Source: a virus. From it: a stretch of 32,130 nt of DNA. Positions 1 through 32,130 of this stretch are shown piece by piece; positions within the stretch are counted from its first letter, which is position 1; each line of letters opens with the position of its first letter. Made by a program: the position numbers and the translations under genes. The stretch spans positions 1 to 32,130 of the IMG/VR virus record IMGVR_UViG_3300046511_000118, one strand, 5' to 3'. The notes under the pieces were generated by a model, which worked only from the letters and a program-made list of their open reading frames with translations, ran no database searches and was not told the DNA's origin.

Positions 1-113
1 CGTACGGCGCCGGTTTCAAGAGCGGCACGCTTGAAATGCGCGCGCTGCAGGCGGTCGACGTCAACATCCGCCACGCCGCAAGCTTCGCGGTCAAGTCGGA
101 CGCAATCGCCTAA
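1..113 (+). CDS. Probable major capsid protein, C-terminal end (5' partial)
   Basis: An open frame enters from the left edge (first full codon at 3) and stops at TAA 111-113, giving 36 residues ending in RHAASFAVKSDAIA. Such an end, with a His-Ala-x-x-Phe-Ala-Val pattern, is typical of the last beta strand of tailed-phage coat proteins. Position supports this: a strong terminator follows and the next recognisable genes are head-tail connectors, the lambda E-FI-FII order. Almost all of the gene lies outside the window, so the fold family cannot be assigned. Another head protein is possible. Confidence 0.6.
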   Translation, partial: YGAGFKSGTLEMRALQAVDVNIRHAASFAVKSDAIA

Positions 114-133
114 GCGACGCCAGGCGAGCCAGG

Positions 134-159
134 AAACGGCCGGGCGACCGGCCGTTTTT
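134..159 (+). terminator. Rho-independent terminator after the capsid gene
   Basis: Arms AACGGCCG (135-142) and CGGCCGTT (149-156) pair perfectly around a 6-nt loop, and the run of T at 155-159 completes an intrinsic terminator. It lies 21 nt after the capsid stop and would separate very high capsid transcription from the downstream head-tail genes, which must rely on readthrough, antitermination or an unseen promoter. Confidence 0.85.
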
Positions 160-180
160 CAAACCCTCGAGACACCCAAC

Positions 181-630
181 ATGAAAGCAATCGAAAGCGC
201 ATTTTTCCGCGTCCGTCTGTTTATGGCGGTCGCGCTGAACATGGCCGTACACGGCGCCGGCGACGTCCTGTTTCTGACGCCGGAAGAAGCGGACGCGCAC
301 GGCCACAAGCTGGAAGCGCTGACGGCCGACCAGGCGGCGGCGCTCGGCGTAAGCCAGCACACCGCGGCGAACATCGTCGCGACCGTCCAGGGCCTACCGT
401 CCGACGCCGTCGTTAAGGGCTTGCAACTCGGAACCATTCACGAAGACACGGCGCGCGCGGCATTCCCCGACGCATTCGCGAAGCCTGTCGACCCTTCCAA
501 GGATGAAAGTGCAGCGGGCGCAACGGTAGAAGCTGCCGTCGCACCGTCACCGGTCGCCGCTGAAGCAGCGACGCCGGCCGCGCCGGACTCCAACACCACA
601 CCGGCGGCCAGCGATGCGCAAAGCGCCTAA
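181..630 (+). CDS. Hypothetical protein between capsid and head-tail connector genes
   Basis: This encodes 149 residues from ATG 181. An in-frame ATG at 241 is an alternative; the 181 start has only a GAG in a CTCGAG about 12 nt upstream. Residues about 30-110 look globular and helical; the last 40 are an Ala/Pro/Thr-rich low-complexity tail. It occupies the place of lambda FI, a DNA-packaging accessory gene, but I recognise no homology to FI. The 3' end overlaps the next gene by 17 nt. A structural or assembly role is inferred from position only. Confidence 0.7.
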   Translation: MKAIESAFFRVRLFMAVALNMAVHGAGDVLFLTPEEADAHGHKLEALTADQAAALGVSQHTAANIVATVQGLPSDAVVKGLQLGTIHEDTARAAFPDAFAKPVDPSKDESAAGATVEAAVAPSPVAAEAATPAAPDSNTTPAASDAQSA

Positions 631-811
631 ACCGGCCGCGAAACCCGTCGAGGAAACCCGGCGGTTTCGCCTTCGCGACGGGTTCGTCCTGCACCAAGGG
701 CGGCACGTACGGCGCGGCGGCGAAGTCGTCGAGGTCACGAAGGCGGAATACATCGCGCACGCGCACAAGTTCGAAGACGGCGCGCTCGAGGACTCCGACG
801 ACGATGCTTAA
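614..811 (+). CDS. Small basic/acidic phage protein
   Basis: This encodes 65 residues, starting inside the end of the preceding gene and overlapping the next start by 8 nt, so translation is probably coupled. The N-terminus is Lys/Arg/Pro-rich and the C-terminus ends in an acidic SDDDA tail. The middle reads as a short beta-hairpin unit (gene-product pattern G-FVLHQGRHVRRGGEVVEV-T) like small proteins often found between capsid and connector genes in siphoviruses. Function is unknown. The reading frame is supported by the tight overlaps and by codon use like its neighbours. Confidence 0.7.
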   Translation: MRKAPKPAAKPVEETRRFRLRDGFVLHQGRHVRRGGEVVEVTKAEYIAHAHKFEDGALEDSDDDA

Positions 812-1082
812 CGAGAACCCCCAGCTTTTCCTGGCGCCGCCGTTCGGCGTCCCGGTTTCCTGGGGCGCGATCGATACGCGCGGCATTCTGGACATGCCGG
901 CGAACGTCGTCGGCGGCGGAATGGTCATCACGACCGATTACAAGCTGACGTTTGAATCCGCGTCACTGCCGGGCCTGGATTTCGACGACCTGATTTACGT
1001 CGACGGCGCACCGTTCGCCGTGCGGGAAGTTAAGCCGATGACGGACGGCGTTTTCTCTGAAGCGGAACTGACCAAAAAATGA
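804..1082 (+). CDS. Head-tail joining protein, lambda gpFII-like
   Basis: This encodes 92 residues. The lambda FII family (Phage_attach type) are small beta-barrel proteins that close the connector and present the surface to which the tail docks. The sequence fits: short, beta-rich, with the family-like pattern ending DDLIYVDGAPFAVREVKP and a short C-terminal tail. It lies directly before a U-like tail terminator, as expected. The stop overlaps the next ATG in an ATGA unit. Family assignment is from pattern, size and synteny, not a search. Confidence 0.7.
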   Translation: MLNENPQLFLAPPFGVPVSWGAIDTRGILDMPANVVGGGMVITTDYKLTFESASLPGLDFDDLIYVDGAPFAVREVKPMTDGVFSEAELTKK

Positions 1083-1504
1083 CGTCGATTCGCGAACGCA
1101 TTATCCAGAACGTCGTCGCCGCGCTGGCGGCGGCGCCTGGCATGCCGGCGGTTTATCGCAGTCGCACGGCGGCACTTTCGCGCGCGGACTCGGTCGCCGC
1201 GGTCATCGTTTCGCCGGCGGCGGACCAGGGCGCGCAGAACGTCGTCCCGAAGGTCGACTGGGACCTGTCGTTACAGGTCATCGTCTACACCCGCGGCGAC
1301 CAGCCGGACGTCCTGGCGGATCCGATTATCGTCGCCGTCACGGCGGCGATTATGGCGGACCAGACGCAGGGTAATTTAGCGATGGACACGCAACCGGCCA
1401 GCGTTCATTTTGGTTTTTCTGACGCCGACGAATCGCTTTGTTTCGCGACATGTCAGTTCGATATAAAATACCGCACAGACCAGCGCGATTTAACCATTCA
1501 ATAG
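1079..1504 (+). CDS. Tail terminator protein, lambda gpU-like
   Basis: This encodes 141 residues starting at the ATGA overlap with the connector gene. The N-terminus MTSIRERIIQNVVAAL and the alternating helix/strand pattern, with a central strand reading WDLSLQVIVYTRG, resemble the minor tail U family (lambda gpU is 131 residues). Family members form a hexameric ring that stops tail-tube growth and joins the head connector. The gene sits between the FII-like and tube genes; lambda Z, normally next to U, is absent here (compare the Z-like gene at 30728). Confidence 0.75.
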   Translation: MTSIRERIIQNVVAALAAAPGMPAVYRSRTAALSRADSVAAVIVSPAADQGAQNVVPKVDWDLSLQVIVYTRGDQPDVLADPIIVAVTAAIMADQTQGNLAMDTQPASVHFGFSDADESLCFATCQFDIKYRTDQRDLTIQ

Positions 1505-1513
1505 GGGCGACAA

Positions 1514-1690
1514 ATGCCTGACGTAATCGATAAATATCACGGCGAAGGCGGAAGCTATACGCGCGACCCTGTAACGGGCGTGCGGACGCTGGTCGAACGA
1601 ACCGATTTCGCGCCGGAAGGCGCCGACAAAGCAGCACCGACGGCACCGACGGCACCGACGCCGGCGGACGCGGCAAACGGACAGGGGTAA
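1514..1690 (+). CDS. Small Pro/Ala-tailed phage protein preceding the tube gene
   Basis: This encodes 58 residues from ATG 1514, preceded by a good ribosome site (AGGGG at 1503-1507), and stops 3 nt before the tube-protein ATG. The N-terminal half contains KYHGEGGSYTRDPVTG followed by a Leu-Val-Glu-Arg-Thr stretch. The C-terminal half is a low-complexity tract of APT repeats. Similar short proteins with a HGxGGSYxRDPxTG core commonly precede tail tube genes in siphophages. Function unknown; the frame is convincing from its RBS, spacing and motif. Confidence 0.75.
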   Translation: MPDVIDKYHGEGGSYTRDPVTGVRTLVERTDFAPEGADKAAPTAPTAPTPADAANGQG

Positions 1691-1693
1691 ATC

Positions 1694-2635
1694 ATGGTAG
1701 CGGCAAACCGCCTTTTGACGCGACGCCGGCTGGTACTGGCGAAAATCGAATCGACGTATGGCGTCGACGCGATCCCGTCCGGCCTGACGAATGCGATTCT
1801 TATCAAGAATCTCAATATCACGCCGATGGAAGCGACGCTGGTCGCGCGCGACCTGGTCCGTCCGTTCCTGGGCAATTTCGAAAACCTGGTCGCGGACGCG
1901 CATGTAAAGGTCGATTTCGAAGTCGAAGTCGCCGGCGCGGGCGCCGCGGGAACGGCGCCGGGTTATGGCGTCTTGCTGCGGGGCTGTGGGTTCGCTGAAA
2001 CGCTGACAGTCGGCCAGGACGCGACCTATACGCCGGTTTCGGCGTCGATCGAATCCCTGACGCTCTATTTCCAGCAGGACGGCGCACAGCACAGCATTAC
2101 GGGCGCGCGCGGCGATATGGAAATCACGCTGCAGGCGAAGGCGATCCCGACGTTTAAATTTACATTCACCGGCATTTACAACCCGCCGACCGCGACGTCG
2201 CTCGCGACGCCGACGTTCGCCGGGTTCCAGACGCCGCTGGTCGCGAATTCGTCCAATACGCCGGCATTCACGGTCGGCGGATACGCGCCGGTCCTGGACC
2301 AGTTTTCCCTGAAGCTGGGGAACCAGGTCGACTTCCGTTCGCTGATCGGCGCGCAGTACACGCAGATCCTGGACCGCAAAGTCGCCGGCCAGCTTTCATT
2401 CGAAGCGGTCACGCCGGACATTCACGACTTTTTTGCGCCGGCGCTGTCTGGCGCGAAGTCGGCGGTATCGCTGACGCATGGCACGGCCGCGGGAAATATC
2501 GTCAAGCTGGACATGCCGTCCGTCAATCTGCAGAACCCGACTTACACGGATAACAACGGCGTCCAAATGATGCAAATCCCGTACGCCGGGATCCCGATCG
2601 TCGGCAATGACGAATTGACGATCACCGTCAAGTAA
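1694..2635 (+). CDS. Major tail tube protein, lambda gpV-like position
   Basis: This encodes 313 residues with a clear ribosome site (AGGGG, start ATG 1694). It is beta-rich and begins with a region typical of siphovirus tube proteins (KIESTYGVDAIPS, then ARDLVRPFLGNFE), with Gly-rich turns and a long second half suggesting an additional domain. Tube proteins stack as hexameric rings around the tape measure. Its place just before the G/GT chaperones and the tape measure is diagnostic. Length is in the usual 150-350 range. A GC hairpin follows the stop. Confidence 0.85.
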   Translation: MVAANRLLTRRRLVLAKIESTYGVDAIPSGLTNAILIKNLNITPMEATLVARDLVRPFLGNFENLVADAHVKVDFEVEVAGAGAAGTAPGYGVLLRGCGFAETLTVGQDATYTPVSASIESLTLYFQQDGAQHSITGARGDMEITLQAKAIPTFKFTFTGIYNPPTATSLATPTFAGFQTPLVANSSNTPAFTVGGYAPVLDQFSLKLGNQVDFRSLIGAQYTQILDRKVAGQLSFEAVTPDIHDFFAPALSGAKSAVSLTHGTAAGNIVKLDMPSVNLQNPTYTDNNGVQMMQIPYAGIPIVGNDELTITVK

Positions 2636-2642
2636 CGCCAGG

Positions 2643-2665
2643 GGCCGGCGCCGCGCGCGCCGGCC
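2643..2665 (+). other. GC-rich intercistronic hairpin after the tube gene
   Basis: Arms GGCCGGCGC (2643-2651) and GCGCCGGCC (2657-2665) pair perfectly around a 5-nt loop. There is no T run, so this is not an intrinsic terminator. Its place between the abundant tube protein and the low-level chaperones suggests an mRNA stability or processing element (inference). Confidence 0.5.
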
Positions 2666-2691
2666 GGCCGCACTCTCTCGAGCAAAATCGC

Positions 2692-3030
2692 ATGTTCAAA
2701 ATCGTACAAACCGACGGCTATAACTGGCCCGTCGAAGTGAAGATCCCGGCCGACGGCGGCCGTTTCGAAACGGCATCGTTCGACGTCAAGTTCAAGCGCA
2801 TGCAGCGGTCGCGCGTCGAAGCGCTTCGCGAAGAATTTTCGAAGCCGGACGGCGATTCCGCGGCGGTCGCGCGCGAAGTCGTCATCGGCTGGAACGGCGT
2901 CGAAGACGACAGCGGGGCCATTCCGTTTTCAGCCGGCGCGCTGGACAAGGTCCTGGAAATTCAAGGCGTCGCGCCGGCGATCGTCGGTTCGTTCTTTTCG
3001 TCCGCATACGGCGTCGAAAGAAAAAACTAA
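2692..3030 (+). CDS. Tail assembly chaperone, lambda gpG-like (unshifted product)
   Basis: This encodes 112 residues ending VERKN then TAA. It is a small acidic/helical protein whose C-terminal part (WNGVEDDSGAIPFSAGALDK) matches the tail chaperone pattern in which a substrate-tolerance-like segment precedes a helix. In lambda, gpG binds the tape measure and keeps it soluble during tube assembly. Position between tube and tape measure genes is exactly that of G. Translation is weakly initiated (only a GAG upstream). A fraction of ribosomes should shift at 3021-3027 to make the longer form. Confidence 0.85.
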   Translation: MFKIVQTDGYNWPVEVKIPADGGRFETASFDVKFKRMQRSRVEALREEFSKPDGDSAAVAREVVIGWNGVEDDSGAIPFSAGALDKVLEIQGVAPAIVGSFFSSAYGVERKN

Positions 3031-3380
3031 TCGAGGCCGCGCAGCACTGGGCGCGCGGCGGCACGCCGGACGACTCGGACCTGGCGGCGGACCTGGAGGC
3101 ATACGGGGCGCCGCCTGAAGTCATCGAGGCATGCAAGGTACAAAACAGGGCCGAAGACTTCGAAGTCCTGGCCGAAAACTGGGAAACCTTGTCCCTGTTT
3201 TTACGCATGTCGACGCAATGGGTCGCGAGTAATGGCGCGGTCCTGGGGATGAATTACCAGTCCCTGGACTTCCTGTTTCGGACGTTCCAGGTCATCGACC
3301 CAGCGAAGACCCTGGACGATATACAAGCGATGGAAGCGGCGGCCGTCGCGGTTATGAACGATCGGAAGACGACAAGCTAA
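2692..3380 (+). CDS. Tail assembly chaperone GT fusion made by -1 frameshift
   Basis: Reading 2692-3027 in the G frame, then slipping back one base so that translation resumes at 3027 (CTA), gives 112 + 117 residues and ends at TAA 3378-3380. The extension contains NWETLSLFLRMSTQWV, then a MNYQSLDFLF segment and a closing helix IQAMEAAAVAVMNDRK, which looks like the DUF1799 family that forms the T domain in many siphophages. Known GT proteins bridge the tape measure and tube subunits. The T frame has no good start of its own and opens right across the slip site. Its stop overlaps the tape measure ATG by one base. Confidence 0.85.
3021..3059 (+). promoter_or_regulatory. Programmed -1 ribosomal frameshift signal
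   Basis: The heptamer A_AAA_AAC (3021-3027) is a canonical X_XXY_YYZ slip site in the G frame, followed at once by the zero-frame stop TAA (3028-3030). After an 8-nt spacer, GCCGCGC (3036-3042) can pair with GCGCGGC (3053-3059) around a 10-nt loop, a suitable stimulatory stem. The -1 frame is open from here to the tape measure gene. All the parts are visible in sequence; efficiency is not. Confidence 0.85.
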
Positions 3381-6211
3381 TGGCACTCAATACGACGCGC
3401 GCGCAGGTCCAGATTAACGCGACGGTAAGCGGAACGAGCCAGGTCGCGGGCCTGACGCAGACGATTAACGGGACGACGTCCAGCGTCGCGCAACTGACGC
3501 GCCAACAGCAAGCGTTACAGCGTCAAATCGATAACCTGACGCAGACGGTCGGAAAGTCGCGGTCCGAAATCCTGCAGTGGAAGGCGAACGCCGCCGGGAT
3601 GGGCGATTCGCTCGGGCCGGCGATCGAAAACCTTCGCCGGCTGGGGATCGACGGCGGCCACGCGATGAACGACCTGTCGTTTAAGACGGCGGGCGCGAAG
3701 CGCGAATTGCTGGTCCTGATGCATGAGGCGTCGCAAGGAAACTGGACGAAGTTCGGCGGGTCGCTGATGGTCCTGGGCGAACGTATTAACGTCATGTCCC
3801 TTTTGTTTAGCGCGACCGGCGCGACGATTATCGGCGTCGTCGCGGCGCTCGGCGGCCTGGTCGTCGCGTTCGCGAAGGGCGCGTCGGAATCGTCCGCGTT
3901 CGCGCATTCGATGGAAATGACCGGCACGTATGCCGGCATCACTGAGGACCGTTTTAACGCGCTGGCGCATGCGGTCGGCGAACAGTTTCCCGGCGGGATC
4001 CATTCCGCGCGCGCGGCACTTCAGGAACTGATTTCGACAGGTAGTTTCACGTCCGAAAACCTTCTGGTCCTGGGGAAAGACGTCGAATTGCTGGCGCACC
4101 TTAGCGGCGAGTCGTCCGACAAAATCGTCGCGGACTTCGCGAAAATGTCGACCGGCGTCGCGAAATGGGCCGAAGAACACAACCGCCAATACCATTTCAT
4201 TACGGCCGCGCAATACGCCTACATTGTCGCGCTCGAGGAACAAGGCCGCACAGAGGAAGCGGAAAAGGTCGTCGCGGACGCGCTCTATAAGCACCTGGGC
4301 GGCGACGCGGTCCAGAACCTGGGTTTGCTCGAGCAAGCCTGGCACGGCGTACGGGATGCGATCGGCGACGCCGTCGACGCGCTTAAGGGTTTCGGCCGCA
4401 CCGAAACGACCGGCCAGCAAATCGCGAAAATGCTCGCGAAGAAAAACGGCGCGAATTCGGGTCCGACGTTGTTTAACGATTACAACGACGGCGCGGACGT
4501 CTGGTCGAAAGACGACGAAACGAAGCTGGACGCGCTTCGGAAAAAATTCGCGCAGGAACAAGCGGACGCGCAAAAGAAGTCCGCCGACGACCAGACCCAG
4601 CAAAAGGGGATCGCGGGTATCGAGGCGCTTCGCAGTCACTGGCGCAACATGGCCGGCGACGTCAATCGCGCGGACGAGGAAATCAAGCGGTTCCATAGGG
4701 ATTTGGACGCCGCGCTGAAGGCGAACCCGAACGATAAAGACGCGCTGGACGCGCAGGCGCACGCCGGCGAAATTGAAGCGGCGATCCGCAAGCGCGACGA
4801 AAAGCTGAAAAAGCCGAAGGTCGACCATTCCGGCCAGAAGCTGGAAAACGCGTATCAGACGCGGCGCCAGTCGCTGACGGATGACGGCGGCAAGCTGGAC
4901 AGCGAAATCGCGCAGGTCGAACGCTTCGGAAAGGTCCTGGACGCGTCGCGTCTGGCGGTCCTGAACCTGGATATTGCGCAAGGCAAGCTGAAGGGCCTGT
5001 CGTCGGATCAAATCGCGACGTTGCGCGCGCTGGCCGGCGCCGATGACGCGAAACAGCAAGCGCTGGCGTCCGCGAAGGCGTTCCAGGGCGGCGAAGCTCG
5101 GGCGAAGCAAATCGCCGCGGAAGCGCAGGCGCGCACGGTAAGCAATCGCGAAGCACAGGTCGCGGTCGAAATGGCGCAGGTCGAGCAGCAGGGCCTGGCG
5201 AAGACGTCCGCACGCTATCAGCAATTGGAAAAGGATATCCGCGCGGCGGTCAACGCGCGCGAAGACGCGAACCTGGCGTCGACGCTGCAGCAACAAAGCG
5301 CGGCGACCGACGTCGAAGTCGCGAAGCTCGAGGACGAAACCGTCCTGATGCGTAAAAACTCGCTCGCGCGCCAGCAGCTTATCGCCGACATGAAAATCCA
5401 GGCGGAAGCGGCGAAACTGATCGTCGCGAACCCGGACCAGGCGGCACAGATCCAGGCGGACGCGGACGCGCGCAAGGCGAAAATTAATGGCGCGCTCGAG
5501 GACAATTACAACGCGTCGCGCTCGAGCGGCCAGGGCCAGACGAAGGCATTCCAGGACTATATCGACCAGTCGACGGACGCCGCGACGCAGGTGCAAAAGC
5601 TTTGGGGCGACACGTTCAAAGGCACAGCGGACGCGATGGAAACGTTCCTGGAAGGCGGCAAGGTCGACTTTAAGGCGTTCGCCGACAGCATCATTAAAGA
5701 CCTGTTGCGCATGGCGCTTCAACAAACCGTTATGGCGCCGCTCCTTAAGCTGATCGGCGCCGGCCTGGGCGTCGGCGGCGGCGGCGGACAGTCGATTAAT
5801 GGTGCGGGCGTCCAGGTCGGCGCGGCGCCGACGGCGAGCATTACGACGACTGCACTTCCGTTCGCGAACGGCGGCGTTTTCGGGCCGGGCGGATCCGTTC
5901 CGCTGACGAAGTATGCGACGGGCGGCGTCGCGAAGTCGCCGCAATTGGCGCTATTCGGCGAAGGATCGCACAACGAAGCATATGTCCCGCTGCCGGACGG
6001 CCGGTCGATCCCGGTAAGCATGAAAGGCAACCAGCAGCAGGGCGGCCACACGATCCAGACAAACGTAACGGTCAACAGCGACGGATCGTCCGCAATCGGC
6101 GGCGACCAGCAAGGGAAGCGCATGGCCGAAGCGGTTAAAGCGGCGGTCACTCAAGAACTGATGCGCCAGCAGCGCGACGGCGGCATGTTCTCAAGCACGA
6201 GGAATTTTTAA
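3380..6211 (+). CDS. Tail tape measure protein, lambda gpH-like
   Basis: This encodes 943 residues. By the rule of about 1.5 angstrom of tail per residue, a tail near 140 nm is implied. Order: N-terminal coiled-coil (about 1-60, Gln/Thr-rich), a tail-length-tape-measure region (about 70-330) with a hydrophobic membrane-like segment near 140-165, a long Lys/Ala/Asp helical domain (about 380-760), then a lambda-type C-terminal region (about 745-790, FKAFADSIIKDLLRMALQQ) and a Gly-rich end. The start overlaps the T stop (TAATG) and the stop overlaps the M start. It scaffolds tube length and probably takes part in DNA injection. Confidence 0.93.
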   Translation: MALNTTRAQVQINATVSGTSQVAGLTQTINGTTSSVAQLTRQQQALQRQIDNLTQTVGKSRSEILQWKANAAGMGDSLGPAIENLRRLGIDGGHAMNDLSFKTAGAKRELLVLMHEASQGNWTKFGGSLMVLGERINVMSLLFSATGATIIGVVAALGGLVVAFAKGASESSAFAHSMEMTGTYAGITEDRFNALAHAVGEQFPGGIHSARAALQELISTGSFTSENLLVLGKDVELLAHLSGESSDKIVADFAKMSTGVAKWAEEHNRQYHFITAAQYAYIVALEEQGRTEEAEKVVADALYKHLGGDAVQNLGLLEQAWHGVRDAIGDAVDALKGFGRTETTGQQIAKMLAKKNGANSGPTLFNDYNDGADVWSKDDETKLDALRKKFAQEQADAQKKSADDQTQQKGIAGIEALRSHWRNMAGDVNRADEEIKRFHRDLDAALKANPNDKDALDAQAHAGEIEAAIRKRDEKLKKPKVDHSGQKLENAYQTRRQSLTDDGGKLDSEIAQVERFGKVLDASRLAVLNLDIAQGKLKGLSSDQIATLRALAGADDAKQQALASAKAFQGGEARAKQIAAEAQARTVSNREAQVAVEMAQVEQQGLAKTSARYQQLEKDIRAAVNAREDANLASTLQQQSAATDVEVAKLEDETVLMRKNSLARQQLIADMKIQAEAAKLIVANPDQAAQIQADADARKAKINGALEDNYNASRSSGQGQTKAFQDYIDQSTDAATQVQKLWGDTFKGTADAMETFLEGGKVDFKAFADSIIKDLLRMALQQTVMAPLLKLIGAGLGVGGGGGQSINGAGVQVGAAPTASITTTALPFANGGVFGPGGSVPLTKYATGGVAKSPQLALFGEGSHNEAYVPLPDGRSIPVSMKGNQQQGGHTIQTNVTVNSDGSSAIGGDQQGKRMAEAVKAAVTQELMRQQRDGGMFSSTRNF

Positions 6212-6585
6212 TGGCGAACGTCTTTACCTGGGCGCCGGACTTCGGCGCGCAAGGCAACTATAAGCCGAATATTCACGTCGCCGCGATGGGCGACGGATAC
6301 GAGCAGCGGACGCAATTCGGGCTGAATGCGAACCCGGCCGGCTGGTCGCTGCAATTCACGAAGCGCACCGACGCGGAAGCTGCGGCGATATACGGATTCC
6401 TAACGAGTATGGGCGCGCTTCAGTCGTTCCAGTGGACGCCGCCGGGCGAATCGTTCGCGCTGACGTTCGTTTGTCGCCAGTTCACGAAGGCGCCGGTAAA
6501 CGGGAACGGCGTCGACGCAGCGACCGGCCGCGCGAAATATCTGTGGGATATCAGCGCGCAATTCGACCAGGTTTTCGAGCCTTAA
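6211..6585 (+). CDS. Minor tail protein, lambda gpM-like
   Basis: This encodes 124 residues from a TAATG overlap with the tape measure gene. It shows the phage minor tail pattern: PDFGAQGNYKPNIHVAAMGDGYEQR, shortened here to its core GDGYEQRTQFGLN, then a predicted strand segment FLTSMGALQSFQWTPP. The family forms part of the distal tail initiator complex (H-M-L-K-I-J). The size matches lambda gpM (109 residues). Three bases separate it from the L-like gene. Confidence 0.88.
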   Translation: MANVFTWAPDFGAQGNYKPNIHVAAMGDGYEQRTQFGLNANPAGWSLQFTKRTDAEAAAIYGFLTSMGALQSFQWTPPGESFALTFVCRQFTKAPVNGNGVDAATGRAKYLWDISAQFDQVFEP

Positions 6586-6588
6586 ACC

Positions 6589-7548
6589 ATGCCAGCAAAT
6601 ACCCCGATTTCGATCGTTTCGGAACTGCAAAAGCTCGCGCCGTCGGCAATCATCGAACTGTACGTCCTGGACCTGACGAGCATAGGCGGGCCGGTCGTCA
6701 ATTACCACGGTGGCACGAACGAGCTATTACAGCCGATCGTCTGGCAAGGCGTCACGTATTACCCGTTTCCCGTAAGCGCGACCGGGTTCGAATACAACGG
6801 CAAGGGCACATTACCGCGGCCGAAGCTGCAGGCGGCGAACGTGAGCAGCGCTATAACGGCGCTTCTGATCCAGTACGGCGACTTTGTCGGATGCAAGCTC
6901 ACGCGAAAGCGGACGCTGGTTAAGTACCTGGACCCTATCAATTTCATTCTGACGCCGGCGAAGCATTACGAGCGCGCCGGATACCTCGAGGGGCGCGTAA
7001 TCAACGCCGGCGGCGTTTTCGACCGCGCTTACTATGCGACGACTTATCCGGACGTCGCGACGGCGTACGCCGGCCAGGACGTTATCCAGCACTTTATCGC
7101 GTTCGGGATCGCGGAAGGTCGCAACGGCAACGCAGCGGGGCCATTTGACAGCGGTTATTACCTGGGCGCCTATGCGGATATCGCGACCGCGCAAAACGCC
7201 GGTATCAACCCGACGGCGGATCCGACGGCGTCGTTTCCGGATGACGTCTTCTACATTGAGCAGCGCACCGCGGAAAATCGCGACGTCGTCGAATTTTCGC
7301 TGGCGGCGTCGTTCGATTTCCAGGGCCTGCAACTACCGCGCCGGCCGATCATCCAGAACGTTTGCCTTTGGAAATACCGCGGGCCGGAATGCGGCTGGAC
7401 GGGCGGGCCGGCCACAATCGACGACGTCCCGACGTCGGACTGGTCCCTGGACGTCTGTAGTAAGCGCCTGGCCGGCTGTCGCTGCCGGTTCGGGGCGAAT
7501 AACCCAATCCCTTACGGCGGGTTTCCTGGCGCTTCGGTATCGCACTAA
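6589..7548 (+). CDS. Minor tail protein, lambda gpL-like, with a repeat insertion
   Basis: This encodes 319 residues, compared with 232 in lambda gpL. The N-terminal about 125 and C-terminal about 95 residues match the L family. Cys259, Cys268, Cys290 and Cys297 keep the x8 and x6 spacing of the cysteines that hold an iron-sulfur cluster in lambda gpL. Between the halves lies an extra segment (about 128-222) with two units starting FDRAYYATTYPDVATA (residue 144) and FDSGYYLGAYADIATA (186), the first ending in HFIAFGIAEGR. This is the FDxxYYLxxxPDV...GxxEGR repeat known from bacterial surface and glycosyltransferase-associated proteins. The L protein probably joins the tail-tip hub to the tube. 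Confidence 0.9.
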   Translation: MPANTPISIVSELQKLAPSAIIELYVLDLTSIGGPVVNYHGGTNELLQPIVWQGVTYYPFPVSATGFEYNGKGTLPRPKLQAANVSSAITALLIQYGDFVGCKLTRKRTLVKYLDPINFILTPAKHYERAGYLEGRVINAGGVFDRAYYATTYPDVATAYAGQDVIQHFIAFGIAEGRNGNAAGPFDSGYYLGAYADIATAQNAGINPTADPTASFPDDVFYIEQRTAENRDVVEFSLAASFDFQGLQLPRRPIIQNVCLWKYRGPECGWTGGPATIDDVPTSDWSLDVCSKRLAGCRCRFGANNPIPYGGFPGASVSH

Positions 7549-8273
7549 TGAACGACGACACTCGAGCAAAAGCACTGGCGCACGCGAAGCGCGAAGCACC
7601 GCGCGAAGCATGCGGCCTGGTCGTCGTCATCGGCCGGCGCGAAGACTATGTCGCATGCCGCAACATCGCGCCAGGCGCGGACCAGTTCGCGATCGACCCG
7701 CACGACTGGGCCGCGGCCGAAGACCGCGGCGATATTGTCGCGATTTTCCATTCGCACCCTGGCGCCGGTCCGGAACCGTCGGAAGCGGATCGCGCGGCAT
7801 GCGAGGAAACCGGCCTGGCCTGGCATATCGTCGGACTTCCGACCGAACGCTGGGCGACGCTCGAGCCGTCCGGCTACGTTACGCCGCTGATCGGTCGCGA
7901 GTTCTCACACGGCGTCCTGGACTGCTACGGGCTGATTCGGGATTATTACAAGCAGGAATGCGGCGTCGCTTTGCGCGATTTCCAGCGGCTAAATGATTGG
8001 TGGTCGCAAGGCGGAAACCTGTACCTGGAAAACTTCGCGGCGGCCGGGTTTGTTCGCGTCGATTTGGATAAAGACTTTTCGATGCGTCAACACGACGTTT
8101 TGCTAATGCAGATAGCGGCGCCGGTCCCTAATCATGGGGCGGTGTATGCGGGCGATGGTACAATCCTGCATCATCTATACGGCCAATTATCCAGCCGTGT
8201 TGTCTACGGCGGATATTATCGAAAGCATACGACGCATGTCCTACGCTACACGGGCGGAAACGCCGCAACTTAG
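7548..8273 (+). CDS. Tail tip protein, lambda gpK-like (JAMM plus NlpC/P60 domains)
   Basis: This encodes 241 residues. The N-terminal JAB/MPN-type metalloprotease domain shows Glu20, His68-x-His70 and Asp81 in the HSHPGAGPEPSEAD signature. The C-terminal NlpC/P60 domain carries the nucleophile Cys126 (LDCYGLIRDYY), His196 (PNHGAVY) and a probable third residue His208. Lambda gpK has the same two domains and is needed for tail-tip assembly; the NlpC/P60 part may cut peptidoglycan peptides during entry. The catalytic residues look intact. It starts in a TAATG overlap with L and overlaps I by 38 nt. Confidence 0.92.
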   Translation: MNDDTRAKALAHAKREAPREACGLVVVIGRREDYVACRNIAPGADQFAIDPHDWAAAEDRGDIVAIFHSHPGAGPEPSEADRAACEETGLAWHIVGLPTERWATLEPSGYVTPLIGREFSHGVLDCYGLIRDYYKQECGVALRDFQRLNDWWSQGGNLYLENFAAAGFVRVDLDKDFSMRQHDVLLMQIAAPVPNHGAVYAGDGTILHHLYGQLSSRVVYGGYYRKHTTHVLRYTGGNAAT

Positions 8274-9162
8274 AAACGTTTTGTTGTCCGGCGAACTGGG
8301 GAAAAAGTTCGGCCGGCGTCATCGGTTCGCCGTCAATTCACCCGCGGAAGCTGTCCGCGCGCTGTGCGCTAATTTTCCAGGGTTCCAGGAACACGTCGTC
8401 GCCAGCGGCGAACGCGGCGTCGGATATCGCGTCCTGGCCGGGAAAAGCGCGGTCGCGCTGGATGAAATCGGGCACCCTACAGGCGGAAGCGACATTCGAA
8501 TCGTGCCGATTGTGTCCGGCGGAAAGGGCGGTATCTGGATGGTCGTCGCCGGCGTCGCGCTGATCGCGGCGTCGTTCATTCCTGGTCTTAACGTCGCGGT
8601 ATGGGCCGCGGCCGGCGGCGCCGCCGGCGCGATTACCTATTCCGGGATCGCGCTGGGGATCGGCATGTCGCTTTTGCTGGGCGGCATTACGCAAATGCTG
8701 TCGCCGCAACCGAAGACCAGCAACACGACGAAACAGACGTCCTATGAGTTTTCCGGCGCGGTCAATTCAACGCAGCAGGGCCTACCGGTCCCGGTCGGTT
8801 ACGGCGAACTGATCGTCGGAAGCGCGGTAATCAGCGGCGGCGTTACGGTCGACCAGATCCCGACCAACGTTACGGGACCGCAAAACCTGGCGGCGATCGT
8901 TACGCAGAACATCGGCGCCGGCGGCGTCGTTTCCTATGTTCTGACGTCGACCTGGACCGCGGCCGGCCAGGCGACCGCATACGACGTCACAGTCCAGGGT
9001 CCAGGGTTCGGTCCTGTCACGCTGGCGCGCACGACGGGAACGACCGTGCTCGAGGCGGTTCCGGGTCCTGGCCCGTATTCCGTCGTCGTAAATCCGGTCG
9101 AATCAAACGGGAAGTATGGTCCGACCGCGTCCTGTCTCTCTCAATACGTCCCGGCGGGCTAA
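8236..9162 (+). CDS. Tail assembly protein, lambda gpI-like, with C-terminal Ig/Fn3-like domain
   Basis: This encodes 308 residues from ATG 8236; a longer frame opens at 8134 but would read deep inside K, and the family N-terminus (LRNVLLSGELGKKFGRRHRF) begins here. Residues about 15-110 are the lambda gpI ubiquitin-like region; a Gly/Ala-rich hydrophobic stretch (about 95-150) follows, then SxxNSTQQGLPVPVGYGELIVGS-type beta structure. The last about 85 residues read as an Ig/Fn3-like beta sandwich that lambda gpI does not have. gpI helps build the J-containing tip and is not necessarily kept in the virion. The start lies inside K. Confidence 0.85.
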   Translation: MSYATRAETPQLRNVLLSGELGKKFGRRHRFAVNSPAEAVRALCANFPGFQEHVVASGERGVGYRVLAGKSAVALDEIGHPTGGSDIRIVPIVSGGKGGIWMVVAGVALIAASFIPGLNVAVWAAAGGAAGAITYSGIALGIGMSLLLGGITQMLSPQPKTSNTTKQTSYEFSGAVNSTQQGLPVPVGYGELIVGSAVISGGVTVDQIPTNVTGPQNLAAIVTQNIGAGGVVSYVLTSTWTAAGQATAYDVTVQGPGFGPVTLARTTGTTVLEAVPGPGPYSVVVNPVESNGKYGPTASCLSQYVPAG

Positions 9163-9166
9163 AAAT

Positions 9167-12100
9167 ATGGCACGAGATAAAGGCGTCCCGCTGGTCATCG
9201 GCGCGAAAGGCGGCAAAGGCGGCGGAAGCGGCGCGATCGAAGATTCCGATACGCTCGCCAGCCGGGCCTATGCTCAGGTCCTGGACCTGATTTGCGAAGG
9301 CGAGGTCGAAGGGCTGGTCGGCGGAATGCAGGGCGTCTATTTGGACGGAACGCCGCTTCAAAACCCGGACGGGTCGTTCAATTTTTCCGGCGTTTCGTTC
9401 GCGTTCCAGCCGGGTTCGCAAGGCCAGAACTATATCGCCGGCTTTTCCGAAATCGACACGGAATACAGCGTCGGACTAGTCGTCCATCAATCGTCGCCGA
9501 TCGTCCGCACGATCACGAATACGGACGTCGACGCGGTCCGCGTCGTTATCGGCGTCCCGCAACTGACAAGCCAGGACGTTAAGACCGGCGACATTCACGG
9601 AACGTCTTTCGACGTGGCGATCGACGTCCAGACGGCCGGCGGCGGATACGTCCAGCGGCTATACGACACGGTTTCCGGAAAGACGTCGAACTATCAGCGC
9701 GCCTATCGGATCGAGCTATACGGCGCCGGTCCCTGGGATATCCGCGTTCGCCGGATCACGGCCGACAGCGTCGTTTCGGCGCTGACGAACGCCTTTAACT
9801 GGGCGACCTATACGGAAATCATCGACGCGAAACTGACCTATCCGAACAGCGCGATTGTCGCGCTTCGCATGGATAGCGCACAGTTCCAGTCGATTCCCCA
9901 GCGCGCCTATCGGATGCGCCTGTTACGCGTCCAGGTTCCGAGCAATTACGACCCGGTCACGCGCGCTTATTCGGGCGCCTGGGACGGGACGTTCAAAATC
10001 GCCTGGACCAACAATCCGGCATGGTGCTTTTACGACCTGTTGACCAACGAGCGTTACGGCCTGGGCGAATTCGTTTCCGCCGGCCAGGTCGACAAATGGG
10101 CGCTGTATCAGATCGGCCAGTATTGCGACGTCATGGTCCCGAACGGGTTCGGCACGCAGGAACCGCGCTTCGCGCTTAACTGCTATATCCAGAATTACGC
10201 CGATGCGTTTAAGGTCGTCCAGGACCTGGCGTCCTGTTTTCGCGGAATGCCATTTTGGACGACGGGCACGGTTACGGCGGTCCAGGACGCGCCGTCGTCG
10301 CCGGTCGCGCTATTCACGCAGGCGAACGTCTTAAACGGCGCGTTTAGCTATTCGGGAAGCAGTCTAAAAGCGCGACACACGGTCGCACTTGTTACCTGGT
10401 TCAATATGGACGACATGGCGCGTCCATATGTCGAATACGTCGAAGATACGGAAGGCATCGCGCGGTATGGCGTCATCCAGACGCAGGTAACGGCGTTCGG
10501 ATGCACTTCGCGGGGCCAGGCGCACCGCGTCGGGAAATGGCTCCTGTACAGCGAGCGGTCGGAAGCTGAAACGGTCACGTTCCGGACGGGCCTCGAGGGC
10601 GTCCCTGTGCGTCCCGGCGACGTTATCAAGGTTTCCGACGCCATGCGCGCCGGCCAAAGCCTGGGCGGCCGGATTTCGGCGTCTGACGGGCTAAACACGG
10701 TCACGATTGACCGGGACCTGGTCGACGTCAACAAGGCCGCCGTCAATCCGATCGGCGCGTCCATCAACATTGTTTCGATCGACGGCGCCGTCCGGACCGG
10801 AAGCATTACCGGCGTCAACGGCCGGAAACTGACGGTCGCGAGTAATCAGGGCCTGGCGAACATGCTGTCCGGCGTCCAGGCGCAAGCGCTTTGGGTCATC
10901 GAGACGAGCGGAATCGCCGCGCAACTATTCCGCGTCATCCAGGTAACGGAAGCGGACCGCGGCCAATACGACATAACGGCCGTCGCGCACAATCCGAGCA
11001 AATACGACGCGATCGAATACGGCCTGGCGCTCGAGGTCCGCGACATTTCCGACCTGTCGACGCGGCCGTCGGCGCCGACGTCCGTCCAGGTTTCGGAAAA
11101 CCTGTACCTGTACCAGTCGAACGTCTTTTCGCTGATGACGATTTCCTGGCCGTCCGTCATCGGCGCGACCGCGTACAAAGTCGGATACAGCAAAGACGGC
11201 GCCAACTGGGTTTTCGAAAACACGCCGGCGAACGAACTGGAAATCCGCATGGCGGCGCCGGGATCCTATGACGTCCGCGTATGGACGATCGGCGCTTCGC
11301 AGCTTACGTCATCGGCGTACGCCGAAACGGTCCAGTCGATCCTGGGGAAGTTTGCGCCGCCGGCGGACGTCCAGGGCCTGACGTTCGGGATCGACCAGAA
11401 CGCCGGCGCGAAGCTGGCCTGGGCGCCGAATACGGACGTCGACCTGTACGCGTACGAAGTCCGCAAGGCGACCAGCGGGACCGATTGGGCCAGCGCTACG
11501 TCGCTGGGTCAAATCAAGGCGACCGCCTTTACGATCGGCGTCCAGGGATGCGTCGGAACGTACCTGGTCAAAGCGATCGATACAAGCGGGAACTACAGCG
11601 TCAACGCGGCAACGGTCGCTGTAACTATGCCGGTCGCGCCGGCGCCGGTCGTCGCGGGCGTTTTCAGCGGTCCTAACTACAATCTGACCTGGAATCAGGT
11701 CTTAGGGAACCTGGCGACGGACCATTACGAGATCCGCACGGACCTGAATTTCGGCCAGACGGCCGGGCTTATCACGACCCAAAAAGGGACGTCCTATTCG
11801 GCGAAGGTCAACTGGTCCGGAACGGTCGTTTTCTACGTCGCCGCGGTCGACATTGGCGGGAACTACGGCGGCGCCGGCCAGGCGACGCTGGTCGTCAACG
11901 CGCCTATTCTGCCGGTCATCACCCAGCAGGTTATCGACAATAACGTTTTGCTTCGCTGGACCGCGGCGAATGCGACGCTACCGCTAGACCATTACATCGT
12001 CGCGCGCGGGACGACGTTCGCCGGCGCGACCGTGCTCGGGACGATTTCCGGGACGTTCGACGTCATTTTCGAAACGACGCCGGGAAGCTTTACATACTGG

Positions 12101-13324
12101 ATCGCAGGCGTCGATTCGGCGGGCAACCAGGGACCGGCGGCCAGCGTTACGGCGTTCGTCAATCAACCGCCGGACTATGTCTTGCGGTACAACTACGACG
12201 CATTTTTCGACGGGCTGATCGACGACTTTCGCGCCGGCGCAATCAATGCTGATTTCACCGTAAGCGGGGCCACGATGGCGGCCGGCGCCGGGATGACGCT
12301 GACCAGCACCGGCACGAATCCGCAACTGATCCGCACCTGGCAACTGATCGAGAATCACCCGAACGGATGCGAATATCCGATCGTCCGCGTCAAGCTGACG
12401 CGCGTCGCCGGATCCGGCTGGACCGGGAAGGCCTACTGGTCGACGGCCGGTCACGGATTCACGACTGGCTATTACCAGACGAACGCGACAAACCCGGCGA
12501 TCGGCGCGCAGGTCACTATAGATTGGGACATGCGCGCACCGACGGCCGGCGGCACGGACTACATGATGAACGCGCTGTCCGGGATCCGCCTGGACCTGGG
12601 CGCGACCGCGGCCGACGTCTTCAGAATCGACTATATCGAGCTGGTCCCGTTCCTGTCGACGAACGTCGTCGAGGACGTCGACAGGTCGCTGGTTATGCCG
12701 GTCAACACGACGGAAACATTCCAGCAGCATTTCGACAGTCACACCTGGGCGGCGCCGTCGAACCAGGTCGCCGCCGGCTATCCGATTTTCATCGAGCCGG
12801 GCCTGACGACGTCGACGTATGTCGAATACATCGATTACGGAACCGTTTTGCCGGCGACGCGCGTTTCGGTCACGCCGACGTATGTCGTCATCGACGGGGC
12901 GCCGTCGCTGTCCGTCACGATCGAAGTATCGACGGACGGCGTAACCTGGACGACGTACGCCAACACGACGGCCGTCTATGTCACCAATTTCCGTTACGCG
13001 CGATATACCGTCACAGTTACAGGCGCCGGTCACGATTTGTTGCGCCTGCAGGGCATCAATTACCGTTACGACGTCAAGCTGAAAAACGACGCCGGCACCG
13101 TCCAGGCGCTGTCGACAGATACGAACGGAACGCCGGTAACATTCGCCGTCGGATTTATCGCTGTAACATCGATCACGGTAACGGCGAACACGACGTCGCC
13201 AGTTTTCGCGGTTTATAATTTCGACGGTAGCAAACCAAATCCGACCGGTTTTACGGTCATGATTTTCGACAAAAACGGAAACCGCGTCGCCGGGCAAGTG
13301 TCCTGGTCCGCGAAGGGAGTTTAA
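9167..13324 (+). CDS. Tip attachment protein J (host specificity)
   Basis: This encodes 1385 residues from ATG 9167, four bases after the I stop. The N-terminal Gly-rich stretch (VIGAKGGKGGG) followed by DTLASRAYAQVLDLICEGEV is the hallmark of J-type tip proteins. The central tail-hub domains run to about residue 620. Four Fn3-like modules start near 633, 730, 825 and 912. From about 1001 a different beta-rich section, with a jelly-roll-like segment, makes the receptor-binding end. In lambda, J trimers form the tip and bind the outer-membrane receptor. The C-terminal part should determine host range and is the most likely to be exchanged between phages. Confidence 0.93.
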   Translation: MARDKGVPLVIGAKGGKGGGSGAIEDSDTLASRAYAQVLDLICEGEVEGLVGGMQGVYLDGTPLQNPDGSFNFSGVSFAFQPGSQGQNYIAGFSEIDTEYSVGLVVHQSSPIVRTITNTDVDAVRVVIGVPQLTSQDVKTGDIHGTSFDVAIDVQTAGGGYVQRLYDTVSGKTSNYQRAYRIELYGAGPWDIRVRRITADSVVSALTNAFNWATYTEIIDAKLTYPNSAIVALRMDSAQFQSIPQRAYRMRLLRVQVPSNYDPVTRAYSGAWDGTFKIAWTNNPAWCFYDLLTNERYGLGEFVSAGQVDKWALYQIGQYCDVMVPNGFGTQEPRFALNCYIQNYADAFKVVQDLASCFRGMPFWTTGTVTAVQDAPSSPVALFTQANVLNGAFSYSGSSLKARHTVALVTWFNMDDMARPYVEYVEDTEGIARYGVIQTQVTAFGCTSRGQAHRVGKWLLYSERSEAETVTFRTGLEGVPVRPGDVIKVSDAMRAGQSLGGRISASDGLNTVTIDRDLVDVNKAAVNPIGASINIVSIDGAVRTGSITGVNGRKLTVASNQGLANMLSGVQAQALWVIETSGIAAQLFRVIQVTEADRGQYDITAVAHNPSKYDAIEYGLALEVRDISDLSTRPSAPTSVQVSENLYLYQSNVFSLMTISWPSVIGATAYKVGYSKDGANWVFENTPANELEIRMAAPGSYDVRVWTIGASQLTSSAYAETVQSILGKFAPPADVQGLTFGIDQNAGAKLAWAPNTDVDLYAYEVRKATSGTDWASATSLGQIKATAFTIGVQGCVGTYLVKAIDTSGNYSVNAATVAVTMPVAPAPVVAGVFSGPNYNLTWNQVLGNLATDHYEIRTDLNFGQTAGLITTQKGTSYSAKVNWSGTVVFYVAAVDIGGNYGGAGQATLVVNAPILPVITQQVIDNNVLLRWTAANATLPLDHYIVARGTTFAGATVLGTISGTFDVIFETTPGSFTYWIAGVDSAGNQGPAASVTAFVNQPPDYVLRYNYDAFFDGLIDDFRAGAINADFTVSGATMAAGAGMTLTSTGTNPQLIRTWQLIENHPNGCEYPIVRVKLTRVAGSGWTGKAYWSTAGHGFTTGYYQTNATNPAIGAQVTIDWDMRAPTAGGTDYMMNALSGIRLDLGATAADVFRIDYIELVPFLSTNVVEDVDRSLVMPVNTTETFQQHFDSHTWAAPSNQVAAGYPIFIEPGLTTSTYVEYIDYGTVLPATRVSVTPTYVVIDGAPSLSVTIEVSTDGVTWTTYANTTAVYVTNFRYARYTVTVTGAGHDLLRLQGINYRYDVKLKNDAGTVQALSTDTNGTPVTFAVGFIAVTSITVTANTTSPVFAVYNFDGSKPNPTGFTVMIFDKNGNRVAGQVSWSAKGV

Positions 13325-13328
13325 AGCT

Positions 13329-14573
13329 ATGGCGGCGGATTGGAGCCAACCAACAATAGGGACGCCGTACGCGACATTGCTCGCCGCATTGCTCGCGCGC
13401 GACGTCGACAGCGCGACGATGTATCAGTCCGGCGGGACGGCGACAAACGTCCCGGATAAAGCGGTTCGCTGGAACCCGGCGACGAATTCATTCGAGCAAT
13501 ACAGCCTGGCCGGCGGGACCTGGTCGCAAATGATGGCAAACGGCCTGGCCGTTCCGTCCGTCACGGTCGCGAACGCGCCGACGACCGCGGCGCATGCGAC
13601 GCGGAAAGACTACGTCGACGGCCAGGTTACGGCCGTTTCGACCGTCGCGAATGCGGCGCTTCCGAGGTCCGGCGGCACGATGAACGGGTCGCTTTACGTG
13701 CAGTCCGGCGGCACGACAAACGGATTTGAAAACGGTAACGGCGACGCGGCAAGTTACGGAACCTATAACTTCGCGATGCGCGGCTGGAATGGTATGGGGA
13801 TGCGATCGTTTGATAATACGATCAATGGTTATTACGATTTCCGCGCCGGAAAATGGGACACGAAGGGCGGATTTTACGTTAATGGCGTTCGCACCTGGGA
13901 TTACACGAATTTTAATCCGGCGAATTATATCCCTACCTGGGGCGGATCGATCACCGGCCAGCTTACTATGGCGAATTCGCAGAGTCTGGCGCTACAGGGA
14001 ACTGGATACACCGGATATATGCGAGGCGACCAAGCCGGCCTGGTCGGATTTATCAACCAGGCGCAAAACGCGTGGAATTTCCAGATTACGGACGGCGGGA
14101 ACGTCAACGCGCGCGGCGTCGTATATGCCGGCGGAAGCGGCGGCGCCTATCTGAATACCGACGGGAATATTTGGGGCACCGCATGGGGCGGCTGGCTGAG
14201 TAATTCAATAGCGGCAAAGGCGAACGCCTGGCATTCTGGCTGGGGTAATTCCGGGTATGTCGTAACGGATACGTCGAATATCGCGAAAATCAATTGGGAC
14301 GGGTCGAATACGCTTCTGTACATCGATTCGACTTACCAGGGCGCATTGATTAACCATAACAATTATGGAAGTTGGTGCGCACCGCGATCGATTATGGACC
14401 AGGGCGGCGTCGGGTCTTATGCGATTCGCGGGACTGTAAGTTCATACGACACGCCGAACAAAGCGTCGGATAGCGGCTGGTCGGCTTATGCCGGCGGCTG
14501 GCGCGCACAAGACCAGGTCAACGTCGGCGGGAATAACACTCAATACGTAAGACTTTGGCAGAGGACGTCATGA
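13329..14573 (+). CDS. Tail fibre protein
   Basis: This encodes 414 residues with an RBS GGAG at 13316. The N-terminal about 90 residues would attach it to the tail; a segment TTAAHATRKDYVDGQ followed by RSGGTMNGSLYVQSGG is the usual phage fibre repeat that forms trimeric shaft. The rest is Gly/Asn/Trp/Tyr-rich beta structure with many short NGxxY-like turns and a final receptor-binding tip. No intramolecular chaperone cleavage motif is evident. The downstream gene, in ATGA overlap, is its probable assembly chaperone. Confidence 0.88.
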   Translation: MAADWSQPTIGTPYATLLAALLARDVDSATMYQSGGTATNVPDKAVRWNPATNSFEQYSLAGGTWSQMMANGLAVPSVTVANAPTTAAHATRKDYVDGQVTAVSTVANAALPRSGGTMNGSLYVQSGGTTNGFENGNGDAASYGTYNFAMRGWNGMGMRSFDNTINGYYDFRAGKWDTKGGFYVNGVRTWDYTNFNPANYIPTWGGSITGQLTMANSQSLALQGTGYTGYMRGDQAGLVGFINQAQNAWNFQITDGGNVNARGVVYAGGSGGAYLNTDGNIWGTAWGGWLSNSIAAKANAWHSGWGNSGYVVTDTSNIAKINWDGSNTLLYIDSTYQGALINHNNYGSWCAPRSIMDQGGVGSYAIRGTVSSYDTPNKASDSGWSAYAGGWRAQDQVNVGGNNTQYVRLWQRTS

Positions 14574-15124
14574 TTACCGTACCAACACAGGCAGAAATCG
14601 CCGCGGCCGAAGCACTGAGCAAAGCCGCGTCCGAAGCGGTCGCGGCCGTTCCGGCCGGACCCGCCGTCGCGCCCGCGGTCGACCAACCGGCCGCGATCGA
14701 GGCGAAGGCGCCGGCGAAGCCGTTTGAAATCGGCGTCGTCACTAATCCGCGCTGGGCCGACACGGCGCAAACCGCGATTATCTGTACCGTCACGTTTCCG
14801 AATCACCCGATGGGGTACACAGAGCCGCACCAGTTCCTGGCCTGGCCGGGCGACGTCGAAGCGCACGGCCGCGAACTATTCGCGCGCTGCAAGGCTGGCG
14901 AATTCGGCACCGTCGCGCCGTATGTCGTCGACCTGGTCGCGCTGGACGCGCAGATGCGACACGATCGCGACATGCTTTTGCGGCAAACCGACTGGTCGCA
15001 ATTGCCGGACGTCGGCGAAGCGCGCCGGGCCGCATACGCTGGCTATCGCCAGGCGCTTCGCGACTTGCCAGCGACGGCCGGCTGGCCGACGTCGATCGTC
15101 TGGCCGGACCTGCCGAAAGTCTAG
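14570..15124 (+). CDS. Tail fibre assembly chaperone (Phage_tail_APC type)
   Basis: This encodes 184 residues from ATG 14570 in ATGA overlap with the fibre stop; GAGG lies just upstream. The first 60 residues are Ala/Pro-rich. The end contains RHDRDMLLRQTDWSQLPD, then a YAGYRQALRDLP segment and a final WPTSIVWPDLP, the signature of the tail assembly chaperone family that follows fibre genes in many phages and helps the fibre fold or trimerise. It is the last gene of the structural block; a terminator follows 52 nt later. Confidence 0.85.
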   Translation: MITVPTQAEIAAAEALSKAASEAVAAVPAGPAVAPAVDQPAAIEAKAPAKPFEIGVVTNPRWADTAQTAIICTVTFPNHPMGYTEPHQFLAWPGDVEAHGRELFARCKAGEFGTVAPYVVDLVALDAQMRHDRDMLLRQTDWSQLPDVGEARRAAYAGYRQALRDLPATAGWPTSIVWPDLPKV

Positions 15125-15176
15125 CCGGCGCGCGCGGCGCACTTCGCGCAGCGAACAAGCTATCCAGACGAGAACG

Positions 15177-15218
15177 AAAAATCCCGGACCGCATGTCGAC
15201 GCGGTTCCGGGATTTTTT
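15177..15218 (+). terminator. Rho-independent terminator ending the tail operon
   Basis: AAAATCCCGGA (15177-15188 region) pairs with TCCGGGATTTT (15206-15217), with an inner CCGC/GCGG extension (15189-15192 with 15201-15204) and T15213-15218. The A run on the left arm means it could also act on the opposite strand. The rest of the 15125-15333 gap shows no gene. Confidence 0.88.
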
Positions 15219-15305
15219 ATTGGTCCGCCGTCGCCGAACGACAACAGCAATCCAGAGGGACGAAACACCGCCGGCATTTTGTAAATTATGCGTGCTAACA
15301 TCGCG

Positions 15306-15322
15306 TTTGTAATTTCTACAAA
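15306..15322. promoter_or_regulatory. Short inverted repeat before the lysis genes
   Basis: TTTGTA (15306-15311) and TACAAA (15317-15322) form an inverted repeat with a 5-nt spacer, 11 nt upstream of the first lysis gene in an AT-rich patch. It could be an operator or small RNA hairpin; I find no convincing -35/-10 pair around it. Confidence 0.3.
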
Positions 15323-15333
15323 GGCCGCATGCC

Positions 15334-15555
15334 ATGCCGGATAAAGAAAACGTCGTCGAACACGCTGTCGCATTCGCATTGCTTCGCCAGGAAGTCGCCG
15401 CGCTGACGGAAGCGCACAGGAAAACGGACGAGCAAATCCAGGGCCTTCTGGACGCCTGGAACGCGTCGAAATGGGTCGTCCGATCCGTCGCCGCGATCGC
15501 GGGTTTCGCCGCCACTGTGGGCGGCATTTACGCCGCCTGGCGGGGCATCAAATGA
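15334..15555 (+). CDS. Holin-like small membrane protein (coiled coil plus one TM)
   Basis: This encodes 73 residues. Residues about 1-45 are a charged, heptad-like helix (LLRQEVAALTEAHRKTDEQI). Residues about 47-70 form a single hydrophobic span (VVRSVAAIAGFAATVGGIYAAW) rich in Ala/Gly, with a basic end. This layout resembles XhlA-type lysis accessory proteins and short holins. It is joined to the endolysin by an ATGA overlap, supporting a lysis function. A role as antiholin to the 3-TM holin downstream is possible. Note that the hydrophobic segment was read directly; topology is inferred. Confidence 0.65.
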   Translation: MPDKENVVEHAVAFALLRQEVAALTEAHRKTDEQIQGLLDAWNASKWVVRSVAAIAGFAATVGGIYAAWRGIK

Positions 15556-16067
15556 CGACGTTTTCCGATGCATTCGCGATCGTCGTCGGCGTCGAAGGCG
15601 GGTTCCAGAACGACCCGCGGGACAATGGCAACTGGACCGGCGGAAAGGTCAACGTCGGCGCCTGCAAAGGCACGAAATACGGTATCAGCGCGGCGGCATT
15701 TCCGAACGAAGATATCGCCGGCCTGACGCTCGAGCGCGCGCAAGCGCTCGCGAAGACGCGTTACTGGGATCCGCTGAAGCTGGACCAGGTCGACCCGCGG
15801 ATCGCGTTCCAGGCGTTCGACACTGCATACAACGGCGGATACACCGCCAAATGGCTACAGCAAGCGGCCGGGATGACGGGATCGCAGGTCGACGGAAACA
15901 TTGGCCCGGCTACGCTGGCGGCGCTTAACGCATTGGATCCGGACAAAGTAATCATGCGGTTCGACGCGTCCCGGCTGGAATACCTGACGGACTGTCAGAC
16001 CTGGCCGACCTATTCGCGCGGCTGGACCAAGCGCGTCGCCGCAAACCTTCGCCGCGCAGCGGCATAA
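15552..16067 (+). CDS. Endolysin, GH108 family with peptidoglycan-binding domain
   Basis: This encodes 171 residues from ATG 15552 (ATGA overlap). Its N-terminus carries the GH108 signature with catalytic Glu15 in VVGVEGGFQNDPRDNGN, followed by a Gly-rich TKYGIS segment. Residues about 85-165 (AFDTAYNGG, then QVDGNIGPATLAALNAL) are the predicted peptidoglycan-binding type 3 region. The family cuts the glycan strand like a muramidase. There is no signal peptide, so release depends on a holin. The Phe after EGG is common in the family; no essential residue seems missing. Confidence 0.92.
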   Translation: MTTFSDAFAIVVGVEGGFQNDPRDNGNWTGGKVNVGACKGTKYGISAAAFPNEDIAGLTLERAQALAKTRYWDPLKLDQVDPRIAFQAFDTAYNGGYTAKWLQQAAGMTGSQVDGNIGPATLAALNALDPDKVIMRFDASRLEYLTDCQTWPTYSRGWTKRVAANLRRAAA

Positions 16068-16082
16068 CAACAGGGGAACACC

Positions 16083-16661
16083 ATGTCGGGAATTCAGACC
16101 GCGATATCGACCGTCGCGAAGTTTGCGCCGACCGTCGCAAGCATGCTGGGCGGGCCGCTGGCCGGGACCGCCATTTCGGCGCTGGAATCGCTCCTGGGCC
16201 TGTCGCCGGCGCCTGGCGCGTCGACCGACGACCGGGCGAGCGCAGCGGCGGCGGCCGTCGCCGGCGCGACGCCGGACCAGGTCCTGGCGCTGAAGAAAGC
16301 GGACTACGATTTCCAGGTCCAAATGGCGACAATCGCCGCCGGCGTCACGAACGCGCAAGTCGCCGCGGACGGCGACCAGGTCGACCAGGTCAATCAAACC
16401 ATGCGCGCGGAGTCCGCGGCCGGTAAGGGCGCGACCTGGCGCGAGGCGTGCGGCTGGGTCCTGGCGATCGCGTCGTTTGTGTCGGTCCTGGGCGTCATCG
16501 GCCTGTTTTACGTCGCGCTGGTCCTAAAGGATATGACCGCGATAAACATGGTCCCGGTCCTGACTATGTCGATCGTCGGCGTCCTGACTGTACCGGGCGC
16601 GGCCGTCGGGATCACGGCCTGGCATCAAGGCGTAAGGGACCGGATCGCGGCCGGCCAATAA
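16083..16661 (+). CDS. Holin, 3-TM superfamily (GTA_holin_3TM-like)
   Basis: This encodes 192 residues with a good RBS (AGGGGAA at 16071). The first half is an Ala-rich amphipathic region with a first hydrophobic patch (SMLGGPLAGTAISALESLLG); the second half has WREACGWVLAIASFVSVLG and two further hydrophobic spans ending VPGAAVGITAW. The pattern, including the W-R-(E/P)-x-x-x-W start of the TM region, is that of the three-TM holin family found in phages and gene transfer agents. It would control the time of endolysin release. No spanin pair was recognised nearby. Confidence 0.8.
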   Translation: MSGIQTAISTVAKFAPTVASMLGGPLAGTAISALESLLGLSPAPGASTDDRASAAAAAVAGATPDQVLALKKADYDFQVQMATIAAGVTNAQVAADGDQVDQVNQTMRAESAAGKGATWREACGWVLAIASFVSVLGVIGLFYVALVLKDMTAINMVPVLTMSIVGVLTVPGAAVGITAWHQGVRDRIAAGQ

Positions 16662-16667
16662 CGCGGA

Positions 16668-16700
16668 AACCCTTGCCTGGCAAGGGTTCGCCGTTTGTTC
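16668..16700 (+). terminator. Probable terminator after the holin gene
   Basis: AACCCTTGC (16668-16676) and GCAAGGGTT (16680-16688) pair perfectly with a 3-nt loop, 7 nt after the holin stop. The T tract is interrupted (GTTTGTTC), so termination is probably partial, letting some transcription reach the Acb2-like gene. Confidence 0.55.
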
Positions 16701-16723
16701 GATAACTTCTATTACGTCAAGTC

Positions 16724-17011
16724 ATGCAAAACCAGCACGAAAAAATCAAGGGTTATCGCGACCTGTCACAGCACGAAATCGACCTGATGAACGCTATCAA
16801 AACGGCCGGCGAAAAGCTGGACCAGCTTTGCGGCCTGGTCGACGATCACCTGGCGGCGCAATTCACCGCGGCGCACCAGGCGAAAGGCGCCGGCGAAATT
16901 GACCGTCTGTCGTCCGCGGCGCCGTCGTCCTGGCTGAATGACGCGCGGCGCGACCTGCAGGTCGGCGTTATGAAGCTGACGCGCGCGGTCGCACAGCCGA
17001 CGACGTTCTAA
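16724..17011 (+). CDS. acb2: Anti-CBASS/anti-Thoeris sponge protein, Acb2/Tad1 family
   Basis: This encodes 95 residues, the typical Acb2 length. The N-terminus HEKIKGYRDLSQHEIDLMNA and C-terminal helix ending LTRAVAQPTTF are hallmarks of the Acb2/Tad1 hairpin family. Tyr11 and Lys26, which I recall as key cyclic-dinucleotide-binding residues of phage PaMx33 Acb2, sit at the same positions. Acb2 proteins form compact hexamers that trap cyclic di- and trinucleotides made by CBASS cyclases, so Cap effectors stay off. The gene lies between lysis genes and a converging operon, with only a weak RBS visible. No catalytic activity is expected. Signal specificity cannot be read from sequence. Confidence 0.88.
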   Translation: MQNQHEKIKGYRDLSQHEIDLMNAIKTAGEKLDQLCGLVDDHLAAQFTAAHQAKGAGEIDRLSSAAPSSWLNDARRDLQVGVMKLTRAVAQPTTF

Positions 17012-17029
17012 GTCCCTGCCCTACCCTGC

Positions 17030-17056
17030 AAAAACCCGGCCGCGGCCGGGTTTTTT
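17030..17056. terminator. Bidirectional palindromic terminator
   Basis: A perfect palindrome (ACCCGGCCG then CGGCCGGGT, 17034-17051) is flanked by A5 on the left and T6 on the right, giving an intrinsic terminator on both strands. It ends the rightward lysis/Acb2 transcription and the leftward 17056-20321 operon; the last base of the T run is the first base of the DUF4031 stop codon. Confidence 0.9.
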
Positions 17057-17400
17057 CATCGCTGCGCGGCGATCGCGGCGCGCCTTCGCGCCATTTCCGC
17101 GACCAACCATTCGACCGCGTCGTCCGGATTCCCTAGTTCGCCCGTTACTCGCCGGCGCGCATTCATCGCGCCGGCCTGGCGCATAGTGATTTCGACGGCG
17201 CCGGCATCGACCGCCAGCGCGCGCTTACTGAGCGCGATATCGTAATGGCTGCCGCTCGTCTTCTGCGGATCCTGCCACCAGCGGCGCGCGACGCCGATCC
17301 GGCCGGCCATTTCGTGCAATTCCGCGTCGGTATCGGCCAGCATATGACACATCACCATGCGCCCAAACCGGGCGCGCATGTCGTCGACATAGACTGTCAT
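17056..17400 (-). CDS. DUF4031 protein
   Basis: This encodes 114 residues from ATG 17400 (minus), not the longer frame extending to 17649. MTVYVDDMRARFGRMVMCHM at the start, then RWWQDPQKTSGSHYDIALSK, is the DUF4031 signature. The acidic YVDD and SHYDIAL motifs recall nuclease- or hydrolase-like centres, but no function is established. The start overlaps the zinc-finger gene stop in an ATGA unit. It is last in the leftward operon. The short in-frame extension upstream would read antisense over that gene. Confidence 0.88.
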   Translation of the reverse strand: MTVYVDDMRARFGRMVMCHMLADTDAELHEMAGRIGVARRWWQDPQKTSGSHYDIALSKRALAVDAGAVEITMRQAGAMNARRRVTGELGNPDDAVEWLVAEMARRRAAIAAQR

Positions 17401-17633
17401 CGTTTCGCGAACAGCCTGGAACGAGTGTCCGCGCGTTCCTGGCAACAGACGCAGCGCGTCGCGCGCATGGCGACCCGGACGTCCGGTAACGCGTCGTCGC
17501 AGTCTTCGCAGTCCGTTACAGCCGGGCCAGCATCGGCCGCGCGCTTCGCTGCCTCGAGCGCTCGAGCGCGTAACAGCGTTTCGATTTCGCGCGATGCGAG
17601 TTCGTTCGCCAGGTCGATTGTGTCCGCGATCAC
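17397..17633 (-). CDS. DksA/TraR-type zinc-finger protein
   Basis: This encodes 78 residues from GTG 17633 (GTGA overlap with the upstream gene stop). Cys42-x2-Cys45 (DCEDC) and Cys61-x2-Cys64 (RCVCCQE) form the four-cysteine TraR/DksA zinc finger, preceded by a helix with Arg/Ala/Glu pattern (MIADTIDLANELASREIE). The family binds the RNA polymerase secondary channel; short phage forms mimic DksA plus ppGpp to retune host promoters. The acidic tip residues of DksA are absent, as in TraR-like phage proteins. The GTG start is deduced from overlap and family length. Confidence 0.85.
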   Translation of the reverse strand: MIADTIDLANELASREIETLLRARALEAAKRAADAGPAVTDCEDCDDALPDVRVAMRATRCVCCQERADTRSRLFAKR

Positions 17634-18124
17634 GACAGCACCCCAGCATGGCCGGCCGGCACCGCCAGCGACGTAATACCGCGCCAGCGGAACGCCGGGA
17701 CCCCTACTTCTACATTCGCCGTCAATCCGCCGTCAATGAACCAGCGCTGACCGTCCCAATAGTCCGGTTCGGCCTGGCATTCCAGCGCGGGATATTCGCG
17801 CACGTAATGACCCGGATACGCCGGCGCGACGTCGGCGTCGAACCATTCTGTAAAGACCGCTTGCCAGGCGTCGCCGGGTTCCGTGCCGAAGCTGGGCGCA
17901 TACGCCGGCACGTCGCCGCGGAAACGCCATTGCTGGCCGTCCCAATACCGGCGCACGATCGCCGCGGCGCCGGCATACCTGGCGAAGTAATAGCCGGGCA
18001 CCGGCGGCGGCGTCTGGACCGGGAAAAACGGCGTCACGTCGACGCCGGCGACCGGCGCGGCGGTCGCCAGCAATTCCGCGAACGAGCGGACCAACAGCGC
18101 GGAACGGATGGCGGAATCGATCAT
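17630..18124 (-). CDS. Hypothetical protein with duplicated YWDGQxW unit
   Basis: This encodes 164 residues from ATG 18124, with GGAG 11 nt upstream on the minus strand. Two units share PGYYFARY...YWDGQQWRFRG (about residues 47-75) and PGHYVREY...YWDGQRWFIDG (about 104-132), separated by about 57 residues, an internal duplication of a small beta motif with Trp and Gly like those of some beta-propeller or SH3-like units. I do not recognise a family. It is translationally coupled at both ends (ATGA and GTGA overlaps) in the recombination operon. Confidence 0.75.
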   Translation of the reverse strand: MIDSAIRSALLVRSFAELLATAAPVAGVDVTPFFPVQTPPPVPGYYFARYAGAAAIVRRYWDGQQWRFRGDVPAYAPSFGTEPGDAWQAVFTEWFDADVAPAYPGHYVREYPALECQAEPDYWDGQRWFIDGGLTANVEVGVPAFRWRGITSLAVPAGHAGVLS

Positions 18125-18315
18125 CTTAAATTTTCTCCAACATGGAAGCCGCGGCACTTGCGGCACGAATACGGATGGACGGCGGCGTCGCGATGGCGAC
18201 GGATATTCTTTGCGGCGAAGGCGGCGGCGGACCATTGTGTAAAGCGCTTTTTGCCTTCGCATGATTCGGCGCGTCCGACGGTCCGACTGGCGTTTGGATT
18301 GAGGGACGCGCGCAT
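18121..18315 (-). CDS. Small Cys/His protein, probable zinc-binding
   Basis: This encodes 64 residues from ATG 18315, two bases after the ATPase stop; a longer frame to 18453 would overlap that gene deeply. It has one N-terminal Cys (CEGKKRF), a helix WSAAAFAAKNIRRHRDAA and a C-terminal Cys-x2-Cys-x3-His (SCRKCRGFHVG). This is the layout of small phage zinc-ribbon proteins of the C...YxCxxCxxxH type. It probably binds nucleic acid, but that is inference. The stop overlaps the next start in ATGA. Confidence 0.75.
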   Translation of the reverse strand: MRASLNPNASRTVGRAESCEGKKRFTQWSAAAFAAKNIRRHRDAAVHPYSCRKCRGFHVGENLR

Positions 18316-18317
18316 GG

Positions 18318-19301
18318 CTAGACCGGGCTGTCGTCTGTCGCCGCGGCGACTTGCGCCTGAAGCGCGGCGACGCCGGCCGGCGCGTCGTCGGACTTGCTCG
18401 AGGCGCGCGCCTGGTCGAATGCTCGAGCGCTCGCGCGCACTGTCTCGAGCCAATCGGAACCCAGCGCTTTCTGGACTTTCGCCGGCACCTTTGCAATGCA
18501 GCTATCGATATGGGCCAGTCCGCCTTCAGCGTTCGACCGGAGTCGGTTCCGGAAGCGTTCGACGTCCGGATCCAGTTCGATTCCGCCGGCGACCCATTGG
18601 CGAAGCGCGAAACCCATGTCCGGAGTTAGATACCCTTTTTGCGGGCCTTTCTCGCCGAAAATCGGAATCAGGTCTTTCGGGCATTTGATGACGTCGCGCG
18701 CGCGGCCGGCGTCCTGCAGCAACATGGACGCCGTCGCTTCAAACATGAAATTCTTTTCCTGGATAGGCTGGATCCCAAGCGAAACGGGTTTTTTCGGGTC
18801 CGTGAAATCCGTTTTTTCGCGCGCGCGCACGCAGAAAATAATATGCATGTCGCACTGAAGCGCGGCATTCATGAACGACTTGTGAAGGCGCTTCGCTTTT
18901 TTCCAGTCGGCGAGGCGTCCCGACGTATCAGCGGCGATTTCCTCACAACCGCCCGTCCCTTCCCATTCGTGCGTCGCGCTGTCGACGACCAGCGCTTCAA
19001 CGCCGGCCGCCTGGAATTCGAGAATCGCCGCCTTGTAACGGTCCGGCGAAAACGGCGGTTCCAGGTCGCCAATTAGAAACGGGACGTCCGTCGCCGGCGA
19101 CGTCGCTTTCAGTTCATCGGAATACAGCGAGCCGCGGCCGTTTTCGGTATCCAGGAACCCTACTTTCGCCGCGTCGAATCCGGCCAGACCGTACGCCAGC
19201 AGCAACGCCGACAAGGTTTTCCCGTCGCCAGTCTGGCCGGCCAGGACGATCACCAGGCGCGCGCCGGCGCGCTGGGCTTTTCTGATTTTAAGGACGCTCA
19301 T
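18318..19301 (-). CDS. AAA family ATPase (AAA_24/Sak4-like recombination ATPase)
   Basis: This encodes 327 residues from ATG 19301; a TTG at 19322 is possible but less likely. Walker A is GQTGDGKT (residues 22-29) and a Walker B-like strand is ALVVDSATHEW. Later segments (CDMHIIFCVRAREK and the linker ending GEKGPQKGYLT) fit the RecA-like core of phage single-strand annealing/recombination ATPases. Next to a RecE-like exonuclease, a recombination function is the natural reading: the nuclease makes single strands, this ATPase loads or anneals them with the phage SSB. No DNA-binding data can be read. Confidence 0.85.
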   Translation of the reverse strand: MSVLKIRKAQRAGARLVIVLAGQTGDGKTLSALLLAYGLAGFDAAKVGFLDTENGRGSLYSDELKATSPATDVPFLIGDLEPPFSPDRYKAAILEFQAAGVEALVVDSATHEWEGTGGCEEIAADTSGRLADWKKAKRLHKSFMNAALQCDMHIIFCVRAREKTDFTDPKKPVSLGIQPIQEKNFMFEATASMLLQDAGRARDVIKCPKDLIPIFGEKGPQKGYLTPDMGFALRQWVAGGIELDPDVERFRNRLRSNAEGGLAHIDSCIAKVPAKVQKALGSDWLETVRASARAFDQARASSKSDDAPAGVAALQAQVAAATDDSPV

Positions 19302-19312
19302 TTTGTTCTCGA

Positions 19313-19329
19313 GGGCCAGCAATTGGCCC
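19313..19329 (-). other. Intercistronic hairpin before the ATPase gene
   Basis: On the minus strand GGGCCA pairs with TGGCCC around a 5-nt loop, ending 11 nt before the ATPase start. It sits in the 54-nt gap between nuclease and ATPase genes and could tune their relative translation or protect the RNA end. The gap holds no gene. Confidence 0.4.
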
Positions 19330-19355
19330 GGCTGGTTGTTTTTTGACGCTGGCGC

Positions 19356-20321
19356 TTAGAACACCGGCACGACGGGCGATTCGTCCGCGGCAAGCGCGGC
19401 GGCCATTCCGATTTCCGCGAATGCCGGCATTTGCAACGGCTGGATATTGTCCCCATAGCCGGGCCAACGCTCGCGGACAACACAGTCGCGCAGGACGCGC
19501 AACAGGCGCTTATATTCGGCGCGGCCGGCCGCCAGCATGTCTTCAGCGGCGTAATAGAAACCGGACGCGTACGGCGGCGTTTTCTCCCATGCGGCGAACA
19601 CGAACGGCAATTCCTGTCCGGTTACGGCTTTGACGCCGTCGACGTAAAACGCCGCGGCGACCCAGTAACGGTAATTCCAGACGGCGCGGCCGAATCCCGC
19701 CGGCGACGCGTCAATGGTCGATTTGACGTCAACGATCGCGCCAGGAATAAGCCAGTCCGGACGGACGCGGCAAAGGATCCCGGTTTCCGGGTCTTCCCAA
19801 TAGAACGATTGTTCCGCGACGCCGCCGTTAAGGAACAGCGTCCGCGCCGACGGATGCGAGCGAAGCGACTTCGCGATGGACAGACAGGTATCCATGTCTG
19901 CGTCCTGCAGCGCGACGCGGTCCGCGACTGCGGCGGCGTACGCGTCGTCGTAAAACACGACGTCGGCGCCGGCGGCGATCAATGACGCCTTAAGTTCCGA
20001 TTTAGTTCCCGAAACTTTCAAGCCATGCGCCTTTGCGGCCGCCTTATATTCTTCTGACGATTGCAACGCATTGCCAAGGGTAAAAGCGGACGGCGCGCGG
20101 ACATACTCGGCGGCGAATTTTTCCGGTTCCAGAATCGCGGCATGGATCGCGGTTCCTAGCGTGAAATGCGATTTTTCGCGACGCGCCTGTCGATTTTTTG
20201 CGACATACGCCGCCTCAAAATGCAACGGGGATTGCGCCAGCACCTTAAGCATGCTCGAGCTAACGCCAGGGCCGGAATGGTAAGCCTCGTTTGAGAGGTC
20301 GGTATATACGCCTGTCCGCAT
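19356..20321 (-). CDS. RecE-like PD-(D/E)XK exonuclease with a SAP-like insert
   Basis: This encodes 321 residues from ATG 20321; the longer minus frame to 20390 is not needed. The GTAIHAAILEPEKF box with His60 and the RPDW...IVDVKST core (Asp189, Asp198-x-Lys200) form the metal-binding PD-(D/E)XK centre of exodeoxyribonuclease VIII/DUF3799 nucleases. Between the first box and the core, residues about 92-118 (KAHGLKVSGTKSELKASL) look like a SAP helix-extension-helix DNA-binding motif. It is the first gene of the leftward operon and should resect linear duplex DNA for the adjacent ATPase. A Cas4-like role is a less likely alternative. Confidence 0.85.
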   Translation of the reverse strand: MRTGVYTDLSNEAYHSGPGVSSSMLKVLAQSPLHFEAAYVAKNRQARREKSHFTLGTAIHAAILEPEKFAAEYVRAPSAFTLGNALQSSEEYKAAAKAHGLKVSGTKSELKASLIAAGADVVFYDDAYAAAVADRVALQDADMDTCLSIAKSLRSHPSARTLFLNGGVAEQSFYWEDPETGILCRVRPDWLIPGAIVDVKSTIDASPAGFGRAVWNYRYWVAAAFYVDGVKAVTGQELPFVFAAWEKTPPYASGFYYAAEDMLAAGRAEYKRLLRVLRDCVVRERWPGYGDNIQPLQMPAFAEIGMAAALAADESPVVPVF

Positions 20322-20362
20322 GTCAAACCTGTAAAAGATAACGGCATGTCGCCGCGGAACGA

Positions 20363-20392
20363 ATATTAATCTGAATGTACGTTTGCACACAA
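20363..20392 (-). promoter_or_regulatory. Candidate leftward promoter of the recombination operon
   Basis: On the minus strand, TTGTGT (complement of 20387-20392) lies 17-18 nt upstream of TTAATA/TAATAT (complement of 20363-20369), about 42 nt before the nuclease ATG. The match is weak, but TTGTGTGC recurs as the -35 of another leftward gene (30268-30275). Confidence 0.3.
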
Positions 20393-20409
20393 TAAAAATT
20401 TGTTACACT
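20383..20409 (+). promoter_or_regulatory. Candidate rightward promoter of the replication operon
   Basis: TTGCAC (20383-20388) precedes TACACT (20404-20409) by a short 15-nt spacer; TG at 20401-20402 makes an extended -10 (TGTTACACT). It is in an AT-rich intergenic island between divergent operons, and it partly overlaps the leftward candidate, which would make the pair mutually regulated. Confidence 0.4.
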
Positions 20410-20440
20410 TCAAAACATTATTAAACAGGTGCGGTAAAAA

Positions 20441-20752
20441 ATGCCAAACACAGGCGAATCTTACTATTCTAAGCTGGCGAGTATGGCGGCGAACGCGCGC
20501 CTTTCTATCGCCGGGCTTTGTCGCGAAGCTGGCGTCGCACCGGCGACGGCGACGCGCTGGAAAAGCGGCGTCGCGGCGCCGACAATGCGGATATGGGACA
20601 AGCTGGAAAGAAGCGCGAAGGCGGCGGCCGATCGTCGTAAGTGTCCGCAATGTCACAGCGAAGACACGGAACCCGTCGCGACGAACGCGCACCCGAAAAT
20701 GCGCGCGTGTTGCGCCTGTTTTACGTGCTATCTCGAGGGCGAAAAGGAATGA
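20441..20752 (+). CDS. HTH protein with C-terminal zinc ribbon (probable regulator)
   Basis: This encodes 103 residues. Residues about 22-42 (SIAGLCREAGVAPATATRW) are a clear XRE-type helix-turn-helix, followed by a linker and Cys68-x2-Cys71 with Cys90, 91, 93 and 96, a zinc-ribbon-like end (CPQCH...CCACFTC). A fusion of HTH and zinc ribbon in one small protein is unusual. It is first in the rightward replication operon, facing the leftward recombination operon, the usual place for a switch regulator. The stop overlaps the helicase start in ATGA. Its DNA target is unknown. Confidence 0.8.
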   Translation: MPNTGESYYSKLASMAANARLSIAGLCREAGVAPATATRWKSGVAAPTMRIWDKLERSAKAAADRRKCPQCHSEDTEPVATNAHPKMRACCACFTCYLEGEKE

Positions 20753-22272
20753 AGCTTCGCCCGTATCAGGACGACATGGTCGGCGGAATGCGCCAGGCAT
20801 ACGCGCGCCGATTGCGCGCCGTCCTGGCCGTTTTGCCTACCGGCGGCGGAAAGACATTCACATTCGTTTTCACGGCAAAAGGCGCCGTCGCGCGCGGGTC
20901 GCGCGTTTGCATCCTGGTCCATCGCCGGGAATTGCTGAAACAGGCGTCGCGGTCGCTGGACGCGATGGACGTCCAGCACGGACTTATCGCGCCGGGCCGG
21001 CGACAGACGCAGGACGCCGTCCAGGTCGCCAGCGTCCAGACGCTTATTCGTCGGATCCGCAAATACCAGGACGCCGGCCTGGCGCTCCCGCCGTCGCTGC
21101 AATTCGACCTAATCGTTATCGACGAAGCGCACCACGCGACCGCCGGATCTTGGCGCCAGGTCCTGGACACCTATCCGGCGGCAAAGGTCCTGGGCGTCAC
21201 GGCGACGCCGACCCGGTCGGATGGCCAGGGCCTGGGCGCCGACGGCGGCGGCATATTCGATGAAATCGTTATTGGCCCGCAAATCCAGGAACTGATCGAC
21301 GACGGATACCTGGTCGACGCGCGCGTCTATTCGCCGCCTGAAATCGCCGACACGACCGGCTTAAAAGTCGGATCCAACGGGGATTTCCGGCCGGACGATT
21401 TGGCCCGGCTGTACAACGCGCCGACGGTAACGGGCGACGCGATCGCGCATTACCGGAAGCTGGCGCCGCGCCAGCCGGCCGTCTATTTTTGCGCCGACGT
21501 CAAAGCGGCAAAGGACCTGGCCGAAGAATTCAACGCGGCCGGATTCCGCTTTGTCGCGCTGGACGGCGGCATGGATGACGCGGACCGCGACGAAGGTTTG
21601 CGCGCGATGGGCGCCGGCGAAATCGACGGGATAACGTCCTGTGACATCGTTTCCGAAGGAACCGACATTCCGCGCCTGACGGTCGCCGGACTACTGCGGA
21701 AAACTGAATCGCTGGGCCTGTACCTGCAGCAAATCGGCCGCGCGCTGCGGCCTGTCTACGCGCCTGGGTTCGACCTGTCGACGCGGGAAGGTCGACTGGC
21801 GGCGATCGCGGCCAGCGACAAGCCTTACGCGATCGTCCTGGACCACTGCGGCAACGTGAAACGGCACGGCATGCCGCAAGCGTTCCGCGAATGGTCGCTG
21901 GACGCTGAGGTCGAGAGCAAGGCCGGCGGCAAAAGCGACAAGGTCCCGCCGGTCATCAAATGCGAAAAGTGTTTCATCGATCGACCAGGCGGCAAAGTCT
22001 GTCCGGTATGTGGCCACGAAAACAAAGTCGAAGCGCGAACGATCATCGTCGCGGACGGCGAATTGGCCGAAGTCGATCCAGAGGAAATGCGCGAACGCGA
22101 GGCAATAAAGACGCGCGAGCGGGCCGCCTGTCGGACCATCGGCGACTTTTCCCGGTTCGCCAAAAAGTACGGATATAAACCCGGCTGGGCGTTCATGCAA
22201 ATGAGAATGAGAAGTAAGCCGGCGCGTAATCTCGAGGTCATCAATGAAGACAACACAGAAGCAGCTTTTTAA
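20749..22272 (+). CDS. SF2 DEAD/DEAH helicase with C-terminal zinc ribbon
   Basis: This encodes 507 residues from ATG 20749 (ATGA); the longer frame to 20641 lies inside the HTH gene. Motifs in order: LRPYQ near the start, Walker A PTGGGKT (30-36), DEAH (125-128), TATPTR (near 150), SEGTDIPRL and QIGRALRP (about 328-334). After the RecA-like pair, Cys405-x2-Cys408 and Cys418-x2-Cys421 (CPVCGHE) form a zinc ribbon. It resembles UvrW/RadD-like phage helicases that remodel forks or branched DNA. It is likely ATP-driven; its polarity cannot be told from sequence. Confidence 0.92.
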   Translation: MKLRPYQDDMVGGMRQAYARRLRAVLAVLPTGGGKTFTFVFTAKGAVARGSRVCILVHRRELLKQASRSLDAMDVQHGLIAPGRRQTQDAVQVASVQTLIRRIRKYQDAGLALPPSLQFDLIVIDEAHHATAGSWRQVLDTYPAAKVLGVTATPTRSDGQGLGADGGGIFDEIVIGPQIQELIDDGYLVDARVYSPPEIADTTGLKVGSNGDFRPDDLARLYNAPTVTGDAIAHYRKLAPRQPAVYFCADVKAAKDLAEEFNAAGFRFVALDGGMDDADRDEGLRAMGAGEIDGITSCDIVSEGTDIPRLTVAGLLRKTESLGLYLQQIGRALRPVYAPGFDLSTREGRLAAIAASDKPYAIVLDHCGNVKRHGMPQAFREWSLDAEVESKAGGKSDKVPPVIKCEKCFIDRPGGKVCPVCGHENKVEARTIIVADGELAEVDPEEMREREAIKTRERAACRTIGDFSRFAKKYGYKPGWAFMQMRMRSKPARNLEVINEDNTEAAF

Positions 22273-22585
22273 CGGCCGCTTTGTCGACAACGACAGCGAA
22301 GCCTGGCGCGAACAATGCGAAGCGCAAACCGTTTTGAATTACGCGACGCGCGCGCAACGCTGGGACCATATTCGCCGCGTCGAGGAACGTCGCGGCGAGG
22401 CGGCATGCATGCGGTTACAGGCGGTCATGGTAAATATGATGACGACCGAACGACAGCGCAATGGCATAATTCAAGCCTTAATGCAGTATCGCGACGCGAC
22501 ATACTGGCGCAAATTCCGCGAAGTATTGACGTCCGACGACTTCAACAATCCGACGCCGGCGACGGAAAAATCGCTGGCACTCTAA
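22244..22585 (+). CDS. Hypothetical protein, DUF7696-like
   Basis: This encodes 113 residues starting 29 nt inside the helicase gene; a GAGG at 22233 can act as RBS. It is Arg/Glu-rich and helical, with a core EAWREQCEAQTVLNY and a following RRVEERRGEAACMRLQ helix, which resembles small phage proteins annotated DUF7696 that accompany replication genes. Assigned from memory of pattern only. No catalytic motif is seen. It precedes SSB by 14 nt. Confidence 0.75.
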   Translation: MKTTQKQLFNGRFVDNDSEAWREQCEAQTVLNYATRAQRWDHIRRVEERRGEAACMRLQAVMVNMMTTERQRNGIIQALMQYRDATYWRKFREVLTSDDFNNPTPATEKSLAL

Positions 22586-22599
22586 GGAATTAAATTCAC

Positions 22600-23067
22600 A
22601 TGGCAAGCGTCAACAAAGTAATTCTGGTCGGCAACCTGGGCGCCGATCCCGAAACGCGTTACCTTCCGTCCGGCGACGCCGTCGCAAACATTCGCATTGC
22701 GACAACTGAGCGTTACAAAGAGAAGGAAAGCGGCGACGTAAAAGAGATCACCGAATGGCACCGGATCGCGTTTTTCGGGAAGCTCGCGGAGATCGCCGGT
22801 AAGTATCTGAAGAAGGGATCGTCCGTCTATATCGAAGGCCGGATCCGGACCCGCAAATGGCAAGCGCAGGACGGCACGGACCGTTATTCGACGGAAATTA
22901 TTGCCGATCAAATGCAAATGCTGGGCGGCAAACCGGCGGGCGACAACGACGAAAGGCGCGAACGTTCCGCGCCGGCCGATCGCGGCGAGCAGCGCGGCGC
23001 CAGCGGCAAACCGTCGGCGCCGGCCGGCGAGGGGTTCGACCAAATGGACGACGACATTCCCTTCTAA
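22600..23067 (+). CDS. ssb: Single-stranded DNA-binding protein
   Basis: This encodes 155 residues with RBS AAGGA. The N-terminal OB fold opens with the classical [20 protein letters not shown] and includes [20 protein letters not shown] and [17 protein letters not shown]. After about residue 110 comes a Gly/Ala/Pro-rich linker ending with the acidic tip DDDIPF used by bacterial SSBs to recruit partners such as the helicase, nuclease or primase. A phage-encoded SSB of bacterial type, probably tetrameric, in the replication operon. Confidence 0.96.
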
Positions 23068-23083
23068 CGAAAGGTATTTGTAA

Positions 23084-23638
23084 ATGCACAGCACCCGCCG
23101 ACACAATTCCGACCGGTTTCCGTCCGTCATCGCGCTATGCGGTCGCGCTGGCGCCGGTAAATCGGCCGCGGCCGAATTGCTCGCGCTGCATGGATACAAG
23201 ACGGTCAAGTTTGCAACGCCGCTTAAAAACATGCTCCGCGCGCTGGGCCTGACGGAACGCCAGATCGAAGGCGACCAGAAAGAACAGCCGGCGGAATTGC
23301 TGGGCGGGAAAACGCCGCGCCAGGCAATGCAAACACTCGGGACGGAATGGGGCCGCGGCCTGATCGGCGACGACGTATGGATCCGCGCCTGGTCGCTCGA
23401 GGTCGAACGCATTGTGTCGCGCGGCGGTCGCGTCGTCGTCGACGACTGCCGGTTCGAAAATGAACTGGCGGTCGTCCTGCAGTACGGCCGCGCCGTGCGG
23501 ATCAATCGTCCCGGCCTGTATATCGAGTCGACGCACCAGTCGGAAACCGCGCTGGACGCCGTCGACATGCCGCAAGTCTGGAACACCGGGACGCCTGTCG
23601 ACCTGATGGACTGCATTCTGCGGACGGTCACGCAATGA
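23084..23638 (+). CDS. Deoxynucleoside monophosphate kinase
   Basis: This encodes 184 residues. The P-loop GRAGAGKS (20-27) is followed by FATPLKNMLRALGL and a second half containing VVVDDCRFENEL, the T4 gp1-type/phage dNMP kinase pattern. Such enzymes phosphorylate dNMPs, sometimes modified ones, to dNDPs with ATP, feeding phage DNA synthesis. RBS AAAGG lies upstream. The TGA stop overlaps the next ATG. A modified-base substrate is possible but no hydroxymethylase or synthase is visible here. Confidence 0.88.
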   Translation: MHSTRRHNSDRFPSVIALCGRAGAGKSAAAELLALHGYKTVKFATPLKNMLRALGLTERQIEGDQKEQPAELLGGKTPRQAMQTLGTEWGRGLIGDDVWIRAWSLEVERIVSRGGRVVVDDCRFENELAVVLQYGRAVRINRPGLYIESTHQSETALDAVDMPQVWNTGTPVDLMDCILRTVTQ

Positions 23639-23721
23639 AGCCGACATTTTGGCCGTATGCCGCGATCGGCTTTTCCGTCCTGGCGATGGACGTCCTGTTT
23701 TTCCTTCACATCGCGCCATGA
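23635..23721 (+). CDS. 28-residue single-TM peptide
   Basis: The peptide runs from ATG 23635 (ATGA overlap with the kinase stop) to TGA 23719-23721 (ATGA overlap with the nuclease start). It is nearly all hydrophobic: after MKPTFWPY comes a span AAIGFSVLAMDVLFFLHIAP. The two overlaps make it part of a translationally coupled chain, so it is very probably made. No family is known to me; a small membrane peptide could alter membrane potential, superinfection or lysis timing (speculation). Confidence 0.6.
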   Translation: MKPTFWPYAAIGFSVLAMDVLFFLHIAP

Positions 23722-24065
23722 AAGAAAACGAAGTTACGGCGCGCTGCCGCATTGTCGCCGGTCGCATGCGGACCGTGCTTTTACGGAATCAAATCGGCCG
23801 TTACCAGGATTTGCGGTCCGGCCGATGGATTGCGTACGGCGTCGGCGGGAAGGGCGCCGGCGACTTTCTCGGATGGAAATCCGTCCTGATTACGCCGGAC
23901 ATGGTCGGAAAGACAATCGCGCAATTCGTAAGCGCGGAATTCAAAGGCGACGGCGGGCGCGCGACGAAAGAGCAGGTCGCATTCCGCGACGCCGTCAACG
24001 CCGCCGGCGGTCGCGCTGGTATCGTCGCCAGCGAACGCGACATGGCCGAATTACTGAAGGATTGA
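23718..24065 (+). CDS. VRR-NUC domain nuclease
   Basis: This encodes 115 residues from ATG 23718. A PD-(D/E)XK centre of VRR-NUC type is visible: GKGAGDFLGW (Asp49), AEFKGD (Glu74-x-Lys76) and ATKEQVAFRDAVNAAGG (Gln86). Stand-alone phage VRR-NUC proteins act as dimeric structure-specific nucleases similar to Holliday-junction resolvases. Next to helicase, SSB and kinase it probably trims or resolves replication branches. The start is supported by the ATGA overlap; the longer frame at 23649 lies in the peptide gene. Confidence 0.88.
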   Translation: MKENEVTARCRIVAGRMRTVLLRNQIGRYQDLRSGRWIAYGVGGKGAGDFLGWKSVLITPDMVGKTIAQFVSAEFKGDGGRATKEQVAFRDAVNAAGGRAGIVASERDMAELLKD

Positions 24066-24069
24066 ACGC

Positions 24070-24279
24070 ATGTCCGTTACGACACAACTCGGCGACCTGA
24101 CGGCGACTTATGACGGGCGCGCGGTCGAAATAGACGGGCCAGGAACGGCCGTTATGACAATGGACCTGGCCGGGAACGTTACGGCGGCGACGCTCGAGCC
24201 GGACGACCCGGCATATCCGCGCATGGTCACGTACGGATTACGCGTCCTGGGATGGAACATCGTCCCGCCGTTCCTGTAA
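24070..24279 (+). CDS. Hypothetical small beta-rich protein
   Basis: This encodes 69 residues starting 4 nt after the nuclease stop. The sequence reads as short beta strands (QLGDLTATYDGRAVEIDGPG, VTYGLRVLGWNIVPPF) with many Gly and Asp turns and no charge cluster or Cys. No family recognised. It ends the kinase-nuclease gene chain; a CCTGT-AA-ACAGG palindrome spans its stop codon. Codon use matches neighbours. Confidence 0.65.
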   Translation: MSVTTQLGDLTATYDGRAVEIDGPGTAVMTMDLAGNVTAATLEPDDPAYPRMVTYGLRVLGWNIVPPFL

Positions 24280-24413
24280 ACAGGACGAAAGCTGGACATT
24301 TGTATCCTGACCGATTGGTTAAAATGTAATCAGCACACTTGATTTCGTAATGTCGTATGTACGGGTTCGCACCTATGGAAACGGCGCGACATTGGCGACA
24401 TTGATTTTTCTGG
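24280..24413 (+). other. Intergenic stretch with possible weak promoter
   Basis: No gene is seen. The segment is less GC-rich than the coding DNA. TAAAAT (24320-24325) and TGTAAT (24325-24330) resemble -10 boxes, with TTGTAT (24300-24305) as the only -35-like element at an unfavourable distance. I regard a promoter here as possible only. Confidence 0.25.
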
Positions 24414-24438
24414 ACCCGCTTGCATAGCGGGTTTTTTT
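24414..24438 (+). terminator. Rho-independent terminator
   Basis: ACCCGCT (24414-24420) pairs with AGCGGGT (24426-24432) around a 5-nt loop, then T24432-24438. It stops transcription of the 20441-24279 operon or of a short leader RNA from the weak promoter region upstream. The next gene begins 78 nt later. Confidence 0.88.
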
Positions 24439-24516
24439 ATGATCCAATCGCCAACGTCGGTACAGCCTTTTACAAAAGTAAAAGCAACGCCGAAACAATT
24501 CCAACAGGGGAAAGCA

Positions 24517-24954
24517 ATGACGACGACCAAAAATACACCGTTCGACCTGGCCCGCGCGAAGGCCGGCGACCCGATTTACGCAGGCGAACGCGAACCGGCT
24601 GTATTCCTGATGCATGCGCCGGACGCAGATCCGCGCCAGCGCGTCGTCGTCCGCATTAAGGACCGAATTCGTCTTTTCAGCGAACAAGGAAAAGAGGCGC
24701 CGACGCGCGGCCGTCCGGTAATCCTGACGATGGGTCCGCGCATTGCCTATTTCAATTTGTACCAGGACGCGGACAACGAATGCATTGTCCACGGCCAGCG
24801 GTTCGAAACGCTGAAGGAAGCGGAGGAAGACGCCGCAACCAATCCGCGAAAAGGATTCGTCGCAACTGTCCCGGCCGAAGTCCCGATGACGCCGGCCGCG
24901 GCGCACGCACCGACGCCGGCGCCGACGCCGACGCCGGCACCTGCTACCGCCTGA
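24517..24954 (+). CDS. Hypothetical protein with FDLARAKAGDPI N-terminus and Pro-Thr tail
   Basis: This encodes 145 residues from ATG 24517, chosen because AGGGGAAAG precedes it; a frame from 24439 overlaps the terminator. The N-terminus TPFDLARAKAGDPIYAGE recalls a common phage domain that begins FDLxxAxAGxPV and carries short beta strands. Residues about 80-110 continue with strand-turn patterns; the end is a low-complexity AP/TP repeat. Function unknown. No promoter is evident. Confidence 0.75.
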   Translation: MTTTKNTPFDLARAKAGDPIYAGEREPAVFLMHAPDADPRQRVVVRIKDRIRLFSEQGKEAPTRGRPVILTMGPRIAYFNLYQDADNECIVHGQRFETLKEAEEDAATNPRKGFVATVPAEVPMTPAAAHAPTPAPTPTPAPATA

Positions 24955-25008
24955 TGACTGGGACGCCGGCGCCGCCGGCGCGACGAAGCTATGGAGCAAG
25001 CCGACACT

Positions 25009-25572
25009 ATGTCCGACTTAATCGCCCGTCTAGAACGGGCTTTTTTTGCGCTGCGGAATCCGGCGCCGCCAGCACTGCCGGCACCCGATCGCCAGCCGGA
25101 AATCGACGAATTGCGCGCGAAGCTGGCGGCATCGATCGCGGAAGGCGAAGCAACCCTGGCCCGGCTGGTGGGCGCGGAAAGGGCGCTGGAACTGAATAAA
25201 AAGGCGCTGGCGTCCGCGAACGCCGATATCGAATCCCTGGGCGTCCGGACTGTCGAGTTAAGCCAGCAGGTCGCCGCGCTCGAGCAGGAACGCGACGAAG
25301 CGCGGCGCACGGTCGGCGACCGGGACGACCTGATCGAAACGCTACGGGCTGAAATCGACGCGGCGAACCAGGCGGACCAGGCGGCCGGAAGCGCTGGGCC
25401 GGATCCGGCGGCCGTCGACGCTGCGGCGCTCGAGGCACAAAAAGCGGTCGGCGGGTCGCTCGAGTATGTCGCCGCTGAACGCATGGTCGAATACGCGCGG
25501 AAGCTAGTCGCGCTGATTCATTCGTCGCCGAATATTGTAGAGGGCACAGAGAATGCAACCCCGTCTGTATAG
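25009..25572 (+). CDS. Coiled-coil protein, start overlapped by a terminator hairpin
   Basis: This encodes 187 residues from ATG 25009 (GGAG 12 nt upstream); ATG 24991 in the same frame is an alternative. Residues about 35-125 form long heptad-rich helices (LRAKLAASIAEGEATLARL, LSQQVAALEQERDEARR), then an Ala-rich linker and a short C-terminal helix (AAERMVEYARKLVALI). No family recognised; a structural or partner-binding role is likely. A perfect terminator stem with T7 lies over codons 6-13, so transcription and translation of this gene may be coupled. Confidence 0.7.
   Translation: MSDLIARLERAFFALRNPAPPALPAPDRQPEIDELRAKLAASIAEGEATLARLVGAERALELNKKALASANADIESLGVRTVELSQQVAALEQERDEARRTVGDRDDLIETLRAEIDAANQADQAAGSAGPDPAAVDAAALEAQKAVGGSLEYVAAERMVEYARKLVALIHSSPNIVEGTENATPSV
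25024..25047 (+). terminator. Terminator-like hairpin inside the start of the coiled-coil gene
   Basis: GCCCGT (25024-25029) pairs with ACGGGC (25035-25040) around CTAGA, followed by T25041-25047. It is as strong by eye as the intergenic terminators here but lies 15 nt inside the coding region. It would end the upstream transcript unless a ribosome starting at 25009 covers it. Confidence 0.65.
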
Positions 25573-25606
25573 TATTGAAGGCGCACACAGCGCGCGAGGA
25601 CCAGCC

Positions 25607-26065
25607 ATGCGACCGAAAACTAAAACGCCGTACGCGATCCCGGTCGGCTATGTCGCGCTGCCGGTCGAACCGACGCGCGAAATCATCGAAGCTTTCGAGG
25701 CCGCACAGCCGGGCGGATTCCTATCGCTGAAGGGTTACGCCGCGCTGGTCAAGACCGCGCGCGACACGTTCGACCCGGAAGCGGACGACCAGGCGCTGGA
25801 CCCGGCCGCGATCGCCGCGACAATTCCGCGTCTGACGCTGACGCAAGCGCGCACCGCGGCGGCGTTCTATGCCGGCCTGGCGCTTCGCGACATGCAGGAA
25901 CTGTTACCCGTCATCCAGGGCACGACGCCGGCCAGCGCGGCGGCCGTCAAGCGCGCGCGGGATAAACTCCTGGCGTCTGTCGTCGAACACGCCGACGATA
26001 TCGTCGAAGCATTGCGCGCGGCGGCGACGACATTAGAAACTGCAAATGACGACGTCGCCGGTTGA
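25607..26065 (+). CDS. Hypothetical helical protein
   Basis: This encodes 152 residues from ATG 25607 with an excellent RBS (GAGGA at 25595 area); a start at 25553 overlapping the previous gene is possible but weaker. It is Ala/Leu-rich and mainly helical, with TIPRLTLTQARTAAAFYAG and a later VKRARDKLLASVVEHADD helix. No family recognised. Its TGA stop (26063-26065) lies inside the -35 box of the following promoter. Confidence 0.7.
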   Translation: MRPKTKTPYAIPVGYVALPVEPTREIIEAFEAAQPGGFLSLKGYAALVKTARDTFDPEADDQALDPAAIAATIPRLTLTQARTAAAFYAGLALRDMQELLPVIQGTTPASAAAVKRARDKLLASVVEHADDIVEALRAAATTLETANDDVAG

Positions 26066-26090
26066 CGTACTAAAAACGTTTTAGTACCAT
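26062..26090 (+). promoter_or_regulatory. Promoter with palindromic operator in the spacer (copy 1)
   Basis: TTGACG (26062-26067), a 17-nt spacer and TACCAT (26085-26090) form a sigma-70-like promoter. The spacer is part of TACTAAAA-ACG-TTTTAGTA (26068-26086), arms of 8 nt. An almost identical unit lies at 31378-31406. It drives the 26120-29574 operon. A dimeric HTH protein bound in the spacer would block RNA polymerase; the HTH gene at 26340 is in the same operon (inference). Confidence 0.8.
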
Positions 26091-26118
26091 GCAATCCTCA
26101 AACAAAAAAGGGGATTGC
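26091..26118 (+). other. Leader hairpin covering the ribosome site
   Basis: GCAATCC (26091-26097) pairs with GGATTGC (26112-26118), separated by an A-rich 14-nt loop. The right arm overlaps the end of the AGGGG ribosome site (26109-26113) and ends 1 nt before ATG 26120, so the fold would reduce translation of the first gene. Confidence 0.55.
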
Positions 26119-26119
26119 A

Positions 26120-26332
26120 ATGTCGACCGTCGCTCAGATCCAAACCGCTACACCTGTCGCAATCCCGAACGCCGGCGCCGTCAACACGCGCCGGCGTTTG
26201 CATATCGGCGCGCGTTTGCGCTGCACCTGGACGAAAGTCCGTTACAACAAATGGGCGCAACATCTTGCCATTTGGACGACCGCCGGCGCGATCGCGGTTT
26301 TCTATGGCTGGCTGGCGGCGTCCGGCTTCTGA
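26120..26332 (+). CDS. Small protein with C-terminal transmembrane segment
   Basis: This encodes 70 residues with RBS AGGGG. The N-terminal 47 residues are polar and basic (NTRRRLHIGARLR); residues about 48-68 (HLAIWTTAGAIAVFYGWLAA) form one membrane span with a short C-terminal end outside. It is the first gene after the operator-bearing promoter, ahead of the HTH gene. No family known to me. Tight control may indicate a toxic or host-membrane-acting early protein (inference). Confidence 0.65.
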   Translation: MSTVAQIQTATPVAIPNAGAVNTRRRLHIGARLRCTWTKVRYNKWAQHLAIWTTAGAIAVFYGWLAASGF

Positions 26333-26339
26333 TTCCGCT

Positions 26340-26555
26340 ATGAACAATCAACCGATGACGGGCGACGAATTGCGCGACGCGCAAGACGCGCTGGACATGG
26401 ATAACAAGCGTTTCACGGACGTTTTCGGCGTAAGCGAAGCGACGCTGTGCAATTGGAAGGCGGACCGGACGAAGGTCCCGGCCGCGGTCGCAATTGCATT
26501 GCGTCTTATGATCGCGACCGGCGACAACGGCGCGACAGGATCAAAGGCGAAATGA
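26340..26555 (+). CDS. Small HTH DNA-binding protein (candidate repressor)
   Basis: This encodes 71 residues. MTGDELRDAQDALDMDNKRF is followed by the recognition-like VFGVSEATLCNWKADR, giving a Cro/XRE-type helix-turn-helix at about residues 22-42. There is no good RBS, 7 nt separate it from the membrane protein stop, and its own stop overlaps the primase start in ATGA, so translation is probably coupled. Its promoter contains a palindrome suited to a dimer, repeated upstream of another operon, which makes this the best candidate for the regulator of both. That link is inference. Confidence 0.75.
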   Translation: MNNQPMTGDELRDAQDALDMDNKRFTDVFGVSEATLCNWKADRTKVPAAVAIALRLMIATGDNGATGSKAK

Positions 26556-29329
26556 CGGAATCGGCGAAGCAATATCCAATGTCGACATGGGCGCGCGCCT
26601 ATGTCGAAAAATACGGCCTGTCCGTGTTGCCGTTGCGGCCGAAGACAAAACGACCGTACGCCGACAACTGGGCGAAAAACCCGGACGCCTGGCTGACGGA
26701 CGCGCAAGCGGCGCACGCGCATTACACCAGCAGTCCCGCGGACAATATCGGCGTCGTCCTGGGTCATCCTGGCGGACTGTGTAGCCTGGACATTGACGAC
26801 GAAGAAAGCGCGCGCCTGATATTCGCGGAATTCGGCGTCGACCTGGACGACCTGATCGCGAACAATCCGACGATCGTCGGCGCGTCCGGCGGGTTCCGGA
26901 TCGAATTCCGCGTCCCGGAAGGGGCGAACCTGACGACGCACGCGCTGGCCTGGCCGACGCAGGACGACCCGAAAAAGCGCTTTACCGTTTTCGAATTCCG
27001 CGGCGCCGGCGGCCAGGACGTTTTCCCGCCGTCGATTCACCCCGACACACTGCGGCCGTACACCTGGCGGACGTCGCCGAAGGACAAGCCGTTCCAGGAC
27101 CTGCCCGAAGACTTGCTGTACGCCTGGCAAGGCTGGGACGAAGGGTTCAAGCGCCTTTGCCTCGAGGTCTGTCCCTGGGCGCCGGAACTGACGTACACGG
27201 TCCCGCCGGCGAACAATGGTCCGGTCGGCGACGGCACGGACACGAAAAGCGTAATCGTCCGCTTCAACGCCGCGCACTCGGTCGCGGAAATGCTCGAGCG
27301 CTTCGGATACCAGCAGCGCGGAAAGCTTTTCCTTTATCCGGGAAGCAAGACGAAGATTCCCGGCGTCCGGATCCTGGACGGGAATCGCGCCTGGTCGCAC
27401 CACGGAAGCGACCCGATGAACGGCACGGAACGCGGCGGCAAGCCGATTAATCCGTTCGACTTGTTCTGTTTTTACGATCACGGCGACAACGTCCCGCGCG
27501 CGGTTCGCGCGGCGGCGCAAGTCCTGGGGATCGCGCACAAGACCAAAGCGGAAAAGGCGGCCGGCCGCTCGAGCGCACCGACGGCGCCGACGTTGCGCGA
27601 CGGCGAACACCTGGACGAAGAAACGGGCGAAATCGCGCCGGCACCGGCGGCGCCCGTCGCGGTTAAATCGACGGTCACGCGCGCCGAACCCGCGGCGCCG
27701 GCGTTCGCGGATCCGCGCCTGCAGTACATGAAATTTCGGCCGCTCGGATACAACAGCGGAACGTATTACTACATGGCGAGCGGGACGCAGCAAATTACCG
27801 CGCTGACGGCGTCGCAACACTCGAAAGCGAATCTGATCCAGCTTGCGCGCCTGGCCGAATGGGATAAGCATTTCAAGCCGGGCGGGGCGAAGTCCGTCGA
27901 CTGGGACGACGCGATGGATACGCTGATGCGCGAATGCGAGTATCGCGGCGTTTTCGATGTTTCGATGCTTCGCGGTCGCGGCGTCTGGTATGACGACGGC
28001 CGGATCATGGTTCACCTGGGCGACCGCGTCCTGGTCGACGGATCCGCGAATCTGCCGGGCCGGGTCGACTCGCGTTATATCTACGAAGCGAAAATCCCGA
28101 TGCGCGCCAGCGTCGACGACCCGCTGACGGCGACGGAAGCGAAGCGGTACGCCGACCTAATCGCAATGGCGGCCTGGGAAAAGCCGCTATCGGCGTCGCT
28201 GTGCGCCGGCTGGGCGGTCGTCGCGCATATCGGCGGCGTCCTGAACTGGCGTCCGCATATTTGGATCATCGGTCGCCGCGGATCCGGGAAAACGCACGTC
28301 ATGGCGAACATGGTCCGGCCGGTCATGGGGGATAACGTCCTGCACGTCCAGGGCCACACCAGCGAAGCCGGGATCCGCCAGGACCTGGGCGTCGATTCGC
28401 TTCCGGTCCTATTCGACGAAGCGGAAGGCGAAGACGCGAAGGCGAACGACCGCCTACAGTCCGTCCTGGCGCTGGTCCGCCAGTCGTCTAGCGAAACCGG
28501 CGGGAAAATGCTGAAGGGCACGACGGCCGGAAAATCGATGCAATTCCAGATCCGGTCCTGTTTCGCGTTTTCGTCGATCACGGCGAACCTGATGCAGCAG
28601 TCCGACAAGTCGCGCGTAACAATCCTCGAGCTAAACCAGGACTATTCGCGCCACGAATTCCAGGCGATCGTCGACGCACAGATCGCGCTTTTGACTGACG
28701 ACTACGTCCAGCGCTTCTACGCTCGAGCGCTCGCAATGGCGCCGACGATTCGGAAAAACGCGATCGCATTCGCCGGCGCCGCGGCGACTGCGCTCGGCGA
28801 GCAGCGCGCCGGCGACCAGCTAGGCGCATTGCTGGCCGGCGCCTATTCGCTCGAGTCCGACGACGAACTGACGGCCGAACAAGCGCGCGCCTGGGTCGAA
28901 TCGCGCGACTGGTCGGAACAGCGCGACGAAGCGCGGGGCCAATCGGACGAACAAGCTTGCTGGTCCTACCTGCTACAGCAACGCCTGGCCGTCCAGACGG
29001 ATCACGGCCGCGAAGACCTGCCCGTCGGCGTCTTGCTGGATATCGCGACCGGGAAGTCGAACCGCGGGACCGGCGTCGACCGCCAGCGCGCAGAGGAAAT
29101 TCTTATGCGCACCGGCTTTAAGGTTATGCCTGATGAAACGACGGTCGCCGTATCGAATGGCGCCGTCGACATTAAGAAAATGCTCGAGGGGAAACCCTGG
29201 GGCGCCGATTGGGGCCGCGTGCTTAAGCGTTTGCCAGGCGCGGCGCCGTCTTCGGGCATGGTGTATTTCGGGTTCAAGGGAAGCGAAAAGCGCGCGACGC
29301 TGGTCCCAATTACTGACGCAGAGGAATGA
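26552..29329 (+). CDS. Primase-polymerase/helicase fusion (Prim-Pol N-terminal, AAA/D5-like C-terminal)
   Basis: This encodes 925 residues from ATG 26552 (ATGA). The N-terminal 210 residues show the Prim-Pol order: NIGVVLGHPGGLCSLDIDDE (Asp80, Asp82), an SGG motif followed by Arg116 where a catalytic His is usual, and FEFRGAGGQDVFPPS. A linker with Pro/Ala repeats (about 345-400) follows. The C-terminal half has Walker A GRRGSGKT (574-581), Walker B-like VLFDEAEGED (near 620-626) and a further motor domain to about 800. It would prime and unwind at the phage origin together with the SSB. The His change is unusual, see findings. Confidence 0.9.
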   Translation: MTESAKQYPMSTWARAYVEKYGLSVLPLRPKTKRPYADNWAKNPDAWLTDAQAAHAHYTSSPADNIGVVLGHPGGLCSLDIDDEESARLIFAEFGVDLDDLIANNPTIVGASGGFRIEFRVPEGANLTTHALAWPTQDDPKKRFTVFEFRGAGGQDVFPPSIHPDTLRPYTWRTSPKDKPFQDLPEDLLYAWQGWDEGFKRLCLEVCPWAPELTYTVPPANNGPVGDGTDTKSVIVRFNAAHSVAEMLERFGYQQRGKLFLYPGSKTKIPGVRILDGNRAWSHHGSDPMNGTERGGKPINPFDLFCFYDHGDNVPRAVRAAAQVLGIAHKTKAEKAAGRSSAPTAPTLRDGEHLDEETGEIAPAPAAPVAVKSTVTRAEPAAPAFADPRLQYMKFRPLGYNSGTYYYMASGTQQITALTASQHSKANLIQLARLAEWDKHFKPGGAKSVDWDDAMDTLMRECEYRGVFDVSMLRGRGVWYDDGRIMVHLGDRVLVDGSANLPGRVDSRYIYEAKIPMRASVDDPLTATEAKRYADLIAMAAWEKPLSASLCAGWAVVAHIGGVLNWRPHIWIIGRRGSGKTHVMANMVRPVMGDNVLHVQGHTSEAGIRQDLGVDSLPVLFDEAEGEDAKANDRLQSVLALVRQSSSETGGKMLKGTTAGKSMQFQIRSCFAFSSITANLMQQSDKSRVTILELNQDYSRHEFQAIVDAQIALLTDDYVQRFYARALAMAPTIRKNAIAFAGAAATALGEQRAGDQLGALLAGAYSLESDDELTAEQARAWVESRDWSEQRDEARGQSDEQACWSYLLQQRLAVQTDHGREDLPVGVLLDIATGKSNRGTGVDRQRAEEILMRTGFKVMPDETTVAVSNGAVDIKKMLEGKPWGADWGRVLKRLPGAAPSSGMVYFGFKGSEKRATLVPITDAEE

Positions 29330-29574
29330 TGACAAACCAGGAAAACGACCGCGGCGAATGCCGCTCGAGTTATTGCGAATGTCTGCCGGGCCAATGCGCC
29401 GGCGGACGCGTCGACAAGCGCGAAGACGAAGCGGCGCGGATCCGCGCGGCCGGCATGTCGGCGACCGACATACGGTTAATGCAACTGCACGACGAAATAA
29501 AGGCGTTTCTGAGCAAACGCGACCAGGGGCGCGTCATGGGCGCCGTACGTCGGATCATGCTCGAGCGGACATAG
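29326..29574 (+). CDS. Hypothetical Cys-rich N-terminal small protein
   Basis: This encodes 82 residues starting in ATGA overlap with the primase-helicase stop (a second ATG at 29329 is equally possible). Three Cys near the N-terminus (ECRSSYCECLPGQC) could bind a metal. A basic helical end (AVRRIMLERT) follows. No family recognised. It closes the operon; a terminator follows 30 nt downstream. Confidence 0.65.
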   Translation: MMTNQENDRGECRSSYCECLPGQCAGGRVDKREDEAARIRAAGMSATDIRLMQLHDEIKAFLSKRDQGRVMGAVRRIMLERT

Positions 29575-29603
29575 GCCGATCGACGGACCCGCCAGAAACG
29601 ACT

Positions 29604-29627
29604 AGGCCCGCGTATGCGGGCCTTTTG
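29604..29627 (+). terminator. Rho-independent terminator ending the PrimPol operon
   Basis: AGGCCCGC (29604-29611) and GCGGGCCT (29616-29623) pair with a GTAT loop; T23-26 completes it. It ends 3 nt before the stop of the converging gene at 29630, which lacks an A run on the left side, so it is chiefly rightward. Confidence 0.85.
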
Positions 29628-29629
29628 CG

Positions 29630-30214
29630 TTAAACCGGGTCGTCGGCATCGTCCAGCAGCGGGAAGGACGCCTGGGGCGGTTCTAGCCCGTTTGCGATCG
29701 ATTCCGCGCTATCGCCGACCAGGGCGCCGCGGATTTGGCCCAACTGTGCGGCGTATAGGGCGCGCTGGGCGCCTTCCGGATGGATTTCCGCTATGCCGGC
29801 CAGCTTGTCGAGCGCGAACCGCGTATCGCCCGTTTTGAGGGTCGCGTTAAGCAAATCCTCGAGCGGGACGAATTCGTCGCCGTGCATGTCGACGAAGACC
29901 CGCACGTCGTCGACCTGGCGGACGGGTTTCGCGCCGACCGACCGAATCACGCGCCGGCCGGCCGCGACCGTCGCGCCGTCCGCGCGCGCGCCGTCCGTGC
30001 GCCAGCATCGCGTTACACCGTCCGCACCGCGGCGGACCGCGAACGTCATTCCATGCCGGCGACCGTACGCGTAAGCCGCGACCCGCAAGGCGTCGACGCT
30101 TTCCGGCGGGACGACGAAAGACGTCTGGGGTTCCATCAAAGCAAACGGCCAGGTCGAACGCTTGCCAGTCGACGGACCTATTGGAAACGGCACATTCTTA
30201 TCGATAGGAATCAT
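29630..30214 (-). CDS. DUF7303-like phage protein
   Basis: This encodes 194 residues from ATG 30214 on the minus strand. The start MIPIDKNVPFPIGPSTGKRS, then WPFALMEPQTSFVVPPESVD and AYAYGRRHGMTFAVRRG, matches a common phage module of the IPIxKxxPxP...YPFxxMxxGxSFFVP type, annotated DUF7303. That N-terminal domain is often found in replication or regulatory regions and may bind DNA. The rest is helical. It converges on the PrimPol operon and its promoter reads out of the repeat-rich region, so it may act on that region (inference). Confidence 0.85.
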   Translation of the reverse strand: MIPIDKNVPFPIGPSTGKRSTWPFALMEPQTSFVVPPESVDALRVAAYAYGRRHGMTFAVRRGADGVTRCWRTDGARADGATVAAGRRVIRSVGAKPVRQVDDVRVFVDMHGDEFVPLEDLLNATLKTGDTRFALDKLAGIAEIHPEGAQRALYAAQLGQIRGALVGDSAESIANGLEPPQASFPLLDDADDPV

Positions 30215-30244
30215 ATGTTCTCACACACGTTAATGACAGGCACG

Positions 30245-30273
30245 ATCATAAACGACACATAGGCCGCACACAA
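30245..30273 (-). promoter_or_regulatory. Leftward promoter of the DUF7303-like gene
   Basis: On the minus strand TTGTGT (30273-30268) and TATGAT (30250-30245) are separated by exactly 17 nt, 30 nt before the ATG. The -10 differs from the sigma-70 consensus at one position; the -35 has the conserved TTG. Confidence 0.5.
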
Positions 30274-30312
30274 GAAACGACGACGGTCCGGTCCTAACGC
30301 ATGCATTTGTAT

Positions 30313-30340
30313 ATGCTAAAACACATGCTAAAACACATGC
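30313..30340. repeat. 12-bp tandem repeat
   Basis: ATGCTAAAACAC occurs twice head to tail (30313-30324 and 30325-30336), followed by a further ATGC. It lies in the gene-free AT-rich stretch between the leftward gene and the candidate iteron array and may be a protein-binding site. Confidence 0.8.
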
Positions 30341-30384
30341 AGGCGCACATAAAACGACACACATTTCCGAAAGTATCGTAAGGA

Positions 30385-30632
30385 ACTATCAGGACGCTTT
30401 CGGGAAATGATAGTAAAAAGTCCTTTAGAATCAGGCGACTATCAGAACTATCGGAACTATCACCGCGTCACAGACAGCTATAAACAGACAGAAAGAGCTA
30501 TCACACACAATCTCTCTCTCTCTTAATCTTTATCTATAAAAAGATAGTTATATTGATAGAAACCTTATCCAGTAAGGCTTTGACCGTCTATCGCAAGGGT
30601 TTTGTAAGTGATAGAAACGCCGCTATCGATAG
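30385..30632. repeat. CTATC/GATAG repeat array: candidate replication origin or regulatory hub
   Basis: In a gene-free stretch of about 510 nt (30215-30727), CTATC or its complement occurs at 30386, 30409, 30439, 30448, 30457, 30498, 30543, 30555, 30588, 30610, 30623 and 30628. Three copies are head to tail with 9-bp spacing (ACTATCAGA, ACTATCGGA, ACTATCACC from 30438). The array includes an AT-rich core and a (TC)6 tract (30511-30522) in otherwise very GC-rich DNA. Iterons plus AT-rich DNA beside replication genes suggest an origin; an operator array is the alternative. Confidence 0.65.
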
Positions 30633-30727
30633 CTGAAATCCAATAGCGTCCGATGACCGTCGCCAATCTGCCGGGCCAGATTGACGGCGCCGACGGTACA
30701 ATTTGCGCAATCACTAGGGACAATCGC

Positions 30728-31360
30728 ATGCTACAAATCGGCGTCAAATCAACACTGGACCAGGTCCTGGCGGCTGTCGGCGTATTCGACGACAAACAGC
30801 TACCGTTTGCGGTATCGAAAGCGCTTAACGACACGGCGAACCAGGCGCGCGACGCCGTGCGGGCGAAAATGCCGTCCAATTTCACGATTCGCCGCGACTG
30901 GGTCGTTAAGGGAATCCAGGTCGTCCCGGCGACAAAGCAAAGCCTGTCGGCGATCGTCTGGTCGCGCGACGATTACATGGCGCTGCAGGAAACGGGCGGC
31001 GATAAAACGCCGTTCGGGAAATACCTGGCGATCCCGCTTCCGGCGGTCAAGCCGACGGCCGGATCCATAGTCCGCAAGGAGGACTATCCGCGCAACATTC
31101 CGGCGACGCTGACGGCGCCAGGGAAGGGCGGACAACTGACGGCCGTAGTTACGATGCGCAACGGGAAAAAGTTCATCGCGCGCGCGTCGGCGAACCCGAC
31201 GAAAGGGAAGCGCCTGGAATTGCTGTATTACCTCATGCCAACGGCGCACCTTAAGCCGCGCCTGAACCTCGAGACAATCACGGACCAGGTTGTCGCGGAC
31301 AAGTTCGCCGACAATTTCGAAAAGGCAATCGCGCTGGCAATGTCGACAGCGCGTCCGTGA
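30728..31360 (+). CDS. Minor tail protein Z-like (tail completion), displaced
   Basis: This encodes 210 residues from ATG 30728 (AGGGA upstream), preferred to ATG 30653 for RBS. The N-terminus QLPFAVSKALNDTANQARDA then NFTIRRDWVVKGIQV follows the pattern of minor tail protein Z/tail completion proteins: amphipathic helix, then a beta part with many Lys/Arg. Lambda gpZ (192 residues) lies between FII and U; no such gene is found at 1082, so this may be the missing one, near the packaging genes beyond the window. Assignment is by pattern and is moderate; another structural or DNA-binding role is possible. Confidence 0.65.
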   Translation: MLQIGVKSTLDQVLAAVGVFDDKQLPFAVSKALNDTANQARDAVRAKMPSNFTIRRDWVVKGIQVVPATKQSLSAIVWSRDDYMALQETGGDKTPFGKYLAIPLPAVKPTAGSIVRKEDYPRNIPATLTAPGKGGQLTAVVTMRNGKKFIARASANPTKGKRLELLYYLMPTAHLKPRLNLETITDQVVADKFADNFEKAIALAMSTARP

Positions 31361-31377
31361 TTTATTCGCCTGGACTG

Positions 31378-31406
31378 TTGACGTACTAAAAGCGTTTTAG
31401 TATTCT
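31378..31406 (+). promoter_or_regulatory. Promoter with palindromic operator in the spacer (copy 2)
   Basis: TTGACG (31378-31383), a 17-nt spacer and TATTCT (31401-31406) repeat the arrangement at 26062; TACTAAAA-GCG-TTTTAGTA (31384-31402) differs from copy 1 only in the centre (G for A). In addition GTTGACGT (31377-31384) and ACGTCAAC (31411-31418) form a flanking inverted repeat. It drives the small-gene operon starting at 31437. Confidence 0.8.
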
Positions 31407-31436
31407 GGTTACGTCAACAAAAAACAGGGGAATAAA

Positions 31437-31640
31437 ATGTCGGCATGGGAAAAGCTGGTCGCGCAGGTCGAAAAGGATCACGGAACGCGCGGACCGATGT
31501 TTGACGCGGTCATGGCGGCGGAAGGAAACGCGCCGGCCGGCGACGATAACGCGGCATATGAATCGCTGTCGCTGACGGTAATTTTCGAAGCGCGCGCCGA
31601 CGTCCGCGCGTATTTCGAATCGATCGGCTACGCGTATTAA
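31437..31640 (+). CDS. Hypothetical early small protein
   Basis: This encodes 67 residues with RBS AGGGG, first gene behind promoter-operator copy 2. The sequence is acidic and helical (WEKLVAQVEKDHG, then AYESLSLTVIFEARADVRAYF). No family recognised. Shared control with the PrimPol operon suggests early or regulator-responsive expression. Confidence 0.7.
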   Translation: MSAWEKLVAQVEKDHGTRGPMFDAVMAAEGNAPAGDDNAAYESLSLTVIFEARADVRAYFESIGYAY

Positions 31641-31653
31641 GGGTCGACCGGCC

Positions 31654-31839
31654 ATGCGCACAAACGAACATGTCGACGCGGCCGAAGTCGCGCACCGCGT
31701 CGCCGCATATCCGATGCTTGTCGAGGCGCTCGAGGAATTGCTGTCGTTCCTGGGCGAACCGACCAGCAATGCAGGCGAAGACGAAATCCGCTTCGGGCGC
31801 TATGCGCTGGCGCGGGCCAAATTCAGAAAGGGGGAATGA
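31654..31839 (+). CDS. Hypothetical small helical protein
   Basis: This encodes 61 residues, 13 nt after the previous gene. The core YPMLVEALEELLSFLGEP followed by YALARAKFRK is a pattern seen in many small phage proteins of unknown role (a YPxLVEAL helix and an ARxLL-type end). It overlaps the next gene by 4 nt. Function unknown. Confidence 0.7.
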   Translation: MRTNEHVDAAEVAHRVAAYPMLVEALEELLSFLGEPTSNAGEDEIRFGRYALARAKFRKGE

Positions 31840-32078
31840 TGGAAGTCGAAAAGGGTCGGCGCCGGACGCTGGTCGGAAACCTGACCGTCCAGACGCTGCG
31901 CACGCCGCGACAATGGCTTCAGATCACGCGCGACCCGTCCCGGCGGACATTCACGCTTGCGCGCGGATACGCCGGCGAGGTCCTAGCGCATGCGCGGGAA
32001 ACCTGGTCGTTTGTGTCGGTCCCGCACTGGGACGACGCGGTCGAATTGGCTGTCCAACAATTGAAGGATTGGGAATGA
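31836..32078 (+). CDS. Hypothetical small protein
   Basis: This encodes 80 residues from ATG 31836 (ATGA overlap; second ATG 31839 possible). Beta-rich with basic patches (GRRRTLVGNLTVQTLRTPR) and aromatic residues near the end (WSFVSVPHWDDAVEL). No family recognised. The stop overlaps the next start, so this is a coupled chain. Confidence 0.7.
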   Translation: MMEVEKGRRRTLVGNLTVQTLRTPRQWLQITRDPSRRTFTLARGYAGEVLAHARETWSFVSVPHWDDAVELAVQQLKDWE

Positions 32079-32130
32079 TGGCGCAAAAAACCTTTAAAGC
32101 GCTGACGAAACCGTATTCGACGGACGCGCT
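32075..32130 (+). CDS. Start of a further gene (3' partial)
   Basis: ATG 32075 (ATGA overlap; second ATG 32078) opens a frame reading MMAQKTFKALTKPYSTDA that runs off the window. Too short to identify. Coupling to the preceding gene and codon use support it as real. Confidence 0.55.
   Translation, partial: MMAQKTFKALTKPYSTDA

Follow-up and report, generated by a model that had tools for sequence, protein, structure and literature searches.

Locus and Family Identity

The window, by which we mean the whole stretch of 32,130 nucleotides analysed here (positions 1 to 32,130 of the virus record IMGVR_UViG_3300046511_000118 of IMG/VR), carries a gene for a 95-aa protein between an endolysin gene and a converging operon (Table 1). 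This locus raises the question whether the protein is a sponge for cyclic nucleotides and, if so, which of these signals it would bind. The reading frame starts with an ATG at 16724 and its stop codon ends at 17011. The six in-frame codons between this ATG and the preceding stop, read on the identical gene of a second record (L001, 33,701 bases), contain no further start. L001 agrees with the window at 10,280 of 10,285 positions and its acb2 shows no differences at all, though the record is too close to the window for this identity to show selection. Four of the five differences cluster within 22 bases (18765-18786) inside the gene for a Sak4-like ATPase, possibly as a result of recombination or of an assembly join.

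Matches to PF24729, phrog_717, the PDB entry of p26 and phage records show that acb2 is not a chance frame. The product scored 44.8 bits (E 1.4e-11) against the Pfam model PF24729 (Acb2_Tad1_hairpin), which has a curated cut-off of 27, and matched phrog_717 of PHROGs, annotated as unknown function, at E 9.3e-23. A sequence search of the PDB returned the crystallised Acb2 of phage PaP2 (p26) over the whole length of the protein (residues 1-95, E 8.6e-24), with 47.4% identity by tblastn and thus about 53% divergence, while Vs.4 of T4 was a weak match by sequence (E 0.42). Of 50,697 phage records, 223 matched at E ≤ 0.01 and 619, weak matches among them, at E ≤ 10; the defence-gene library PADLOC gave no match for acb2. 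Acb2 has also been described in a Microbacterium phage (PMC13348362). Both the start motif (NQHxxIKGYR) and the end motif (RAVAQPxxF) of the family are present. From the family model, the p26 alignment, the predicted fold and the pocket residues described below, we conclude that the acb2 product is a member of the Acb2-type family of cyclic-nucleotide sponges.

The closest known proteins are PaP2 Acb2 (PDB 8H2J, 8H2X, 8H39, 8IXZ) and its PaMx33 relatives. The window protein and p26 align over their full length at 47% identity, share the predicted fold, differ in length by no more than two residues and both have Tyr11, Lys26 and the arginine at p26 position 85 (Arg87 in the window), whereas the loop between the helices is two residues longer in the window protein, and Ser69 and Arg76 replace R67 and T74. 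Identity to the copy of Vs.4 from RB14 is 33%.

Table 1. Features of the acb2 locus (window coordinates)
Feature	Position	Strand	Evidence or remark
Endolysin, glycosyl hydrolase 108 and peptidoglycan-binding domain	15552..16067	+	PF05838 E 1.1e-16, PF09374 E 6.6e-9, phrog_315
192-aa protein with two hydrophobic stretches	16083..16661	+	phrog_1544 E 1.2e-20, function unknown
Hairpin in the gap between membrane-protein gene and acb2	16668..16688	+	10-nt perfect arms, no T-run
acb2, 95-aa Acb2-family cyclic-nucleotide sponge	16724..17011	+	PF24729, p26 match, AlphaFold2 fold
Codon of Tyr11, base-stacking residue (T4 Vs.4 Y8)	16754..16756	+	Tyr in 272/273 family sequences
Codon of Lys26 (T4 Vs.4 K23, cGAMP contact)	16799..16801	+	Lys in 271/273
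Codon of Ser69, replaces p26 Arg67	16928..16930	+	Arg in 238/273 family sequences
Codon of Arg76, replaces p26 Thr74	16949..16951	+	Thr in 232/273; co-varies with position 67
Codon of Arg87 (T4 Vs.4 R79, cGAMP contact; p26 R85)	16982..16984	+	Arg in 272/273
Symmetric (two-way) intrinsic terminator between converging transcripts	17027..17058	.	16-nt arms, 94% complementary
DUF4031 ORF, last gene of converging operon	17056..17649	-	PF13223 E 3.8e-25, residues 86-164

Predicted Fold

An AlphaFold2 model of the monomer, for which 96 natural sequences were aligned, reached a pLDDT of 90.9 and a pTM of 0.75. The chain is predicted to fold as an N-terminal tail followed by a helical hairpin, with helices at residues 16-52, 56-65 and 67-90 and no beta-sheet; residues 1-10 are poorly defined (mean pLDDT 55). 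Foldseek placed the Acb2 structures 8h2j and 8h2x at ranks 1-6 of the PDB (E about 1e-7, TMq 0.83-0.85, TMt 0.85-0.93) and Vs.4 (7uq2) at ranks 7-9. VIA-align gave Z scores of 11.4 for Acb2 and 9.4 for Vs.4, compared with 8.1 for the highest-scoring unrelated chain. This program warns that helical hairpins with Z below about 13 may share only a common arrangement, so the fold alone is no proof of family, which the sequence match does provide.

The Pfam hairpin model is common to Acb2 and Tad1, and the protein could on that ground be a Tad1-type sponge, which binds gcADPR and blocks Thoeris. Tad1 has a four-strand antiparallel N-terminal sheet ahead of its helices (PMC12043709), whereas in the model of the window protein only 15 residues, in coil conformation, precede the first helix. 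As modelled, this coil would leave no space for a Tad1 beta-sheet, and gcADPR binding or anti-Thoeris activity would not be expected. The nine top structure matches are Acb2 and Vs.4; Tad1 is absent from the structures listed, which in itself proves nothing. A Tad1-type sponge is extremely improbable, and we rejected it on architecture.

Dinucleotide Pocket

In Vs.4 of T4, cGAMP is contacted by Y8, F82, H11, K23 and R79, the hexamer interface involves L29, A66, A73 and A77, and the exchange Y8A lowers cGAMP binding (PMC10097602). These residues were mapped through a family alignment that contains the RB14 copy of Vs.4. Y8, K23 and R79 correspond to Tyr11, Lys26 and Arg87 and the helix cap T12 to Ser15, which adds to the likeness to Vs.4 (PDB 7UQ2). 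Two contacts are not kept, H11 being replaced by Leu14 and F82 by Ala90. Leucine and alanine are nevertheless the family norm at these positions, with 153 of 153 and 148 of 153 rows (152 distinct sequences, as p26 is counted twice, once as L018), and p26 has them too. At the interface, L29, A66, A73 and A77 map to Leu32, Ala74, Gly81 and Leu85; the small residues A66 and A73 thus have counterparts in Ala74 and Gly81, and the positions of A77 and F33 hold Leu85 and Cys36. By homology the protein would form a hexamer, which in Acb2 has three dinucleotide sites, and would hold cyclic dinucleotides between paired protomers by means of Tyr11, Lys26 and Arg87.

The sequence-only reading that preceded this analysis had assigned the gene to an 'Acb2/Tad1 family', on the basis of the start and end motifs and of Tyr11 and Lys26 as binding residues, and had proposed a structure prediction as a check. 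The motifs are there, Tyr11 and Lys26 align with Y11 and K26 of p26 and are kept almost throughout the family (Table 1), and the prediction yielded no fold unlike the Acb2 hairpin but ranked Acb2 structures first. Family model, alignment, fold and pocket thus uphold the Acb2 half of the name; the Tad1 half is not supported, as the model shows no N-terminal sheet.

The Arg67/Thr74 Pair

The gene adds a member to a known family, and it is ordinary save for the replacement of a usually conserved pair of residues outside the main pocket, a feature that the sequence-only reading did not contain. In p26 numbering, which is used from here on for the family, these are R67 and T74. We take R67 to be the key residue of the trinucleotide site of Acb2; Cao et al. 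are said to have reported in Mol Cell in 2024 that it serves cyclic trinucleotides. The literature that we searched, which did not include Cao et al. 2024, gave no mention of Acb2 together with R67.

The frequency of this replacement was determined in family sequences from homologue searches, each of which used the best 80 loci (80 of 553, 107, 497, 534 and 239). A first sample, for which the window protein and A1 served as queries, contained 150 distinct sequences (151 rows, as p26 was included twice, again as L018), and the complete set contained 273, the window included. Cut or truncated sequences were left out (L028 and L159 from both sets, L258 and L331 from the set of 273). R67 was missing in 19 of the 150 sequences of the first sample, namely in 17 of the 76 that came from virus records and in 2 of the 74 that came from bacterial genomes. 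It was missing in 35 of the 273, which overstates the frequency of its loss since the later queries were chosen among sequences lacking R67.

Loss of R67 is associated with loss of T74. In the complete set T74 was also missing in 26 of the 35 sequences without R67 vs 15 of the 238 with it, and in the first sample in 14 of 19 vs 8 of 131 (Fisher p 1.4e-10, a value that counts one row twice). Among 79 representatives below 60% identity, none of the other column pairs, 351 in all with 67/74, was coupled as strongly as 67/74 (Fisher p 2.6e-9), and the coupling persisted among 29 representatives below 50% identity (p 0.001). On a tree of the first sample the R67 label needs at least 12 changes, four of them forced by well-supported branches. 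A tree-based sign test of the coupling, for which supported branches gave five independent pairs (three in the first sample), was not significant. Throughout the same 273 sequences the dinucleotide contacts are near-invariant. The RB14 copy of Vs.4 has Asp at position 67 and keeps Thr at position 74.

If Arg67 serves the trinucleotide site, the window protein has kept its dinucleotide site and has a changed trinucleotide site. It may then bind dinucleotides normally and, through Ser69 and Arg76, bind trinucleotides (cA3, cAAG) poorly or differently, which we hold to be plausible without being probable and which would refine the explanation as an Acb2 sponge rather than oppose it. The absence of both family-typical residues, the strength of the coupling and the constancy of the dinucleotide contacts point in this direction. 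Against it, the role of R67 in trinucleotide binding is presumed and the sign test stayed below significance on its five pairs. Moreover, Arg76 lies on the same helix as Ser69, seven residues or two helical turns away, and could take over the job of Arg67; Arg or Lys is found at position 74 in 13 of the 35 sequences without R67 vs 3 of the other 238. The di- and trinucleotide pockets are described as independent and homologues as differing in spectrum (PMC12043709), and the natural variant T68M of a T4-like Acb2, which matches T74 of p26, is described in a figure legend as lowering affinity (PMC12657230). With the 67/74 site altered to Ser69/Arg76, there is less certainty than for PaP2 Acb2 that the window protein binds cyclic trinucleotides.

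Genomic Setting and Expression

Tail genes lie upstream of the genes for the endolysin, the start of which was inferred from an ATGA overlap, and the 192-aa protein, which gave no Pfam match at E 0.1 and is perhaps holin-like. The hairpin that follows (fold z -2.28 for 16655-16724) would be a doubtful or partial terminator. Beyond acb2, the symmetric terminator has a fold z of -3.19 on the plus strand and -1.39 on the minus strand; the consensus scan, which requires a T-run downstream of the stem, did not list it, as here the T-run pairs within the stem. The converging minus-strand operon encodes the DUF4031 protein, the Sak4-like AAA ATPase and exonuclease VIII. The true start of the DUF4031 ORF is probably internal. 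A cysteine-rich ORF of 78 aa (17397-17633, minus strand) overlaps the start of this ORF, weakly matches a DksA/TraR zinc finger (E 0.079) and is perhaps a separate small zinc-finger gene.

Relatives of acb2 occupy diverse positions. A survey with a crude ORF picker covered 96 of 172 entries, one of which is the window. Among the 71 same-strand upstream neighbours, DNA-binding protein phrog_379 was the top family (7) and the Rz-like spanin phrog_13 the commonest lysis family (6 of 71), while other spanin families, possibly the same genes as phrog_13, were found 5, 5, 3 and 3 times (25 of 167 families listed). The 68 same-strand downstream neighbours were led by head-tail adaptors (4), HNH endonucleases (3) and terminase small subunits (3; 25 of 166 families listed). 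In annotated phages, acb2 is flanked by head genes in JBD67 and AV002, comes after tail genes and the gene for a DNA adenine methylase in VP882, lies among replication genes in Strzyga and is found four genes beyond an Rz-like gene in MR7. In PaP2, acb2 comes after orf27 and is convergent with the capsid gene, in contrast to the window acb2, which comes after lysis genes. Since relatives adjoin spanins in some phages and head or replication genes in others, placement beside lysis genes recurs without defining the family; as a family rule it was rejected on the survey and the annotated phages.

A promoter dedicated to acb2 was rejected as well, as a scan for the sigma-70 consensus on the plus strand of 15000-19500 gave no promoter-like site. 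The 34-nt leader (16690-16723) has no Shine-Dalgarno (SD) sequence, and its SD pairing energy is +1.2 kcal/mol (median -6.0), which ranks second from the weak end among 152 homologues. The leader is AT-rich, with 41% GC vs about 62% overall (GC is no higher in 3.2% of window stretches), and in the computed fold its last 25 bases do not pair. Taken together, the missing promoter site, the weak SD and the AT-rich leader make read-through of the late operon with an SD-poor start likelier than a dedicated unit. The order of genes and signals given by the sequence-only reading, with acb2 beyond a partial terminator and against a converging operon, was confirmed, while its suggestion that acb2 has an expression level of its own that matters was not borne out, since late-operon read-through would suffice.

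The weak SD, the preceding hairpin and the lack of a promoter-like site could also imply that the sponge is weakly expressed or decaying and contributes little. Loss of acb2 can indeed be favoured, as loss-of-function acb2 mutants of T4 escape Panoptes (PMC12657218). Yet the frame is intact and near-invariant residues are kept despite the divergence from PaP2, and the AT-rich leader with its unpaired end can support SD-less initiation; the identical gene in L001 adds little, given how close that record is. We therefore regard a weak or decaying sponge as unlikely.

Megablast of window positions 9001-26000 against the 50,697 phage records gave no match, while single-protein matches exist, for example of the Sak4-like ATPase to Achromobacter phage Mano (57.6%). 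Past the primase gene there is a gene for a minor tail or neck-type protein (30653-31360, plus strand; phrog_1924), and the ORFs scanned in the window included neither a terminase nor a capsid gene; the record probably represents part of a larger, permuted genome.

Proposed Function

Very probably, the acb2 product acts as an Acb2 sponge that is made late, assembles into a hexamer and binds dinucleotide signals of CBASS before lysis. The acb2 gene stands at the end of the tail-lysis operon and would be expressed late, probably by read-through past the weak hairpin. Signals such as 3'3'-cGAMP would be bound without being cut, and the CBASS effector would not be activated before lysis. By sequestering cyclic dinucleotides the protein should thus shield the phage from CBASS. 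The points against this proposal are the H11 and F82 contacts, the A77 and F33 interface positions, the exchange of T74 for Arg76 and the weak ribosome-binding site. In a host with Panoptes, sequestering nucleotides would trigger defence (PMC12657218, PMC12657230).

Tentatively, and with more doubt than conviction, we suggest that the window protein represents an unrecognised group of Acb2 proteins in which Arg67 and Thr74 are lost and the trinucleotide site is switched off or retuned, with the dinucleotide site untouched. In about a third of this proposed group the residue at position 74, two turns along the helix, is basic. If this is true, the retuning perhaps matches the local CBASS signal or avoids decoy-nucleotide systems such as Panoptes. 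The carriers of Acb2 gain an uncharacterised phage lineage, as judged by the megablast comparison. The R67/T74 signature splits the Acb2 family in two, and a comparison of di- and trinucleotide binding between both parts could show whether phages retune one site independently of the other.
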